From Desulfobacterales bacterium (GTDB lineage: Bacteria > Desulfobacterota > Desulfobacteria > Desulfobacterales > JAHEIW01), in the NCBI GenBank assembly GCA_030066985.1, contig JASJAN010000009.1, forward strand, positions 1-64,000: a stretch of DNA of 64,000 bases, read 5' to 3'. This document shows positions 1-64,000 of this stretch, piece after piece (position 1 is the first letter of the stretch; every line of letters starts with the position of its first letter). A model generated the notes under the pieces. It was not told the origin of the DNA, searched no databases, and saw only the letters and a program-made list of their open reading frames with translations. The translations under genes and the position numbers were made by a program.

Positions 1-202
1 CAATCCACAATTCAGGCAAAGTGTGGGTTTCGCAGTCTAATTAATATATAATTTGGGAAGAAACTGGATTAGAAGATTGTCACACCTGATTTAAATTGAA
101 TATCGCAGAAATTTTGGCCTTTTGATACTTGTACTTTGTTGGTATCAACAAATAACATGTGCTGTAATTATTTTAGACAAAGAAAGTTGTCCACAGAAGT
201 TT
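1..202. other. left edge, no gene seen
   Basis: AT-rich sequence downstream of the MarC-family gene on the minus strand. I see no RNA gene, no convincing terminator and no coding region with family resemblance. Confidence 0.5.
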
Positions 203-811
203 TCAAAGTGCAAAATATTCTTTAATTCCAGCCAAAACGCTTGTGACTGCGACGGATGCAAGGATCAACCCCATTACTCGGCTGATAATGCTCGCCCCAC
301 TGTTTCCAATTAAGCGATGAACCCAACTCGCTGCGAGCATAAAAACCAACACGACCAGTAACACAGAGAGCATAATCACGGTGGTTTGCGCCTGTTCTAA
401 AAGGTTGTACCGATTATTTTCGGTCAGCAATACAGCCGCCAGCATCGCGCCCGGACTTGCAATAGAAGGAACAGCGAGTGGAAAGATTGCCGTTTCTTTT
501 CCGCTTTTAATCATCTTGACTTCTTCTTCTGGTTTGCTTTCTCCAAAAATCATGGTGAGTGCAAACAGGAATAGTACGATTCCCCCGGCTATCTGGAACG
601 CGGAAAGCGGTATGTCTATGGCCGTGAGGACAATCTCTCCTCCGATAACGAAAAATAAGAGCACAATCGCAGATATAAGTGTCGCTTTAACTGCAATTTG
701 TCTTTTGATTTTATCTTCATATCGGCTGGTGACGGCAATAAACACCGGAACCGTTCCAATAGGGTCGATCACAGCAAAAAAGAAGATGAATGTTGCGATA
801 AGATCATTCAT
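203..811 (-). CDS. MarC family integral membrane protein
   Basis: A 202-residue hydrophobic protein with about six membrane-spanning segments and no signal peptide, the usual size and layout of the MarC (UPF0056) family of the inner membrane. The N-terminus has the family-typical run FFFAVIDPIGTVPVF, and a second conserved P-S-I-A-S-P-G-A stretch lies in the middle. The substrate of MarC proteins is unknown; the early link to multiple antibiotic resistance in E. coli was not upheld. AGAGGT five bases upstream of ATG supports the start. It stands alone, with a 262-bp gap to the next minus-strand gene, so no functional context is given by neighbours. The family call is secure; the function is open. 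Confidence 0.9.
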   Translation of the reverse strand: MNDLIATFIFFFAVIDPIGTVPVFIAVTSRYEDKIKRQIAVKATLISAIVLLFFVIGGEIVLTAIDIPLSAFQIAGGIVLFLFALTMIFGESKPEEEVKMIKSGKETAIFPLAVPSIASPGAMLAAVLLTENNRYNLLEQAQTTVIMLSVLLVVLVFMLAASWVHRLIGNSGASIISRVMGLILASVAVTSVLAGIKEYFAL

Positions 812-1073
812 TGATACCTCTTTATACAGACGAACAAGTGATTATAAGGATCTGGAAATCGCCACCTATAGCATATATCCTTATTCAAAGTCATGGATAA
901 TTCGTAAAAATGGAAATAGGTGCATTTCAAATATTGACCTACAGCCTTGGCGATTTCTTGACTCATACGGGACTAATCAAACACCATGACGATGTACGCA
1001 AGAAAAAGGGTCGAATGGACAATACCGTGGACAAAATTGGTTAATGCAAACTCGTGAAACAAGCCGTGGCTGT

Positions 1074-3302
1074 CTATTCCACCCAACCCAGTGCGTTCCG
1101 GATCACTGACCAGCGCGGTAATTTTTCTGCTTTTGCCGCCCCTCCCAACATCCAGTGCCTGTAAAGTGCTTCAATGACGCCCTCCTCCTTTTTCATTAGA
1201 AGCCAGCTGTTGAGGGCAAGCAACAAATCACTGTTGCCACGGGCTACAGCATACGACACAGGCAAAAAGACGGGTGGCCTTGGGACCACAGTACTAAAGT
1301 TGGGGTAGAGGATGGTCAGCGCTGCACCTTCCTCGGCCATGTCGGCTATCGCATCGATGTCCTCCGCACCGGATTCGAGCAACCTTAACTTCTGTTCCAT
1401 ATCTTGGATCGGAACGATGGTGGCGCCGGTAAATAGGCTGAGGCGCTCCACGTATCCCGGCGTATCTTCAACGCCCAGTCGAAGTGAATCACCATGTTTG
1501 TTGAAATCTTCCCATCTATAGAATTCGTGGCGCCGATAATCCCGCACGATCAGTCCCAGCGAAGACCGGTAGACGGGTGACGTCAACCCAAATTCCTGGG
1601 ATCGGCGCGGATTGACCGGCAGGGTGCGCATGTAGACATCGCAGACACCGCGATTGAGGAGCGTTATCGCAGCGCCTTCCGTTTCTGCTGGCAGGAACTC
1701 TAACGGCAACTGTAGCATTTCGGCAAATCCGTGTGCCATCTCGACATCAAAACCGACAAGTTGCATAGGGTCCGTGTTGTTGACGAATGCCGAAGGATAC
1801 TCGTCGGGTTGGTAGCAAACTCGCAAGACACCGCGGTTCTCGATCTGCGCAAGGCTGGCCGGTTCTTCGCCGGCAAGCATGAGTTCTTCCGGCACTTCCG
1901 CGTAAAGCTTGGCTGGCTGCGGGGTGCCGAGGAAATTCAGGCTTTTCAGCATGTCCGCCATCGTATAGGGAGCAACGACCACGGTACTGTAGAATGTGCG
2001 CACTCCAAATAGAATCGGCACGATCAGGGCTGTACCGATGAAGGCGACCCTTAGCAGACGAAACCAACGCAGCCGAATATGGCCGACCAAGGCCATGGTC
2101 CCGATCAGTGCGATAGTGGCGTAGTGCATAGCCGCTATTAATGTCCCGAAGCGCACGATAATCACATCGATCGATACAAATACCTGGAATAAATCATTTG
2201 GGAGCCTTAATAGATCCAAAAGAGACGGAATCGTCAATAGGGTGCCGCCAAACAGGCTGGGAACACCAACCAGGACTAAGAGAGGATAGTCAGCCACTGA
2301 AACATCCGATCCGATATACCACCCGGCGAAAAGGACGAATGCGATTGAGAGCAACCCTGCAGGGCTCGGAAAGGTGTAGAAGGATGGGATTAGGACTTCG
2401 ACCGAAGCGTCGGCTTCGTCCTGGTCCAAGACCGCCCGGAGTGAATAATCGGCGATGAGCTGCTTGCACTGTTGGATCAGCATTGGCAGAACAATGAGCG
2501 AACTGCCCGTGGCAAAGGCTGTGATCATAGGGGTGCGTAGCGCTTTGCGGATGTGTTTATATTTAAACGGTGTAAAGACCGTGATGATGCCCGGCAGGAT
2601 CAGCAGGCTGAGAACCAGCGCAATCAGAGCATAAACGATAATGTAAACCTGCAAACGCGTCAGGTCTTCGATTACGAACGTTCCGGCGGCACTGGCAATG
2701 AGTGCGAATACCCCTATAGGTGCCAGCTTGCCAACGATACCTGTGATTTTCATCATTGCCGTATGGAACACCTTGAGCGGTTCAAGCAGGGCTGCGTTAT
2801 TAGGGATTCCGATGAGAGCGATGCCGGCCAGGATACTGAAAACTACAATCGCCGGTACAAGGGCAAAAGCATAAGCATGAAAGGGGTTAGACGGGATAAA
2901 CAGCCGCAGGAAGTCTATCGTTGGCGGCTCTTCAACCTGTTGGGTGCTGAAAAACGAAGCCGAGGGCCATTCAGGAAAGGAAAGCGGTATCAGCATGACG
3001 ATGACAAGGGTGATGGCCGAAATTAAAAGGAAGATACCTCCGCCTTTGACGGCGTGCGCCATGACTTCCTTGTAATTCAATCCACCGATCCCCGTAATCA
3101 AGGACAATGAAATGTAGGGGATCACCGTGATCTGTAGGAGTTTGATGAAAATATCGCCGACAACCTGAAGCCAGCTCACCATTTCGCCGAAAAAAAGACC
3201 GCATGCTGCGCCAAGAAAGAGGCCAAGATAAATTTTTCCGGATGAACTCAACCGGAATTTCTTAGACGGGTTTTTTGCTGGTTCACTTTTTTCTTCAGTC
3301 AC
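1074..3302 (-). CDS. Cation:dicarboxylate-type symporter fused to a periplasmic solute-binding domain
   Basis: A 742-residue two-part protein. Residues about 15-450 are a polytopic membrane domain of the sodium:dicarboxylate (SDF/DAACS) symporter fold, including an HP1-like stretch AFATGSSLIVLP. Residues about 490-735 are a family 3 (amino-acid type) periplasmic binding domain beginning near GVLRVCYQPDEYP and containing VGFDVEMAHGFAEML. The binding domain would lie in the periplasm and hand ligand to the carrier. The TM7 NMDGT-type motif that helps bind Na+ and substrate in classical GltP/GltPh is not recognisable: the matching region reads RFGTLIAAMHYATIAL. Coupling ion and ligand therefore cannot be assumed. 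The start is GTG with only a weak A-rich upstream region, so the exact start is tentative. Probable ligand: an amino acid or small carboxylate (inference). Confidence 0.85.
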   Translation of the reverse strand: MTEEKSEPAKNPSKKFRLSSSGKIYLGLFLGAACGLFFGEMVSWLQVVGDIFIKLLQITVIPYISLSLITGIGGLNYKEVMAHAVKGGGIFLLISAITLVIVMLIPLSFPEWPSASFFSTQQVEEPPTIDFLRLFIPSNPFHAYAFALVPAIVVFSILAGIALIGIPNNAALLEPLKVFHTAMMKITGIVGKLAPIGVFALIASAAGTFVIEDLTRLQVYIIVYALIALVLSLLILPGIITVFTPFKYKHIRKALRTPMITAFATGSSLIVLPMLIQQCKQLIADYSLRAVLDQDEADASVEVLIPSFYTFPSPAGLLSIAFVLFAGWYIGSDVSVADYPLLVLVGVPSLFGGTLLTIPSLLDLLRLPNDLFQVFVSIDVIIVRFGTLIAAMHYATIALIGTMALVGHIRLRWFRLLRVAFIGTALIVPILFGVRTFYSTVVVAPYTMADMLKSLNFLGTPQPAKLYAEVPEELMLAGEEPASLAQIENRGVLRVCYQPDEYPSAFVNNTDPMQLVGFDVEMAHGFAEMLQLPLEFLPAETEGAAITLLNRGVCDVYMRTLPVNPRRSQEFGLTSPVYRSSLGLIVRDYRRHEFYRWEDFNKHGDSLRLGVEDTPGYVERLSLFTGATIVPIQDMEQKLRLLESGAEDIDAIADMAEEGAALTILYPNFSTVVPRPPVFLPVSYAVARGNSDLLLALNSWLLMKKEEGVIEALYRHWMLGGAAKAEKLPRWSVIRNALGWVE

Positions 3303-3714
3303 TCTTTTTAATCCAGTTCGATGATTAGCTTTTTGATTTTGCCTATTTACCCAAAATTTATGTACTGTTCCGATAAATTAAGAGTTGAATTTATTAATGC
3401 AAATGTTGTTACTAAAATCAGGACTTGAATCCGATACGTAAAGTAATTGCCATAGTTTGCGAAACATTCTTCTGTATATTGCATAAGCAAATCTTCACTA
3501 TTTTGCAAAGGACAAAATTTTAGATTTCGTGCCTCTATCCGAAAATTAGAGAAATTGAAGATTTCTATATGAAAGCTTTAACTTGCAGACTTAAAGGTAA
3601 TAAAAGCGGGTTGAAAACCATATAACCAATCAATATGTCAAATATATACAACTATTTATATAGATGAGTCAATTGACAAATACATGATTCTTTGATATAA
3701 TTTTTATTATAAAA
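3303..3714. other. AT-rich gap between the symporter gene and the riboswitch
   Basis: About 410 bp, markedly richer in A and T than the flanking genes. No ORF with recognisable similarity is seen. It must hold the promoter of the minus-strand symporter gene and a plus-strand promoter for the riboswitch leader, but I could not assign either with confidence. The base composition matches the following integrase patch and may mark the edge of acquired DNA. Confidence 0.4.
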
Positions 3715-3816
3715 TCATGATGAGCGGCGTGAGGGATCTGGCCCATTGATCGCCCGGCAACCTGTCTACGATAAGGTGCCAATGCCAGCCCGTATGGGAT
3801 CCATGAGGCGACATGA
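3715..3816 (+). promoter_or_regulatory. SAM riboswitch, SAM-I clan (S-box-like)
   Basis: The plus strand carries the S-box core in the right order: GAGGGATCTGGCCC, then TGATCGCCCGGCAACC, then AAGGTGCCAATGCCAGC, closed by a P1 helix of TCATG (3715-3719) with CATGA (3812-3816). These are the conserved blocks of the SAM-I aptamer, which binds S-adenosylmethionine and usually controls methionine or SAM synthesis genes. A rho-independent terminator follows 15 bp later, as expected for transcriptional control. What is odd is the target: no met gene follows, only an unknown short ORF and a broken integrase. A SAM-I/SAM-IV variant is possible; a covariance-model search would settle the subclass. Confidence 0.78.
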
Positions 3817-3830
3817 GAAACGTAAAGTTT

Positions 3831-3855
3831 AAGCCTCCCTTCGGGAGGTTTTTTT
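3831..3855 (+). terminator. rho-independent terminator of the SAM riboswitch
   Basis: AAGCCTCCC-TTC-GGGAGGTTT followed by T residues forms a nine-pair hairpin with a U tract, 15 bp after the aptamer. This is the expected expression platform: termination when SAM is bound. Confidence 0.85.
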
Positions 3856-3971
3856 GTTTTAAAACAAGATCTCCGCCATCTGAGCGTATAAAAATTGAAG
3901 ATTAGATCAAGTGGGTAGATTTGAGGCTGCTTGCACGCCCACCATAAAAACAACGTTGCTAAAATGCCAAG

Positions 3972-4004
3972 AAACCCTGCTGCATTTAGCGGCTGGGTTT
4001 TTTA
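3972..4004 (+). terminator. second rho-independent terminator
   Basis: AAACCCTGCTGC and GCGGCTGGGTTT pair over twelve positions with one mismatch around an ATTTA loop, followed by a T-rich tail. It lies about 115 bp after the riboswitch terminator with no ORF between. Any transcript reading through the riboswitch would therefore stop again before reaching the next gene, unless a small RNA or a deleted gene once lay between. Confidence 0.7.
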
Positions 4005-4030
4005 TTTAGGCAGATATGGAGACAAAGTCT

Positions 4031-4417
4031 ATGAGCAAAAACTATAAATATATCAAGGCAAAAATCAAAACTCAGAAACAGATGGAAAAGGTGTGTCCTG
4101 ATGCAAAATATTGGGGTAATCCGCCGAAAGATCGACTATGGATACCATCACCGAACGAGCTTGTTCTTCCATATCTTGGGAAAACGGTTTGGTTAAGAAA
4201 AGTAAGATACGACTTAAACAGATTTTTTTATGAAATAAAAACCAACGATCAGATATTTGTCGAGCCAGAATGGATTGATCACTTTGAATCAGAGGATTTA
4301 GTACCACCAGCAGAGTGGAAAAATGAGTATGATGAATCGATAACCATCGATACATGGTTAGATACTTACAAATCAAGATTAATAATTATTGATGATATTG
4401 TAATAATTACAGGATAA
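4031..4417 (+). CDS. hypothetical protein next to the integrase
   Basis: A 128-residue soluble protein that I do not recognise. It is rich in Lys, Tyr, Trp and acidic residues, with an N-terminal basic stretch (KYIKAKIKTQKQ) and a central segment rich in aromatic and acidic residues; there are no membrane segments or Cys motifs. GGAG lies nine bases before ATG 4031; an in-frame ATG at 4016 overlaps that GGAG and is less likely. It ends 14 bp before the integrase start and shares the low G+C of the integrase patch, so it was probably acquired with it. It could be a small mobile-element accessory protein; no function is claimed. Confidence 0.55.
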   Translation: MSKNYKYIKAKIKTQKQMEKVCPDAKYWGNPPKDRLWIPSPNELVLPYLGKTVWLRKVRYDLNRFFYEIKTNDQIFVEPEWIDHFESEDLVPPAEWKNEYDESITIDTWLDTYKSRLIIIDDIVIITG

Positions 4418-4431
4418 AAAAGGGGGGGATC

Positions 4432-5628
4432 ATGGGCGTAACAGTTAGACAAAAGACCAAAGGCAGGGGAAAGCCTTGGTGGGTATTCATATCACATAAC
4501 GGAAAAAGGACTTCGAGAAAGGTGGGTGATAAGCAAGCTGCTGAAAAAGTAGCCAGTGAGATTCGAGCTAAGTTGCAGCTCGGCAAGTTTGGATTTAAAG
4601 ATGATAAGCAAGTGCGCTCATTCAAGTGTTACGCTGACTCCTGGATTAACAACACGGTACCAGCCACATGCAAGGAATCTACCGCAAGCGATTATTAAGC
4701 TATTTTGGATAAACACGTATTACCGGTATTTGGGACTATAAAGGCCAATGATGTGACAGAAGGCAAAATAAAGGATTTTCTTTTCACCAAAGTCAATGCT
4801 GGTTATGCAGCAAGCACAGTAACCCATATGAAAAATGTCATTTCTGGTGTGTTAGGAATCGCGATAGATGATAAGGCGATTTCTGAAAACGCAGCCCTGA
4901 ATCTGGGTAGGCAGTTTATGAAAAAGATAACCGATGCCGTGGAAGCTCGCAAAGTAGCAGAAGGTAATGAGAAAAAAGGTGATCCCGATCCTTTAACAAG
5001 GGAAGAGTTAAGAGTGTTATTAAATGCTGTTAATGAGCACTTCCCAGAGCACTACCCATTGTTTCTTTTGCTGGCGAGAACTGGTGTACGAATCGGCGAA
5101 GCTTTGGGACTGCAATGGGGGGACATTGATTTTAACAGCCGATTTATCAATCTGCAAAGATCGCTTTCACGGGGAAAAATAACGACCCTTAAAGGAAAGA
5201 GGAGCCGCCGTGTTGACATGAGTCTACAGCTTACTGAGGCCCTCATGAAACATCTTACAAGATCCAAAGCAAAGGGTATGAAGTTGGGCCTTGGGGATAA
5301 TCCAAAATATGTGTTTACAGATACAAAAGGCGGCTTTATCGCATTAAACAACTGGCGGAAGCGGGTGTTTTGGAAAGCACTGAAAATGGCTAAACTCAGA
5401 AAAATAAGAATTCACGATCTTCGTCATACATATGCCACTATAAGGATTTCAAAGAATGACAACATTGCAGACGTATCAAACCAGCTTGGGCACTTTTCAG
5501 AAACCTTTACAATGAAGATATATTATCATTGGATGCCAGGCAAGAAAAAGTCAGAGGTTGACGAACTGGATGATTCATATTTTAAGGACCCAAAAAAGAC
5601 TTCGGATAAGAATAAACTGGCAATATAG
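4432..5628 (+). pseudogene. tyrosine recombinase/integrase interrupted by an in-frame stop
   Basis: One reading frame encodes a complete phage-type tyrosine integrase of about 398 codons, but a TAA at 4696-4698 splits it after residue 88. The frame continues without a shift (ALA-ILE-LEU-ASP-LYS-HIS), so this is a nonsense change, not a frameshift. The N-terminal part holds the arm-binding domain; the rest holds the core-binding and catalytic domains with RTGVRIGEALGLQW (first Arg), HDLRHTYAT (His and second Arg), LGH, and YYHW with the nucleophilic Tyr. A start at 4705 would give a 307-residue protein lacking the arm-binding part. The gene lies about 100 bp from the 3' end of tRNA-Glu, a classical integration site. 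AGGGGGGG precedes the ATG. Confidence 0.85.
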
Positions 5629-5680
5629 GGCCATTTTTTTTGCACCTGCTTGCACCCTATACGCACCCTGGATGCCAAAA

Positions 5681-5717
5681 AATAAAAAAAGAGGCCGCAA
5701 ATAAATAGCAACCTCTT
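5681..5717 (-). terminator. terminator of tRNA-Glu
   Basis: On the minus strand AAGAGGTTGC and GCGGCCTCTT pair around a short loop and run into a long T-rich tail, directly downstream of the tRNA 3' end. The plus-strand side, after the integrase, also has a short T run, so it may work in both directions. Confidence 0.7.
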
Positions 5718-5725
5718 GATATTTT

Positions 5726-5800
5726 TGGTGATCCCAGGGGGATTCGAACCCCCGTTACCGGCGTGAGAGGCCGGCGTCCTAACCACTAGACGATGGGACC
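5726..5800 (-). tRNA. tRNA-Glu (anticodon CTC)
   Basis: A complete cloverleaf on the minus strand. The acceptor stem is GGTCCCA/TGGGATC, the D arm is GTCT...GGAC, the anticodon stem is CCGGC/GCCGG around loop CTCTCAC, and the T arm contains GGTTCGAATCC. The 3' CCA is encoded. The anticodon CTC reads GAG (Glu). The 3' end faces the broken integrase, which fits use of this gene as an attachment site; I found no second copy of the tRNA 3' end in the window. Confidence 0.96.
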
Positions 5801-5813
5801 CTTAGTTTAGCTT

Positions 5814-5843
5814 AAAATATTAAAATAAGTATTATTTTGTCAA
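5814..5843 (-). promoter_or_regulatory. probable sigma-70 promoter of tRNA-Glu
   Basis: On the minus strand TTGACA (5838-5843) and TATTTT (5814-5819) are 18 bp apart, and the mature tRNA starts 13 bp further on. Confidence 0.6.
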
Positions 5844-5867
5844 ACGTTATTTACGGACGCCGGCCCA

Positions 5868-6080
5868 TCAAACGCCGGACGCCTGTTTTTTGCCCTTGCG
5901 AAATCCGAATATCAAATAAATAATGAATCCGATAAACGGTACCGAAGCGATGATCCACCACTGTGCCTTTTTGCCGGTGGTGCCAAAATCTTTTTGGGCA
6001 ACATCGACGATGGCCCATACGGTGGCAATAAAAAAGGGGATACAGAGAGCCAAAAATATGCCGAGCAGTTTCAGACTCAT
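5868..6080 (-). CDS. small two-helix membrane protein, PLDc_N-like
   Basis: A 70-residue protein with two hydrophobic helices (about residues 5-25 and 40-58) and a basic tail (FRKGKKQ). The layout resembles the phospholipase-D-nuclease N-terminal (PLDc_N) family of short inner-membrane proteins: helix one ends in AIVDVAQ and helix two contains a WWIIASVPFIGFIIYLIFG run. In longer relatives this segment anchors cardiolipin synthase-like enzymes; alone its role is unknown. It ends upstream of tRNA-Glu and lies just downstream of the transglycosylase gene on the same strand (27-bp gap), so the two may be co-transcribed. Confidence 0.7.
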   Translation of the reverse strand: MSLKLLGIFLALCIPFFIATVWAIVDVAQKDFGTTGKKAQWWIIASVPFIGFIIYLIFGFRKGKKQASGV

Positions 6081-6107
6081 GCTATTTTCTCATGCAACAT
6101 CAATTTA

Positions 6108-6980
6108 TTAAGCTTTTAATTTGCCGGAAATTTTTAATATGGTATTTACGTAGTATTTGCTGTGGTTGTAATGATAGATAATTTTTTCGGCTTTTTTGCG
6201 GCTTTGCTTGGGACGCCAGCCGTGGCTTTTGAGAAAGTTGGCGATGCTGGCCATCGAGTCAGCGTGGTTGAGCATATCGACCATACCGTCCTCGTTACCG
6301 TCTTTACCGTAAGCTAAAATGCTGGTGGGCATAAACTGGGCAATGCCCACTGCACCGGCAAACGAGCCCGGAATGGAGACCGGATCAAATCCCTCCCGAC
6401 TGGTATATTCTAAAAAGGCTTTGAGCTCTTTATAAGCCCAATTGGATCTTGAGGAGGCTTTTTGTTCATACTTTTTTCGTGATATTTTTTTTGACTCCGG
6501 GATCAAATCCCACAACTTGTTTCGCACTATCGGGTCCTTCAACGCCGCCATGGTGGAAAGTGTATTTAAGGCTGAGCGGGTGCCCACCGAAGCGCCCAGC
6601 CCAGTCTCAACCAGCAAAATCGCGGTAATCACCTTTTTATCCACTCCGTATTCTTTTTCGATACGCGTCAGATCAGCATTATTTTCCTGAAGGTATTGAT
6701 TGGCTTTGCGAATGGACCACTTATTGGTAAATTGGCCATAATTGACCTGCGCTTCTTTATAGGTAAACAGCAGGATGACACCATCGGCTTCGAAGGACAC
6801 CTGTGTTCTGCTGTAAAGCTGCTTGATTTTCAGCGGCTCAAAGCCATCAGCGATCAATCGCTTTTGAACGGACATAAACGGCTGCGTTTGGGTTTCGACG
6901 GCCGCCCCGCTAGTAGTGAGAAAAATAGCGCCGGCGACCAGCAGACCGGCTGTCAGAACGATCCATTTTGGGTTCCTCAT
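6108..6980 (-). CDS. lytic murein transglycosylase, MltB family (GH103)
   Basis: A periplasmic enzyme that cleaves peptidoglycan strands to 1,6-anhydromuropeptides. The SLT_2/GH103 domain is clear: ILLVETGLG carries the catalytic Glu, followed by TRSALNTLSTMA, SFAGAVGIAQFMPTSI and DGMVDMLNHADSMASIANFL. I place the start at ATG 6980, giving about 290 residues, because it begins a good signal peptide (MRNPKWIVLTAGLLVAGAIF); the longer in-frame start at 7070 would put 30 polar residues in front of it. The Shine-Dalgarno sequence is weak. It is divergent from radA, with a fold-back element in the 230-bp gap. It is shorter than E. coli MltB and has no lipobox, so it is probably soluble in the periplasm. 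Confidence 0.88.
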   Translation of the reverse strand: MRNPKWIVLTAGLLVAGAIFLTTSGAAVETQTQPFMSVQKRLIADGFEPLKIKQLYSRTQVSFEADGVILLFTYKEAQVNYGQFTNKWSIRKANQYLQENNADLTRIEKEYGVDKKVITAILLVETGLGASVGTRSALNTLSTMAALKDPIVRNKLWDLIPESKKISRKKYEQKASSRSNWAYKELKAFLEYTSREGFDPVSIPGSFAGAVGIAQFMPTSILAYGKDGNEDGMVDMLNHADSMASIANFLKSHGWRPKQSRKKAEKIIYHYNHSKYYVNTILKISGKLKA

Positions 6981-7092
6981 AAAACCATTTCGTATCCTAT
7001 AAAACACCGCTGAAACCTCCAAAGAATGAAATTTATATCCCTTCCAACGGATATCACCGCTTGATTGCAAAGGGATCCCATGTTATTTATAT

Positions 7093-7162
7093 CCCATCTC
7101 AAAAATGCATCTAATCCGCTGGAGGCGGACTCTTGGACCTTATCACCTATTTTTGAGACGGG
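7093..7162. repeat. fold-back element, copy 3 of the MITE-like family (degenerate)
   Basis: CCCATCTCAAAAAT (7093-7106) is the inverted copy, 13 of 14, of ATTTTTGAGACGGG (7149-7162). The stretch 7100-7129 matches the reverse complement of 29797-29826 (the right arm of the copy at 29600) at 27 of 30 positions. It lies between the divergent mltB-like and radA genes. Confidence 0.65.
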
Positions 7163-7209
7163 TTCAATAGATTCATCAAATATATCACAATTAGTGGTAT
7201 TTTTCTATT

Positions 7210-8577
7210 GTGAAAAAAAGCGCCAAAATCATCTACTGCTGCCAGACTTGCGGTTACCAGACCCCTAAGTGGATGGGCAAATGTCCGGATTGCGGCACCT
7301 GGGACTCCATCATAGAGGAACGCCCTACAGCCGCGACCCTGCACGATGTCAAACGCTCGCGGTCAAATCTTCAGCTGGAACCTGTGGCCATCGATTCGAT
7401 TGAACTGGAAAAGGAAAACCGCCTGTTGACCCGTATGCAGGAACTCGACCGTACCCTGGGCGGCGGTTTGGTGCCGGGAACGTTGATTTTGGTCGGTGGC
7501 GATCCCGGCATCGGCAAATCAACCCTGATGCTGCAGGCGCTATACGGGCTGGCCAACCAGGGCCTTAAGGTGCTGTATGTATCCGGTGAGGAATCTCAGC
7601 AGCAGATACGCTTGCGCAGCCAGCGTTTAGGAACGGTGTCACCCGGGCTCCTGGTCGTTTCCGAGGTCGATATGGATTTGATTCTGGCCAACATAACGTC
7701 CGAGCCGCCGCAGGTTGTGGTTATTGATTCGATTCAAACCATGTACAATGCTGAACTTACGTCAGCGCCAGGAAGTGTCAGCCAGGTGCGGGAGTCAGCG
7801 GTACGATTGATGCTAATGGCCAAAAAAACCGGTATTCCCGTTTTTTTGGTAGGCCATGTGACCAAAGACGGCGCCATTGCCGGCCCCAAACTTCTTGAAC
7901 ATATGGTGGATACGGTTTTGTATTTTGAAGGGGACCGCAATCATATTTTTCGCATCCTGCGGGCTGTTAAAAACCGATTTGGTTCTACCAACGAAATCGG
8001 TGTCTTTGAAATGAGAGATCAGGGCCTGGACGAGGTAGCCAATCCATCGGCGGTTTTTTTATCGGAACGACCGGCAAATGCGCCGGGATCTGCCGTCACC
8101 GCCAGCCTGGAAGGCACGCGACCGATACTGGTAGAACTGCAGGCGTTGGCCAGCAGCACCAGCTTTGGCACGCCGCGGCGTACCATCTTGGGGCTGGATC
8201 CCAATCGAGTGGCCTTATTGGCTGCGGTCATGGAAAAACAGCTTGGCATGCATCTGATGGGATATGATATTTTTATGAATGTAGCCGGCGGGGTCAAGGT
8301 GGTCGAGCCAGCGGTGGATATGGCGATTGTATCAGCAATTGCTTCCAGCTTTTTGGACAAACCGATTTCAGGTGCAACGGTGGTGCTGGGTGAGGTGGGT
8401 CTTACCGGTGAAGTCCGAGCCGTTGGTCAGATCGATACCCGGGTGGCCGAGGCCAAAAAAATGGGATTTAAGCGCTGTCTGGTGCCGGACGGTAACATGA
8501 AGCGAATACGGCATATGGACGGGATCACAGTGAGCGGGATAAAGACGGTTTCTGAAGCAGCGGAAATGCTTTTTTGA
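7210..8577 (+). CDS. radA: DNA repair protein RadA (Sms)
   Basis: A 455-residue RecA-like ATPase that promotes branch migration during homologous recombination. In order: an N-terminal C4 zinc finger (Cys11, Cys14, Cys25, Cys28), a Walker A motif GGDPGIGKST (residues 96-105), the RadA-specific KNRFG motif in AVKNRFGSTNEIG, and a C-terminal Lon-protease-like domain with VAGGVKVVEPAVDMAI. Length is normal for RadA. The start is GTG at 7210, fixed by the position of the zinc finger; no strong Shine-Dalgarno is visible. It seems to be a single-gene transcript; the next gene is about 200 bp away across a fold-back repeat. Confidence 0.97.
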   Translation: MKKSAKIIYCCQTCGYQTPKWMGKCPDCGTWDSIIEERPTAATLHDVKRSRSNLQLEPVAIDSIELEKENRLLTRMQELDRTLGGGLVPGTLILVGGDPGIGKSTLMLQALYGLANQGLKVLYVSGEESQQQIRLRSQRLGTVSPGLLVVSEVDMDLILANITSEPPQVVVIDSIQTMYNAELTSAPGSVSQVRESAVRLMLMAKKTGIPVFLVGHVTKDGAIAGPKLLEHMVDTVLYFEGDRNHIFRILRAVKNRFGSTNEIGVFEMRDQGLDEVANPSAVFLSERPANAPGSAVTASLEGTRPILVELQALASSTSFGTPRRTILGLDPNRVALLAAVMEKQLGMHLMGYDIFMNVAGGVKVVEPAVDMAIVSAIASSFLDKPISGATVVLGEVGLTGEVRAVGQIDTRVAEAKKMGFKRCLVPDGNMKRIRHMDGITVSGIKTVSEAAEMLF

Positions 8578-8590
8578 TATGCGATTTTTT

Positions 8591-8667
8591 CTACGAAGAG
8601 CACGAAGGAACCCGAAGATAAGCGTAATATTTTTCTCACTTCGTGTTCTTTGTGAACGTCGTGGTAG
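8591..8667. repeat. fold-back of CACGAAG-type words
   Basis: The left arm reads CTACGAAGAGCACGAAGG and onward to 8617; the right arm (8637-8667) reads CACTTCGTGTTCTTTGTG and onward. Each arm is a degenerate tandem of a 9-10 base word and the right arm is its inverse complement. It lies in the radA-rlmE gap. Confidence 0.6.
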
Positions 8668-8783
8668 AATTTATGAACGTTTAAAAGGCGAACAACTCAA
8701 TTTTTAAAAAGGGCTGATTGAAAAAATATGTTTTCCCGATAATTAACCCGCAAATCGAAACAAGGAAGTGAGGAACAAAACAC

Positions 8784-9428
8784 ATGCAGAATTGGAGTGA
8801 TGACTACTCGCAGCGGGCCAAAGAAGAAGATTATCCTGCCAGATCAGTATACAAATTAAAGGAAATCCAAAAAAAATATAGACTTATCAAAAAAGGCGAC
8901 CGGATTCTCGATTTGGGATGCGCGCCGGGCTCATGGTCACTGTATGCGGCCAAATTGATTGGCAAACAGGGCAAGGTGCTGGGACTCGATCTCCAAGAGG
9001 TTACCCATAAAATGCCTTTGCATGTCGAAACCCTTGTGATGGATGTTTTGGAAATTGATTGGGAATGGCTGGATGAGCAGGATTTGATAAACGAATTTGA
9101 TGTCATCCTAAGCGATATGGCACCGTCGACCACCGGCACTAAAATGCTGGATGCCACCCGGTCGTTTCAGTTATGTCAGGCTGCTCTGAACATCACCGAA
9201 TTCGCCTTGAAACCGGGCGGATCATTTGTCTGCAAGATTTTCCAAGGTGAAGATTTTAATGAATTTTTGGAATCCGTTAAGGAACGATTTCGCAATCATC
9301 GGATTTTCAAACCTCATAGCAGTCGCAAGGAAAGCAGGGAAATTTACGTCTTGGGTATCGGTTACAGGGGATACTATACTAAGATTGAAAATGAAGATGA
9401 AGATAAAATCAGGCGCGCCTCGCATTGA
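8784..9428 (+). CDS. rlmE: 23S rRNA (uridine-2'-O-)-methyltransferase RlmE (FtsJ/RrmJ)
   Basis: A 214-residue SAM-dependent enzyme that 2'-O-methylates the A-loop uridine (U2552 in E. coli numbering) in the large ribosomal subunit. The SAM site ILDLGCAPGSWS is at residues 41-52. The K-D-K-E catalytic tetrad of the family is intact at Lys24, Asp111 (LSDMAPS), Lys151 (CKIFQG) and Glu186 (SREIYVL). Length fits RlmE (about 209), with a short acidic and basic tail (NEDEDKIRRASH). A GGAAGTGAGG region precedes ATG 8784. The YebC-like gene follows 75 bp later on the same strand, so the two translation-related genes may be co-expressed. Confidence 0.96.
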   Translation: MQNWSDDYSQRAKEEDYPARSVYKLKEIQKKYRLIKKGDRILDLGCAPGSWSLYAAKLIGKQGKVLGLDLQEVTHKMPLHVETLVMDVLEIDWEWLDEQDLINEFDVILSDMAPSTTGTKMLDATRSFQLCQAALNITEFALKPGGSFVCKIFQGEDFNEFLESVKERFRNHRIFKPHSSRKESREIYVLGIGYRGYYTKIENEDEDKIRRASH

Positions 9429-9503
9429 TGGTATTGGGGATAAGCACAGGCACCACTGAATTATGTGCCGATGCGCTTTGGCTTGTCAATTATAGGAGGA
9501 ACT

Positions 9504-10247
9504 ATGTCGGGTCATAGCAAATGGTCAAGCATCAAACATAAAAAGGCTGCTACGGATGCCAAACGGGGAAAAATTTTTACCAAGTTGATCAAAGAAATTA
9601 CGGTAGCCGCCCGTATGGGTGGCGGAGATCTGGACGCCAATCCCCGTCTTAGAACGGCCATTCAGGCCGCTAAAAGCGAAAACATGCCCAAGGACAATAT
9701 CGAGCGCGCCATCAAAAAGGGCACCGGCGAATTAGAGGGTGTCAATTATGAAGAAAGTATTTATGAAGGTTACGGCCCGGGAGGAGCGGCTGTTCTGATT
9801 GAATCTCTGACTGACAATAAGAATCGAACTGTGGCCGATATCCGTCATATCTTCAGCAAAGCCGGCGGCAATATGGGTGAGAGCGGATGTGTGGCCTGGA
9901 TGTTCGATAAAAAGGGTTATATCGCAGTTGAAAATAAAGCCGTGGATGAAGAAGCTTTGATGGAAGCCGCCTTGGACGCTGGGGCCGAGGACATTCGTGA
10001 AGACGATAGTAACTTTGAGGTCATCACAGCACCAGAAGATTTTGAGACCGTTAAATCCGCTATTGACAGTGCATCTATTCCTTATCTGGTTGCTGAAGTA
10101 ACCATGCTGCCGCAATCCACCACCGACTTAAAAGGCAAGGAGGCCGAGCAGATGGTCAAGCTTATGGAAGCCTTAGATGACTGTGACGATGTCCAGAAGG
10201 TGTATACCAACGCAGATATCCCTGAAGAAATCGTCAATTCTTTGTAA
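9504..10247 (+). CDS. YebC/PmpR family protein (TACO1 homologue)
   Basis: A 247-residue protein of the YebC/PmpR/TACO1 family, starting [22 protein letters not shown], the family's near-invariant N-terminus. Members were long listed as transcriptional regulators; recent work on the family points to a ribosome-associated role that helps translate proline-rich stretches. Further family blocks are [18 protein letters not shown] and [22 protein letters not shown] lies four bases before ATG 9504, which decides the start against an upstream ATG at 9465. ruvC, the frequent neighbour, is absent here. Confidence 0.95.
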
Positions 10248-10310
10248 AACGCCATGTTTTGTCCGAGGGCTGTGTTGCGATTCAATTCATAATGCTCACC
10301 CCTAAAAGAA

Positions 10311-10407
10311 GTTGAGCCCGTTGAGCCCGTTAGCCGGAAGAAATTATATCAGATCTCTATGTATTTTGACGGGCTAAACCGGCACAACTGGCCAACCGGC
10401 TAACCGA
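10311..10407. repeat. fold-back of GAGCCCGTTAGCCGG-type words
   Basis: The left arm (10311-10337) repeats TTGAGCCCG and ends TTAGCCGG; the right arm (10369-10407) reads GACGGGCTAAACCGGCACAA and onward with inverted copies. Related sequence occurs at 33739, 41981 and 59600. It fills the gap between the convergent yebC-like and lolA genes. Confidence 0.6.
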
Positions 10408-10409
10408 CC

Positions 10410-11114
10410 TTATTCATCGATCTGGAGTACATCCACCCCCTTAGGAATTTCAAAGCTGAACAGCGAATCATCCAGATGGCCTTCGAAAATAAAATTCAGC
10501 AGGTCGATACGGGTCTCGTCACCATAAAAATTGAGTGTCATCACCTGCAGCACGTTAAAGGTTTTTCTGGAAACCAACAGTCGAATTTCAGAGATATCGA
10601 GGGTTTTCTCACGCGGTATCAGTTTTAGATGGTAAAACAGGTCTCGTTCCTCCGGGGGAGCCTGTTCCAGGGAGATATCGAATTTTTGCCGGATCAGACG
10701 AATGTCCGACAGAAAACTGGCGCCTTTGCCATCGCTAAAAAAGGTGGGGGCTTTGCCGGTCATGACCTGATTGTCGGCGGGTCGATAGATCCACAACTTA
10801 TCCGCATCGGTGATAATGATTTGTTTATCCGGTATTTCGTATTCCCAGCGCATCATCCCCGGGTATTTGATATACACCCTGCCGTTGGCCAGATCTGTAA
10901 TGTCCATGGCCTTAATGGTGGATTTTTGAATGAAATCGGCACTGAATTTTGAATTGGCGTATTTGTTTTCGACCTGTTGCAGAATCTGGTCTACCGTAAG
11001 GTTGCTGTCGACGGCTTCGGCTTTAAGATGCATTTGCCCACCTGAAAGTAATAGCAACAGGAATGCCAGCATGATCATTGTAAAGGGCAAGAAAATTTTA
11101 ATCGTCAATTTCAT
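10410..11114 (-). CDS. lolA: outer-membrane lipoprotein carrier protein LolA
   Basis: A 234-residue periplasmic chaperone that takes lipoproteins from the LolCDE exporter across the periplasm. The N-terminal segment (residues 4-24, IKIFLPFTMIMLAFLLLLL) is a signal peptide. The mature part has the LolA beta-barrel pattern: FSADFIQKSTIKA, GRVYIKYPGMMRWEYEIPDKQ (a family hallmark), and WIYRPADNQV. Length matches LolA plus signal. It is transcribed after an unknown 303-residue protein with a 10-bp gap, so the pair probably forms an operon. Its presence supports a Gram-negative envelope. Confidence 0.92.
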   Translation of the reverse strand: MKLTIKIFLPFTMIMLAFLLLLLSGGQMHLKAEAVDSNLTVDQILQQVENKYANSKFSADFIQKSTIKAMDITDLANGRVYIKYPGMMRWEYEIPDKQIIITDADKLWIYRPADNQVMTGKAPTFFSDGKGASFLSDIRLIRQKFDISLEQAPPEERDLFYHLKLIPREKTLDISEIRLLVSRKTFNVLQVMTLNFYGDETRIDLLNFIFEGHLDDSLFSFEIPKGVDVLQIDE

Positions 11115-11124
11115 AACACTTCCT

Positions 11125-12036
11125 CTAATTGAATTCCTTGATTAACCGGTCGATATCCCCTGGGCCCTCAAGATGAATCGACTGGCTGTCAGCGGGCATC
11201 AAATCAAAAAAGTCGGTTTTACCAAAAACCGCCAGGCTGATTCGATCAATCATCTGGATCTTTTTGCGAGCATCGGCTTTATCCATGAAGGCCAGCCGGG
11301 TCCCGCTGAGCAAAAGCGTTTCCACATTGTGTTTTGTCAGCTGCTTGTCGAGTTTAGCCGCTTTTTGCAAGCCATGAAAATAAATTTTCTTATAGGTCAT
11401 CAGTGTTTTAAAAATATCTGATTCATTATTAAGGTCACCCAGAAAGCTTAGAATAAAATCAAGATACTCAAAAAATGCATCATCCTCCAGTATCATTTTT
11501 TCAAAAAACGATTCCAAAAACGAGATTTTATCAGCCAACTTAATCGGTTTGGCGTTGCGAAGTTTGACTTTGCAGCGGGCTTGAAGAGTGGGCTGTACAT
11601 GCTGCCCAATCGCTGCACTGATTTTTGGATCCAGCAACCGTGTGAGATTGAGGCGTTCTAAAAATGCGTCGACATTGGCTGGGGTAACGGCCAATGTCAG
11701 GGCACCCCGCTCGTCACCAAAGCGAAAACGGGCTTGAAACGGTTGGCTGCAGACCTGCGCCCGGATTGCGCGTTCATCCTCTTTTTGAAGCTGAACGTAC
11801 TCCAATAGGTTTTCCAATTCCAGCTGCACGGATTCATCCGGGTAAAAGAGCAGCGCCATCAAAGAATCGCTTTCGCAGCTGGACTCATCCTGCAGCAGCA
11901 CGTCAAGTTCTTTGACGGTCGGATGTGAGAAGGTTGAATCGATATAATGCTGCGTATCCGCGTTAATCCTCAACCCATCCTGCAAAAGATCAATGATCTT
12001 ATCTGCGATCTGCTTATGTTTATTTGCCGATTTCAT
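11125..12036 (-). CDS. hypothetical protein upstream of lolA
   Basis: A 303-residue soluble, mainly alpha-helical protein that I do not recognise. There is no signal peptide, membrane segment or Cys motif. It is acidic and rich in Leu, Asp and Lys, with helical segments such as ISFLESFFEKMILEDDAFFE and a C-terminal KKIQMIDRISLAVFGKTDFF. The start at ATG 12036 is the first of the frame. It sits 10 bp before lolA and about 70 bp after the zinc-ribbon thioredoxin gene, all on the minus strand. Co-transcription with lolA suggests, but does not show, a role connected with lipoprotein sorting. Confidence 0.75.
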   Translation of the reverse strand: MKSANKHKQIADKIIDLLQDGLRINADTQHYIDSTFSHPTVKELDVLLQDESSCESDSLMALLFYPDESVQLELENLLEYVQLQKEDERAIRAQVCSQPFQARFRFGDERGALTLAVTPANVDAFLERLNLTRLLDPKISAAIGQHVQPTLQARCKVKLRNAKPIKLADKISFLESFFEKMILEDDAFFEYLDFILSFLGDLNNESDIFKTLMTYKKIYFHGLQKAAKLDKQLTKHNVETLLLSGTRLAFMDKADARKKIQMIDRISLAVFGKTDFFDLMPADSQSIHLEGPGDIDRLIKEFN

Positions 12037-12106
12037 TTAAATTTCTATTACTCACGAAAACACGAAAAATTTAAAGCACGAAATTTATGTTAAAAGTAAT
12101 TTCTCT

Positions 12107-12694
12107 TTAGATATACGGAGCTAGTTTCATCATCAGCTCATGCTTCTGCAACCCGCCGGGCATGCTTTCTTTCATCTGACCATTATCAAATATAAACAAA
12201 AAAGGCACACTCATAATGCTGTAATTATTTGCCAGCCCGGGGTTGGCGTCAATGTTGACTTTACCCACCCGAACCTTTCCTTTGGACTGGGCTGCAAATT
12301 CATCGATGATGGGTGTGACGGCCCCGCATGTCGGGCACCAGGGCGCCCAGGCAAACAGCAGCACCGGCAGTGGCGATTTTATCACTTTGTCCTCAAAATT
12401 GCTGTCGGTAATCATCACCGGCTGGGGCTCATTCAGCGCTTCAGTTTTTAGCGCAGCGCCGCACTTGCCGCATTTGGCGCCGGCATCCAATTTATCGGCC
12501 GGGACTTTATTTTTGGTTCCGCATTCCGTGCAGCGCATCTTAGTGGATTCGCCCGCCGCGGTCTTTTTTTGTTCAGTCGGCAGGGCCGTATGGCATTTAC
12601 CGCATTTGGCCGCTGCTCCGGTTTTGTCGGCCGGGATGCGGTTGGCCGCCCCGCAATTCGCACAATGAACAATATGAAAATTGGCCTGATCCAT
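12107..12694 (-). CDS. thioredoxin with two N-terminal zinc ribbons
   Basis: A 195-residue cytoplasmic protein. Residues 11-34 and 55-78 are two tandem zinc ribbons (Cys11, Cys14, Cys31, Cys34; Cys55, Cys58, Cys75, Cys78), both with the pattern CxxC...K-CGKC. Residues about 90-195 are a thioredoxin fold with active site Cys120-Pro-Thr-Cys123 and the cis-proline loop SVPFLFIF. E. coli Trx2 (TrxC) has one zinc-binding region and a CGPC site, so both the doubled ribbon and the CPTC active site are departures that should change redox potential or partner choice. GAACGAG lies close to the ATG. The neighbouring reductase partner is not in this window. Confidence 0.88.
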   Translation of the reverse strand: MDQANFHIVHCANCGAANRIPADKTGAAAKCGKCHTALPTEQKKTAAGESTKMRCTECGTKNKVPADKLDAGAKCGKCGAALKTEALNEPQPVMITDSNFEDKVIKSPLPVLLFAWAPWCPTCGAVTPIIDEFAAQSKGKVRVGKVNIDANPGLANNYSIMSVPFLFIFDNGQMKESMPGGLQKHELMMKLAPYI

Positions 12695-13223
12695 CTCGTT
12701 CCTCTCAACTTGCTTTTGGATTTTTTTAAAATAAGGACGCCGTCATTTATGTAAAGGACGACATCGCAATAAATTTCTAATTTAACTCATTGGAATTATT
12801 GCGCAAGTCCTAATTAATCATTCAGAAGGGGCAAAACCGATATTTCCCGTTTGAAATTGAAATAAATTCATGATGTTACAGTCAGCATTCCCTCCGGCAA
12901 CACCCGCGACTCATTTTCTTGCCCGATCAATATAAATTCTGGCCAAATAAGCGCCATCTGCTGCTTGCACTCTTTATGGCGCTGGTCTCATATTTGGCTC
13001 TTGACTCGACCCTGCATTTTCATTATTTACCTACTGATCCCAGCATTTCCTCCATTTTAATTTCAGCTTCCAACCACATAAAAGAGTGCGTGCAACCAAG
13101 CAACACATGTTTAGGCAAAACGATTTTTCAATGCTCATACACAATTAACAATTTCCGATTATTGGAATCTTGCGCTATTTTGAATTCTACACATATCAAC
13201 AAAACCGCAGAAAGGAGGACAAG
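12695..13223. other. gap before the ABC importer operon
   Basis: About 530 bp between the divergent thioredoxin gene and the substrate-binding protein gene. It should hold both promoters. I found no clear Fur-type palindrome, riboswitch or RNA gene. A 102-codon open frame inside it has no Shine-Dalgarno sequence or family resemblance and runs into the next gene, so I do not call it. Confidence 0.4.
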
Positions 13224-14669
13224 ATGAGAAAAAAGATTCTGGCTGCAGCCATCTTAACCGTTTTTGTTGTGGGGGTGCTGCTTGTACCGACGCTTGCAAG
13301 GCAGGCACAGGCGGCGGACAAAATCGGATGGGTCGGCCCGGTTTACAAGGAATTATCCGCCAGTCTGAACAAGGGTTTCAAAGAATACTATAAAAAGACC
13401 TATGGCAAAGACGTGGAGATCACATTTGTTCGACCGGGCGGATGGCCGGTCTGCGTGGACAAGGTCAGAGCGTGGGCCGGCAAGCCGGATGCCGATATTT
13501 TCCTGGGTGCCGGTGCCCCGGCGCATGAGGTGTTAAAGCAAGAGGGCCTGATCGTCCCGTACCGGCCCAAGGATTGGGATAAGGTTCCCGCCGACTGGCA
13601 CGGTATGAAGGTCAAGGATGCAGAAGATTATTGGACCTGCTTTGCCCCCTGGATTGTCACCAACCTATACAACGAAAAGGTTTTGAAGAAGCTGAGGCTG
13701 CCGCCGCCCAAAACCTGGCACGATCTACTCAACCCCATCTACCGGGGCAATGTCGTACACACCCTGCCATACGCATCCGGTACGATGCATGAAACCATTG
13801 AGATTCTGCTGCAGGCGTTTGGAGAAGAGGAGGCCTGGCGTTATCTCAGATTGCTGGCCGCGCAGCTGTCGCGTTTTTCCACCGGCAGCACCGATACTAC
13901 CCAATTGACGGCTCGTGGTGAAGTTCCCATGGGGATTGCGCAGCCGCAAATGAACGCCATGGCGGCACGCAAAGACGGTTTTCCGGTAAAAGATTTACTC
14001 CCTGAAAAAACCATCCTGGTTCCTGAGGCCGTGGCGTTGCTCAAGGGAGCGCCCAACGAGGAGGTCGGCAAAATTTTTCTGGACTGGCTGTTTAGTATGG
14101 AAGGCCAGAAATACGTGCTGGAGGGCCGTTACTTTGCAGCCCGCACCGATATTAAATTCTCTGAGTGGGAAAAAGAAGGTGTCGAAATGGCCACCCATGC
14201 CAAAAAGGCCCTGGGGGTGGACTCGTTTTGGGACTTGCAGGTCGATTTCATCGAATATGACCTGGACCTGGCAACCAAGCGCTGGGACGAAGTCAATAAG
14301 AAATACGAGATGGAAATCTATCGCAAATGGAGCGAGCTCAAAAACAGTCTGTTTTTGATCGAGGAAGTTGAGGGTGAAATTGAGGCGGCCAAGGCCAAGC
14401 AAAAAGATGTGGCCCAAGCTGAGGCCAAAATTAAGGAAGCCCGCAAGCTCTTCGAGGTAGACGGTGCATACGCGGATGCCAGACTGGCCGCAACCGAAGC
14501 CCGTGCGGTCTCCGCAGCTGTAGTTGCCGCTGCGGCCCCTGCTGCCACACCAGCTCCCGCTGCTGCGGCTGAGCCGGAGATACCATTTAAGATTCTCTTA
14601 TTGCTGGCATTGGCCCTCGGGGTTTCGGTGGTCGCCATTATTATTGCACTGCAAAGACGCCATAAGTAG
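13224..14669 (+). CDS. ABC importer substrate-binding protein (Fe3+/phosphonate type) with C-terminal membrane anchor
   Basis: A 481-residue periplasmic binding protein. GGAGGACAAG precedes ATG 13224, followed by a signal peptide MRKKILAAAILTVFVVGVLL ending near AQAAD. The body resembles the FbpA/FutA/PhnS-type binding proteins (SBP_bac_8 clan): DADIFLGAGAPAHEVLKQEG, TWHDLLNPIYRGNV, PMGIAQPQMNAMAA. Unlike those, about 110 residues are added: a Lys/Glu-rich coiled coil, a low-complexity Ala/Pro linker and a terminal membrane helix (ILLLLALALGVSVVAIIIAL) ending RRHK. The protein is thus probably tethered to the inner membrane by its C-terminus. Permease and ATPase follow. Ligand unknown: Fe3+, a phosphonate or a glycerophosphodiester; the neighbouring glpQ and ugp genes favour an organophosphate (inference). 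Confidence 0.85.
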   Translation: MRKKILAAAILTVFVVGVLLVPTLARQAQAADKIGWVGPVYKELSASLNKGFKEYYKKTYGKDVEITFVRPGGWPVCVDKVRAWAGKPDADIFLGAGAPAHEVLKQEGLIVPYRPKDWDKVPADWHGMKVKDAEDYWTCFAPWIVTNLYNEKVLKKLRLPPPKTWHDLLNPIYRGNVVHTLPYASGTMHETIEILLQAFGEEEAWRYLRLLAAQLSRFSTGSTDTTQLTARGEVPMGIAQPQMNAMAARKDGFPVKDLLPEKTILVPEAVALLKGAPNEEVGKIFLDWLFSMEGQKYVLEGRYFAARTDIKFSEWEKEGVEMATHAKKALGVDSFWDLQVDFIEYDLDLATKRWDEVNKKYEMEIYRKWSELKNSLFLIEEVEGEIEAAKAKQKDVAQAEAKIKEARKLFEVDGAYADARLAATEARAVSAAVVAAAAPAATPAPAAAAEPEIPFKILLLLALALGVSVVAIIIALQRRHK

Positions 14670-14714
14670 CGATCGTTTGTGACGCAACCCATAATGATCC
14701 AAGCTTGATGCACA

Positions 14715-14772
14715 GGCCCGCCCTGTCATTCGTTGCTCTGCCGTTCTTGGCGGAGATCGAACAGGGTGGGCC
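14715..14772. other. intercistronic hairpin after the binding-protein gene
   Basis: GGCCCGCCCTGT (14715-14726) and ACAGGGTGGGCC (14761-14772) are inverted with 11 of 12 matches. There is no T tract, so it is not a plain terminator. Such hairpins after binding-protein genes often protect the upstream mRNA and lower expression of the permease. Confidence 0.5.
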
Positions 14773-14816
14773 ATCGCTTGTCCTTTTGCCGTTGAGCAGG
14801 TGGGAAAGGAGGTGAG

Positions 14817-16493
14817 ATGTCGCGCGGCAACATCTCTCTGGCAGCAGTCCTGTGGATGATCATCGCCTTTTTCGTGCTTTACCCGCTGTCGTATCTGGTG
14901 GTGGAAAGTTTTAAAATATCTGCCACTGGCGGTTGGGGCATCAACAACTATATCGAATTCTTCAAAGACACGTACTACCTTAAAACCTTTGGCAATACCC
15001 TGTTGCTGAGCACGCTGCTGCTGGTGACCACCACTGTGTTCGGCGTGCCCCTGGCTTATATCCTGGCGCGCTACCGCCATCGGGGCAAAACCATTTTCAC
15101 CGCCCTGATCCTTTTGCCGATTGTCTTACCGGCTTTTGCCGGGGTGTTTGCCTTTATTATCTTTTTTGGTAAATATGGGACCCTGAATCTGCTCCTTATG
15201 GATTTCGGGCTGATCGATGAGCCCATCAATTTCATTTACGGGCGCCACGGATTGGTGTTCATTCAGGCTTTGCACATGCTGCCCTTTATCGTTTTGGGCC
15301 TTTCTGCGGGTTTTACCAATATCGATCCCTCTTTTGAGGAAGCTGCGGAAGTTGAAGGTGCCAGCGGTGTGCGGCGTTTTTTTACCATCACCTTGCCGCT
15401 GTGCACGCCCAGCTATATGGCCGGCGCGGTGCTCGTGTTTCTGTGGCCCTTTACCGACTGGTTGACACCGCTGATTCTGGGGCAGGTGGACTATTTGCCC
15501 TCGGTTTCTTATATCAACATCGCCTATCACTTTACCGATGTGCACCGCAAATATATGGGCATTGTGGCGGTGGTTGTTTCAGCTGTTATTTGCATCAGCC
15601 TCTTTTTGCTGGCGCGCTGGTGGGTTGAGCGCCGAAAGTATACCGGCCTGTCCAAAGGGACCACCTCTGAAGGCCGAATCATAGAGCCGAGTCCATTGAT
15701 GAAAACGGGCGCCTATGTATACATGGTTTTGATTGCCATCCTCGTTTTACTGATTCCCATCGTTTTGGGGCTGGCTGCCTTTTCCCGGAGATGGGTGTTT
15801 GAGGCCTTTCCCACCTATTGGACGCTTGAAAATTTCAGACTCATCCTGCTGGAAAGTCCGGGTTTGATTAAAAACTCCTTTGTTTTTAGCGGCATCGCTC
15901 TGATTTTTGGAATTGCCTTCGGGCTTCCTGCCGCCTATTTGATTGTGCGGACCCGTGTGCCGGGCAGAGATGCGCTCGATTTTGTGATTACACTGATGCT
16001 GGCGTTTCCGGGGATCGCCATCGGTGTCAGCTATCTGTTAGCCTTCTGGAAAGGAATCCCGCTGGCGACCCATTGGATCATCATGCCCCTGGCCCTGTTT
16101 GCACGACGGCTTCCGTATTTTTTGCGAATGGCGCATTCGTCTTACCTGCAACTGGATACTTCACTGGAGGAAGCCTCAGAAGTTTCGGGTGCCAGCAAGC
16201 TCAGAACGTTTTTTAATATATCATTACCGTTGTTGCTCAAAGGCGTCCTCGTCGGCGTGGTGATGTTTTTTATCATGGCCTTTCAGGAGATCTCGACGGC
16301 CATATTCCTGTATCGCGGCGGGTGGGAAACCCTGCCCATTGGGATCTTTTTAAACTGGCACCGTGGCATGGAGTTTGGTATTGCCGCTGCTATGGCTTTT
16401 TTGATGATTGTGATCACCTTTATCCTGTTGTTGATTATATCAAAAATTGGCGGTGGCGTTCTCAAAGCGGCCTGGGGGTCGGGGGAGCAATAA
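14817..16493 (+). CDS. ABC transporter permease, FbpB/SfuB type, two fused permease domains
   Basis: A 558-residue inner-membrane protein with about twelve helices, formed by two BPD_transp_1 domains in one chain as in Fe3+ (FbpB) and aminoethylphosphonate-type importers. Each half has an ATPase-contacting EAA loop: EEAAEVEGASGVRRFF at about residue 180 and EEASEVSGASKLRTFF at about residue 455. GGAAAGGAGG lies just upstream of ATG 14817. It is the second gene of an operon with the binding protein before it and the ATPase after it. Substrate is set by the binding protein and is not certain. Confidence 0.92.
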   Translation: MSRGNISLAAVLWMIIAFFVLYPLSYLVVESFKISATGGWGINNYIEFFKDTYYLKTFGNTLLLSTLLLVTTTVFGVPLAYILARYRHRGKTIFTALILLPIVLPAFAGVFAFIIFFGKYGTLNLLLMDFGLIDEPINFIYGRHGLVFIQALHMLPFIVLGLSAGFTNIDPSFEEAAEVEGASGVRRFFTITLPLCTPSYMAGAVLVFLWPFTDWLTPLILGQVDYLPSVSYINIAYHFTDVHRKYMGIVAVVVSAVICISLFLLARWWVERRKYTGLSKGTTSEGRIIEPSPLMKTGAYVYMVLIAILVLLIPIVLGLAAFSRRWVFEAFPTYWTLENFRLILLESPGLIKNSFVFSGIALIFGIAFGLPAAYLIVRTRVPGRDALDFVITLMLAFPGIAIGVSYLLAFWKGIPLATHWIIMPLALFARRLPYFLRMAHSSYLQLDTSLEEASEVSGASKLRTFFNISLPLLLKGVLVGVVMFFIMAFQEISTAIFLYRGGWETLPIGIFLNWHRGMEFGIAAAMAFLMIVITFILLLIISKIGGGVLKAAWGSGEQ

Positions 16494-16553
16494 AGGTTCA
16501 AAGGTTCAGAGGTTCAGAGCTAACCCTGAACGGTGAACCCAGAACGCGGAACC
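16494..16553. repeat. fold-back of GGTTCA-type words
   Basis: The left arm repeats AGGTTCA three times with small changes; the right arm is the inverse (CCTGAACGGTGAACCCAGAAC and on to GGAACC). It lies inside an operon, starting directly after the permease stop codon and ending 20 bp before the ATPase start. Related copies are at 39229 and 46681. Confidence 0.65.
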
Positions 16554-16573
16554 TTTTTTAGGAGAAAAATAGA

Positions 16574-17656
16574 ATGGCATTCATCGAGATCCAGAATCTG
16601 TTCAAGCGTTTTAAGGATGTGGTGGCCGTTAATCGGATTGAGCTTGACATCGACAAGGGCGAAATGCTGACGCTGTTGGGTCCCAGCGGGTGCGGTAAAA
16701 CCACCACCCTGCGCTGTATTGCCGGATTGGAAAAACCGGAGGAAGGTGATATCATCATCGATGGCCAACCGATGCTTTCGCAGGGATTTGTGCCGTCATC
16801 AAAAAGGGGCATTGGCATGGTGTTCCAAAATTACGCCGTTTGGCCGCATATGAAAGTTTTCAGCAATATTGTTTACGGTTTAAAACTTCAGAAGATACCC
16901 AAGCCCGAGATGCGGAAACAGGCCCAGCAGGTGTTGGAGTTGGTGGGGTTGGCCGGTCTGGAAGACAGATATCCGGCTCAACTGAGCGGCGGGCAGCAGC
17001 AGCGGGTGGCCCTTGCGCGGGCACTGGTGACCAATCCCAAGGTATTGCTGTTGGACGAACCGCTGAGTAATCTGGATGCCAAGCTCCGTGAAGAATTGAG
17101 ATTTGAAATCAAAAGTCTGGTGCGACGAATGGGCATCACGGCCGTTTACGTTACCCATGACCAGGCGGAAGCCATGGTGATCTCGGATCGCATTGCCGTC
17201 ATGGATTCGGGTAATGTGGTACAGATCGGAAATCCCCAGGAAATCTATCAAAAACCGAGCAATCGGTTTGTGGCCGATTTTATCGGCACCATGAATTTTA
17301 TGTCCGGTGAGGTCATCGACATTATGGAGAACCAGAATGCAGTTGCGGTAAAAACTAAATTCAGCGACAAAATGGTGTGCACCACCCCGGACAGCACGAC
17401 GGCAGCACCCGGCGCAAGCGTGTATGCATCGATACGACCAGAGGATGTGGACGTGCTGACGGAACCGCCGCAGGCTGCAGATAATGTGTTTAAGGGCAAG
17501 ATTGTTCACAAGGCCTATTTGGGCAACTTTTTGTTCTTTTTTGTAAGCGTTAATGACACCATGATCCGGGTGCAGGCACCCCATCATCTATCTCAGGAGG
17601 AAGGCCAGGAGATTTTTCTGTATCTCAACCCGCAGAAGTGTATGATCTTGACGTGA
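16574..17656 (+). CDS. ABC transporter ATP-binding protein (FbpC/PotA-like)
   Basis: A 360-residue cytoplasmic ATPase for the preceding permease. Walker A GPSGCGKTT, signature LSGGQQQRVALARAL, Walker B VLLLDEPLSNLDAK and the switch His in YVTHDQAEAM are all present; the last 110 residues form the TOBE regulatory domain of the CUT1/MOI subfamily (SIRPEDVDV). AGGAG lies just before ATG 16574. The operon ends here; glpQ follows on the opposite strand. Confidence 0.93.
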   Translation: MAFIEIQNLFKRFKDVVAVNRIELDIDKGEMLTLLGPSGCGKTTTLRCIAGLEKPEEGDIIIDGQPMLSQGFVPSSKRGIGMVFQNYAVWPHMKVFSNIVYGLKLQKIPKPEMRKQAQQVLELVGLAGLEDRYPAQLSGGQQQRVALARALVTNPKVLLLDEPLSNLDAKLREELRFEIKSLVRRMGITAVYVTHDQAEAMVISDRIAVMDSGNVVQIGNPQEIYQKPSNRFVADFIGTMNFMSGEVIDIMENQNAVAVKTKFSDKMVCTTPDSTTAAPGASVYASIRPEDVDVLTEPPQAADNVFKGKIVHKAYLGNFLFFFVSVNDTMIRVQAPHHLSQEEGQEIFLYLNPQKCMILT

Positions 17657-17758
17657 CTCAAACTGAGCGATCAGAGATTTTATCGATTGAGCATCTTGCA
17701 ATAGATTGAATGCAAAACGCCCCGCCCCTCAAACAATCAAGGCTCTTTGGGTATACCA

Positions 17759-18793
17759 TCAATTGGAGGAAAACGCGTCCAGAACGGCTCTCAAGCGATC
17801 GGGGCGATTGGTAATAATACCATCGACGCCCATTTCAATCAGGCGCTTCATATCCGACGGGTTGTCGGGTGTCCACACAAAAACCTGGAGGCGCAGCTGA
17901 TGGGCTGTTTGAATATTCGCGGTTGTCAGATGTTTGTAATATGCGGCCCAATAGCGTCCACCGGCTGCCTGAATCGCGCGCGGAATTGATCCGTAAAAGT
18001 CATCGATATCCAGGCCGGCCATCCAAGGGGAGGCACCGGGTTGGCCGGGCTTGATATTGTTTAAGCGCACTCCTTCAAGGGAAAGATAAACAGTTGGGAT
18101 GTTGGGGGCGATTTTTTGCACATGTGCCAGATTACGCCAGTCAAATGAAAGGATGCGGGCCCGATCTGAAACTCCTTCGCTACGCAATATCGAGACCACC
18201 TTCTCGCTAACGGCTTCGGGTGTGGGCGTCAGACCCGGTTTTTCAGGAGATGTTTTGATTTCTATCCAGAGCTGAGCTGTCGGGGCACATTGTTTTTTGT
18301 GCAGCCCGATGACCTCGCGCAAGGTCGGGATGCGTTCACCATCTGCGGCTTGCTGCTCGGGGTAGCGCCGGGAATAGCGACTGCCGGGTTTCAAGCGACC
18401 GACATCATAGGCCTTAAGATCTGCGAGATGCAGCTCCCTAATGGCCGGAGGTAAATCCGAATTCAGCCACAGGCCATCAGGCTTGCGCGTCAGTTCCGGC
18501 TTTAGCCGGAAATCATGGTATACAACCACCTCATCATCAGCAGACACAAGCACATCTATTTCGACCGCATCAACGCCAAGCTCACAGGCCCGGGCAAAGG
18601 CCGTCAATGTATTTTCGGGTGCGAGTCCGGCAGCTCCTCGGTGCCCAATCACAAAAATTTGTTTATTGGTGGTATCAACGGTTGCGGGCGCCAGGTCGCT
18701 GGATGTGGATTGGCAGGCTGCCATTATCAGCAGCCCACCGCCTATTGTTGCGATCGCCAAGGCACGATAAACGATGAATTTCAAATCTTTCAT
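17759..18793 (-). CDS. glpQ: glycerophosphodiester phosphodiesterase, lipoprotein
   Basis: A 344-residue GDPD enzyme that hydrolyses deacylated phospholipids (such as glycerophosphocholine or glycerophosphoethanolamine) to sn-glycerol-3-phosphate and an alcohol. The N-terminus carries a lipoprotein signal ending LLIMAAC. The catalytic domain shows the GDPD signature GHRGAAGLAPENTLTAFARA, GVDAVEIDVLVSADDEVVVYHDF, and WIEIKT; His, Arg, Glu, Asp and the HD pair are in place. Retention as an inner- or outer-membrane lipoprotein facing the periplasm is expected. It is divergent from ugpBAEC, so enzyme and importer would be supplied together: GlpQ makes G3P and Ugp takes it in. Confidence 0.94.
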   Translation of the reverse strand: MKDLKFIVYRALAIATIGGGLLIMAACQSTSSDLAPATVDTTNKQIFVIGHRGAAGLAPENTLTAFARACELGVDAVEIDVLVSADDEVVVYHDFRLKPELTRKPDGLWLNSDLPPAIRELHLADLKAYDVGRLKPGSRYSRRYPEQQAADGERIPTLREVIGLHKKQCAPTAQLWIEIKTSPEKPGLTPTPEAVSEKVVSILRSEGVSDRARILSFDWRNLAHVQKIAPNIPTVYLSLEGVRLNNIKPGQPGASPWMAGLDIDDFYGSIPRAIQAAGGRYWAAYYKHLTTANIQTAHQLRLQVFVWTPDNPSDMKRLIEMGVDGIITNRPDRLRAVLDAFSSN

Positions 18794-19385
18794 TGATTGC
18801 TTTCCTATACCATTTCCAGCAGTCGCCCCAAATAGCCCATTTCTCTGTTATCTGAGCAGATTACATGATCGGCCACTCTTCGGATGTCGCTCATACCCAT
18901 ACTATAGATTCAATCAGGTCGGCAAACGATTATTTACACCGCTTTCCATAATAATTTTCTAAATGACGGAATTGCGGTATAAGTGGTTGTAGAAAAAAAC
19001 GTTTGCAAATCGAAACGTGTTTTTAACAACCACTATAAAGGATTTTCTTGACTACGCGTTGCATTATCTGTTTATTATAAATTACTGTAATATCGCTAAG
19101 ACATACAGGACATTCACTCTCACTTTCCTGCACAACCCGATAAATGTTGATTTAGATGACGATCGCGCTTTCTTTCGAGCGATCCAATTGAATTTCGAAT
19201 GTTTGCCAAAAAGCAAGTCACTTTAGCGCAGCCAATGGATGAGATTCAAGATTGTCAAGTTTATTAGGGCTTTCCTTTTTTCTGGTTTTTTAAGCGTTAC
19301 TTGTTTTCCTTCTGTGGGGGAAGGATTTTAATCCGTCATCATCGTCAACTACTTCGTTAACTTTCATTTCGGAAAGGAGGACTAT
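18794..19385. other. divergent promoter region of glpQ and ugpB
   Basis: About 590 bp, AT-rich, with no gene. It must contain the promoters of glpQ (minus) and ugpBAEC (plus). A long inverted repeat at 18982-19034 is the only clear structure. I looked for Pho-box-like direct repeats and could not make a convincing case by eye. Confidence 0.45.
18982..19034. repeat. inverted repeat in the glpQ-ugpB control region
   Basis: AGTGGTTGTAGAAAAAAACG (from 18982) and CGTGTTTTTAACAACCACT (19016-19034) form an imperfect stem of about 18 pairs with a 14-base loop. It could be a terminator-like hairpin at the end of a leader transcript, or an operator; its place between the divergent genes suggests a regulatory role. 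Confidence 0.5.
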
Positions 19386-20705
19386 ATGCTTAATTTGCGC
19401 AAATTGATTTTTATCGGCGCCATGATAACGTTGGTGGTGTTTCCGGCGACTGTTCTGGCAGAACCGATCACGATCAACTGGTGGTTCGCACACGGTGGCC
19501 GGCTGGGGGAAAAGGTCCAGGAAATCGTGGCCAATTATAATGCCAGCCAGAGTCAGTATAAGGTGGTGGCAACTTATAAAGGGAACTATACCGACACTAT
19601 GAATGCCGGAATTGCCGCCTTCCGTTCCAAAAACCCGCCGCACATCTTACAGGTATTTGAAGTTGGTACAGCGAGCATGATGGCTGCTAAAGGTGCCATA
19701 AAACCGGTATATGAAGTCATGGCGGAATCGGGGCTGCCATTTGACCCCAAGGTCTATCTGTCGACCGTGACCGGTTATTACACCGCTCCGGACGGCAAAA
19801 TGCTGTCTATGCCTTTTAACAGCTCGACGCCTGTTCTTTATTACAATCTGGAAGCCTTTAAAAAAGCCGGTCTGAATCCGGACAAACCACCCAAAACCTG
19901 GCCCGAGGTTGCCGAATACTCAAGAAAACTGGTAGCCGCTGGCTATCCGGGTGGGTTCTCGACCGCCTGGATCTCCTGGATCCATGTCGAGAACTTCAGC
20001 GCCTGGCATAATGTGCCCATCGGGACCAAAGCCAACGGCTTTGGTGGCATGGATACAAAGTTCGTTTTCAACAGCCCGCTGCATGCCAAACATATTCAAA
20101 AGCTGGCCGACTGGCAGAAAGAAAAAGTCTTTGTGTACGGCGGAAGGCGCAATAAAGGCAATGCCCTGTTTTCTTCCGGACAGGTCGCCATGTATACGGA
20201 GTCGTCGGCCGGATACGCCGGATTTAAAAAGACCTGCAAATTCCCCTTCCGCACCAGCATGCTGCCTTATTGGCCGGATGCCGGCGCACCCCAGAACACC
20301 ATCATCGGCGGCGCCAGCCTATGGGTCATGCAGGGACACTCTGCCGAGGAATACAAAGGTGTGGCCTCATTCTTTAATTATATTTCCAAAGCGGAAGTTC
20401 AGGCGGATTGGCATCAATTCACCGGCTACCTGCCAATTACTTTGGCGGCATATGACCTGACCAAGAAACAGGGGTTTTACGAAAAGAATCCCGGCACTGA
20501 AACCGCTTTGATACAGATGACGCTGAACAATCCAACCGAAAACTCGAAAGGGCTGCGTTTCGGCAATTTTGTGCAGATGCGTGCCATTATGTATGACACC
20601 CTCGAGGCTATTTTTGCCGAAAAGCAAACCGCTGAGCAGGGCCTGAACGACGCGGTGGGAAAAGGTAATAAGCTATTACGCCAATTCGAAAAAGCCTACA
20701 AATAG
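19386..20705 (+). CDS. ugpB: sn-glycerol-3-phosphate ABC transporter substrate-binding protein
   Basis: A 439-residue periplasmic binding protein, the same length as E. coli UgpB. Signal peptide MLNLRKLIFIGAMITLVVF is cleaved near VLAEP; the mature start INWWFAHGGRLGEKVQEIV is typical of UgpB. Further family blocks are MMAAKGAIKPVYEVM, MPFNSSTPVLYYN and GGASLWVMQGHS. It delivers G3P or glycerophosphodiesters to UgpAE. GGAAAGGAGGACTAT precedes the ATG. A strong stem-loop follows the gene and separates it from ugpA, as in many importers that need the binding protein in excess. Confidence 0.93.
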   Translation: MLNLRKLIFIGAMITLVVFPATVLAEPITINWWFAHGGRLGEKVQEIVANYNASQSQYKVVATYKGNYTDTMNAGIAAFRSKNPPHILQVFEVGTASMMAAKGAIKPVYEVMAESGLPFDPKVYLSTVTGYYTAPDGKMLSMPFNSSTPVLYYNLEAFKKAGLNPDKPPKTWPEVAEYSRKLVAAGYPGGFSTAWISWIHVENFSAWHNVPIGTKANGFGGMDTKFVFNSPLHAKHIQKLADWQKEKVFVYGGRRNKGNALFSSGQVAMYTESSAGYAGFKKTCKFPFRTSMLPYWPDAGAPQNTIIGGASLWVMQGHSAEEYKGVASFFNYISKAEVQADWHQFTGYLPITLAAYDLTKKQGFYEKNPGTETALIQMTLNNPTENSKGLRFGNFVQMRAIMYDTLEAIFAEKQTAEQGLNDAVGKGNKLLRQFEKAYK

Positions 20706-20766
20706 CAGAACTTAGAACTGTGAGCGTCATGCATCCAAAGACACAGTTCTAAACCCAAACCATCAA

Positions 20767-20809
20767 GCAGGGCCCATTTTACCGCAAAATGGGTCCTGCC
20801 CCATTTTTA
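20767..20809 (+). other. intercistronic stem-loop between ugpB and ugpA
   Basis: GCAGGGCCCATTTT (20767-20780) and AAAATGGGTCCTGC (20786-20799) pair with one mismatch around a 5-base loop and are followed by CCCCATTTTT. This looks like a partial terminator that would stop many transcripts after ugpB and stabilise its mRNA 3' end. Confidence 0.65.
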
Positions 20810-20827
20810 CAGAGGACATCGGTTTTC

Positions 20828-21709
20828 ATGGAAAAACGCGTCATCTTTAAAAACAGAGTCTTGCCGTATATTCTGGTTGCGCCGCAAATCATCATAACGC
20901 TGGTTTTTTTCATCTGGCCCGCGTTCATGGCCCTTTATCAATCGGTTCAACGGGAAGACCCTTTTGGGCTTAAAACGGTTTTTGTGGGCTTAGAAAATTT
21001 TATGTATATCTTCACCGATCCTATTTATTTGAACTCGATTAAGGTCACTATGGTTTTTAGTTTTTCGGTGGCGGTCATCGCCATGTCGACAGCCCTGTTC
21101 TTAGCGGCCATGGCCGATCGTGCCATTCGTGCGGCCACTGCTTACAAAACATTTATCATCTGGCCCTATGCGGTCGCACCGGTGGCGGCGGCGGTCTTGT
21201 GGTACTTTCTGTTTAATCCCACCGTCGGCATGATTTCCTTCTTTTTAAGGGCCATCGGGATTGACTGGAATTTTACCTTAAACGGCGGTCAGGCAATGGT
21301 TCTGGTGATCATCGCTGCCGCCTGGCGTCAGATATCCTACAATTTTCTTTTTTTTCTGGCCGGATTGCAGGCGATTCCCAAGTCATTTATCGAGGCTGCC
21401 GCCATTGACGGGGCGTCTCCGGCCAAACGCTTTTGGACGATTGCCTTTCCGCTGCTTTCACCGACGTTTTTCTTTTTGCTGGTCATGAATTTGGTATATG
21501 CCTTTTGCGATACCTTTGGGGTTATTCACGCCATTACCGAAGGCGGCCCCAATGAAGCCACCAATATTATGGTCTTTAAAATTTATCACGACAGCTTCGA
21601 AAGTTTGGATTTGGGCGGTTCAGCCGCTCAGTCGGTCATCTTGATGTTCATTGTGATTGCCCTGACGGTGATCCAGTTTCGCTATATCGAAAGAAAAGTT
21701 CATTATTAA
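20828..21709 (+). CDS. ugpA: sn-glycerol-3-phosphate ABC transporter permease UgpA
   Basis: A 293-residue permease with six membrane helices, close to the 295 of E. coli UgpA. It starts [20 protein letters not shown] and has the EAA loop [21 protein letters not shown] near residue 195, which docks the ATPase. I use ATG 20828 because the protein then begins like UgpA; an upstream ATG at 20789 lies within the stem-loop and adds unrelated residues. AGAGGA lies about eight bases before the start. Pairs with UgpE. Confidence 0.93.
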
Positions 21710-21720
21710 AGGAGTAAACA

Positions 21721-22563
21721 ATGGTCGAGCATCGACCCTGGCTTACATTTTTGACCCATGCACTGTTGCTCCTGGGCTGTCTCATAATTGCCTTTCCGAT
21801 CTACACGACCTTTGTGGCCTCCACTCACAGCCTGGAAACGATCACTTCATTCTTCCCATTTTTGCCCGGTCGCCACCTGATCGAAAACTATCACCAGGCC
21901 CTGACCGTCGGCAGTGGTGAAGTCGGCGCTACCGTGGGCACCATGATGCTCAACAGCCTGATCATGGCACTTGGGATTGCCATCGGTAAAATATCTATAT
22001 CCCTGCTGTCCGCCTTTGCCATCGTCTATTTCAGATTCCGCTTCCGCATGTTTTTTTTCTGGATGATTTTTATCACCTTAATGCTGCCGGTGGAGGTTCG
22101 CATTTTGCCCACCCATAAGGTGGTGGCGGATTTGAAGATGCTGGACTCGTATTCCGGTCTGATTTTTCCGCTCATCGCATCGGCCACCGCCACCTTCCTG
22201 TTTCGCCAGTTTTTCATGACGGTGCCCGATGAGTTGTGCGAGGCCCACCGTATTGACGGCGGCGGACCCATGCGGTTTTTCTTTGATATTTTGTTACCCA
22301 TGTCGCGGACATCTATTGCGGCGTTGTTTGTTATTTTGTTCATCTACGGCTGGAATCAATACCTGTGGCCGCTACTGGTCACCGGAGATGAGAGTTACTA
22401 TACGCTTCTGATTGGCATCAAAAGAATGCTCGATGTCGGTGAGGGCCAGGCCGATTGGCATATCATCATGGCTTCCACCATGCTGGCCATGATCCCGCCG
22501 GTGCTGGTAGTGATTTTTATGCAGAAACAGTTTGTGCGCGGTATGACTGAAACCGAAAAATAG
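21721..22563 (+). CDS. ugpE: sn-glycerol-3-phosphate ABC transporter permease UgpE
   Basis: A 280-residue permease with six helices, the second half of the UgpAE channel (E. coli UgpE has 281). It contains TLMLPVEVRILPTHKVV, typical of UgpE, and the EAA-type loop CEAHRIDGGGPMRFFFDILLP. AAAGGAG is five bases before the ATG; ugpA ends only 11 bp before it, so the two are translationally close. Confidence 0.94.
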   Translation: MVEHRPWLTFLTHALLLLGCLIIAFPIYTTFVASTHSLETITSFFPFLPGRHLIENYHQALTVGSGEVGATVGTMMLNSLIMALGIAIGKISISLLSAFAIVYFRFRFRMFFFWMIFITLMLPVEVRILPTHKVVADLKMLDSYSGLIFPLIASATATFLFRQFFMTVPDELCEAHRIDGGGPMRFFFDILLPMSRTSIAALFVILFIYGWNQYLWPLLVTGDESYYTLLIGIKRMLDVGEGQADWHIIMASTMLAMIPPVLVVIFMQKQFVRGMTETEK

Positions 22564-22573
22564 GAGAAAGTGT

Positions 22574-23656
22574 ATGGCGGATGTCAGTCTGAAAGATATT
22601 TATAAATCCTTTGGCCAGAATGAAGTTATTCACGGCATCTCCTGTGATATTCATGATGGTGAGTTTATCGTCATCTTAGGCCCTTCCGGCTGTGGCAAGT
22701 CCACCGTATTGCGCATGATTGCCGGGCTGGAAGTGATTACCAAGGGTGATATTGCCATTAACGGTAAGGTGGTGAACCAGCTCGAGCCCGCCGATCGCGA
22801 CATTGCCATGGTTTTTCAAAATTATGCCCTTTATCCGCACATGACGGTTTTCAAAAATATGGCCTACGGTCTCAAAATTCGGCGGATGCCCAAAGCGGAA
22901 ATTGAAGAGCGGGTTCAACGGGCGGCCAAGATACTAGAATTGACAGAATTTCTGGATCGCAAACCCCGCCAGTTATCCGGGGGACAGCGCCAGCGCGTGG
23001 CAATGGGCCGTTGCATCGTGCGCGAGCCCAAGGTCTTTTTGTTTGATGAACCGTTGAGCAACCTGGATGCCAAGCTGCGCGTTCAGATGCGCCTGGAGCT
23101 GAGAAACCTGCATGAAACACTGGGCATCACCAGTGTATATGTGACCCATGACCAGGTCGAAGCCATGACATTAGGGGATCGCTTAATTATCATGGAAAAT
23201 GGCTATGTAGAGCAAATTGGGTCTCCGCTGGAGGTATATGAAAGACCGGCCACCCTTTTTGTGGGCGGCTTTATCGGTTCACCCGCCATGAATTTTTTTG
23301 AGGGGCGCACCAGCCGCGACGGGCAGTCTCTTGAACTTTCCGGCTCCGATTGTTTAACCATTTTTCCGCATTTAGAGCCTGATTATTGCGACAAGGCGGT
23401 CGTCGTGGGTATCCGACCCGAGCATTTCAGCATAGCAAAGGAGGGCGACGGCACCATCAAGATGCAGGTGGACCATCTGGAAACCCTCGGTGCCGATACC
23501 CTGGTGCATGGCAAATCGAGGAAAGGCAGCTCTCTTTTTACCCTTCGCCTGCCGGATATACATGATTACAAAAAGGGCAGCTCCCTGTTTTTGAGTGTTT
23601 CCCCGCAAAGATTACATTTGTTCGATAAGGAGAACGGAAAAAGAATCGGGGACTAA
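22574..23656 (+). CDS. ugpC: sn-glycerol-3-phosphate ABC transporter ATPase UgpC
   Basis: A 360-residue ATPase of the CUT1 subfamily (E. coli UgpC has 356). Walker A GPSGCGKST, signature LSGGQRQRVAMGR, Walker B VFLFDEPLSNLDAK, and switch His in YVTHDQVEAMT are intact; the C-terminal TOBE domain has VVGIRPEHFSI. TAGGAG lies just before the ATG. It closes the ugpBAEC set; the next gene starts 20 bp later. Confidence 0.93.
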   Translation: MADVSLKDIYKSFGQNEVIHGISCDIHDGEFIVILGPSGCGKSTVLRMIAGLEVITKGDIAINGKVVNQLEPADRDIAMVFQNYALYPHMTVFKNMAYGLKIRRMPKAEIEERVQRAAKILELTEFLDRKPRQLSGGQRQRVAMGRCIVREPKVFLFDEPLSNLDAKLRVQMRLELRNLHETLGITSVYVTHDQVEAMTLGDRLIIMENGYVEQIGSPLEVYERPATLFVGGFIGSPAMNFFEGRTSRDGQSLELSGSDCLTIFPHLEPDYCDKAVVVGIRPEHFSIAKEGDGTIKMQVDHLETLGADTLVHGKSRKGSSLFTLRLPDIHDYKKGSSLFLSVSPQRLHLFDKENGKRIGD

Positions 23657-23675
23657 CAGAGGCCATCCTAACTTT

Positions 23676-24899
23676 ATGACACAACCACTCATCAAGGCCA
23701 TGGCTGTTGCCATCGATGCCGTGCAGAAATGGCCTGCCAGAAAAGCTCATATTTTCCACCATAATGACGCCGATGGGCTCAGTTCGGGCGCCATCCTGAC
23801 CCGGGCTTTTAAACGCCAGGGATTTGAAATTCAGCGCCTATGCCTGGAAAAACCCTATCCCCAGCTGTTGGAAAAGGCCTTTGAAAGCAAAGGCGCGTTA
23901 TATGTGTTCACCGATCTGGCCGGTCGTATCGCACCCCTGATTTCCGATCTAAATAAAGGCCGCAATTTAACCCTGATACTCGATCATCATGTGGCACATC
24001 CTGCCACCGATCCGCAAGTTCATAATCTCGATCCGGATTTGTTCGGTTTAAAAGGCGATCGTGATATCAGCGCGTCAACCACCTGTTATTTGTTCGCCCG
24101 CACACTGGATCCGGCGAATGTCGACCTGGCGCATATTGCTGCCATCGGGGCAGTGGGTGACGGTTTTTATGTTGATGGACGTCTGGTAAGCGAGAATCGA
24201 AAAGCGGCTCTGGAAGCTGTTCGTCAGGAAAAGCTGAAAATAAAAACACATGAAGCCGGCGAGGAATATTTTCTGAAATCTTCAAATCAAGACACTTTGC
24301 TGGAGACGCTGGCCCGCGACCTGGACATACTGGGCGCAGCCGGTTATCTTGATGAGGGACCTGATATGGGCATTCGGGTTTGTCTTGACGGAAAAACCGC
24401 AATCGCGGATCAAATGCTGGCGCGATTCAAACAGATACATCAAAAGGCATTTGAGGCTGAAATTTTGCGGTTAGAGCAGGGTGCGTTACAGCAGACATCG
24501 CATATCCAATGGTTTCATGTGCAGGATCGTTTTGCGCCCATGGGCTGTAAAATGATCGGTGCGTTTTGTGAGACCCATAAAAATGCCGCTTTTTTTGACC
24601 CGGATAAATACATCGCCGGATTTCAATTGATTCCCAACGAGATTCCGCGCTATGGTCATCTGCCCTTGCAGGCCGTCAATATTTCCATGCGGGCACCAGC
24701 GCCTCTGGAAGAAAAAATCAAAAAAGGCACTGCCATGGCGCTGAACACTTTTCTGCCCGAAGCCACCGATCGGCTGGGCGGATTTTCGGATGCCTGCCAT
24801 CGGCTGGCGGCAGCCACCATGATTGCGATTGGCAAGGAAGAAGATCTCATTCGGGAAATGAATAGGATTCTGTTTGAGCGTAAAGCAGATTCGGAGTGA
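23676..24899 (+). CDS. DHH family phosphoesterase (RecJ-like)
   Basis: A 407-residue protein with the DHH metal-dependent phosphoesterase core. The motifs are HHNDADGLSSGAIL (His29, Asp31, Asp33), FTDLAG (Asp80) and LILDHH (Asp103-His104-His105), followed by a C-terminal part with GGFSDACHRLAAAT in place of the DHHA1 GGHxxAAG motif. DHH proteins include RecJ exonuclease, cyclic-dinucleotide and oligoribonucleotide phosphodiesterases and archaeal RecJ-like proteins; this one is too short for bacterial RecJ. It sits between ugpC (20 bp) and glpA (8-bp gap) and is clearly part of the glycerol-phosphate operon, which suggests a small-molecule phosphoester substrate, but that is inference. Confidence 0.85.
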   Translation: MTQPLIKAMAVAIDAVQKWPARKAHIFHHNDADGLSSGAILTRAFKRQGFEIQRLCLEKPYPQLLEKAFESKGALYVFTDLAGRIAPLISDLNKGRNLTLILDHHVAHPATDPQVHNLDPDLFGLKGDRDISASTTCYLFARTLDPANVDLAHIAAIGAVGDGFYVDGRLVSENRKAALEAVRQEKLKIKTHEAGEEYFLKSSNQDTLLETLARDLDILGAAGYLDEGPDMGIRVCLDGKTAIADQMLARFKQIHQKAFEAEILRLEQGALQQTSHIQWFHVQDRFAPMGCKMIGAFCETHKNAAFFDPDKYIAGFQLIPNEIPRYGHLPLQAVNISMRAPAPLEEKIKKGTAMALNTFLPEATDRLGGFSDACHRLAAATMIAIGKEEDLIREMNRILFERKADSE

Positions 24900-24906
24900 T
24901 TCAACA

Positions 24907-26457
24907 GTGAGAAAAATTGAAACGCAAGTCTTAATAATCGGCGGGGGGGCGACCGGCACCGGACTTGCCCGCGATCTGGCACTGCGTGGTGTTGATTCGA
25001 TTCTGGTCGAGCAAAATGATATCAATTCGGGAACTTCCGGGGCCAATCACGGCCTGTTGCACAGTGGGGCGCGCTATGTTTCATCTGATCAGGGCAGCGC
25101 CAGGGAATGCCGCGCAGAAGGTGCGCTGTTAAAAAAGATGGCGCCCCATTGTATTGAAGACACTGGGGGACTGTTTGTGGCCGTGGAAGGTGATGATGAG
25201 AATTACGTAGCGGATTTTCCGCAGCTGTGTGCCCAGAGTGATATTTTTGTAAAAGAATTGGACGTTACGGAGGTGCGCGAACTGGAGCCGGTTCTGACCG
25301 ACAAACTCATTGCAGCTTATGCGGTTAAAGATGCCTCGATTGATCCCTTTAAACTTTCGTTGGAAAATATCGCCCATGCACAGAAGCTGGGCTGCACCTT
25401 GCTTCGATTTACCAAAGTTATCGGGTTTCAGAAAAAGAAGAATACCATTCAGGCGACGCGTTTGCAGGACACGGTTACCGGTGAGAAGCTGGTTGTCATA
25501 GCAGAGCAGGTAGTCAACGCCACCGGTGCCTGGGCCGCTGAAATTGCCGCCCTGGCCGGTGTGAAGATTGACATGGTCTGTTCTAAAGGCAGCCTGCTGA
25601 TTACCCATAGTAGAATAACCGATCGGGTGATCAATCGTCTGCGTGCGTCTGCCAATGCAGACATCCTGGTGCCGGGCGGCACGGTGTCTATTCTGGGGAC
25701 CACTTCAATTCGTATCGACAACCTGAATCAGGTCTATCCTACCATAGAAGAGGTGGATGCAATGGTGGGTGAGGCGATTAAGATGATTCCGGCTCTGGAA
25801 TCGGTCCGATATATTCGCGCCTACTCAGGCGTCAGGCCACTGGTGGGGGCAGCGTCGGCCGGCGATGATCGCGACATCAGTCGCGGATTTGCGCTCATCG
25901 ATCATGGAGCAGACGGTCTGAATAATTTTGTTACGATTTCCGGAGGCAAATTGACCACTTATCGACTGATGGCCGAAAAAACAGCCGATCTGGTCTGCAG
26001 CCGGCTGGGCGTTACCCGACCCTGCCTGACAAAAACCGATCCCCTTCCGGAAACCTTGCCCGCCAGGTGGACCCAACCCGGGCTGGCCCCCAAATTATGG
26101 ATGAAAAAGCACGACCCGCAAGATCTTTTGCTGTGTGAATGTGAAATGGTGCCCGCCAGTGCGGTGGATTCCATCGTGGGATCCATTCGCAGGCAAAATG
26201 GTGAACCGGACCTGACGGCCATCGCTTTGCGCAGCCGAGTCGGGAAAGGCGCCTGTCAGGGCACATTTTGCGGCGTGCGCGTGACCGCTTATTTATCTGA
26301 TCAGGGGCAGCTGAAGTCGGGTATGCATTTAGCCGACCTTAGAGCATTTCTCAACAAACGCTGGCATGGGCAGTATCCGACGCTCTGGGACAAACAGCTG
26401 GTGCAGTCCGAACTGATGGAAGCCTTGCATTGCGGGTTGTTTGGGCTCGAATTGTAG
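24907..26457 (+). CDS. glpA: anaerobic glycerol-3-phosphate dehydrogenase subunit A
   Basis: A 516-residue FAD enzyme that oxidises sn-glycerol-3-phosphate to dihydroxyacetone phosphate, passing electrons towards menaquinone. N-terminal FAD motif IIGGGATGTGLARDLALRG; DAO-type blocks NSGTSGANHGLLHSGARYV; and a C-terminal BFD-like [2Fe-2S] domain with CECEMVPASAV and CQGTFCG. GlpA in E. coli is 542 residues. I prefer GTG 24907, with GGAGTGA six bases upstream, over an ATG at 24874 that overlaps the previous gene by 26 bases. GlpB follows; a glpC gene is not seen in the window. Confidence 0.93.
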   Translation: MRKIETQVLIIGGGATGTGLARDLALRGVDSILVEQNDINSGTSGANHGLLHSGARYVSSDQGSARECRAEGALLKKMAPHCIEDTGGLFVAVEGDDENYVADFPQLCAQSDIFVKELDVTEVRELEPVLTDKLIAAYAVKDASIDPFKLSLENIAHAQKLGCTLLRFTKVIGFQKKKNTIQATRLQDTVTGEKLVVIAEQVVNATGAWAAEIAALAGVKIDMVCSKGSLLITHSRITDRVINRLRASANADILVPGGTVSILGTTSIRIDNLNQVYPTIEEVDAMVGEAIKMIPALESVRYIRAYSGVRPLVGAASAGDDRDISRGFALIDHGADGLNNFVTISGGKLTTYRLMAEKTADLVCSRLGVTRPCLTKTDPLPETLPARWTQPGLAPKLWMKKHDPQDLLLCECEMVPASAVDSIVGSIRRQNGEPDLTAIALRSRVGKGACQGTFCGVRVTAYLSDQGQLKSGMHLADLRAFLNKRWHGQYPTLWDKQLVQSELMEALHCGLFGLEL

Positions 26458-26511
26458 CGAAGCTACAAAGTTGAAGATTCTGCTTTACGTGTAGCGCATG
26501 GCTTGTTTTAT

Positions 26512-26686
26512 CGAGGACGAGGTCGAGGACGACGACGAGGACAAAAATTTATACCCTTTATCCTACTCGTCCTCCTACTCGTCCTCGTCCTCGGCTTTTT
26601 AATAGGTGCGGAATTAATCAAATAATAGGCACTACCGCCGCTTCATAAAAAAAGAGCCAGCAGCCAGCAGCCAGCGACCAGTAGCC
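26512..26686. repeat. fold-back of GAGGACGA-type words plus CCAGCAG array
   Basis: Left arm 26512-26542 is made of TCGAGGACGAGG-like words; right arm 26563-26596 (CTACTCGTCCTCCTACTCGT and on) is its inverse complement. At 26656-26686 follows a tandem AGCCAGCAGCCAGCAGCCAG array whose inverse type is seen near 45956 and 51934. All of this lies between glpA and glpB, inside an operon. Confidence 0.65.
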
Positions 26687-26728
26687 ATTGATCGTAACTT
26701 TAGACCTTCTTAAAAGGCACAGCTTTGG

Positions 26729-28012
26729 ATGACTGATGCAAAAACGATAGAATGTGACCTATGCGTAATCGGCAGCGGGCTGGCCGGAATGGCGGCCGCC
26801 CATTTTGCGGCTGCCAGAGACCTGCAGGTGGTCCACATGGGGCATACGGCGGAAACCATTTTTGCGAGCGGTTTGCTGGATCTGCTGGCGGTTTACCCGG
26901 CCGGTGAGAAGCGACTATGGCGCGATCCCTGGGCGGCTATAAAGAAACTGATCAGGAATATGCCCGACCACCCTTACGCGCGCTTAAAAAAAGAGGATAT
27001 CAAAGCCGCCTTTGATGAAATTTTAGACCATTTGAAAGCAGCCGGTCTTGTCTATCAACGGCACCTCAAACATAACAGCAGTGTTCTGACGGCTCTGGGA
27101 ACTGTGAAACAGACATACGCAGTGCCGCACACCATGTGGAACGGGGTTAAGGCCCTGCAGAAAAAGCAGGCCTGTTTAATCATCGATATTCGCGGCCTCA
27201 AGGGCTTCAGCGCCCGCCAGATTACCACCGTCCTGAAGACCGACTGGCCTGATTTGCGCTCAGCGCGGATCTCCTTTCCGGGCATGGCGCATTTAAATGA
27301 GGTCTATGCGGAACGTATGGCCAATGCCCTGCTGCTGCCTGAAAATCGTGAAAAGCTGGCCGCCGTGGTAAGCCCGCTGCTCAAAAAATCAAAGGCTCTG
27401 GGGCTGCCAGCCATTTTGGGGCTGCATCGTACCGCTGAGATCAGGTCCGATCTTGAGGCCTTAGTTGGTGTTCCGATTTTTGAAATTCCGACCATGCCGC
27501 CTTCGGTCCCCGGTATACGCCTAAACCAAGCTTTCGAAAAGGGGCTGCGTTTGAAAGAGGTCCAATATTTTTCGTTGACCCGGGCGCTGCATGTGCACCC
27601 CACGACCAATGGTCATTTTCAAATCCAAATCGGTCGCGATGCGGTCGAGCGTACCGTGCGCTCAAACGGTATCATTTTGGCCACTGGCCGATTCATTGGT
27701 GGGGGGTTACACGCCAATCGAACGTACATCCGTGAATCCATTTTTAATTTACCGGTCTACCAGCCAACCAGCCGGGCCGACTGGCATCGTCGAGACCTTC
27801 TCGATCCCCGGGGGCACCTCATCAATCAGGCCGGTCTGAAAGTTGATCGCAACTTTCGTCCTCTGGATGATTCAGGGCGCCCGGCCTTTAATAATCTGTT
27901 TGCGGTCGGTTCTATTCTGGCACACAACGATTGGAAGCGTTTGAAATGTGGTGCCGGAGTGGCAATCGCCTCCGCATACGGCGCGGTGAACTCGATGCTT
28001 AAGCTGCGCTAA
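26729..28012 (+). CDS. glpB: anaerobic glycerol-3-phosphate dehydrogenase subunit B
   Basis: A 427-residue flavoprotein (E. coli GlpB 419) that forms a dimer with GlpA. FAD-binding N-terminus CDLCVIGSGLAGMAAAHFA; further GlpB blocks ASGLLDLLAVYP, FPGMAHLNEVYAERMANAL and NNLFAVGSILAHNDW. ATG 26729 has only a weak AAAGG upstream. It is separated from glpA by 271 bp of fold-back repeats but on the same strand. GlpC, the Fe-S membrane-anchor subunit of the E. coli enzyme, is not encoded next to it, so another carrier must link GlpAB to quinone or it lies elsewhere. Confidence 0.9.
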   Translation: MTDAKTIECDLCVIGSGLAGMAAAHFAAARDLQVVHMGHTAETIFASGLLDLLAVYPAGEKRLWRDPWAAIKKLIRNMPDHPYARLKKEDIKAAFDEILDHLKAAGLVYQRHLKHNSSVLTALGTVKQTYAVPHTMWNGVKALQKKQACLIIDIRGLKGFSARQITTVLKTDWPDLRSARISFPGMAHLNEVYAERMANALLLPENREKLAAVVSPLLKKSKALGLPAILGLHRTAEIRSDLEALVGVPIFEIPTMPPSVPGIRLNQAFEKGLRLKEVQYFSLTRALHVHPTTNGHFQIQIGRDAVERTVRSNGIILATGRFIGGGLHANRTYIRESIFNLPVYQPTSRADWHRRDLLDPRGHLINQAGLKVDRNFRPLDDSGRPAFNNLFAVGSILAHNDWKRLKCGAGVAIASAYGAVNSMLKLR

Positions 28013-28162
28013 CGCTATCGAACAGAGGCGACGTACCATTTTCCTTTGGCCACCGGCCTGGATTTGTGATAGAAGACAACCCTTCAGCCCCGAAAAGGCA
28101 ATTTCAACGACACGAGGTTTGCCATCATAAAATATCTGTATTCTGTTTTTGGCCTGATTTTT

Positions 28163-29485
28163 TTGATTGCGGCAACTGTTGCCCGGGGTGATCCATTGCC
28201 GACCTACTGTGAGACCGATCCTGCTTTGGCACGGGAGTTGTCAGAAATGGGCCCTGTTATGGGGCTTGGGGCCTCAGTGTCCCATGGACTCATGGCGCGC
28301 TCAGCTTCTGAGGTTGTGGCCGATCAGCTTTGCCTGGGCAGTGACGGGCATGTATTCCCCTGGTACTTTCCAGCTTCCTACCAAAGAGCAGCTAAATATT
28401 ATTATAGGCACAGACGCCCGCGGTTGGTAATGGCGATGGATGTCACTTACCACGACATGAAAGTTCTGGAATATACCGACGACAAAACAAAAGTGCTCGA
28501 TGATCTGGTGGCCGGTCTGGCACTGGACTGTGAAAGTGATCTTTATGATTGCTCCGCAGGTGGCAATGAAGCTTATGTCAAAAAAGAAAATTACAGACCC
28601 ATCGTTTTGTTAGGTGATCTATTTTTTGAAAATCTCATCGACTGCACCCGGGGCAAACCACCGAAAGAATACCGCCTCGAAAACAGCAAGCCCAGACCCA
28701 AGAAACTGTGCTATGAGGAATACGCGCAACTCAACCGTCACCTGCGAAAACTGGTGGCCAAATATCCCAATGTTCATATATTTCCCGCCAATCGGCTGTT
28801 TACAGCCCTGGTCAAATTTCCCCACAGCGTATTTTACGATGAAGGCAGCCGGCAAACTTTTTTCGCCAGAAATGAGCTGACCTGGGATGGCTGGCATCCG
28901 CATACCGACCCGGGCAGTTATGTATTTGCCAACCTAACGATTATGCAGATCAATCGCTTGATTGACGAGGGTAAAATCAAAGGCAGACGGATCCCGCTCA
29001 GAACCCTTTCGGATAAATATTTTGGTCCGCCGTCCGGATTGATCATCCTGGTGCCGGAAGGATATCCGCTGGAGAACCGGCCGCAAATTGTGGGACCTGC
29101 CGGAGACAAGATACCCCTGCGCTTTTCATTGCCAAAACCCTGGGCAGAGCGCCATGGTGTCTTCCGTGTCGGAAAATCATTTTTTAAGGATCTGGCATTG
29201 TCATGGCGTCATTTGGGCCCAAAACCGCTGATTATCCGCGCCGCATCTCACCGCGGCACCACCCTGATCTTTTCCCAAAAGGATCAGGAACTGTTAACGC
29301 TGCAGTATCAAAACGGAACCGTCCTAAAAGGGGGGCTGCTTCTTTGGGGCCAACATCTGGATGAAGAATTTATCTCGCGCGAAGATACATTTTTTTTGAA
29401 TCAAATTGATGAAGATCCAGACATTCTCAATACCCTTCGTCCTCCACAACCGTCGATGGTTGACGGTCCCCCCTGGGATTACTAG
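28163..29485 (+). CDS. SGNH-hydrolase-like secreted protein, 5' end uncertain
   Basis: About 440 residues. Two blocks recall SGNH/GDSL esterases: GLGASVSHGLMA near the N-terminus (GxSxS-type nucleophile block) and WDGWHPHTDPGSYVF (the DxxH block) near residue 250. The last 150 residues are unrelated and end in a Pro-rich tail. The exact family is unknown to me. The first usable start in frame is TTG 28163, which leaves only a stump of signal peptide. The preceding 30 bases encode KYLFLFLA in another frame; one extra T in the T run at 28144-28150 would join it to GLIFLIAATVARG, giving a normal signal peptide, and ATA stands where ATG would be expected. A mutated 5' end or a sequence error is likely. 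Confidence 0.6.
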   Translation: MIAATVARGDPLPTYCETDPALARELSEMGPVMGLGASVSHGLMARSASEVVADQLCLGSDGHVFPWYFPASYQRAAKYYYRHRRPRLVMAMDVTYHDMKVLEYTDDKTKVLDDLVAGLALDCESDLYDCSAGGNEAYVKKENYRPIVLLGDLFFENLIDCTRGKPPKEYRLENSKPRPKKLCYEEYAQLNRHLRKLVAKYPNVHIFPANRLFTALVKFPHSVFYDEGSRQTFFARNELTWDGWHPHTDPGSYVFANLTIMQINRLIDEGKIKGRRIPLRTLSDKYFGPPSGLIILVPEGYPLENRPQIVGPAGDKIPLRFSLPKPWAERHGVFRVGKSFFKDLALSWRHLGPKPLIIRAASHRGTTLIFSQKDQELLTLQYQNGTVLKGGLLLWGQHLDEEFISREDTFFLNQIDEDPDILNTLRPPQPSMVDGPPWDY

Positions 29486-29599
29486 CATCCATTTCATTCA
29501 GGTTTGCCGGTTAAGCCCGCCACCGACGGATGAAGCATGTTAAAATCCGAAAAAAGCTTGATTCTAATTTTTTACCGGCCAGCAGGCTCAATATATGTA

Positions 29600-29837
29600 G
29601 AGGCTATCTTAAAAATAGTAGATCACGCTTCCCGCATGAATGCGGGATTTCACGTCTGATTCTAAATCATTAAGGTGTTCAACAAAGCAAGGCGAAAACC
29701 GATTCAAAAGTGGAGTCCGCCTCCGGCGGACTAGTATTCGAACATTTTGAATCGGTTTTTAATCCGCCACGAAGATTGGCGGACCATTGGGCGCCTGTCC
29801 GCCTCTGGCGGGTTAGATGCATTTTTAAGATAGCTTC
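29600..29837. repeat. fold-back element, copy 1 of the MITE-like family
   Basis: Terminal inverted repeats GAGGCTATCTTAAAAAT (29600-29616) and ATTTTTAAGATAGCTTC (29821-29837) match 16 of 17. Inside, AAAACCGATTCAAAA (29695-29709) pairs perfectly with 29745-29759 around the palindrome AGTCCGCCTCCGGCGGACT. The stretch 29689-29762 is the same as 58759-58832 except for two bases. No coding region inside. It ends 3 bp before the menA stop codon. Confidence 0.85.
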
Positions 29838-29840
29838 CAA

Positions 29841-30743
29841 TTAGAGGATGATGCCAATGGACAGCAGCAAGCTATAGACCAGCGCCAGTTTGGCCGTGCT
29901 GGCCAGCGCTTGATTGAGTTCAGGACCCCCGGTGCTGTTCCAGATGCGGCGGGTTAAAGAAATGGCCAGAGGCAAGGAAAAAAGCGGCAGGATCACCCAG
30001 ACCGGACTCCTACCGCCCAGCCACAGGATGATGGGTATGGCGTATGCAGCGGCCAGCAACAGCAGGTATTCAATCCTGGATCCACGCTCACCGATTCTGA
30101 CCGCCAGGGTTCGTTTTCCGCTGTGTCGGTCGGTTTGAATATCTCTGAGGTTGTTAACGACCAGGATGGCGGTGATCAGCAGCCCCTGGATGGCGCCCAT
30201 CAGCCAGACCATCGGGGTTAGGCGCAACGCCTGGACATAATAGGTCCCGCATACCGCCACCAGTCCAAAGAAAACAAAGACAAAAAGATCTCCAAGCCCG
30301 TGGGACGCCAGCGGATAGGGCCCACCGCTGTAAGCCAAGGCCGCCGCGAAACTTAACAATCCGATCAGAATAACCGGCCAGCCACCAACACTTGCCAGGT
30401 AGAGACCCGGGAGGATGCTCGCCATAATGCACATCAGCATGCCGGTTTTCACCTGTTTGGCTGGAAGCATGCCGCTTTGGGTTACCCGGGGCGGGCCGAT
30501 GCGATCCTGGGTATCGATGCCCTTGATAAAATCAAAGTAATCGTTTGCCAGATTAACGCCGATTTGCAGCAGCAAAGCTACCGCCAGGGCCGCTGCGGCT
30601 GGCAGCCACGCAAATTGCTGATCAGCGATGGCCAAAGCAGTGCCGACCAATACCGGCGCGACTGCTGCTGGCAGTGTTCGGGGCCGGGCTGCCAGTATCC
30701 AAGCCTGAGTTTTTGTTTGGTTTTCGATTTTTGGCGTGTTCAT
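29841..30743 (-). CDS. menA: 1,4-dihydroxy-2-naphthoate polyprenyltransferase MenA
   Basis: A 300-residue UbiA-superfamily membrane enzyme that joins 1,4-dihydroxy-2-naphthoate to a polyprenyl chain, the penultimate step of menaquinone synthesis. Nine or so membrane helices; N-terminal AARPRTLPAAVAPVLVGTA and the first Asp-rich motif NDYFDFIKGIDTQDR are typical of MenA rather than UbiA; a second motif DIQTDRHSGKRTLAVRIG follows near residue 200. It starts 17 bp after the ABC permease on the same strand and is probably the last gene of that importer operon. Other men genes are not in the window. Confidence 0.92.
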   Translation of the reverse strand: MNTPKIENQTKTQAWILAARPRTLPAAVAPVLVGTALAIADQQFAWLPAAAALAVALLLQIGVNLANDYFDFIKGIDTQDRIGPPRVTQSGMLPAKQVKTGMLMCIMASILPGLYLASVGGWPVILIGLLSFAAALAYSGGPYPLASHGLGDLFVFVFFGLVAVCGTYYVQALRLTPMVWLMGAIQGLLITAILVVNNLRDIQTDRHSGKRTLAVRIGERGSRIEYLLLLAAAYAIPIILWLGGRSPVWVILPLFSLPLAISLTRRIWNSTGGPELNQALASTAKLALVYSLLLSIGIIL

Positions 30744-30760
30744 TATGGATATGGTGCTTA

Positions 30761-31516
30761 TTATTGAGCTTCCGCCTGATATCGATTCACTTTCAGCTCG
30801 AGATGATAAATGATCAGATACAGGATCAGGCCCAGCAGTCCCATGGCCAGGATGCCGGCGTACATTTCCGGATAGCGCAGCACCTGATAGGTTTCAACGA
30901 CGATATAATAGCCCAACCCATAAGTGGTTAAAGACTGCTCGGCAATAAACAGGACCGCCACGGCAGTTCCAACGGATACACGCAGTGCGGTCAGCACCGC
31001 TGGCAAAGAGGCCGGAAAGTAAACATAGCGAAAGAGCGCCCGCCGGCCGGCACCCAGTGAGCGCACTGACAGGATCAATTCCGGATGCAGGTTAGCGGCT
31101 TCATCTCTGACCACCACCAGTATCTGGAAAAAGATGATCAGAGCGATTAGAAAGATTTTAGAAATATCGGTGATGCCCATCAAAACATAGATGACCGGTA
31201 AAAACACGATTTTAGGAATGGGGTAGACAATCGCGATCAATGGCGCAAAGATGCGATCGATCTGGGGCATCTGCCCCAGGCCCAATCCGATGGGCACTGC
31301 ACTGACAACAGCCAGCGCGATAGCTGCCAGAACACGGCCGCTACTGGCCAAAAAGTGAATCCCCAGCTCACCAAACAGCGAGCCCACAAAAATCGGCAAG
31401 ACCTGCAAAGGAGAGGGCAGGATGGGTCGATGGATTATCCAGGCCAAGACCTGCCAGATGGCAAAAAACATCAACAGGCCGATGAGAACGGCGCGACTAT
31501 TTAAGCGGTTGTTCAT
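30761..31516 (-). CDS. ABC transporter permease, SsuC/TauC/ThiX type
   Basis: A 251-residue permease with six helices of the nitrate/sulfonate/taurine/HMP subfamily. The EAA loop region ILSVRSLGAGRRALFRYVYFPASLPAVL is followed by LRVSVGTAVAVLFIAEQ, both typical. Its start overlaps the ATPase stop codon (ATGA-type, 4 bp), so translation is coupled. It forms an importer with the ATPase and the NMT1/THI5-like binding protein upstream. Ligand unknown; see the menA context. Confidence 0.9.
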   Translation of the reverse strand: MNNRLNSRAVLIGLLMFFAIWQVLAWIIHRPILPSPLQVLPIFVGSLFGELGIHFLASSGRVLAAIALAVVSAVPIGLGLGQMPQIDRIFAPLIAIVYPIPKIVFLPVIYVLMGITDISKIFLIALIIFFQILVVVRDEAANLHPELILSVRSLGAGRRALFRYVYFPASLPAVLTALRVSVGTAVAVLFIAEQSLTTYGLGYYIVVETYQVLRYPEMYAGILAMGLLGLILYLIIYHLELKVNRYQAEAQ

Positions 31517-32292
31517 GTCAGCGATCCCAGTAATTGGCGGACATCTTCGCAGGTTTGCTGAAATTCATCCTGTGTGCGACCGGCTGCGAGCCCGGCACAG
31601 GTATTCTCGATTATTTGGGCTTTTTGATTACAGCCTTTTTCCAGCACCAGGATTTTTTTTCCCATGACCACTGCGACCTCGATATCATGGGTTACGATAA
31701 CATAGGTTAGGTCGGAAACAGCGTGCAGATCGATAATGAACTGTTGCAGGTCTTCCCGGGTGGGCGCATCTAAGGCTGAAAAGGGTTCATCCATTAACAG
31801 TAGGTCGGGCTGCATGGCCAGGGTACGGGCGATAGCTGTTCGCTGACGCTGGCCGCGGGACAGCTTTAGCGGGTATTGATCACGCAGGTTCTCGATCCCC
31901 AGTTTTGTGAGCCAATCGTCTACGCGTCGATCAGCTTCCTGCGGGCTGATCTTTGCATCGACCGGAGCGTGCCGGCCGTCAGATCCATAAAATCCCCAGA
32001 TGGTCAGCCCCAGACGGGCATTTTCTCTGACCGTTTGCCACGGCAATAAGCCGTGATCCTGCAGCACCAGTCCACTGCGCGGTCGCGGGCGGTTGATCGG
32101 TTTTTGATCGATGACAATATCGCCGGCTTGGGGGTGGCGCAAGCCGGCCAGTAAATACAAAAGGGTTGTTTTGCCGCAACCTGAAGGGCCGATAATGGAA
32201 AGTGCTTCCCCGCGATCGATCTCGAGTTCATATCCCTGAAAGATTGGTGGCTGACCGCTGTAAGCAAAGGTTAGATTTTTAATATTAATCAT
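31513..32292 (-). CDS. ABC transporter ATP-binding protein, SsuB/TauB type
   Basis: A 259-residue ATPase. Walker A GPSGCGKTT, signature LSRGQRQRTAIARTL (LSRGQ instead of LSGGQ), Walker B LLLMDEPFSALDAP, and switch His in YVIVTHDIEVA. The length and spacing are those of the nitrate/sulfonate/taurine family. The binding-protein gene lies 293 bp upstream across two fold-back structures on the same strand. Confidence 0.92.
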   Translation of the reverse strand: MINIKNLTFAYSGQPPIFQGYELEIDRGEALSIIGPSGCGKTTLLYLLAGLRHPQAGDIVIDQKPINRPRPRSGLVLQDHGLLPWQTVRENARLGLTIWGFYGSDGRHAPVDAKISPQEADRRVDDWLTKLGIENLRDQYPLKLSRGQRQRTAIARTLAMQPDLLLMDEPFSALDAPTREDLQQFIIDLHAVSDLTYVIVTHDIEVAVVMGKKILVLEKGCNQKAQIIENTCAGLAAGRTQDEFQQTCEDVRQLLGSLT

Positions 32293-32329
32293 CGGGCTTT
32301 ATTAATATTGCCTAATTTTACACGAGTTA

Positions 32330-32422
32330 GAGGCTTCCATAGGCAAGGCACTTAAGGGCGAAGCTATAGTGTACTATGCTTCGCCCTTAATAATCCGCCT
32401 GAGGCGGACCTATGGGAACCTC
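32330..32422. repeat. nested palindrome upstream of the ABC ATPase gene
   Basis: GAGGCTTCCATAGG (32330-32343) is inverted at 32409-32422 (12 of 14). Inside, TTAAGGGCGAAGC (32352-32364) pairs perfectly with 32378-32390 over a further ATAGT/ACTAT stem. It could end or attenuate transcripts between the binding-protein and ATPase genes. Confidence 0.65.
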
Positions 32423-32446
32423 TTGCTCGCCGCGTTGTCTTCAGGG

Positions 32447-32562
32447 TGAAAATTAATGAGATATAATGATATTTATCATTTGTAGTGTATCTGTAACTTT
32501 TTTTAAATAACTCTTTGTCAAGCTATCTGTAATTATGATTTTTAATCTCTCATTAATTTTCA
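32447..32562. repeat. 116-bp element with perfect 15-bp terminal inverted repeats
   Basis: TGAAAATTAATGAGA (32447-32461) is exactly inverted as TCTCATTAATTTTCA (32548-32562). The 86 bp between are AT-rich and non-coding. The size and termini resemble a MITE. I see no obvious target-site duplication and no second copy in the window. Confidence 0.6.
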
Positions 32563-32585
32563 TGTAAAAAGTTTTTATGCAAAAT

Positions 32586-33563
32586 TTAGGGCAAAAATTT
32601 GCTTGTAACAGAATCCTTATATGGGATAGGTGTTTTTAAAAGCCCCTTGGACACCATCCAGTCCATCACGTCTGCCCATTGCGCGGCACTGGGGACCTCC
32701 CGCAACGGGAAGGGCGGAATACGATAGGTTTGCTGAATATTTTTGGGAACCCGGATTTTTTGAAGCAAAAGGTTGCGGAAAGAATCCGGGTTCGCATTGA
32801 TATCCTGTGCGGCGCGATTCCAGGCCTTTAAAAATTGACGCACAGCGCCGGCCTTGTTTTCGACGGCATTCAGATGGAAGGTCAACACACTGACACTATA
32901 CTGCGGGTGTGTCGAATCGTCGATGACAGCACCGGCACCGGCTTCAAGAGCGCTTTTAGCCAGCGGATCCGGCAAAGTGGCCGCCTTCAGCTGCCCCTGT
33001 ATCAGCAGTTGATAGCGTTCCGGTATCACCGGAACAGATTTTTTGGATATTTGCGCCGGTATTAGACCGCCGGCGACCATCAAACGATCGGTGACGTACT
33101 CGATGATCGTGTTTTTAGAAATTCCAATGGGGATGTCTTTCAGGTCGGCCGCGGTGGCAATGTTGCTGCCGGGAGCTGCCAATATCCGAAAGAGAGGATA
33201 GTGCGGATAGGCTTTGCGGGCGGCTGAAATAATCTTAACCTGAATACGATCACGATTGAAGCTTGCGGTGGAGGCCATTTCGTTGAGCATGCCGTCCACG
33301 GCACCGGACTGCATCAGTTGGTCTCTTTCCAACCCGCTGCCCACCGGTACGGCCGTAACCGTAACACCGTAGCGATCAAAATAACCTTGCGCCTCAGCCA
33401 CGTAAAAGGGAAATGTATCCAAAATGGGCAAAAGGGCAATTTTGAGCGAATTTTCCGATGAATCCCCCTGCGCGCATAGCCCCATCGAAAAACCTGCTAT
33501 TAACATCAGCCCGATCAACAGACCGCTGGCAAACACCCGTTTGAACTGTATTTTTCGCATCAT
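32586..33563 (-). CDS. ABC importer substrate-binding protein, NMT1/THI5/SsuA-like
   Basis: A 325-residue periplasmic binding protein. The start is taken at the Met pair at 33563/33560, which opens a signal peptide (KRVFASGLLIGLMLIAGFS, cleaved near CAQGD); an upstream in-frame ATG at 33623 would put about 20 non-signal residues in front. The mature N-terminus KIALLPILDTFPFYVAEAQGYF is typical of NMT1/THI5-like proteins (thiamine-pyrimidine, taurine, sulfonate, nitrate binders). The ligand cannot be read from sequence. Probably the first gene of an operon with the ATPase, permease and menA. Confidence 0.88.
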   Translation of the reverse strand: MMRKIQFKRVFASGLLIGLMLIAGFSMGLCAQGDSSENSLKIALLPILDTFPFYVAEAQGYFDRYGVTVTAVPVGSGLERDQLMQSGAVDGMLNEMASTASFNRDRIQVKIISAARKAYPHYPLFRILAAPGSNIATAADLKDIPIGISKNTIIEYVTDRLMVAGGLIPAQISKKSVPVIPERYQLLIQGQLKAATLPDPLAKSALEAGAGAVIDDSTHPQYSVSVLTFHLNAVENKAGAVRQFLKAWNRAAQDINANPDSFRNLLLQKIRVPKNIQQTYRIPPFPLREVPSAAQWADVMDWMVSKGLLKTPIPYKDSVTSKFLP

Positions 33564-33659
33564 AAAGGCACCGTCGCTCACCGTATTTTGGCTCTCAATA
33601 TCAAATATGGAAATAAGGTGCAAAGAAAATCGGGGTAGGGAATTTCCTGGTGAGTTTTT

Positions 33660-33845
33660 AAAACCCTTTTTTAAGTTGGCCGGATGTGTCCGCCACAGGC
33701 GGATTGTGCCCGTTTATTTGAGATGCATACCTAATCGCTTTTTAACCGGCAAACGGGCTAACCCACCAGAGGCGGACAAGCGGGCAACGGGCTCAACCCA
33801 TTGTTTTTTACCCGCTTAGATGAATTAGGTGTATTTTAGAGAACG
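33660..33845. repeat. composite intergenic repeat with CGGCAAACGGGCTAAC words
   Basis: This gap holds several GGCGGA-type palindromes and the 55-bp block 33739-33793, which recurs at 59661-59715 in the same orientation with three differences. Neighbouring words (GTGCCCGTTTA, CAACGGGCTCAACCC) are inverted copies of the same theme. It separates the metF operon end from the divergent-running ABC binding-protein promoter. Confidence 0.65.
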
Positions 33846-33850
33846 ATTTA

Positions 33851-34738
33851 CTATATCAATCCTGCTGTCTGCATAATCTCCGGCACCTTCTCTTCCTTGC
33901 CGATGGCCATGATGTGCACGCCGTCGCACATATTTTCATCATGAATGCGTTTAATCATGCGGCCGGTAATTTCAATCCCTTTGGCCAGCGCCTGGCCTTT
34001 GGGTGCGGATGCCATTTCATCAATCAGATCCTGCGGCACAAAAACCCCGGCGATATTTTTATTCATAAACCGGGCCATAGGCGCCGAGGTCAGTAAAATA
34101 ACACCGGCCAGGATCTTGGTATTGAACTGCCGCGCGTAATCCATGAATTCTTTGAATTTATCCAGGTCATAAACCGCCTGGGTTTGAATAAACTCAGCGC
34201 CGGCCTCCAGCTTTTTTTCAAATTTGATTAGTTGCGGTTCAAGCGGGTTTGCTTCAGGTGTTACGATGGCACCGGCACAAAATGAAACCCCGCCATCCAG
34301 ATCGTTGCCGCCAAGGTCTTTGCCTGCCTCCAAGAGGCGCACCGTTTTCAACAACTGGCTGGAGTCCATGTCAAAAACGCTCTTGGCTTCTTTATGATCC
34401 CCTAAAATGATCGAATCTCCGGTAAGGCAAAGAACATTTTGAATCCCGCGCGAGGAAGCAAACAAAAGATCGGCCTGTAATGCCAGCCGGTTGCGATCCC
34501 GGCAGGTCATCTGCAATATGACCTCCCCGCCCATTTCTTGAACCAGCATCGCGCCACCCAGAGACGGATAACGCATCACCGAGCTCTGATGATCGGTGAC
34601 ATTCATGGCGTCGACCTTGTCTTTTAACAATTCGATATGGTGCTTGAATTTTTCAAGGTTGGTTCCCTTTGGCGGGGCAACCTCACTGGTCACCACAAAT
34701 TTACCGGAATCCAAAGCTTCTTTAAATTTTGTTGGCAT
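33851..34738 (-). CDS. metF: methylenetetrahydrofolate reductase MetF
   Basis: A 295-residue TIM-barrel flavoprotein that reduces 5,10-methylene-tetrahydrofolate to 5-methyl-tetrahydrofolate, the last folate step of the methyl branch of the Wood-Ljungdahl pathway. Conserved points are the Glu in VVTSEVAPPKG, QMTCRDRNRLALQADLL (flavin/folate binding), LCLTGDSIILGDH (the LxGD Asp) and EFIQTQAVYDLDKF. It lacks the regulatory domain of eukaryotic enzymes. It is the last gene of the seven-gene operon and follows metV by 90 bp, a pairing seen in acetogens, where MetF needs MetV for activity. A MetF paralogue lies near the other end of the operon. Confidence 0.93.
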   Translation of the reverse strand: MPTKFKEALDSGKFVVTSEVAPPKGTNLEKFKHHIELLKDKVDAMNVTDHQSSVMRYPSLGGAMLVQEMGGEVILQMTCRDRNRLALQADLLFASSRGIQNVLCLTGDSIILGDHKEAKSVFDMDSSQLLKTVRLLEAGKDLGGNDLDGGVSFCAGAIVTPEANPLEPQLIKFEKKLEAGAEFIQTQAVYDLDKFKEFMDYARQFNTKILAGVILLTSAPMARFMNKNIAGVFVPQDLIDEMASAPKGQALAKGIEITGRMIKRIHDENMCDGVHIMAIGKEEKVPEIMQTAGLI

Positions 34739-34828
34739 CTCAAACTCCCCTTCTATTTAAGATCCATTTAAATACAGCTAAATTTTTTCTGTCTCTGTTA
34801 ACCAATAACGAAAAACCATTAACCAGAT

Positions 34829-35482
34829 TTATCCTTCTGGAAGCTCAAATTTCCCAGGCTTGGGCTCACCCAGATGATTACGCGGTTTTTGGTATTTTCG
34901 CATGGATTCGAGCCGTCCCAGTTCATTGAGACGATTGTAAATCAAAGTCCAGACACAGTCTTTGTTAACGTCGATTTCGCATTTGCCGTGATTGGTACCG
35001 CCGCAGGGACCATTGACTAAACCCTTGTGACAGTTGGTCACCGGGCAAATACCACCGGTTTCGCCGATGATGCAGGTACCGCACTGGGTGCAGATCTCAT
35101 CGAACAATCCCACCGCCGATTCTTTGCCGATGAACAGGGTATCCAGGGCTGGAATGACCATCTTGTGCAACTGGCGGGCAATGCTTTGAACGCCAAAGGC
35201 ACAAGTCATGATCAGCAGAGCATCGGCCTGATTGATCTGCTCGCCAAAATCACTCAGAAACTCACGGGTTAGATTGTCACAAGCAACCGGTACCACTGTT
35301 TGACCGGTAACCATTTTACCCTTTGTGGACAACTCTTCTGTCATGGCGCGCACTTCCGGGTCTCCGCCGGTGCGGGTAAGGGTCACACAGGTTCCGCACC
35401 CAATAATGAAAATCCGGTTAAGTCCTTTCAAGAGGCGTTCAATTTCTTTGTCCGGTTTTTTTTGCGTTATGGATCGAATCAT
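34829..35482 (-). CDS. metV: MetV-type zinc/iron-sulfur subunit of methylenetetrahydrofolate reductase
   Basis: A 217-residue protein of the MTHFR C-terminal (MetV) family, the partner subunit of MetF in acetogens such as Moorella and Acetobacterium. The N-terminal half has IIGCGTCVTLTRTGGDPEV; the C-terminal half is a Cys cluster region: CTQCGTC, GICPVTNCHKGLVNGPCGG and GKCE, expected to bind Zn and/or an Fe-S cluster. It overlaps the preceding nuoF-gltD gene by 4 bp (ATGA), a sign of coupled translation. The context says electrons pass from the NuoEFG-like proteins to MetV and on to the MetF flavin (inference). Confidence 0.9.
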   Translation of the reverse strand: MIRSITQKKPDKEIERLLKGLNRIFIIGCGTCVTLTRTGGDPEVRAMTEELSTKGKMVTGQTVVPVACDNLTREFLSDFGEQINQADALLIMTCAFGVQSIARQLHKMVIPALDTLFIGKESAVGLFDEICTQCGTCIIGETGGICPVTNCHKGLVNGPCGGTNHGKCEIDVNKDCVWTLIYNRLNELGRLESMRKYQKPRNHLGEPKPGKFELPEG

Positions 35483-38400
35483 ATCGCATTCTCCTCTTTT
35501 TCAAGATCGCATCGAAGGCAGCGGATGGCTTCGCGATAAGCCTCCTCTTCGCTAAATCCTTTTTCAACTTCTCTAAAATCCCTTATCCGTTCCTGGGCAT
35601 TTTCGACTTCGACCTCCACCCGGGGCTTGTCCTCCATATCTTCTTTTTCAAGCGCCAGTTTGGTGCCCGTATGCCGCGGTGATTTTTCATCCGGGATATA
35701 CACGCGACTTTTGTCACCGCCCAGATATTTATCGATGGCAATAGCCGCCCGCCGGCCGGATGCAATTGCACGAATCACAAAGGTCGGACCAGTGGTAAAA
35801 TCCCCACCAGCAAAAACACCTGGCACATTGGTGGCCAGTGTGTTGGTGTCCACCACCAGGGCGCCCCAGAGTTCACGCTCCAGCTGGCTGTCGGCAGAAA
35901 GAAACGACATGTCGGCGGCCTGGCCGATGGAGATAATGACATTGTCGGCATCCACAAAGCGCGTGTCGTCGAGATCACAGGTGGGATTAAAACAGCCCTC
36001 ATCGTCAAAGACGCAGATGCAGCGCGTGAACTCAACGCCCGTCACCTTGCCCTTTTCGTGGGTGATTTTACTTGGCGACAGGTCGGGGTTGATGACAATA
36101 CCCTCATCGATGGCCTCATCCACATCTTGCTCCCAGGCCGGCATCTCATCACGGGGCTCCAGGCAGAATATTTGTGCCTCCTGTGCGCCGGTCCTTAAAG
36201 CGGTCCGGGCGACGTCGACGGCCACATTACCGCCGCCGATGATCACCGTTTTGCCGCTTAACGGCACCTTTTCGCCCATGCGGACCTGGGTTAAAAAATC
36301 AAGGCCATAGTAAATGCCTTCGAGGCCTTCTTCTTCTCCGGGGATACCGATTTGCTTGCTGGCCTGGGCTCCGGCGGCAATAAATACCGCGCTGTAGCCC
36401 TCATTTAGCAGGTCATTAAAGGTGTGTTTGGCATCAATGGGTGCGTTATAGCGGATTTCAACACCGCAGTTTTGAATATATTGGATTTCTTCTTCGATCA
36501 CTTGGCGCGGTAGCCTGAACTCCGGTACCGCAATGCCCAGCATGCCGCCCGCCACCGATTGGGCTTCAAAAACGGTGGTCTGGTATCCCATTTTTGCCAG
36601 AAAATAGGCGCAGGTTAAGCCGGCCGGCCCCGCTCCGACGACGGCCACTTTTTCCTCGCGGGTTACCGGAAAAGGCTCTCTTTGGGGGCCGATGTTTTTG
36701 AAATACCAGTCAGAGGCCACGCGTTTAAGGGCCCGAATCGCTACGGGCTGATCCAGTTCTCCGCGCCGGCATTTGAACTCGCAGGGATGGATACAGATAC
36801 GCCCGCAAACCGCCGGAAACGGGTTGCGCTCGCGAATGATCTCAACCGATTTATCATATTCGCCATCAGCAATCGCCGCCACATAATTGGGCACATCAAT
36901 GCCTGCCGGGCAGGCATGCTGACAGGCGGAAATCACCATCGAATCGCATACTGCTCCGGCACAGCGATGTTCTTTGATGTGGTCTTCAAATTCTTTGAGA
37001 AAATATTTGAGGGTCGAAAGGGCCGGTTTGGAGCAGGCCTGTCCCAGACCGCACAAGGATGCCTCAGTCAAGGTCTCTCCCAGTTGCCGGATCGTATCAA
37101 TGTCTTCCATACGGCCCTTGCCCTGGGTGATGCGTGTCAGAATTTCCAGCAGCTGGGTGGTGCCCAGACGGCAGGGTGCACATTTACCACAGGATTCTGA
37201 CTGGGTGAAGCTGAGGAAAAAGCGGGCGATTTCAACCATGCAGTTATTTTCATCCATGACCACCATACCGCCCGACCCCATGATGGCCCCGATGCGCTGG
37301 ACCGTATCGTAATCAATTTCAAGGCTTAAAAATTGAGGTGGCACACAGCCGCCGGCCGGCCCGCCCATTTGAACGGCCTTAAACGCGCGACCTTTTGGTA
37401 TGCCGCCGCCAATGTCATAAATGACGTCTTTGACGGTGGATCCGATTGGCACCTCCACCAGTCCGGTGTTGTTGACCTTGCCCGCCAGAGAGAAGATTTT
37501 GGTGCCTTTGCTCTCTTCGGTGCCCACCTGGCCGTACCAATCCGCTCCGTTTTTAATGATTAACGGGACGTTGGCCCAGGTTTCAACATTGTTGATATTC
37601 GTCGGTTTGGCATCAATACCTGCCTGCGCCGGAAAAGGCGGTCTGGCCCGGGGCATGCCGCGTTTGCCTTCGATCGAGGCCATCAGGGCCGTTTCTTCAC
37701 CGCAGACGAACGCCCCGGCACCCAAGCGCAGAGAGAGATCAAAATTAAATCCGGTGCCCAAAATGTTTTCGCCCAAAAGCCCCAATTCATTGGCCTGGTC
37801 GATGGCGATGTTAAGATGATCGATGGCGATCGGATACTCTTCGCGCACATAGATGTAGCCGTATTCACTGCCCATGGCATAGGCACCGATGAGCATCCCT
37901 TCCACCACCGCATGCGGGTCGCCTTCCAAAATGGCGCGATCCATGAATGCACCGGGATCGCCCTCATCAGCGTTGCAGACGGTATACTTGGGCCGGCCTT
38001 CAGACTGTCGAGCGAATTTCCATTTGAGTCCGGTGGGAAACCCCGCTCCGCCTCGGCCTCTGAGTTTAGCAGTCAGAACCTCTTCGACGACCTGTTCGGG
38101 CGACATTTTCGACAACGCCTTGACCAGGGCCTGATAGCCGCCATCGGCAATATAATCTTCGACTCGGGTTGGATCGATGCGGCCGCAGTTGGCCAAAACC
38201 CGTCGTTCCTGTTTGGCGTAAAAAGGGATCTGGTTGCGGTAATAGACCGGTTGATGCGTCTTGGGTTCGTGATAGGCCAGGCGGTCGATGAGCTGGCTGC
38301 GTTTCAAAGTCTGAGCGACGATTTCGGCGGCATCATTCGGCTCCACTTCTTGGTATTGAACCCCCATGGGCTCAATGGCAATCACCGGTGCCTTGGCACA

Positions 38401-38610
38401 AAAACCGTGACAGCCGGTGGCACGGATTTCCACCCGATCCGAAATCTTTTGGCTTTTGACTTCATCTTTTAAGGACCCCAGCACACCGGCGGCGCCGTAA
38501 GCCCGACAGCCGGTCATGCACACATGCACTTCGATGGTTCCTTCTTTTTTGCGGGACTGGATTTTATTGCGGAGCCACTCCAGCTTTCCGATGGATGAAA
38601 GCTTCTCCAT
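35479..38610 (-). CDS. NuoF-GltD fusion: NADH/FMN subunit joined to an NAD(P)H-FAD oxidoreductase
   Basis: A 1043-residue protein of two enzymes in one chain. Residues 1-90: thioredoxin-like [2Fe-2S] domain (Cys31, Cys35, Cys67, Cys71). Residues about 130-560: NuoF/HndC, with GRGGAGFPTGLKW (FMN), CNADEGDPGAFMDR (NADH) and the SCGKCAPCRLGT cluster motif. Residues about 570-1000: GltD/NfnL-like, with an Fe-S part (CQHACPAGIDVPNYV, CGRICIHPCEFKCRRG), FAD motif VAVVGAGPAGLTCAYFL and NAD(P)H motif VIIGGGNVAVDVART. The tail has CLRCDLEKE. With two flavins and two dinucleotide sites it could carry out flavin-based electron bifurcation (inference). It overlaps metV and follows nuoE by 68 bp. Confidence 0.92.
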   Translation of the reverse strand: MEKLSSIGKLEWLRNKIQSRKKEGTIEVHVCMTGCRAYGAAGVLGSLKDEVKSQKISDRVEIRATGCHGFCAKAPVIAIEPMGVQYQEVEPNDAAEIVAQTLKRSQLIDRLAYHEPKTHQPVYYRNQIPFYAKQERRVLANCGRIDPTRVEDYIADGGYQALVKALSKMSPEQVVEEVLTAKLRGRGGAGFPTGLKWKFARQSEGRPKYTVCNADEGDPGAFMDRAILEGDPHAVVEGMLIGAYAMGSEYGYIYVREEYPIAIDHLNIAIDQANELGLLGENILGTGFNFDLSLRLGAGAFVCGEETALMASIEGKRGMPRARPPFPAQAGIDAKPTNINNVETWANVPLIIKNGADWYGQVGTEESKGTKIFSLAGKVNNTGLVEVPIGSTVKDVIYDIGGGIPKGRAFKAVQMGGPAGGCVPPQFLSLEIDYDTVQRIGAIMGSGGMVVMDENNCMVEIARFFLSFTQSESCGKCAPCRLGTTQLLEILTRITQGKGRMEDIDTIRQLGETLTEASLCGLGQACSKPALSTLKYFLKEFEDHIKEHRCAGAVCDSMVISACQHACPAGIDVPNYVAAIADGEYDKSVEIIRERNPFPAVCGRICIHPCEFKCRRGELDQPVAIRALKRVASDWYFKNIGPQREPFPVTREEKVAVVGAGPAGLTCAYFLAKMGYQTTVFEAQSVAGGMLGIAVPEFRLPRQVIEEEIQYIQNCGVEIRYNAPIDAKHTFNDLLNEGYSAVFIAAGAQASKQIGIPGEEEGLEGIYYGLDFLTQVRMGEKVPLSGKTVIIGGGNVAVDVARTALRTGAQEAQIFCLEPRDEMPAWEQDVDEAIDEGIVINPDLSPSKITHEKGKVTGVEFTRCICVFDDEGCFNPTCDLDDTRFVDADNVIISIGQAADMSFLSADSQLERELWGALVVDTNTLATNVPGVFAGGDFTTGPTFVIRAIASGRRAAIAIDKYLGGDKSRVYIPDEKSPRHTGTKLALEKEDMEDKPRVEVEVENAQERIRDFREVEKGFSEEEAYREAIRCLRCDLEKEENAI

Positions 38611-38678
38611 TTGGCAGAATCTCCCTTTCGCTCAGATATTCCGTCTACCGCAAATGCTTGCGTGGCAAACGGCTGGTT

Positions 38679-39152
38679 TTATTTTTTTTGATACTCTCCC
38701 AAAAGGCTGCTGACCTTGATTGGGGAAAGCTTGCCGAAATAATCCCGGTTGATCATCATGGTCGGCGCCAGAAAACAGGCGCCCAAGCAGGCCACCGTTT
38801 CGAGGGTGAATTGATAATCGGAACTGGTTTCACCCTCTTTCAGATCCAGCTCTTTTTGCATCAGGCGCAAAACGCTGCGGCTGCCTTTGACGTGACAGGC
38901 GGTGCCGCGGCATACTCTGAGGACATATTTTCCTTTGGGCTCCAAAGCAAATCCGGCATAAAACGTAATAACACCCTGGACTTCAGACGGGTACATATTC
39001 ATGGCTTCGGCAATCGGCTCTATCGATTCAGGCGGTATATATCCGGTATGTTCCTGCACTTCCTGAAGCAGAGGAATAAGCCCCCATTTATCGCCTTTAT
39101 GCTTTTCGATAATTTCGTTAATCCGGTCCCAATTGATCTCAGGTGGTTTCAT
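38679..39152 (-). CDS. NuoE/HndA-like [2Fe-2S] subunit
   Basis: A 157-residue thioredoxin-like ferredoxin subunit of NADH-oxidising complexes (complex I 24-kDa subunit, HndA, HydC). Helical N-terminal part (WGLIPLLQEVQEHTGYIPPE) then the cluster domain with CRGTACHVKG and CLGACFLAPTMMIN supplying the four Cys. It precedes the NuoF-GltD gene by 68 bp and forms the usual NuoE-NuoF pair that takes hydride from NADH. Family known; role in the MetF complex inferred. Confidence 0.94.
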   Translation of the reverse strand: MKPPEINWDRINEIIEKHKGDKWGLIPLLQEVQEHTGYIPPESIEPIAEAMNMYPSEVQGVITFYAGFALEPKGKYVLRVCRGTACHVKGSRSVLRLMQKELDLKEGETSSDYQFTLETVACLGACFLAPTMMINRDYFGKLSPIKVSSLLGEYQKK

Positions 39153-39228
39153 ACGGGTGCCCCATCTGTCTGTTGTAAGTTAAATTGATTTTTAAGCAAT
39201 TTATTTGTTGAGTTGCTCGTAACAGTCA

Positions 39229-39303
39229 GGTTCAAGGTTCAAGGTTGAACTTCTGCATGACGTGCGCCGTATGCCTTGCGCCTTGGGCCTTACGCCTTAT
39301 GCC
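39229..39303. repeat. GGTTCA words followed by GCCTTGCGCCTTG words
   Basis: 39229-39250 holds tandem GGTTCAAGGTTCAAGGTTG; 39262-39303 holds tandem GCCTTGCGCCTTGGGCC-like words. Both are one-armed here. The second array runs over the last codons of the FdhA/NuoG-like gene, so the repeat may have altered its C-terminus. Confidence 0.5.
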
Positions 39304-41960
39304 TTTGTGATTTTAGCGGCGCATGTTTTCCATCCGCCCGCATTCGGTTCGGCCAGATCGCTTAAGTCAATCAGATTCATGGCATCGTTGGCATTGACCG
39401 CCAGCGGAACAAAAAGCTGGCCGGTTTCGATGCGATTGCTGCAATCAATTTTGCGTTGGATTTCACCCCATTGGGTCTCAATTTTTACGGTATCCCCATC
39501 TTTTAGTTTCAGTTGATCTGCATCCGAACTGTTAAGGGCCACATTTCCGACATGGTCAAAATCTTGAATGCGCTCAGAGGTGCTCGTTCGGGTGCCGCTG
39601 CCCAGGTGATAGCGCAAAGAGCCCAATATGGCCGTAAATGGATAAGTCCCATCAGCGGGTTCATCCGCTGTTGAGACCACTGGTGAAAAAGATACCTTCT
39701 CGGAAGTGTCGGCGTTCCCAAAAACTGCCATTGGGCTGGCGGGTTTCACCCAGGCGGTGTCGCCAGCATTTAATTCGGCATAAGCAGGTACCAGACGGCG
39801 GATCTCATCACGGATTTTTTCGAGGGTGCCATACGCCTCAGGGGCTCCCAAACGGGACGCCAGCATATCCAGGATTTCCCAGTCGGCCTTGGCCTTGCCG
39901 GGCGGAGGCACCACGGCTGAAAAATTTTGGATGCGGCCTTCCAAATTGGTAAAGGAACCGTTCTTTTCGCTGGTAGCGGCAGCGGGCAAAACTACATCTG
40001 CCAGTTTGACGATTTCACTGTCCAGAATATCCTGCACAACGAGGAGCTCTAACTTTTTCAGCGCTGCTTTCACACGTTGCGGCTGTGGTAGAGACCGCAG
40101 CGGATTTTCACCCATGATATACAGGGCTTTGAGCTGGCCGTTTTCAGCCGCCTCGATAATCCGCGCCATATTCAGGCCCGGATCCGGGGAAATCTTGACA
40201 TCCCAATTCTTTTCCCATGCTTTTCGGTTGCCATTTTCAACGATCGGCAATCTTCCGGGCAGCAGGTCCGGCACTGTGCCCATATCCATGGCGCCGTTCT
40301 GATTGCTCTCTCTGGCCAACAGATACAGTCCGGCACCCTGTGTGCCCAGACTCCCGGTCATCAATGACAGATTGAGAATCGCGCCCAGGGCGTGCGTGCC
40401 ATAACGTTGCTGCAAAATGCCATGACCGATGACAAATGCGATGCGTTTTTCTTTAATCAATTCGGCCATGGCATTTAATTGTTGCATCTTAAGTCCAGTC
40501 AAGCGGCAAACTTTATTCATATCCAGCGAAGACAACGCATAGGTAAAAAGACTGAATCCTTCAGCGTAGCGGTCAATAAACTCAGAATCGTAGTCATTGG
40601 TTTCATGCAGCAAAGCGGCCAGGGCATTGATCAATTCCAGATCGGTGCCGGGTGTGATGGGAAGCCATAAGGATGAAAAGCTAACCAGTTCGGTTTTGCG
40701 CGGGTCGACCACAATCAGCGGAACGCCGTTTTTAGCCGTGCGCTTCAGATGGTAGCTGACCACTGGAAGAGAGTGGTTGGGGTCGGCCCCAAGGACCACG
40801 ATGGCATCTGCTTTTTCCAAATCGCTGAAAGGTGTCGGGCGACATCCACCGCCGGTTTTTTGATCTACGATGTTTGCTAAAAATTGCCCGGAAACATACC
40901 CGCCGTTGTCGACATTGTTGGTGCCGACCAGCACCCGAGCTATTTTTTGAAACAGATAATTTTCTTCATTACTGCACTTTGAAGAGCCCATGAAAGCAAT
41001 GCTTTGCGGTCCGCTTTCATCCTTTATTTGGTGCAACCGTTTGGCCACCTGATCCAGGGCTTCATCCCATGAAACCGGGGCCAATTGGGTGGTATCATCT
41101 TCTCCTTTTTTGGGCATCATCGGAGCGATGAGGCGCCGTCGCGAATTTAAAAAATCATGGGCAAAATGGCCGCGCACACATAGGGTGGCCTTGTTGACAC
41201 TATCGGGCAAATGCGCCGGATTAACGTCGATGACTTTGTTGGCGGTTTGCCCCATGGCCAGGCTGCAACCCACGCCGCAAAAACTGCAAATTGAAAACGA
41301 CTCCTGCGTCGGGCTACCGACGTATTGGTTGTTTTTGGCCGACAGTGCACCGGTGGGGCACATGGAAACGCAGGTGCCGCAAAAGGTGCAATTTGAGCGC
41401 TCAAGCCCCTGTTCATGAACCGTTGCCGGTCGAGATGTAAAACCTCTCAAATTATAATCAATGGCACCGACCACCACCAGTTCATGATCTGCCCGGATGC
41501 ATTTTCCGCACAAAATACATTTGCTCAAATCACGGGTAATAAACGGATTGGCCTGCTCCAGAGGCTTGTAGTTGGGCATGGCATACAGATCCGTTTCGCC
41601 AATACCCATCTGCGAGGCGACCCATCGTAGTTGACAGCGGTTGCCCTTGCTGCAAACTATGCAGGATTCCGGATGTTCGGCAATCATCAAGCGGACGATA
41701 TTGCGGCGATGGCTCAGGATGCGCGGTGTATCGGACAAAAGTTTCATATCCGCTGCAACGGGGGTAACACACGAAGCCATCAGGCGACCACTTTCTTGAT
41801 CCTCCACCAGACAGAGCCGACAGGCGCCAAAGGGTTTCAGATCCGGATGAAAACAGAGGTGGGGTATCTTAATGCCTTTTTGGGTCGCAGCTTGTAAAAT
41901 AGAAGTCCCGGGGGGACAGCTAATCTTTTTATTGTCGATGGTTAAGACGATGTTGTCCAA
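39297..41960 (-). CDS. NuoG/FdhA-like molybdopterin-family subunit without formate dehydrogenase catalytic residues
   Basis: An 887-residue protein built like NAD-dependent formate dehydrogenase alpha. [2Fe-2S] domain (Cys36, Cys47, Cys50, Cys64); His-ligated [4Fe-4S] (His96, Cys100, Cys103, Cys109); two ferredoxin motifs (Cys148, Cys151, Cys154, then Asp158 where Cys is usual; Cys191, Cys194, Cys197, Cys201); then the bis-MGD fold with [4Fe-4S] Cys225, Cys228, Cys232, Cys261. Where formate dehydrogenases read NNVDxCARx(U/C)HSP, this protein reads NNVDNGGYVSGQF (from residue 348): Sec/Cys is Ser357 and the next His is Gly358. Formate oxidation is thus unlikely; an electron-wire or altered-substrate role is more plausible. 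Between metF2 and nuoE in the operon. Confidence 0.88.
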   Translation of the reverse strand: MDNIVLTIDNKKISCPPGTSILQAATQKGIKIPHLCFHPDLKPFGACRLCLVEDQESGRLMASCVTPVAADMKLLSDTPRILSHRRNIVRLMIAEHPESCIVCSKGNRCQLRWVASQMGIGETDLYAMPNYKPLEQANPFITRDLSKCILCGKCIRADHELVVVGAIDYNLRGFTSRPATVHEQGLERSNCTFCGTCVSMCPTGALSAKNNQYVGSPTQESFSICSFCGVGCSLAMGQTANKVIDVNPAHLPDSVNKATLCVRGHFAHDFLNSRRRLIAPMMPKKGEDDTTQLAPVSWDEALDQVAKRLHQIKDESGPQSIAFMGSSKCSNEENYLFQKIARVLVGTNNVDNGGYVSGQFLANIVDQKTGGGCRPTPFSDLEKADAIVVLGADPNHSLPVVSYHLKRTAKNGVPLIVVDPRKTELVSFSSLWLPITPGTDLELINALAALLHETNDYDSEFIDRYAEGFSLFTYALSSLDMNKVCRLTGLKMQQLNAMAELIKEKRIAFVIGHGILQQRYGTHALGAILNLSLMTGSLGTQGAGLYLLARESNQNGAMDMGTVPDLLPGRLPIVENGNRKAWEKNWDVKISPDPGLNMARIIEAAENGQLKALYIMGENPLRSLPQPQRVKAALKKLELLVVQDILDSEIVKLADVVLPAAATSEKNGSFTNLEGRIQNFSAVVPPPGKAKADWEILDMLASRLGAPEAYGTLEKIRDEIRRLVPAYAELNAGDTAWVKPASPMAVFGNADTSEKVSFSPVVSTADEPADGTYPFTAILGSLRYHLGSGTRTSTSERIQDFDHVGNVALNSSDADQLKLKDGDTVKIETQWGEIQRKIDCSNRIETGQLFVPLAVNANDAMNLIDLSDLAEPNAGGWKTCAAKITKA

Positions 41961-41980
41961 GCGGCTGACTCCTTTTGTTA

Positions 41981-42086
41981 GTGGGTTGGTCCGCCTGCGG
42001 CGGATTAACCCGTTTGCCGGTTAACCGGCAATCAAAAATGCAATTGCCGATAACGGGCACAACGGGCAACCGGGAAACGGATAAAC
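41981..42086. repeat. palindromic CCGGTTAACCGG/CAACGGGCA repeat
   Basis: Contains GTCCGCCTGCGGCGGATTAA (a GGCGGA palindrome), the perfect palindrome TGCCGGTTAACCGGCA (42016-42031), and inverted words such as TAACGGGCACAACGGGCAAC. Related to the blocks at 10311, 33739 and 59600. It lies inside the operon, between metF2 and the NuoG/FdhA-like gene, and reaches the metF2 stop codon. Confidence 0.6.
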
Positions 42087-42962
42087 CTATTTTAATTTTG
42101 CTGCATCCAGATAATTTTTTAGCTTTTCTTCACCGCCGATGGTAATGATATGAACGCCCTGGCACAAATCTTTGAGGCCGGTGACAATATCAGCAAAAAT
42201 TTCAGTGCTGGCTTTGAGCTTGTCCGGTGCCTGGGCCAATTTCTGGATCATCCATTCCGGCACCAGGCCGGATTTTAAATGCCGGTTGAGAAAGCGTCCC
42301 ATGCCGGCGGTGCGCAGGATCATGACCTCGGCAATGACCGGCACGTTAAAGGTATCGACCCGGCGCAAAAACTTGGCAAATTGATCGACATCAAAAACAG
42401 GCGTGGTCAGGAAATATCCGGTGCCCATTTTGGTCAGCTCCTCCATTTCCTTCATTTCCAGATCGGGCACATTTTTGCCCCAGGACGACTCCACGCCTGA
42501 TCCCACCAGAAAATCAGCTTTGGATTTGAGGGTATCGCCTTCAACGGTTTGTCCCTTTTTGATGTGTTCCAGTACCGATTGCAATTTACCGGCGTCGACA
42601 TGGAAAAACATCATTTCCTGCAAACTGTCGCCGGTAATGCGATAATCCTCGGTAAATACCAGGAGGTTATCGATCCCGGCTTCGTGGGCGTCAACCAGAT
42701 CTTTTTGCAATTGAATGCGGTTTTTATCTCGGGTGGTGGTTTGATAAATCGGCTCAAATTGATTTTGATCCAACAGCTGGCAGGTATTAATGGTGTCCCC
42801 GACCACCCCTTCAAATTCGACTTCAGACAGTGAAACACCATCTACCCGCCCGCGCACTTTGGATAGGCTGCGGACCAGATCTTCCGGTTCCTGGTCGATG
42901 GGCGCCTGAATTTCCGAGGTCACGACAAATTGCTTTTTTTTCAAAGCTTCCTTTAATTTCAT
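42087..42962 (-). CDS. second MetF-like methylenetetrahydrofolate reductase family protein
   Basis: A 291-residue TIM-barrel protein of the MetF family, clearly different from the first copy. GGAGGCACC before ATG 42962 fixes the start. Kept features are the Glu in VVTSEIQAPID, QTTTRDKNRIQLQKDL and FFHVDAGKL; changed is LCLTGD, here LVFTED. The C-terminal GVHIITIGGEEKLKNYL matches the end of MetF1 (GVHIMAIGKEEKVPEIM). It could be a second active reductase, an enzyme on another C1-pterin, or a structural paralogue. It follows the HTH-receiver gene by 49 bp and precedes the NuoG/FdhA-like gene by 126 bp of repeats. Confidence 0.87.
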   Translation of the reverse strand: MKLKEALKKKQFVVTSEIQAPIDQEPEDLVRSLSKVRGRVDGVSLSEVEFEGVVGDTINTCQLLDQNQFEPIYQTTTRDKNRIQLQKDLVDAHEAGIDNLLVFTEDYRITGDSLQEMMFFHVDAGKLQSVLEHIKKGQTVEGDTLKSKADFLVGSGVESSWGKNVPDLEMKEMEELTKMGTGYFLTTPVFDVDQFAKFLRRVDTFNVPVIAEVMILRTAGMGRFLNRHLKSGLVPEWMIQKLAQAPDKLKASTEIFADIVTGLKDLCQGVHIITIGGEEKLKNYLDAAKLK

Positions 42963-43011
42963 GGTGCCTCCTTGGCTGGCTTTGCGGATCGTCCCCTTTG
43001 TTATTGTGCGG

Positions 43012-43584
43012 TTAATGCAGCTCGAGCAAGCGGGCCACCTCTTCTTTGAGTTGGGGCAGCGGGAACGGTTTGGAAAAACAGGCATCCGCGCCGTACTGTT
43101 TCATCTTTTTAAACTTATCCTCATCCAGATAAGCGGACAGTACGATGATTTTAGTGTTGGTCGTATCGGGATTTTCCTTAATTTTTTTACAGACCTCATA
43201 GCCTTTGATATCGGGCATCATGATATCCAGGATCAGCAGATGGGGGGCAAAGTGATTGATCTGCAGCCCGGCTTCAAATCCATCGGATGCTGATATCACT
43301 TCATAATCAAATTCGTCCTCTTCGAGTGCCTGCACGATGGTTTCGACGATGATCGGATCATCATCGACCACCAGAATTTTTCTTTTTAAGCCATCGGCTT
43401 CCTGATCCGGAATCGGAATTCCCTGCTTTTTCATGAAAAATTCCAGATCTGACCGGTTGATGCGCCGATGTCCGCCGACGGTCTTATAGGCCTTAATATG
43501 CCCGGATTCAATCCAGTTGATAATGGTTTTTGCAGACACATTACAGAGCTGGCTTGCTTTAAACACTGTTAATACGTCTTCCAT
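43012..43584 (-). CDS. excisionase/MerR-type HTH fused to a response-regulator receiver domain
   Basis: A 190-residue regulator with its domains in unusual order. Residues 1-55 are a MerR/BldC-like winged helix (TVFKASQLCNVSAKTIINWIE, then TVGGHRRINRSDLEFF); residues 68-188 are a full receiver domain with acidic pocket Asp74-76, phosphoacceptor Asp120 (LLILDIMMPD) and Lys172. Most response regulators have the receiver first. GGAGCGATCAT precedes the ATG. It is the first gene of the metF/nuo operon, 49 bp before metF2, under a good promoter, so it probably controls its own operon. The PAS histidine kinase upstream is the natural candidate partner. Confidence 0.9.
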   Translation of the reverse strand: MEDVLTVFKASQLCNVSAKTIINWIESGHIKAYKTVGGHRRINRSDLEFFMKKQGIPIPDQEADGLKRKILVVDDDPIIVETIVQALEEDEFDYEVISASDGFEAGLQINHFAPHLLILDIMMPDIKGYEVCKKIKENPDTTNTKIIVLSAYLDEDKFKKMKQYGADACFSKPFPLPQLKEEVARLLELH

Positions 43585-43625
43585 ATGATCGCTCCTTTCA
43601 CTTATTTTATTTATTATAGTTTTTT

Positions 43626-43654
43626 CTATAAATATAGTTTTTATGCTTTGTCAA
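43626..43654 (-). promoter_or_regulatory. promoter of the metF/nuo operon with TATAGTTTTT repeats
   Basis: On the minus strand TTGACA (43649-43654) and TTATAG (43626-43631) are 17 bp apart, about 40 bp before the HTH-receiver start. On the plus strand TATAGTTTTT occurs at 43615 and again at 43633, 18 bp apart and overlapping the -10 region; similar ATAGAA words recur near 43745. They are candidate operator sites for the HTH-receiver protein (inference). Confidence 0.55.
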
Positions 43655-43937
43655 GCTTTTTCGGTGAATTTTAGAAAATATTTTTAAAAAATGGTCAATT
43701 TTTTAACGATAATTTGGTTTGCGATTCAGATAAATTTCAGTTTTTATAGAAATTATAGAATTTTTGGCGAGTAAGTACGACTTTGATCTAATATGCGGGG
43801 AATCTTCTTTATTATTCGGATAGCGTCTTTAGCACTGGCTGACCTAATTTAAGCCTCTTCCAAGAAGAAAATCTCATTTTGGTCTATTGGGGTTATTGAG
43901 AAATCGCTTCAAGGCATACGAATCGGTGAGGAAAACG

Positions 43938-45785
43938 TTATGGTGCTGAGGCTTCTTGTTCGGCTGCTGTTTCCTGCAGGATGGGAAAGGTGATTGTAAA
44001 GGTGGTTCCCGAGCCTTCCTGGCTCTGGACCTGAACATCGCCGCCATGATCTTTGATGAAACCATAGCAAACCGATAACCCCAGACCCACGCCTTTGACG
44101 CTGTCTTTGGTGGTAAAAAAGCTGTCAAAAATCTTTTTGATGTGCTCTTCTTTGATACCGACACCGGTATCGGCTATTTTAATGTCAATATTCTCAGCGT
44201 CTGCTGAAGTCGCCACATTCAGGGTACCGCCTTTGGGCATGGCATCCCGGGCATTGGCCACTAAGTTGAGAAACACCTGACGCAGCTGGTTTTTGGAAGC
44301 CTTGATTTTCGGAAGCTGCTGTGCGAAATCGGTTTTGATTTTGATATCGTTCTCCTGCAATTGTTTTTCATGCAGCAGCAAAATTTCATCAAGCACGGTG
44401 TTCACATCGACTGCTTGTTTCTCCTCCTGGTCCGGCTTGGAAAACGACAGCATCTTGCGCAATAATTCACTCAGCCTCACGGTTTCAGACAGCGCCATCT
44501 CCAGAACTTTGCGGCGTTTGCTCTGGGTGGAGATTTCGGTTTTCAGCAGCTCAAGGGTGTTCATGATGCCATACAACGGGTTGTTCAATTCATGTGCGAT
44601 TTGAGAGGTTAGGCGCCCCATAGCCGCCAGTTTTTCCGACTGCAGGAGTTGCTCCTGGGTTCTACGCAAAGCGCGCTCCATTTCGAGGCGCTCTTTCAAG
44701 TCAACAAATGAGCCCACCGTTGCAATCTCCTTGCCGCTGGCATCGTATATAATGGCGGCTGACAGATTGCCTTCGATAACTTCCCCATCCTGGCGCATAT
44801 AGACCATCGGGAATGCATTCAGGCGCCCAACACCGCCATTTTCCGGGCTTCTGAGCATCTGCATGACTTTGCGGGCCATCTCATCCGGATATATCTTTTG
44901 GATATTCATCTTGCCGATCACATCGGTTGCCTTATAGCCGATGCTTTCCTCGGCCGCGCGGTTCCAAATCAGAATATTGCCCTTCATATCCGTTGCCGTG
45001 ATGGCATTGGGTGAGCTTTGAATGATCTTATTGATAAAATCATGGGCTTCCTTGAGCTGACGTTCCATCAATTTTCTTTGGGTAATATCGATATTGAGCC
45101 CTTCGTATCCAATTACATTTCCTTGCTGATCATAGCGAACATGGCCGGTGAGCAGCACCGGGATCGTGCTGCCATCTTTGCGTTTAAATTCGACTTCCCA
45201 ATCGATCACGCGACCATCGTGTTCGATCATTTTTTTGAATTTCTGACGCTCTTCCGGTTTTACATAAAGATCGTTGGCGATATCGATATTTAAAAATTCA
45301 TCTTTGTTATCATAACCGAGCATATCCAAAAGGGCATGGTTGGCGTTCAAAAATTTGCCTTCTTTGCTGCTGATGAAAACACCGCAGGCTACATGCTCAA
45401 ACAGATTTGCAAAATCGGCCTCAGAAGCCCGCAGCTTTTCTTCGCGCCTTTTCCTTTCAGTGATGTCACGATAAATACTGAGTTTCAATAACGTGCCGTC
45501 TTCATTCTCGAAAGGGATCTCAGTCATAAAATAGGTTTTGTCAACCAGCGGGACATAGACTTCGCGGCTAATATTTTTGCCTTTAAAGACCTCATCAGAA
45601 ACGCACCACGGACATTTTTCATCCGTTTGATTGATGACATCGTGGCATTTTTTACCGGTACCGTCACCAAATTGGGCAATCATAGCGCTGTTCATATATT
45701 CGACCACCAGGTCCTGGTTCATCACATATATGCCGTCTTCAAATGCCTCCAAAATTGCCGTTGACATTTTAATGCTTTTGTCCAT
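43938..45785 (-). CDS. PAS-domain sensor histidine kinase, cytoplasmic
   Basis: A 615-residue kinase without membrane segments. Three PAS domains (about residues 8-110, 120-237, 245-365), a HisKA domain with phospho-acceptor His397 (SQIAHELNNPLYG) and a HATPase domain with N box NLVANARDAMPKGG and G boxes ADTGVGI and GVGLGLS. The first PAS holds three close cysteines (Cys47, Cys58, Cys61 in KKCHDVINQTDEKCPWC), a pattern that may bind a metal or react to redox state (inference). It lies 353 bp upstream of the HTH-receiver gene on the same strand, so the two may form one signalling pair acting on the metF operon. Confidence 0.92.
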   Translation of the reverse strand: MDKSIKMSTAILEAFEDGIYVMNQDLVVEYMNSAMIAQFGDGTGKKCHDVINQTDEKCPWCVSDEVFKGKNISREVYVPLVDKTYFMTEIPFENEDGTLLKLSIYRDITERKRREEKLRASEADFANLFEHVACGVFISSKEGKFLNANHALLDMLGYDNKDEFLNIDIANDLYVKPEERQKFKKMIEHDGRVIDWEVEFKRKDGSTIPVLLTGHVRYDQQGNVIGYEGLNIDITQRKLMERQLKEAHDFINKIIQSSPNAITATDMKGNILIWNRAAEESIGYKATDVIGKMNIQKIYPDEMARKVMQMLRSPENGGVGRLNAFPMVYMRQDGEVIEGNLSAAIIYDASGKEIATVGSFVDLKERLEMERALRRTQEQLLQSEKLAAMGRLTSQIAHELNNPLYGIMNTLELLKTEISTQSKRRKVLEMALSETVRLSELLRKMLSFSKPDQEEKQAVDVNTVLDEILLLHEKQLQENDIKIKTDFAQQLPKIKASKNQLRQVFLNLVANARDAMPKGGTLNVATSADAENIDIKIADTGVGIKEEHIKKIFDSFFTTKDSVKGVGLGLSVCYGFIKDHGGDVQVQSQEGSGTTFTITFPILQETAAEQEASAP

Positions 45786-45955
45786 ATGTCCTGACCTTCA
45801 TAAAGATTGTTGCCTGTCAATTTACCATAAACGTTTCAGCTCGGCTTGTCGAGATGAAATCTGTTGTATGGTCCGTCATAAAAACATTCGGCATTTCAAT
45901 ATTCAGCCTGGTTGACGTCAATAGATTTGTATCTATTTTATACAGTAATACTTTT

Positions 45956-46103
45956 CTGGTTCCTGGCTTCTTGCTACTGGCCTTTAGTAGGTGTCAGGTT
46001 TTCAGAGGACAGAAGTCAGAAGACAAATGACGGATGAATGCAATAGCAAGATGATGCAACATAAATGTCTTCTGCCCTCTGATATCTGTCGTCTGTCATC
46101 TGT
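45956..46103. repeat. fold-back of AGAAGTCAGAAGACA-type words
   Basis: The left arm 46001-46034 reads TTCAGAGGACAGAAGTCAGA and onward; the right arm 46066-46103 reads TGTCTTCTGCCCTCTGATAT and onward, its inverse complement in degenerate words. A CTGGCTTCTTGCTACTGGCC-type word array precedes it at 45956-45982. No gene lies in this 423-bp gap between the divergent kinase and ferritin-like genes. Confidence 0.6.
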
Positions 46104-46208
46104 TTACTGACCATTTAGCGACCAAAGGCTGACTGGTTTTTTCCAGGATAAACTGTCATTGAAGCGAATATTTGACGAATTGTAATAATGAAATGAGGAG
46201 GTAGCGTT

Positions 46209-46673
46209 ATGGGAAAAAGGATTGCCGATATTCTTGACATTGCCATAAAGCGGGAAGAGGAGGCCTATGAATTTTATATGGACATTCATTCCAAGGTTGA
46301 CGATGCGAGTGTTAAAAGCACATTGGAATTTATGGCGGGTGAAGAAAAGAAGCACAAGGCCTTTCTGATCAGCTATCGCGATGGTCATTTCGGCGATAAA
46401 GGTCTGCGCATGAGTGATGTTGTTGATTATAAAATTGCAGAATATCTTGAGGAACCGGAGATTAGTGAAGATTCCAAGCCTGAGGATGTCTATCTGGTGG
46501 CCTCCCATCGGGAAGCCAGATCCCATCAGTTTTATACCGAATTGGCCAACTTGCATGCCGAAGGCGAGCCCCGCCAAATGCTGCTTAAAATGGCCAACGA
46601 GGAGTTGAAGCACAAAGAAAAGGCGGAATATTTGTATTCCAATACGGCGTTTCCGCAAACATCGGGCGGGTAA
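46209..46673 (+). CDS. ferritin-like diiron (rubrerythrin-type) protein
   Basis: A 154-residue four-helix-bundle protein. The Glu/His pairs of a rubrerythrin-like diiron site are present: KREEEAYEFYMDI, MAGEEKKHKAF, SHREARSHQFYTEL and NEELKHKEKAEYLY. The C-terminal rubredoxin domain of classical rubrerythrin is missing, so electrons for peroxide reduction would come from another protein. GAGGAGGTAGCGTT precedes the ATG. Such proteins in anaerobes handle peroxide or iron. It is a lone gene flanked by two fold-back elements. Confidence 0.88.
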   Translation: MGKRIADILDIAIKREEEAYEFYMDIHSKVDDASVKSTLEFMAGEEKKHKAFLISYRDGHFGDKGLRMSDVVDYKIAEYLEEPEISEDSKPEDVYLVASHREARSHQFYTELANLHAEGEPRQMLLKMANEELKHKEKAEYLYSNTAFPQTSGG

Positions 46674-46680
46674 TTCAATC

Positions 46681-46807
46681 GGTTCCGGGTTCAGAGGTTC
46701 AAGGTTCAGGGTTACTGCATTTAACTGCCGCCTAAAATTTTATAACTTTCAAGATCTGATTTTCTAAAGGTCACCATCCAACCTTTGAACCTTTGAACGC
46801 TGAACCT
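46681..46807. repeat. fold-back of GGTTCA-type words
   Basis: The left arm (46681-46714) is a run of GGTTC-like words (GGTTCCGGGTTCAGAGGTTC and on); the right arm (46779-46807) reads AACCTTTGAACCTTTGAACG and on, the inverse. It fills the gap between the convergent ferritin-like and universal stress genes. Confidence 0.65.
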
Positions 46808-46810
46808 TGA

Positions 46811-47254
46811 TTACGCGTCTATGGGAATTGTGGTTACCGGAACCGGAGAATTTTTAACAACCTTTTCTGTCACACTGCCGAAACGATAGTTGCCTTTCTC
46901 CCCATGACTGGCCATCACCACCATATCAACCTTTTCTTTCTCGATCAGTTTTAGAATCTCCTGCGCCGGGTCACCGATAGCGATATGCTTGATATACAGC
47001 GGGCAGCCATCCAGATATTTTTCACAGACCTGTTCCAGCCTTTTGGTGCCTGATTTTTCGGCAAATTCCATCAATTTGTCCACATGCGTGCGATCAAAAT
47101 CACCGTACCAGGATTCATGGTGGGCAATATCCTCAATTACATACAGGACATGGATCTCGGCCTGATATTTTTGGGTCAACGAGGTTACATAGGGCAATGC
47201 CTTTTCTGAGCTGCTCGAAAAATCTGTCGGCCAGAGAACTTTGGTTACTTCCAT
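46811..47254 (-). CDS. universal stress protein (UspA family)
   Basis: A 147-residue Usp-fold protein. It starts VTKVLWPTDFSSSSEKALPYV and ends with the ATP-loop-like segment VVMASHGEKGNYRFGSVTEKVV and VTTIPIDA. The glycine loop is two residues shorter than in usual ATP-binding Usp proteins, so nucleotide binding is uncertain. AAAGGAGG sits seven bases before ATG 47254 and only one base before the in-frame ATG 47260, so I choose 47254. These proteins are cytoplasmic and made under starvation or stress. Confidence 0.92.
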   Translation of the reverse strand: MEVTKVLWPTDFSSSSEKALPYVTSLTQKYQAEIHVLYVIEDIAHHESWYGDFDRTHVDKLMEFAEKSGTKRLEQVCEKYLDGCPLYIKHIAIGDPAQEILKLIEKEKVDMVVMASHGEKGNYRFGSVTEKVVKNSPVPVTTIPIDA

Positions 47255-47396
47255 GTGCATCCCTCCTTTAGTTGCGGTCCGAACAGTTAACAATCAAATG
47301 ACTAATCTATAATACGAATTTTATTCAGCTTGTAAACACTGAAAAATGATAATCAGTATAATCTATCAGGGGCCGTTCAGCCTCGTCGATAATGCG

Positions 47397-47993
47397 CTAA
47401 ATGAGTTCGATGATTTTTCTTGACGTATATTCACCGGTATCGGCCAGTGCATCTGTTGGTAAAAAATCGGACGCATTATAAGAATAAAGACAGGTCACTG
47501 CCGCCGGAAAATCATCATCAGCACAATAAAAGATGTAATTTAAAGCAATCTTAGGCAACGGATAAACGGTAAATGAAAAATCACCGGCATCTGCATGGGT
47601 CCCCTGTGAGCCATTGAATTGCTGAGTGATCCGATTCGCTGCCTGTTCGATTTTATCGATATGGTCGACGAGAAGCCGTTCGGTATTCGACGCAAAAGCC
47701 CCCACATACGGCATGCTGTCAGGCATTTCCCGAAATGCTCTAAACGGGGCCAGTTGACAAGCAACCTCAGAGGCCTGCAGTGCATATAAGGATATCACGA
47801 TTCCCGCAGGACCAAATTCCGCCTTATCTCCTAATTGGATATCTTGCGGCGATATGCGGCAGTTTTCCCCAAAGGCCTGGAATTTATAATCATTGTCAAT
47901 CCGGCTGGCCGGTAATCTGTCGGCAAGATCCTGTGGTAAATTGCTGTAAAGATGCTGGAGATTGTTTTTAATGATCTGTTCGTAGTTGCTCAT
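47397..47993 (-). CDS. DUF3786-like protein
   Basis: A 198-residue soluble protein of unknown function. It has the pattern of DUF3786 proteins found in anaerobes: LGDKAEFGPAGIVISLYAL in the middle and a C-terminal stretch YPLPKIALNYIFYCADDDFPAAV followed by YNASDFLPTDALADTG. DUF3786 proteins are often near corrinoid or C1 genes, which suits the metF operon a few kb away, but no direct link is visible. The first ATG of the frame (47993) is used. No signal peptide or cofactor motif is visible. Confidence 0.72.
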   Translation of the reverse strand: MSNYEQIIKNNLQHLYSNLPQDLADRLPASRIDNDYKFQAFGENCRISPQDIQLGDKAEFGPAGIVISLYALQASEVACQLAPFRAFREMPDSMPYVGAFASNTERLLVDHIDKIEQAANRITQQFNGSQGTHADAGDFSFTVYPLPKIALNYIFYCADDDFPAAVTCLYSYNASDFLPTDALADTGEYTSRKIIELI

Positions 47994-48130
47994 CTTGGGG
48001 ACCGCCTTTAGCCCCTTGACGGTTTTCGTTTGTTGCTTGCGGTTCAGTCGTTTTTCTGGCTATAGCCCCTACCGCCAAATGAATCGCCTGTCAAGCTCAC
48101 AGCAGCTGAAAAGGTATACTCGATTTTCAT

Positions 48131-48384
48131 TTCACCGCAAAGGCGCAGAGATCGCAGAGTTTATATTTTTTTAGCTTTTCGGTGAGAGGCCGAAAAGCTA
48201 AAATCTTTAACCTATCCCAGCTTCGAATATTGCCACTTCCTTAATTACTTAAACAAATTCTAATATAATGTGGGTGTCTGCAGCGCAGCTGCTGAAGGCT
48301 TTTCCTTTGCCGTCCTCTCAGCGGCAAAGGAAAAAATACACCAACTTTGCGTCCTCTGCGACTCGAGCGTAGCGGGCGGTGAAC
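48131..48384. repeat. long fold-back of CGCAAAGGCGCAGAG-type words
   Basis: The left arm (48131-48158) reads TTCACCGCAAAGGCGCAGAG and on; the right arm (48342-48384) reads CTTTGCGTCCTCTGCG... ending GGCGGTGAA, its inverse. Between them is a hairpin TTTTCCTTTGCC/GGCAAAGGAAAA (48299-48333). No gene is seen in the 515-bp gap between DUF3786 and dnaK ends. Confidence 0.6.
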
Positions 48385-48450
48385 TTAAATTTAAAAAATA
48401 TAATCCTTGCAGGAATTGCTGGCCACCTTTCTTAACTATAGCAACCAAGC

Positions 48451-48486
48451 TAGAAAAAACCCGCGGAAGTCAGCTTCCGCGGGTTT
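48451..48486 (-). terminator. rho-independent terminator of grpE-dnaK
   Basis: AAACCCGCGGAAG and CTTCCGCGGGTTT (48457-48469, 48473-48485) pair perfectly around a 3-base loop, with a T tract on the minus strand just after, 23 bp past the dnaK stop. Confidence 0.88.
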
Positions 48487-48508
48487 AAAAGTGCCAAATG
48501 AAAATGGT

Positions 48509-50440
48509 TTACTTTTTGTCTTCTTCTTTGACCTCTTCAAAATCAGCATCGACGACATCTTCATCCGTCGCACCAGTGTCTCCGGCAGCCTGATCGCCAG
48601 CTTCAGCGCCGGCACCGGCTTGCTGTTCGCTTTGCGACGCTTGCTGATACATGGCCTCGGCCAGTTTGTGGGACGCCTTGGTAAGTTCGTCGCTGACCCG
48701 TTTTATTTCAGCAGCATCCTCTCCTTCCATGACCTTGCGCAGCTCCGTAATGGATGCTTCAACATTGGTTTTGGTTTCACTGTCAACTTTATCGCCCAGT
48801 TCGCTGATTGATTTTTCAGTCGAATAAATCAACGCGTCAGCCGAGTTGCGCGCTTCAACCAAATCTCTTTTGGCCTTATCTTCTTCGGCATGCATTTCGG
48901 CATCTTTAACCAATTTGTCTATCTCTTCCTGCGACAGACCGGAAGATGCCGTTATCTGGATGGATTGTTCTTTGCCGGTAGCCTGGTCTTTTGCCGAGAC
49001 ATTCACAATACCGTTGGCATCAATGTCAAAGGTAACCTCGATTTGAGGGATGCCCCTGGGAGCCGGTGGAATGCCGACCAGTTCGAAGCGGCCCAGGGTC
49101 TTGTTATTGGCGGCCATTTCGCGTTCACCCTGCAGCACGTGAATGGAAACTGCCGGCTGATTGTCGGCTGCGGTCGAGAATATCTGACTTTTTTTGGTCG
49201 GGATAGTGGTATTCTTATCAATCAAACGGGTCAGGACACCGCCCAAGGTTTCAATTCCCAGCGAAAGCGGTGTAACATCTAACAGAAGCACGTCTTTGAC
49301 ATCGCCTTTGAGCACACCGCCCTGGATGGCAGCACCCAATGCCACGACTTCATCGGGATTCACACCTTTGTGGGGCTCTTTTTCGAATATCTTTTTTACA
49401 CGCTCCTGCACTGCGGGCATACGGGTCATACCGCCGACCAGGATCACTTCGTTGATATCCTTGGGGCTCAGGCCGGAATCTTTCAGAGCCGTTCGGCAGG
49501 GCTGCTCCAGCTTGTCTAATAAGTCGTTGACCAGTGCTTCGAGCTTGGCGCGAGTGAGTTTAATGTTTAAATGCTTGGGACCGCTGGCATCAGCAGTAAT
49601 AAAAGGCAGATTCACATCCGTTTCCATGGAGGTTGACAGCTCCATTTTTGCCTTTTCAGCAGCTTCTTTGAGGCGCTGCAGGGCCATTTTGTCGCTGCGA
49701 AGATCAATGCCCTGATCCTTTTTAAATTCGTCAGCCAGATAATCAATCAAGCGTAAATCGAAGTCTTCACCACCCAAATGGGTGTCGCCATTGGTCGCTT
49801 TTACTTCGAAAACACCTTCCCCAATTTCAAGGATGGAGATGTCAAATGTACCACCGCCCAGGTCGAATACGGCGATTTTTTCTTCGCCCTTTTTATCCAG
49901 CCCGTAGGCCAGCGATGCGGCAGTAGGCTCGTTGATGATCCTCAGTACATTCAGTCCTGCAATCTTGCCCGCATCTTTGGTAGACTGTCGCTGGCTATCA
50001 TCAAAATATGCCGGTACCGTGATGACCGCGTCGGTCACTTTTTCTCCCAGATATTCTTCGGCCGAGTGTTTGATATCAGCCAAAACAAAAGAGGAGATCT
50101 CTGCTGGACTATACTGTTTTCCCTTGATGTTGATGCGGATATCGCCGTTGGAAGCTTGTTCAATCTTGTAAGGCAGAATTTTTACATCGCTTTGTACTTC
50201 CGGTGAAGCATACTTACGACCGATTAGACGTTTAACCCCGAAAACCGTATTTTCCGGATTCGTGATTGCCTGCCGCTTTGCGATCTGGCCCACCAGGCGC
50301 TCGTCGCTTTCTGAAATGGCGACGATCGAAGGCGTTGTTCGACCGCCTTCCGGGTTGGTGATGACTTTGGCATCACTGCCTTCCATCACCGCAACACATG
50401 AATTTGTGGTGCCGAGATCAATTCCAATAACCTTAGACAT
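48509..50440 (-). CDS. dnaK: chaperone DnaK (Hsp70)
   Basis: A 643-residue Hsp70 of standard length. N-terminal ATPase signature [17 protein letters not shown], phosphate loops [14 protein letters not shown] and [14 protein letters not shown], linker [18 protein letters not shown], and a typical C-terminal tail ending EEDKK after a Gln/Ala/Gly-rich stretch. It refolds proteins with GrpE and DnaJ. GGAGGTAATGG precedes the ATG. grpE is 70 bp upstream on the same strand; dnaJ is not in the window. Confidence 0.98.
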
Positions 50441-50510
50441 TTTCCATTACCTCCCTAACTTTCCAAATCTTTATTGTTTGAATTATATTTAAGCGTAAAT
50501 GATAATTACG

Positions 50511-51143
50511 CTAACTATCGTTGCTTTTCGGTGCGGCAACCACCACCATAGCAGGTCTGAGAAGCCGATCGTGAATCAGATACCCCTTTTGAAATTCACT
50601 CAACACGGTGTTTTCTGGATAATCATCGGTTTCTTCCCGCATTACTGCCTCGTGAAACGCAGGATCAAATGTTTCACCGCGCGCCTTTATGGGTTTGACA
50701 TTGAATTTCTCAAATACCCGCAGCATTTCATTCCGCGTAAGGTTCAACCCCTCGATTAGTTTTTTATCCGCATTTTTTTCTTCTTTTGCTGAGTTGATGG
50801 CCAGCTCTAAGTTGTCGACGACGGTAAGCATTTCCTTGAGCAGGGATTGATTGGCATATTTGCGAAAATCCGCCATCTCGCGGTCGGATCGTTTCTTGTA
50901 ATTCTCAAAATCAGCCGAAACCCTTAGCAACCGTTCATGCATTTCTTTGGACTCTTCTTCTTTGTCGGCCAGTTTGGCCTCTAATTCCTTCAGGGGATCG
51001 GTCGGCTCGACACTCTCATTTTCGGCTGTCTCGGATTGGATATCTTCTGGATCATTATCAATGGAATCTGAATTTTCCGTCTCATTTTGTTTTGCTGTTT
51101 CGTCCGGTTCAACATTGATTTTAATTTTCTTTTTTTCTGACAT
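50511..51143 (-). CDS. grpE: nucleotide exchange factor GrpE
   Basis: A 210-residue cochaperone that drives ADP release from DnaK. The first 60 residues are acidic and disordered; residues about 60-120 form the long coiled coil (ERLLRVSADFENYKKRSDRE) and the end is the beta-wing domain with GYLIHDRLLRPAMVVVA. Length is normal. It is the first gene of the grpE-dnaK operon; I saw no CIRCE element upstream but a sigma-70-like promoter is present. Confidence 0.96.
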   Translation of the reverse strand: MSEKKKIKINVEPDETAKQNETENSDSIDNDPEDIQSETAENESVEPTDPLKELEAKLADKEEESKEMHERLLRVSADFENYKKRSDREMADFRKYANQSLLKEMLTVVDNLELAINSAKEEKNADKKLIEGLNLTRNEMLRVFEKFNVKPIKARGETFDPAFHEAVMREETDDYPENTVLSEFQKGYLIHDRLLRPAMVVVAAPKSNDS

Positions 51144-51193
51144 AAGCCGGCGTTTTCTCCTGAATTTTTAGCAAATTGAAATATGTCGATTGG

Positions 51194-51221
51194 AAAATAA
51201 GACACTTTAAAACGATGTCAA
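51194..51221 (-). promoter_or_regulatory. probable sigma-70 promoter of grpE-dnaK
   Basis: Minus strand TTGACA (51216-51221), 16-bp spacer, TATTTT (51194-51199), about 50 bp before the grpE ATG. No heat-shock (sigma-32 or CIRCE) signal is visible. Confidence 0.55.
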
Positions 51222-51402
51222 GAAGGCCTTGGTCAGGTTTTATGCGACCTTGTTTAAGTGAGGATTAGCGCGTTTTCTACGCCTTTTGGGTTAAATTTTG
51301 CAGCTTACCTGGGTGCCGTTTGATAACTAATTTAATACAGGTGGTTACAGTCGCAAGCAAACCGTGCTGGATCGCAGTGCGGTTCACCTTGCGACCTAAA
51401 AA

Positions 51403-51658
51403 AATGGTTGTGCACCCGCTGTCGAATCTTTTATGGAAATGGTAAAGCATCGATATGACCGGAATCGGTCCACGACACAAACTGCATCACTTATCGCTGC
51501 TTCCTTCCGGACCTGACGAGGTTCGTGACCGTTTGTTGCGTGGCGCCCGATCAAAATGCGCTACGGCTTTCCATTTGTAAGACCCTCAAGAGGGAATTCA
51601 GCCCCGCATAAGCGGATTTCGGGAAAAGGGCACCGCTAGCTCCCCGCCTAGCACAACC
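51403..51658 (-). ncRNA. ffs: large bacterial SRP RNA with Alu domain
   Basis: On the minus strand the S-domain apex GTCAGGTCCGGAAGGAAGCAGC is unmistakable (51490-51515 region). Unlike E. coli 4.5S RNA, the transcript extends upstream into an Alu domain: GTGCTAGGCGGGGAGCTAGC, GGTGCCC, AATCCGCTTATGCGGGGCTG and GAATTCCCTC, as in Bacillus scRNA. GGTTGTGC at the 5' end (51651-51658) is perfectly complementary to GCACAACC at the 3' end (from 51405), closing the molecule at about 256 nt, and a T tract ends it. It scaffolds the signal recognition particle with Ffh; the Alu part may arrest elongation. Confidence 0.93.
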
Positions 51659-51664
51659 AACTTT

Positions 51665-51692
51665 AGCATACGGTATAAACAGGTTTTTTCAA
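51665..51692 (-). promoter_or_regulatory. promoter of the SRP RNA
   Basis: Minus strand TTGAAA (51687-51692), 16-bp spacer, TATGCT (51665-51670), with the RNA 5' end seven bases downstream of the -10 box. Confidence 0.7.
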
Positions 51693-52144
51693 CAAAAAAA
51701 CGAGCGTTTTATATTTTAAAATGGTTTTCTGTTTTTTTTAGGAATGTTATCGTTTTATTTTTTCAAAATCTAAAACCCTTCGGGCTTGCCGATCTTACCG
51801 CATCTACTGTGTTAGATGTCGTCCCGCATCGTATACTATTGCGGAACGCCATCTGCCTTGTAGCTGCGGCAACCTCGACAAGCGCTCGTTTTTTTTGAAT
51901 AAACAAGTTCAGATTTGGTGCTGAACATTCGCCGTTGGCAACAGGCTTCTGGGCGCTGGCTGCTTGCTGCTGGCACTAACCGCTGGCGGCTCACCTCCCG
52001 CAACGCGAAACTCGCAACCCGAACGTGGCGAACAGCGTTTTGCATTGACTTATCGGGGTCCCTGCAATAGATAAATGAAAGGTATCAGGCATTTGTCGAC
52101 TATTTGAATGTTGACGTTGCTTGCAAAAATCAGGTTAACCATTT
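51693..52144. other. gap between the SRP RNA promoter and tilS
   Basis: About 450 bp without a gene. It contains a one-armed CTGGCTGCTTGCTGCTGGC-type word array (51934-51990) related to the arrays at 26656 and 45956. The tilS promoter must lie here but is not clear by eye. Confidence 0.45.
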
Positions 52145-53617
52145 ATGGCAACAAAACACCCTGTATCATCCTTTTCCACCATCGAAAAAAAGCTCATTCG
52201 ATCGGTTGATCAAACCATCCGCATTCATTCCATGATTCAATCCGGTGATACTGTTCTGGCCGGTGTGTCAGGTGGCCCGGATTCAGTAGCTCTAATCCAT
52301 ATTTTGCATTCCCTGGCGCCGAAGTATACGCTAAGATTAGCGATCGCCCACCTGAATCATGGCCTTCGGCCGAGTGAAGCCGATCGTGATCAAGCGTTTG
52401 TGGTCTCTTTGGCCAAAAATTTAGAAATCCCGCTTTATGCAGAAACACAAGATGTGCAGCGCTACCGAAAAAAGCACCACCTCTCCATTGAGGAGGCAGC
52501 CCGACGACTGCGCTATCGATTTTACCATCATACCGCCGAGCAACAGCGGTGCGACAAAATTGCGCTTGGGCATCATGTGGATGATAACGCCGAACAGGTT
52601 TTGATGGCTATGCTGCGTGGCAGCGGCCCTCTGGGTTTAGCAGGAATGCCGGCCGTAAGACCTGATCGCATCATCAGACCCTTGATCAACTTGCGGCGCA
52701 TTGACATTTTAGATTATCTGGCTGCCCGCGGTTTAGACTATGTTGTGGATTCGTCGAATCGGGATTTGCGATTTTTGCGCAATAAAATCCGAACCCGCTT
52801 GATCCCCGAACTCCAGGATAAATATAATCCAAAATGTGTTGAATCGCTCAACCGGCTTGCCACCATTTTGTCTGCCGAAGAAGAGTGGCTTGAGAATCAC
52901 GTCCAGAAGTTTTTTACAGATGCGCTTGTCTTTGAGCAACCGGGCAGGCTCGGGCTAAGCCGAACCGGTTTAACCTCCAAACCGACCGCTGTTCAAAGAC
53001 GCCTCATCCGCAAGGCCGTCTTGCAAGTCAAAGGCAACCTCAGGCGAATTGCATTCAACCATATTGAAGCGGTATTGAAACTGGTTCAACAGGGGCCACC
53101 GGCGGGGGCTGTAGACCTTCCGGATGGTATCTGTGTCTGGCGGGATGGTGACCGACTGCTGATATCTGAATCTCAGCATCGGCGGTCTCGCCCTCACAGC
53201 GGGCGTCTGGCTTCAGAAGTGCCTGATTATCTGTATGAGCTACCGGACCCCGGTGTAATTTCGATTAAAGAAGCGGGTCTGCAGATCCAATTCAGTGAAA
53301 TGCCGATTAAGCAAATTGCAGACTGGCGTCAAACTGATCCGCAAATCGCTTTTTTCGACAGAGATAAACTCAGCTTTCCGCTGGTGATTCGTAATTTCCG
53401 TCCCGGCGATCGATTCTCACCATTGGGCGTCAGTGGACGCCAAAAGCTGAAAAAATTTTTTATTGACCATAAAATTTCAAGAACTGAACGCATGAAATGC
53501 CCAATCGTCCTGAGCCGCAATAAAATTATCTGGGTGGTGGGTTATCGACTGGATAATGCAGCTAAAATCGATACGCGCACTCGTTACGTGCTCAAAGCCG
53601 AACTTTTGCTTGCCTAA
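52145..53617 (+). CDS. tilS: tRNA(Ile)-lysidine synthetase TilS
   Basis: A 490-residue enzyme that changes C34 of the AUA-reading tRNA-Ile to lysidine, using ATP and lysine. The PP-loop motif SGGPDS is at residues 42-47; NHGLRPSEADRDQAFV, HHVDDNAEQVLM and NLRRIDILDYL follow; the last 100 residues are the TilS C-terminal domain with RPGDRFSPLGVSGRQKLKKFF. Length fits TilS with its C-terminal domain (E. coli 432). It lies 160 bp before ftsH, a pairing common in bacteria (tilS-ftsH). Confidence 0.96.
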   Translation: MATKHPVSSFSTIEKKLIRSVDQTIRIHSMIQSGDTVLAGVSGGPDSVALIHILHSLAPKYTLRLAIAHLNHGLRPSEADRDQAFVVSLAKNLEIPLYAETQDVQRYRKKHHLSIEEAARRLRYRFYHHTAEQQRCDKIALGHHVDDNAEQVLMAMLRGSGPLGLAGMPAVRPDRIIRPLINLRRIDILDYLAARGLDYVVDSSNRDLRFLRNKIRTRLIPELQDKYNPKCVESLNRLATILSAEEEWLENHVQKFFTDALVFEQPGRLGLSRTGLTSKPTAVQRRLIRKAVLQVKGNLRRIAFNHIEAVLKLVQQGPPAGAVDLPDGICVWRDGDRLLISESQHRRSRPHSGRLASEVPDYLYELPDPGVISIKEAGLQIQFSEMPIKQIADWRQTDPQIAFFDRDKLSFPLVIRNFRPGDRFSPLGVSGRQKLKKFFIDHKISRTERMKCPIVLSRNKIIWVVGYRLDNAAKIDTRTRYVLKAELLLA

Positions 53618-53777
53618 GGCGCGATGATGATTAATTTCACTGTAGTTTGGAGCTCTGCTTGCATCTTTGGTGCCGGACGACATTTGATACTTGAAATTTG
53701 AATCCAGGTAAAGGATACTGTTGTTAGGAAGGTTTCTTGCAGGTCTCAATTTAAAGATTTTGAGGAGGTAATCGTCT

Positions 53778-55637
53778 TTGAACCCATTTTATAAAAATTT
53801 GGCGCTATGGCTGGTCATCACTTTGATGATGGTAATGCTGTATAACCTGTTCAGCAAGCAACATCTGGCTGAAAACAATATCAGTTATACCGAATTCTTG
53901 GCAATGGTAAATGAGGAGCGCATTGCACAAGTGGTTATCCAGGGCCAAGAGCTGTTTGTGACCAGTGTCGACGGCGAACGAATCAAAGTGTTTGCGCCAG
54001 AAGATGGCGAGTTAATTAATATCCTGCGTCAGAAAGGCGTTACTATCAGCGCTAAGCCCCCATCTGAAAATCCTTGGTACATGTCGGTATTGGTTTCCTG
54101 GTTTCCGATGATTGTGTTAATTGGTGTTTGGATTTTTTTCATGCGCCAGATGCAGGCCGGCGGCGGAAAGGCGCTGTCCTTTGGAAAAAGTCGTGCGCGT
54201 TTGATGTCCGATCAGTCCGAAAGAGTAACTTTTGAGGATGTCGCCGGGATCGATGAAGCCAAGGAAGAATTGATTGAGATCGTCGAATTTCTCAGAGACC
54301 CTAAAAAATTCACACGACTGGGTGGGCGCATTCCCAAAGGTGTCCTTCTGGTCGGTCCTCCGGGCTGCGGCAAAACCCTTCTGGCGAGAGCCATTGCGGG
54401 TGAAGCCGGGGTGCCGTTTTTTAGTATCAGCGGCTCTGATTTTGTCGAAATGTTTGTCGGGGTTGGTGCCTCCCGTGTCAGGGATTTGTTCACACAGGGC
54501 AAAAAGAATGCGCCCTGCATCATTTTTATTGATGAAATTGATGCGGTCGGTCGTCACCGCGGTGCCGGACTGGGCGGCGGCCACGACGAAAGAGAACAAA
54601 CCCTGAATCAGCTGCTGGTCGAAATGGATGGATTTGAATCCAATGAAGGCGTGATTCTAATTTCGGCCACCAACCGGCCCGATGTCCTGGACCCGGCATT
54701 GCTGCGCCCCGGTCGCTTTGACCGGCAGGTGGTTGTATCAATGCCCGATATTCGGGGCCGTGAAAAAATATTGCGCGTGCACATGCAAAAAACACCCATA
54801 GACAAGGATGTGAATGTGGTCATTCTGGCCAAGGGTACCCCCGGATTCTCAGGTGCCGATCTTGAAAACCTGGTCAATGAGGCCGCGTTGCTGGCAGCCA
54901 AGCGCAACAAGGAAAAAATTGGCATGGTCGATTTTGAAGATGCCAAAGACAAAGTCTACATGGGCCTTGAGCGCAAATCCAAAGTGATTAAAGAAGAAGA
55001 CCGCAAGGTGACCGCTTACCATGAGGGCGGCCATGCGCTGGTGGCTCGTTTTCTGCCTGAGACCGATCCCGTCAACAAAATCACCATCATACCGCGCGGC
55101 CGTGCTGCCGGCGTTACCTGGTTTTTACCCGATGAACGGGATTTTAAGTATAAGGATCAGCTCCAAATGGAGCTGGCAGTTGCCTTCGGCGGAAGAGTGG
55201 CGGAGGAAATTGTTTTCAATCGCATCAGCACTGGTGCTGCCAATGATATCAAAAAGGCAACTGATCTTGCCCAGCAGATGATCAGAAGCTGGGGCATGAG
55301 CGACAACCTCGGTCCGCTATCGTATGCCAAAGGTGAAGAACAGGTATTTCTGGGTCGTGAGATTGCCCAGCACAGAGATTACTCCGAAGCGACAGCTCAA
55401 AAAATTGATGATGAAATCAATAATTTGATCAAAAACTCCTATGAACGAGCCAAAACGGTTTTAAACGAAAACCTGGATATCCTTCACAAGCTGGCAGAAG
55501 TGCTGCTTGAAAAGGAAACCGTTATGGGAAAAGAGTTGGATGAGCTAATTCAGGAGTTGCGGCCTGGCATCGAGCTTCCTTCAAGACCCCTGGATGATCA
55601 AGAAACCACCACCGAATCCGCCGCCGATCCACCCTGA
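53778..55637 (+). CDS. ftsH: ATP-dependent zinc metalloprotease FtsH
   Basis: A 619-residue membrane AAA+ protease. Two N-terminal membrane helices (residues about 7-25 and 100-118) flank a small periplasmic domain; then the AAA module with Walker A GPPGCGKT, Walker [13 protein letters not shown] and the SRH ([11 protein letters not shown]), and the zinc protease domain with HEGGH and [19 protein letters not shown] in place of HEAGH keeps the HExxH zinc pattern. It degrades misfolded membrane proteins and short-lived regulators. The start is TTG 53778 with GAGGAGGTAATCG upstream. folP starts right after the stop codon. Confidence 0.97.
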
Positions 55638-55638
55638 T

Positions 55639-56526
55639 ATGCCGGCGTTTCCCAAAACATATCAGCTAACATGGGCCGGTTTCGAAATGGAATTTGGCCG
55701 TCAAACACAAATTATGGGTGTGGTGAATGTGACGCCAGACTCATTTTCCGATGGTGGTAAATTCCTATCCCATGAAGCCGCCGTCACTCAGGGGCTGAAA
55801 CTGGCAGCTGACGGCGCCGACATATTGGATATCGGAGGGGAATCAACCCGGCCCTTTGCTGATCCGGTTCCAGTCGATGAGGAAATCGAAAGGGTGATCC
55901 CGGTCATTGAACAATTGGCCTCTAAAATTTCCATCCCGATATCCATTGATACCATGAAGGCCGAAGTCGCCCGGCAGGCAATCAACGCCGGGGCATCGAT
56001 TATCAACGACATCTCCGCACTGCGCTTCGATCCGGATTTGGGGGCGGTGGCCGCCGAGTTTGGTGCCCCATTGGTGGTCATGCACATGTTGGGCAGCCCC
56101 AAAACCATGCAGTTATCTCCCTCCTATACAGATTTGATCGGTGAAATATCAGATTTTTTAAAGGATGCGATCGTGAGGGCTGAACAGCAGGGTATTTCAA
56201 AATCAAACATCATCATCGATCCGGGAATTGGTTTCGGCAAAACCGTTTCGCATAATCTTTTGCTCATCCGGCAGTTGTCATCCTTTACCGCCCTGGACGC
56301 GCCGATTATGGTGGGGCCTTCTCGCAAAACCTTTATTCGCAAATTGCTAAAAGACGAGCACAGCGATGATCTTTCTCCGGATTTGCCGATCGTTGAAACC
56401 GGTACCCAGGCTACAGTGGCAGCGGCGATCTTATGCGGTGCACATATCGTGCGGGTTCACGATGTCGCCAACACCCGAGCCACCATTCAGATTATAGATG
56501 CGATGCGGGCCGCGCAGGAAGATTAG
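55639..56526 (+). CDS. folP: dihydropteroate synthase FolP
   Basis: A 295-residue TIM-barrel enzyme joining 7,8-dihydropterin pyrophosphate to p-aminobenzoate on the way to folate. Signature IMGVVNVTPDSFSDGGKFL, ADILDIGGESTRPFADPV, IDPGIGFGKTVSHNLLLI and GPSRKTFI are present. I start at ATG 55639, one base after the ftsH stop; an in-frame ATG at 55594 inside ftsH would add 15 Pro-rich residues. Its supply of folate fits the heavy use of tetrahydrofolate by the metF operon, but no regulatory link is visible. The ftsH-folP order is common in bacteria. Confidence 0.95.
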   Translation: MPAFPKTYQLTWAGFEMEFGRQTQIMGVVNVTPDSFSDGGKFLSHEAAVTQGLKLAADGADILDIGGESTRPFADPVPVDEEIERVIPVIEQLASKISIPISIDTMKAEVARQAINAGASIINDISALRFDPDLGAVAAEFGAPLVVMHMLGSPKTMQLSPSYTDLIGEISDFLKDAIVRAEQQGISKSNIIIDPGIGFGKTVSHNLLLIRQLSSFTALDAPIMVGPSRKTFIRKLLKDEHSDDLSPDLPIVETGTQATVAAAILCGAHIVRVHDVANTRATIQIIDAMRAAQED

Positions 56527-56596
56527 GCCTTACGTGCTATATACCACCTAAGTGACCTATTATTTACCATGCTGCGCCCCAGCGAATAAAAATATT

Positions 56597-56738
56597 AAGG
56601 TTTCAGGTGTCGGGTGTCGGGTGTCAGTCAATGGCCCGAAAGGCTGCCTTACTGCGGTGACGGCTACTTTATTGAGTCAAACCAGAAAGTTCTCGGTTTT
56701 CGATATGTACTTGAGCATCTGACACCTGACACCTGAAC
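56597..56738. repeat. fold-back of CAGGTGTCGGGTGTC-type words
   Basis: The left arm 56597-56627 carries TTTCAGGTGTCGGGTGTCGG and on; the right arm 56719-56738 reads CTGACACCTGACACCTGAAC, its inverse complement. It lies between folP and coaX; a sister copy follows coaX at 57531. Confidence 0.7.
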
Positions 56739-56759
56739 ACACAAAAAGAGGTTAACGAA

Positions 56760-57530
56760 ATGCTCCTGGTAATAGATGTCGGCAATACCCACACGGTTCT
56801 GGGTGTTTATCAAGACGACCAACTGCGGAACGATTGGCGCATCCATACTGAACGCAACACCACCGAGGATGAGTTCAATGTGTTGATTAACAGCCTGTTC
56901 ACGTCTGACAACATCAAAGTGAGTGATATCGAACAAACCATTATCTCGTGTGTGGTCCCACCGATGGTCACCATTTTGGATGCCTTCTGTCGCAAGTATA
57001 TCGGCCATCCACCTACATGGGTGGATGCCAAAAATTGCGCCGGTATGCCCATTTTATTGAAAAATCCGGGGGAGGTTGGCGCCGACCGTATTGTTAATGC
57101 CGTGGCCGCCTATCATCGATACCGCCAAAGTCTGATCGTGGTCGATTTTGGTACCGCCACAACCTTTGACGCCATTTCTGAAAAGGGTGAATATCTTGGC
57201 GGGGCCATCTGTCCAGGGATTGGTATTGCCTCAGAAGCCCTGTTTTTAAAAGCTTCCAAGCTACCACGGGTGGAACTTTTTACGCCGCCTGAAGCTGTCA
57301 TTGGCAAAGACACGATCGGCAGTATTCAATCCGGCATTATATTCGGCTATGCGGGTCTGGTGGATGGAATCGTAAAACGCATGCAACAGGAAATGGGCAC
57401 GGAACCCAAGGTTATTGCCACCGGCGGTCTGGCCGAGCTGTTATTCAATGTTTCCGAAACCATTGAAGTGGTCGAACCGGCACTGACCCTGGCAGGCTTG
57501 AAGGTCATAGCAAATCAAGCATCACGTTAA
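56760..57530 (+). CDS. coaX: type III pantothenate kinase CoaX
   Basis: A 256-residue ASKHA-fold kinase that phosphorylates pantothenate, first step of coenzyme A synthesis. Motifs DVGNTHTVLGVYQ (phosphate 1), GADRIVNAVAAYH and VVDFGTATTFDAIS are those of type III enzymes, which resist feedback inhibition and do not use CoaA chemistry. GAGGTTAACGAA precedes the ATG. It is flanked on both sides by copies of the CAGGTGTC fold-back. Confidence 0.96.
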   Translation: MLLVIDVGNTHTVLGVYQDDQLRNDWRIHTERNTTEDEFNVLINSLFTSDNIKVSDIEQTIISCVVPPMVTILDAFCRKYIGHPPTWVDAKNCAGMPILLKNPGEVGADRIVNAVAAYHRYRQSLIVVDFGTATTFDAISEKGEYLGGAICPGIGIASEALFLKASKLPRVELFTPPEAVIGKDTIGSIQSGIIFGYAGLVDGIVKRMQQEMGTEPKVIATGGLAELLFNVSETIEVVEPALTLAGLKVIANQASR

Positions 57531-57660
57531 GGTTTCAGGTGTCAGTGTTCAGGTGTCAGGGAACATAAGACTGAAACCGGAAACCAACTAAAACATTTGA
57601 TCTGTGGGGCTCCGGAGTTGCAGGGGCTCAAAACTGGCCACCGAAGGCCTGACACCTGAA
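57531..57660. repeat. fold-back of CAGGTGTCAG-type words, second copy
   Basis: The left arm 57531-57571 reads GGTTTCAGGTGTCAGTGTTC and on; the right arm (57648-57660) reads CCTGACACCTGAA. It starts directly after the coaX stop codon and shares words with 56597-56738. Confidence 0.65.
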
Positions 57661-57696
57661 CCGCCAACGGCGGAACTTTAGAGCCTGATATCTGAA

Positions 57697-58599
57697 TTAC
57701 TTCTCTGAGCTTAAGAATCCCAAATACCCATTGATGCTGTTTTGAAGAAAATATTTTTCCCGCGCCTGCACGTCTGACGGCAGTTGGTCGAAGGATGCCA
57801 TCAGTGCGTCTTCCTTTAACAGTTTTGTCAAGCATTCGGCTGTTCGATCTGGTTCTTTGTATCTAGTTCCTGCCTTCCTGAGCAGCTGTTCCCAGAATTG
57901 AAGTTGACGGTAATGGATCTGCAGCATCTTGACGGCATCCGGATGAACGCCATAGTGACCGTAGCAGATCATCTGCGGGTCGCAGTCAATGAGGGCATCG
58001 ATACTTTGAAGGGCATCTTGCAGAAAGAATTTCGGCGGGGTGGCCGGGCGTAAGTAAAATTTGTTATTTGGCAGGGATATGAAAACGCCCCCGGTTTCAC
58101 CGGCAAAAAGGTATTTTCCAGTTTGATAGCTCACATGATGGGCTGCATGTCCGGGTGTAATGATCGCTATGATGGATTTGCTCTGATAATCACTGGCAGC
58201 CTGAAGCCTTTCTGCGGGGACCGGCTTTATCGGCCCGTAAGCGTCGGCCATCGAGCCAAGTACTTTTTTCGACCCCTGCCACAGTCGGGTGGGATCAATC
58301 AGGTGCGGGATGGCCACGGGATGGCATATGATCGGCGCCATAGGAAAAGACGCTGCAACCTCGCTTATAGCGCCGGCATGATCCAGGTGAATATGCGTCA
58401 GCAGAATAGTATCCAGCTGATTGACGTCTAATTCCCGTAAGGCACCTAAGAGTTGCGGTGTACTGGCTGAAGGGCCCACGTCAATTAAGCATGTGGTAGT
58501 TCCACGGTATAACCAGGCACAGATAAAATCGTTAAAACCTGTAATGGCAGGTGTCAGCGGAATCAAAAAAAGATCATCCGCTATCTTTTCAATATTCAT
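57697..58599 (-). CDS. metallo-beta-lactamase-fold hydrolase
   Basis: A 300-residue MBL-fold protein with the metal motif HIHLDHAGAI (HxHxDH) and downstream His residues in PGHAAHHVSYQTGKYLF and CYGHYG. The N-terminus FLIPLTPAITGFNDFICAWLYRG is typical of the glyoxalase II-like branch. The substrate is unknown; most such enzymes hydrolyse thioesters or related esters. Either ATG 58599 or an in-frame GTG at 58614 could be the start; neither has a good Shine-Dalgarno. Single gene, running towards coaX. Confidence 0.88.
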   Translation of the reverse strand: MNIEKIADDLFLIPLTPAITGFNDFICAWLYRGTTTCLIDVGPSASTPQLLGALRELDVNQLDTILLTHIHLDHAGAISEVAASFPMAPIICHPVAIPHLIDPTRLWQGSKKVLGSMADAYGPIKPVPAERLQAASDYQSKSIIAIITPGHAAHHVSYQTGKYLFAGETGGVFISLPNNKFYLRPATPPKFFLQDALQSIDALIDCDPQMICYGHYGVHPDAVKMLQIHYRQLQFWEQLLRKAGTRYKEPDRTAECLTKLLKEDALMASFDQLPSDVQAREKYFLQNSINGYLGFLSSEK

Positions 58600-58720
58600 C
58601 TTCAATTGTACCACTTAGATTGTCTAAAGTTGATTAGGCAGGATGCTAATTTGCTTGTAGGGAAAGATAAATCAATTATTTTTTAGCGTCAAGAAAAGGA
58701 ACTTGGGAAACTGAAATATG

Positions 58721-58872
58721 AAAGTTATCTTAAAAATAGTAGATTAATGGCCAAGGGCAAGGCAAAAACCGATTCAAAAGTGGAGTCCGCCTCCGGCGGA
58801 CTAGTATTCGAGCATTTTGAATCGGTTTTTAACACAGCCCTTGGCCATTAGATGCATTTTTAAGATAACTTT
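58721..58872. repeat. fold-back element, copy 2 of the MITE-like family (most complete)
   Basis: AAAGTTATCTTAAAAAT (58721-58737) is perfectly inverted at 58856-58872. A second perfect pair is TAATGGCCAAGGGC (58745-58758) with 58837-58850, a third AAAACCGATTCAAAA (58765-58779) with 58815-58829, and the centre is AGTCCGCCTCCGGCGGACT. The whole 152 bp can thus fold into one long cruciform. Positions 58759-58832 equal 29689-29762 but for two bases. The right end touches the stop codon of the next minus-strand gene. Confidence 0.88.
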
Positions 58873-59508
58873 TTAGGCGCGACCGACCTCTTTCAGCGTC
58901 CCTCTAAAAATTCGATAAAAATACTCATTGTCCGTAATTCCGCGGCTTAGTATTTTTCCGATATCTTCAATATTTTTGATATTGATGATTAAATTGACGC
59001 TCTTGTTAAGGGCCATCATGTTGTCCATCGTTCGAAACCTGTTGCTGATCAATGCCACAAACATATTGCGGCGCACGGTCATACTCAACCTTTCAAGATA
59101 CAGCAATATACCGTTGGACTCCGGATTGTCGGTATCAAATTGTTCATTGATGACAAATAGATCGTAATTGTGATAGCGCATGCGTTTTAACGCATCCCTA
59201 GCGCTTTCGGCCTCAGTGATCTGGTAATCCAAAACTTCCAGTGCATTGGTGATCGTTCGCCGAACCGGTGGATTCGGTTCGCATACCAGGGCGGTCAATC
59301 CTTCTTCTTCGATAAAGTCAAACGGTTTCTCCGTTGCATCATAACTGCTAATTGAACCGCCGCCACCGCCGCCCGCGGCACCCTTGCGGGGTCTCAACGT
59401 AATATAGCCTTTACATTTAGGGCAGGCAACGGTTGTACGCTTGTTAGCGGGTATTTTGTCATTTGCGATTTTGAATTTACTTTGACAACTGGTACAGATA
59501 ACATCCAT
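58873..59508 (-). CDS. zinc-ribbon protein with a degenerate receiver domain
   Basis: A 211-residue cytoplasmic protein. Residues 1-40 are an MJ0042-type zinc ribbon (Cys5, Cys8, Cys29, Cys32), followed by a Gly run (46-51) as linker. Residues about 72-200 have the CheY-like receiver pattern, but the phosphoacceptor Asp is Asn121 (YDLFVINEQF) and the acidic pocket is reduced to Glu-Pro, so phosphorylation is not expected. It lies 214 bp after two PilT-like ATPase genes on the same strand and may take part in pilus control (inference). Similar zinc-ribbon/pseudo-receiver proteins exist in Deltaproteobacteria; I know no function for them. Confidence 0.8.
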   Translation of the reverse strand: MDVICTSCQSKFKIANDKIPANKRTTVACPKCKGYITLRPRKGAAGGGGGGSISSYDATEKPFDFIEEEGLTALVCEPNPPVRRTITNALEVLDYQITEAESARDALKRMRYHNYDLFVINEQFDTDNPESNGILLYLERLSMTVRRNMFVALISNRFRTMDNMMALNKSVNLIINIKNIEDIGKILSRGITDNEYFYRIFRGTLKEVGRA

Positions 59509-59599
59509 TGTGTGTATTCCTTATCTTACCTTTTTACTAATTTACCAAAAATTCGAGACTTTTTTAGATTGGGGCGCTTAGCTTCAATCTTACATTTAG

Positions 59600-59716
59600 G
59601 TTATCCCGTTGTGCCAGTTAAGCCCGTTTAGCCCGTTATTGAATAAGAAAGCTTGATGTGTTTTTAACCGGTAAACGGGCAAACCCACCAGAGGCGGACA
59701 AGCGGGAAACGGGCTA
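59600..59716. repeat. composite repeat with CGGTAAACGGGCAAAC words
   Basis: 59661-59715 repeats 33739-33793 with three differences over 55 bp. Its left flank carries GTTAAGCCCGTTTAGCCCG words that pair with GGGAAACGGGCTAAC on the right. It ends just before the PilT-like gene stop codon. Confidence 0.65.
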
Positions 59717-59722
59717 ACGTTA

Positions 59723-60892
59723 TTAATGCACGGATTTGGCATAATTCCGATCAATTTCCAGGCTTCCAATATCTGTTGTGGCCTCACCGCGGGCACTCTT
59801 AATAGAATCGATACCGCGGCCCACAACGCCTTTTTGAGAGCAATAAGCCAACGCGGTATCCTGAGTAATCAGGCCCTGCTCAAACAAACCGATAATATGT
59901 TGGTCAAAGGTGATCATGCCAAAAGCATTGCCCTTTTCCATGATTTCGTAAAATGTTTTGCCTTCCGATTGCCCGTGTAAAACCAAGTCTTTGACCCTCA
60001 GATTCGTACCCAGAATTTCAAAGGTTGCTACCCGGCCGCCGCCGACCTGGGGCACCAGTCGTTGGGAGACGATCCAGCGCATGGTATCGGCCAGACGGAT
60101 GCGAATCTGCTCAGCATCTTCGGTGGTAAACATACCCAGAATACGATTGACCGTTGAGCCGGCATCCACGGTATGCAGCGTTGTTAACACCAGGTGACCG
60201 GTTTCAGCAGCGCGCAAGCCGATTTCAATTGTCTCGCGATCGCGCATTTCGCCAACCAGAATCACCTTGGGGGCTTGCCGCAGTGCAGCCCGCAATCCAT
60301 TGGCATAGTTGTCAAAATCCATGCCCAGTTCACGCTGGTTGAAGGTGGATTTTTTATGGGGGTGTTGATATTCAACCGGATCTTCCAAAGTGATAATATG
60401 CACGGATTTATTTTCGTTAATTTCATCCAGTATGGCCGCCAAAGTGGTGGTTTTACCGGAACCGGTAGCACCGGTGACAAAGACAATGCCATTGATTTCC
60501 TTGGCGATCTGGAACATCGTTTTGGGCAGCTCGCGATCTTCGATGGTCGGAATTTTAGACTCCAGTTTACGCAAAACGATCGATATATTGGCTCCCTGGG
60601 AAAAAATGTTGACCCTGAAGCGCGCCTTGCCGGGCAGAGAGTAAGACATGTCGCAAGAGCCGGCACTTAACAGCGCTTTGGTCAGGCGGCGGTCCTGGTT
60701 GACCAGGTTCAGGGCAATGACTTCGGTTTGAAACGGGGACAGCGCCTTAAAGGACGGTTTTACATCAACGGGTATGAGCTCACCGGCGCTTTCCACCTGC
60801 ATCGGTTTGCCGACCGTAAAGTTAAGATCGGAGACATCCCGGTGATAATCCAGCATTCTAACTAGAAGATGGTCGATTTCTTGTTTTTTCAT
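59723..60892 (-). CDS. PilT/PilU-like type IV pilus retraction ATPase
   Basis: A 389-residue secretion ATPase of the PilT family. Walker A GATGSGKTT, Asp box TLEDPVEYQHP, Walker B-like VILVGEMRDRETIEIGLRAAETGHLV and the His box TLHTVDA are present. The N-terminal PAS-like domain includes LNFTVGKPMQVESAGELIPV. In place of the PilT AIRNLIRE motif the C-terminal part reads RVKDLVLHGQSEGKTFYEIM, closer to PilU or PilT2, so it may be an accessory retraction motor. It follows the pilT gene by 160 bp on the same strand. Confidence 0.9.
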   Translation of the reverse strand: MKKQEIDHLLVRMLDYHRDVSDLNFTVGKPMQVESAGELIPVDVKPSFKALSPFQTEVIALNLVNQDRRLTKALLSAGSCDMSYSLPGKARFRVNIFSQGANISIVLRKLESKIPTIEDRELPKTMFQIAKEINGIVFVTGATGSGKTTTLAAILDEINENKSVHIITLEDPVEYQHPHKKSTFNQRELGMDFDNYANGLRAALRQAPKVILVGEMRDRETIEIGLRAAETGHLVLTTLHTVDAGSTVNRILGMFTTEDAEQIRIRLADTMRWIVSQRLVPQVGGGRVATFEILGTNLRVKDLVLHGQSEGKTFYEIMEKGNAFGMITFDQHIIGLFEQGLITQDTALAYCSQKGVVGRGIDSIKSARGEATTDIGSLEIDRNYAKSVH

Positions 60893-60948
60893 GGTACGGC
60901 CTTTGTTGTTTTAGATCATATGTTAGCGATCAAAATGCGTTTCAAAAA

Positions 60949-61026
60949 TCACCACGAAACACACGAAGATATGCTCAGACTAAAAAATAAAAAAACTATT
61001 TTTTGTGCCCTTTGTGTTTTTGTGGT
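60949..61026. repeat. fold-back of CACGAAAC-type words
   Basis: ATCACCACGAAACACACGAA (from 60949) and TTTTGTGCCCTTTGTGTTTT (from 61001, ending in GTGGT) are degenerate inverse arms. It lies between the two pilT-like genes and belongs with the element at 8591. Confidence 0.6.
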
Positions 61027-61053
61027 TTTAATCAGTTTTTCGTTCTGGCTATA

Positions 61054-62136
61054 TTAGACCTCGGTAAAGTCGGTTGGCGGCGCTTTTAGCAAAGGTCTGA
61101 ATCTGGCCTTTTCATTGGCTTTGGCATAGGCCTCATCGGAACTGATTTTGCCGTTTTGAAACAGCTCCATTATATAGTCATCCAGCAAAACCATACCGAA
61201 TTTTTTACCGGTTTGAATCATAGATGGTATCTGATGGGTCTTGCCTTCGCGAATAAGATTGCGAACCGCGGGATTGGCAATTAAGATTTCAAGGGCCACA
61301 ATGCGACCTTTCCGATCAACGCGTTTAAAGAGGGTCTGAGCGACAACGGCCCGCAGTCCGTCCGACAACGTTGATCGAATCAGGGGTTGTTCGTGTGAAG
61401 GAAAGACCTCGATGACGCGGTCAACCGTTTTATAGGCGCTGGATGTATGCAATGTGGAGAATACCAGGTGACCGGTCGACGCCGCTTCGACGGCCAGCGA
61501 GATGGTTTCAAGGTCTCGCATTTCACCGACCAGAATAATATCGGGGTCTTCACGCAGGGCACCGCGCAGAGCGCTGGAAAATGTTTCGGTATGTAATCCT
61601 ACTTCGCGGTGGTTGACGATGCACCCCTGGCTTTGATGAACAAATTCAATCGGGTCCTCCACCGTAATGATATGATCTTTACGTGCGCGATTGGCCACAT
61701 CGATAATGGATGCCAGGGTCGTCGATTTGCCGCTGCCGGTGGGCCCGGTGACCAGGACCAATCCCCTGGGCAATGTGGCCAATTTTGACACAACCGGCGG
61801 CAGCCCCAGCTGCTCGGCGGTCATGATAGTGCTGGGGATTTCACGAAAGACGGCGCCGACACCATTTCTTTGCATGAAGAAGTTGGCGCGGTAACGGGCC
61901 AGGCCCGGAATTTCGTAAGCAAAATCGATATCGCCGGTTTCCTCAAATGTTTTAACCTTATGCTCGGGAGCGATTTCATAGAGCATGGCCCTGAGGTCGT
62001 CATTATTAAGGACTTTATATTTAATCCTTTCAATATCACCTCTGATTCTAAGCGCCGGCGGTTGACCGGAAGCCAGATGAAGGTCAGAGGCTCCTTGTTC
62101 ATTCATCAGTTTAAAAAATGCATCAATTTTTGCCAT
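61054..62136 (-). CDS. pilT: twitching motility ATPase PilT
   Basis: A 360-residue hexameric ATPase that retracts type IV pili. Start LHLASGQPPALRIRG; Walker A GPTGSGKST; Asp box TVEDPIEFVHQ; VILVGEMRDLETISLAVEAASTGHLV; His box STLHTSSAYKT; and the C-terminal PilT motif PAVRNLIREGKTHQIPSMI, needed for retraction. Length is normal (E. coli and Pseudomonas about 344). The presence of a second PilT-like gene downstream matches the PilT/PilU pairs of other bacteria. Confidence 0.95.
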   Translation of the reverse strand: MAKIDAFFKLMNEQGASDLHLASGQPPALRIRGDIERIKYKVLNNDDLRAMLYEIAPEHKVKTFEETGDIDFAYEIPGLARYRANFFMQRNGVGAVFREIPSTIMTAEQLGLPPVVSKLATLPRGLVLVTGPTGSGKSTTLASIIDVANRARKDHIITVEDPIEFVHQSQGCIVNHREVGLHTETFSSALRGALREDPDIILVGEMRDLETISLAVEAASTGHLVFSTLHTSSAYKTVDRVIEVFPSHEQPLIRSTLSDGLRAVVAQTLFKRVDRKGRIVALEILIANPAVRNLIREGKTHQIPSMIQTGKKFGMVLLDDYIMELFQNGKISSDEAYAKANEKARFRPLLKAPPTDFTEV

Positions 62137-62261
62137 GCACCACTCCTGGTATCAGATCATTCGTGTTTGCGTATCGCTTCAATCGATTTTCTGTAAATGA
62201 GCGTTTCTGCCATAGCCATAACGATTTAGATCAATCAGAGAATTTTTATGCTGAATTCGGA

Positions 62262-62365
62262 TAAAACCGCCTGAAACGAAAGCAGATCATTAGACGGGGC
62301 TAAGATATGAGTACATGCCGAATATTACGCGGTCTGCACCCTTGCATTCGCTTCAGGCGGTTTTA
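62262..62365. repeat. 104-bp inverted-repeat element upstream of pilT
   Basis: TAAAACCGCCTGAAACGAA (62262-62280) and TTCGCTTCAGGCGGTTTTA (62347-62365) are inverse complements with one mismatch over 19 bp, 66 bp apart. No coding region inside. The size resembles a MITE; only one copy is seen in the window. Confidence 0.6.
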
Positions 62366-62395
62366 AGGAATGTGGCGGTTTTTGGAATCGGAATT

Positions 62396-62899
62396 TTAAT
62401 TTGACTTTTTGAGGAACTTGATTTTGTCGTCTTCTTCGTCCGATTCTTTGATACCCTCTTTTCCGATTTCGAGTAATCTCGAGTGGGCTTCGATAATCGA
62501 ACTGATCTGGACTTCAATTTGCATGCGCTGCCGCTTCAACTCTGAGATATCCTCGTGCAGTTGCGCTAAGCGATTGTGCGCTTTATTGAGGATCTTTTCA
62601 GCCTTGACTTCAGCTTCAGCGATGATCAGTTCGGCGGATTTGCGGGCATTGTCCTTCATTTGGTCCAATACTGTTTGAGAATTCAACAATGCTCTTTTGA
62701 AGGTCTCTTCCCGTTTTCGATATCCCTGGATTTCTAGCTCCAACCGTCGGACCTCGTCACTCAGCGTTTGATTTGATTTCTGCAAAGTTTCGAAGGTCTC
62801 TGCTATCTGCTCCAGGAAGGCATCCACCTCTCGAATGTCGAATCCGCGAAATCGGGTGTTAAACTGCTGCTGTTGGATATCAAGGGGCGTAATTTTCAT
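62396..62899 (-). CDS. DivIVA domain cell-pole/division protein
   Basis: A 167-residue coiled-coil protein. Residues 1-40 are the DivIVA membrane-binding domain (KITPLDIQQQQFNTRFRGFDIREVDAFLEQIAETF); residues 40-150 form a long coiled coil with RKREETFKRALLNSQ and AELIIAEAEVKAEKIL. DivIVA proteins bind curved membrane and place partners at poles or septa. They are best known in Gram-positives but occur in Deltaproteobacteria. It follows yggT by 22 bp on the same strand, the order of the yggT-divIVA (ylmG-ylmH-divIVA) region of other bacteria. Confidence 0.9.
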   Translation of the reverse strand: MKITPLDIQQQQFNTRFRGFDIREVDAFLEQIAETFETLQKSNQTLSDEVRRLELEIQGYRKREETFKRALLNSQTVLDQMKDNARKSAELIIAEAEVKAEKILNKAHNRLAQLHEDISELKRQRMQIEVQISSIIEAHSRLLEIGKEGIKESDEEDDKIKFLKKSN

Positions 62900-62921
62900 G
62901 GGCGTTCACCAGCCTTTCATC

Positions 62922-63221
62922 TTATCCTAAGGACTCAGCTATACCTTCCAAACTGTTGACCACAAATATTCGCAGGAAGATAATGATCAGAATCACAACA
63001 ATTGGAGAAAAATCGATCCCACCGTACATCATCGGCAATCGTTTACGAATTTGATATAGCACCGGCTCCGTTACATTATGAATAAATCGTACGATCGGAT
63101 TATAGGGATCCGGGCTTACCCATGACAATACGGCGCGGGCGATAATGATGAACATGAAGAAAACCAGCACATAGTCCACCACTGTTGCCACCGCCACTAA
63201 CAGGTTTCGCAATACGAGCAT
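62922..63221 (-). CDS. YggT (YlmG) family membrane protein
   Basis: A 99-residue protein with two hydrophobic segments (about residues 5-35 and 70-95), the YggT/YlmG layout, with the family motif WVSPDPYNPIVRFIHNVTEPVL at residues 34-55. The family is linked to division, chloroplast nucleoid and thylakoid biogenesis and to osmotic balance; the molecular role is unknown. It lies immediately upstream of divIVA (22 bp), which supports a division-related role. Confidence 0.92.
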   Translation of the reverse strand: MLVLRNLLVAVATVVDYVLVFFMFIIIARAVLSWVSPDPYNPIVRFIHNVTEPVLYQIRKRLPMMYGGIDFSPIVVILIIIFLRIFVVNSLEGIAESLG

Positions 63222-63775
63222 GATTATCCTGACCTTTTCTGTTTTGGCAATGCGTTATCCGGCGAAGTCGATTCAGGTGCTTAAAATTAAAACCATAATC
63301 CATGATAAGTCAAGATTTTTCACGCAAAATCAAAGGGTAAGACACTATATTGCCCCTGTCTGTCCGGGGGGCGCTTACTATCCCCTTGAGAAAAGATGCC
63401 GCAGCTTTATGCGATTTTGCGACGTTTGTCCGCCTGAAACTTTCCCTAATTGACAAAGAACAAGGCTTTTGGGCCATTTGATTGCACATGTAATATCGGG
63501 CTGTAACCGTCAAAACTTGAGACCGGAATCATAATTGACATGCGGCGAATTTTCAGTGTATCGATGGGATTTAGTTGATGATTATTAAGAATATCACATC
63601 CTTAACCGGATTGCAAATCCGGCGGTCAACATCGGCTTCATGGAAATAATCAGAATCGGTCGGAATGGGTGGCAATGTCAGATGGGAAACATAAGAAGGT
63701 TGGCGCAGGTTGCACGGCGCATGGGGTGCATCTTGCTATCGATCGCCGCCCCATGCGCCATGCTTTCGGTTGTAC
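63222..63775. other. gap between yggT and the ThiS/MoaD-like gene
   Basis: About 550 bp without a convincing gene; short frames here lack family resemblance and ribosome sites. An inverted repeat GGCGCATGGGG/CCCCATGCGCC (63716-63726, 63749-63759) lies just after the sulfur-carrier gene but lacks a T tract. Confidence 0.45.
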
Positions 63776-63973
63776 CTAACCGCCGGCAACCATTGGGATC
63801 AGAAAAACCTCGGCATCATCGGGGACCAATGTATGCTCGAAATTGGGCCGGGTGACATACTGGTGATTGATGCGCACCACAGCATAAGGATGGAGATCGT
63901 TGAGCTCATCGAGCAGGTCTGAAACGGTCATGCCTTCTCGCCATTCGATCTGCTTGCCGGCTACCTGAATCAT
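63776..63973 (-). CDS. ThiS/MoaD-family sulfur carrier protein
   Basis: A 65-residue beta-grasp protein ending in the Gly-Gly that is adenylated and thiocarboxylated (IPMVAGG). Start IQVAGKQIEWREGMTVSDLLDELN is typical of ThiS/MoaD. ThiS donates sulfur for the thiamine thiazole and MoaD for molybdopterin; length and sequence do not decide between them. A molybdopterin or tungstopterin role would suit the FdhA-like gene 22 kb away, but partners lie beyond the window edge. The gene is complete; its operon probably continues to the right. Confidence 0.85.
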   Translation of the reverse strand: MIQVAGKQIEWREGMTVSDLLDELNDLHPYAVVRINHQYVTRPNFEHTLVPDDAEVFLIPMVAGG

Positions 63974-64000
63974 GAATCGACACCGTTGGCGCGGAGCAAT

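Follow-up and report, generated by a model that had tools for sequence, protein, structure and literature searches.

Organization and conservation of the gene set

The window, i.e., the whole stretch of DNA that was analyzed, comprises 64,000 nucleotides of a Desulfobacterales genome (contig JASJAN010000009.1). Its minus strand encodes, in this order, a receiver-domain protein, MetF2, a subunit resembling the alpha subunit of formate dehydrogenase (FDH), here called the FdhA-like subunit, then NuoE, NuoF:GltD, MetV, and MetF:

43012..43584, minus strand: helix-turn-helix and receiver-domain protein (PF12728, PF00072), a recurrent neighbor and possible regulator of the gene set
42087..43085, minus strand: MetF2, a diverged MetF-like protein (PF02219) upstream of the FdhA-like subunit
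39297..41960, minus strand: FdhA-like subunit, 887 aa, an FDH-alpha-like protein that has lost its catalytic site
38679..39152, minus strand: NuoE/HydC-like thioredoxin-fold [2Fe-2S] subunit, 157 aa (PF01257)
35479..38610, minus strand: NuoF:GltD fusion, 1043 aa, with a HydB-like FMN/NAD(H) part (about residues 1 to 560) and, after it, a GltD/NfnB-like FAD/NAD(P)H part
34829..35482, minus strand: MetV, 217 aa (PF12225, over the cut-off)
33851..34738, minus strand: MetF, methylene-tetrahydrofolate (methylene-THF) reductase, 295 aa (PF02219, over the cut-off)

From MetF2 to MetF, the intergenic gaps measure at most about 150 bases, and the genes of NuoF:GltD and MetV overlap by 4 bases. The listed start of MetF2 overlaps the reading frame of the putative regulator, and the gene may actually begin at a more internal position. 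The reading frame of the FdhA-like subunit has a TTG start with AGGAG located 8 nt upstream and no internal stops, while scans for promoters and terminators returned counts near the shuffle background.

Under strict thresholds, 30 of the 194 genomes of the order and 29 of the 395 in the phylum sample, both counts including the window's genome, were found to carry homologues of the FdhA-like subunit, with about 39 to 84% identity; Desulfonema magnum and several Desulfobacterales metagenome-assembled genomes are among the named records. The gene set formed by the FdhA-like subunit, NuoE, NuoF:GltD, MetV, and MetF is fixed and conserved: NuoE lies directly downstream of the FdhA-like subunit in all 50 loci with room for it, 36 of 37 such loci also have MetV and MetF downstream, and the linkage persists where the identity of the FdhA-like subunit is only 39 to 41%. 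The remaining locus (L048) was discarded as an example lacking MetV and MetF, a 100-N scaffold gap interrupting NuoF:GltD there; likewise, three loci (L242, L244, and L245) were discarded as examples of NuoF:GltD lacking the FdhA-like subunit, since they end at contig edges, and in two others (L243 and L246) the subunit is present together with NuoF:GltD.

MetF2 is less constant and was found within 2.5 kb upstream of the FdhA-like subunit in 31 of 46 loci with room. Of the 149 residues that all MetF proteins of the gene set share, it keeps only 57, with changes in motifs such as N-V-T-D-H-Q, the Gly of L-T-G-D, and the Gln of F-x-Q-T-Q. It may be a second, diverged or noncatalytic subunit.

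Loss of the catalytic site in the FdhA-like subunit

A preliminary description of this DNA, made from the sequence alone, had proposed that the FDH active site was lost, with the Sec/Cys ligand replaced by Ser357, the adjacent His replaced by Gly358, and no in-frame TGA at the place of Sec. The alignment with FDHs bore out each of these points, the FDH motif NNVDHCARx(U/C)HSP being matched without gaps by NNVDNGGYVSGQF in the FdhA-like subunit:

40887..40892, minus strand: codons of Ser357 (tcc, 40892 to 40890) and Gly358, replacing the Sec/Cys ligand and the catalytic His

It also disclosed further losses, namely, Ala549 as the counterpart of the formate-binding Arg, Glu551 at the position of a nearby Gln, and Arg263 at the position of a Lys, which we take to correspond to Arg333, Gln335, and Lys44, respectively, in the numbering of Escherichia coli FdhF. 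The ligand is Cys or Sec and the next residue is His in all 37 FDHs, while neither this His nor the formate-binding Arg occurs in any of the 54 members of the family of the FdhA-like subunit. Position 357 is occupied by Ser in 24 members and otherwise by His, Tyr, Asn, Phe, Ala, Thr, or other residues, with Cys in about 6% of the 54; such free drift is what would be expected if no chemistry remained at the site.

No alternative Cys or Sec at the Mo-ligand position emerged from the alignment. A hidden Sec was rejected, as the reading frame contains no in-frame TGA, though the FDH-like genes found elsewhere in the same genome, at C25 and C43, do carry one (the former belongs to a genus-wide group with C-A-R-L-U-H-S-S). 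Cys373, the sole Cys near the active site, was rejected as a displaced ligand, since the FDHs have an invariant Ala at the aligned position and only 13 of 54 relatives have Cys there. Finally, Ser357 is unlikely to act as a ligand of the DMSO-reductase type, because the position is variable across the family.

The retention of FDH features was assessed in the 54 family members at 153 columns that are near-invariant among the 37 FDHs. These columns are kept at 90% in residues 1 to 122 and 94% in residues 123 to 219, which form the N-terminal Fe-S domains, and at 85% in residues 220 to 345; retention is 24% in the Sec loop (residues 346 to 380), 49% in the Arg loop (541 to 575), and 31% in the C-terminal cofactor domain (731 to 887). 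The mean identity within the family follows the same course, with 77% in the dicluster domain, its best-conserved part, against 39% in the Sec loop and 36% in the C-terminal domain, which are among the lowest values; among FDHs, the Sec loop reaches 69%. The disappearance of all catalytic residues throughout the clade, the drift at the ligand position, and the poor retention of C-terminal residues support the view of a protein built like an FDH in which formate catalysis has been lost. Judging from this pattern of conservation, the working molybdopterin cofactor was probably lost as well.

Kinship with formate dehydrogenases and distance from NuoG

In a tree of 102 proteins, obtained with a quick method and containing several long branches, the 55 rows of the family form one clade (SH-aLRT 99), which stands beside the active FDHs and away from NuoG, including four NuoG proteins from organisms of the same family. 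Because the family is a single supported clade, the His and Arg are absent from all 54 members, and the ligand position is drifting, the loss of the catalytic site is ancestral to this clade. The best NCBIfam match of the subunit is the FDH alpha profile TIGR01591, with 510 bits and yet under the cut-off of 666, and the NuoG profile TIGR01973 gives 351 bits, under its cut-off of 470.

The AlphaFold model, built with 57 aligned sequences, confirmed the FDH fold (pLDDT 90.4, pTM 0.92). The top Foldseek matches were alpha subunits of NAD-dependent FDHs, with TM values of 0.92 to 0.94, followed by NuoG, FdhF, and NapA, with StnC-type chains lower, and VIA-align 2 superimposed the model on Methylorubrum FDH1 with a Z score of about 50 and 2.5 A over about 870 residues. 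In particular, the subunit shares with the alpha subunits of NAD-dependent FDHs (FdsA; 6tg9, 9ktl, and 8j83) the domain order, the fold, nearly all Fe-S ligands, and the NuoE and NuoF partners, but it lacks the catalytic Sec/Cys, His, Arg, and Lys, presents an Asp at one cluster Cys, and has a diverged C-terminal cofactor domain. By tree, profile score, and fold, the FdhA-like subunit is a sister of the alpha subunits of NAD-linked FDHs.

The preliminary description had named NuoG of complex I as the closest logic, and this holds for the logic, as both are Fe-S wiring subunits that keep the pterin fold as a relic. As a statement of kinship it does not hold: tree and profile score reject a place of the subunit within NuoG, and it falls in another clade, below the NuoG cut-off, in an operon where no complex I membrane subunits occur, the neighbors being NuoE, NuoF:GltD, MetV, and MetF. 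Moreover, a nearer precedent than NuoG is available in the inactive FdhF-like domain of StnC (PMC10482914), which is discussed below.

Iron-sulfur ligands and the substitution at position 158

The Fe-S sites of the FdhA-like subunit are as follows:

[2Fe-2S] ligands: C36, C47, C50, C64
His-Cys3 site: H96, C100, C103, C109
Dicluster domain: C148, C151, C154, D158, C191, C194, C197, C201
Pterin-proximal [4Fe-4S]: C225, C228, C232, C261
41487..41489, minus strand: codon of Asp158, replacing a [4Fe-4S] Cys ligand according to the alignment

The earlier statement that the Fe-S domains and the pterin fold are retained is correct for the fold and for all ligands except one, Asp158, which occupies the fourth Cys position of the first C-x-x-C-x-x-C-x-x-x-C motif. 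The position is Asp in 50 of the 54 family members and Cys in four, and it is Cys in 37 of 37 FDHs; it is also the sole exception to the conservation, in 54 of 54 members, of the Cys and His residues of the His-Cys3, dicluster, and pterin-proximal sites. The ferredoxin topology assigns residue 158 to the same cluster as C191, C194, and C197. The conservation of Asp158 suggests a cluster that may be tuned or serve a structural role.

The NuoF:GltD fusion and its sister sets

Among solved structures, the NuoF part matches NiFe-HydB best, followed by HydB and StnB, rather than the NuoF of complex I or FDH, and the thioredoxin-domain, NuoF-type, and post-NuoF cysteines are conserved. With respect to BfuABC (PMC9304861), the HydB-like NuoF core and a counterpart of the NuoE-like BfuC are found, but the 4Fe-4S ferredoxin domain, which in BfuB provides clusters B4/B5 and the ferredoxin site and is a hallmark of that family, is not. 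In fact, no Fer4 dicluster domain follows the NuoF part, where Fer4_20 and GltD stand instead. Furthermore, GltD is fused here to NuoF and not, as in Stn/Nfn-Bfu, to the NuoG-like subunit.

The nucleotide motif of the GltD part (residues 816 to 818) is C-L-E in the window and in 26 of 43 members and Y-R-R in the remaining 17, so that a NAD-like and a NADP-like motif alternate among orthologues of one gene set. It is possible to hypothesize that the specificity of GltD is NAD-like in the former and NADP-like in the latter.

In a sister NuoE-NuoF:GltD set, with 48 to 50% identity, the genes that come next encode intact FDHs containing Sec or Cys (L247 and L248). This arrangement is plausible as the ancestral state and is in keeping with an origin of the present module in a working NAD(P)-linked FDH, although in the tree the FDHs of the sister set do not branch as the immediate sister of the family. 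The L247 locus of genome G070, with MetV, MetF, NuoE, NuoF:GltD, and a Sec-containing FdhA, was rejected as an intermediate operon, since a gene on the opposite strand splits MetVF from the FDH set.

Methylene-THF reductase context

The published types of methylene-THF reductase are MetF, MetVF, MetVF-RnfC2, and MetVF-HdrCBA-MvhD, the last two (types III and IV) gaining extra NADH modules (PMC8760232). The MetVF core, with PF12225 adjoining PF02219, is present in the window, while neither RnfC2 nor HdrCBA-MvhD was found among the window genes at 33851 to 43085. Thus, the present set shares MetV and MetF with types II to IV, and types III and IV add a dedicated NADH-oxidizing module; however, the module here, made up of NuoE, NuoF:GltD, and a dead FdhA, matches no type on that list (PMC8760232).

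CODH/ACS is present in the window's genome and, overall, in 28 of the 30 carriers of the FdhA-like subunit, against 126 of 164 noncarriers, a weak enrichment based on the co-occurrence of CdhC. The same genome presents a second MetV-MetF pair beside a 1416-aa HdrA/GltD-like protein (L254, C7, 3470 to 9974) and a MetF-MetV fusion of 532 aa (L255, C15, 8132 to 9727), so the gene set need not be its only methylene-THF reductase.

Proposed function of the FdhA-like subunit

The nearest functional precedent for the FdhA-like subunit is StnC. The StnABC and Nfn-Bfu transhydrogenases (Sporomusa ovata, 8oh5 and 8oh9; Caldicellulosiruptor Nfn-ABC, 9bov) share with the present set a NuoE-like subunit, a HydB-like NuoF, a GltD/NfnB-like domain, and an inactive NuoG/FdhF-like part, and S. 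ovata also has metVF genes nearby. In Stn, the FdhF-like domain is catalytically inactive, and the assembly depends on its remnant clusters C1/C2 (PMC10482914). Different from Stn, GltD is here fused to NuoF, replacing the ferredoxin-reducing domain, the FdhA-like subunit is a full-length protein of its own whose sequence is closer to FDH than to StnC, and MetVF belongs to the conserved gene set.

By analogy, the FdhA-like subunit is most likely a scaffold and Fe-S connector. We consider it fairly probable that, as a noncatalytic subunit, it joins the HydB-type and Nfn-type flavin modules to MetVF in a NAD(P)H-linked, perhaps confurcating, methylene-THF reductase. The protein would derive from a NAD-linked FDH alpha subunit; its N-terminal NuoG-like part would dock on NuoE and NuoF:GltD in the manner of FdsABG and Stn and exchange electrons there, while the dead pterin part would stabilize the assembly and carry MetV and MetF. 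The complex would thus have two pyridine-nucleotide flavin sites, with FMN in the NuoF part and FAD in the GltD part, and the oxidation of methyl-THF, or the reduction of methylene-THF, would be coupled to a second redox couple. The physical complex with MetVF, the electron path, and the direction of the reaction are inferred.

Complete oxidizers would use methyl-THF as the donor, and since its oxidation onto NAD+ is uphill, a confurcating design would make sense there. More tentatively, it is possible that MetVF is wired via the dead FDH subunit to the HydB-type FMN core and the Nfn-type FAD domain as a confurcating/bifurcating enzyme, by which sulfate reducers with the Wood-Ljungdahl pathway oxidize methyl-THF onto NAD(P)+ with the aid of a second redox couple. 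Since the ferredoxin domain of HydB and StnB is missing, bifurcation with ferredoxin may not apply.

This absence also argues against a simple copy of Stn. A stand-alone Stn-like transhydrogenase with two nucleotide sites, in which the FdhA-like protein would be the NuoG-like subunit and MetVF merely cotranscribed, is rather unlikely in our judgment, even though the list of parts is that of StnABC. In S. ovata, stn adjoins metVF and yet Stn was purified without MetVF (PMC7483475), which counts against operon linkage as proof of a complex; here, however, the linkage with MetV and MetF is fixed across a deep divergence, down to 39% identity of the FdhA-like subunit, and the genes of NuoF:GltD and MetV overlap. 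Furthermore, the NAD-like GltD motif would leave many members (26 of 43) with two NAD sites.

The protein might instead still be a molybdo- or tungsto-enzyme acting on another substrate. In arsenite oxidase, a protein ligand to Mo is dispensable, and in the family considered here the fold is fully retained, the pterin-proximal cluster is invariant, and some residues of the pterin domain that are absent from FDHs, e.g., Glu551 and Arg791, are fixed. We regard this as improbable, however, as the low identity of the active-site loop (39%) and of the C-terminal cofactor domain (36%) is the opposite of what a selected active site would show, the ligand position is variable, and only 31% of the C-terminal FDH-invariant residues are retained.

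Among the genes of the set, that of the FdhA-like subunit changes fastest, with about 50 to 60% identity where NuoF has 70 to 80% and MetF about 80%. Its dN/dS between close relatives is 0.09 to 0.11, with values of 0.035 to 0.10 in neighboring genes, and it is under purifying selection, not decaying. A sequencing error, a frameshift, or a decaying pseudogene, to which the faster evolution might point (0.106 against 0.035 to 0.058 for the neighbors in the comparison with L040), has next to no likelihood given the intact reading frame, the strong purifying selection, the gap-free alignment of the motif, and a conserved family with the same losses in dozens of genomes.

Relation to described systems

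A dead FDH-like subunit per se is already known, while the family of the FdhA-like subunit, the substitution at position 158, and the fixed linkage with MetVF appear to be new. In the literature searched, we found neither the architecture with MetVF, nor the family, nor the Cys-to-Asp cluster change, and the excerpts consulted on Desulfobacterium autotrophicum, Desulfococcus multivorans, Seep-SRB, and ANME do not describe the gene set. An excerpt on Seep-SRB1g mentions "fdhF2 adjacent to nfnB" (PMC10553843), which may be this gene set or the sister set.

The occurrence of the gene set in dozens of sulfate-reducer-type bacteria suggests a new wiring for a key one-carbon enzyme and provides a concrete candidate, which would have two pyridine-nucleotide flavin sites and whose list of subunits can be tested. 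The FdhA-like subunit clearly exemplifies a molybdoenzyme subunit that would be kept for Fe-S wiring and as a scaffold after catalysis, in a clade separate from NuoG, and genes of this kind should not be counted as formate dehydrogenases in annotations. Other FdhA-like proteins without the Cys-His site were also noticed: one (L251, genome G001, 12115 to 15036) has a NuoE domain fused at its C terminus and adjoins a sister NuoF:GltD gene, and another locus (L080, positions 324 to 3017 and 6466 to 9192) presents an active-type FdhA together with a second FdhA-like protein lacking the site.
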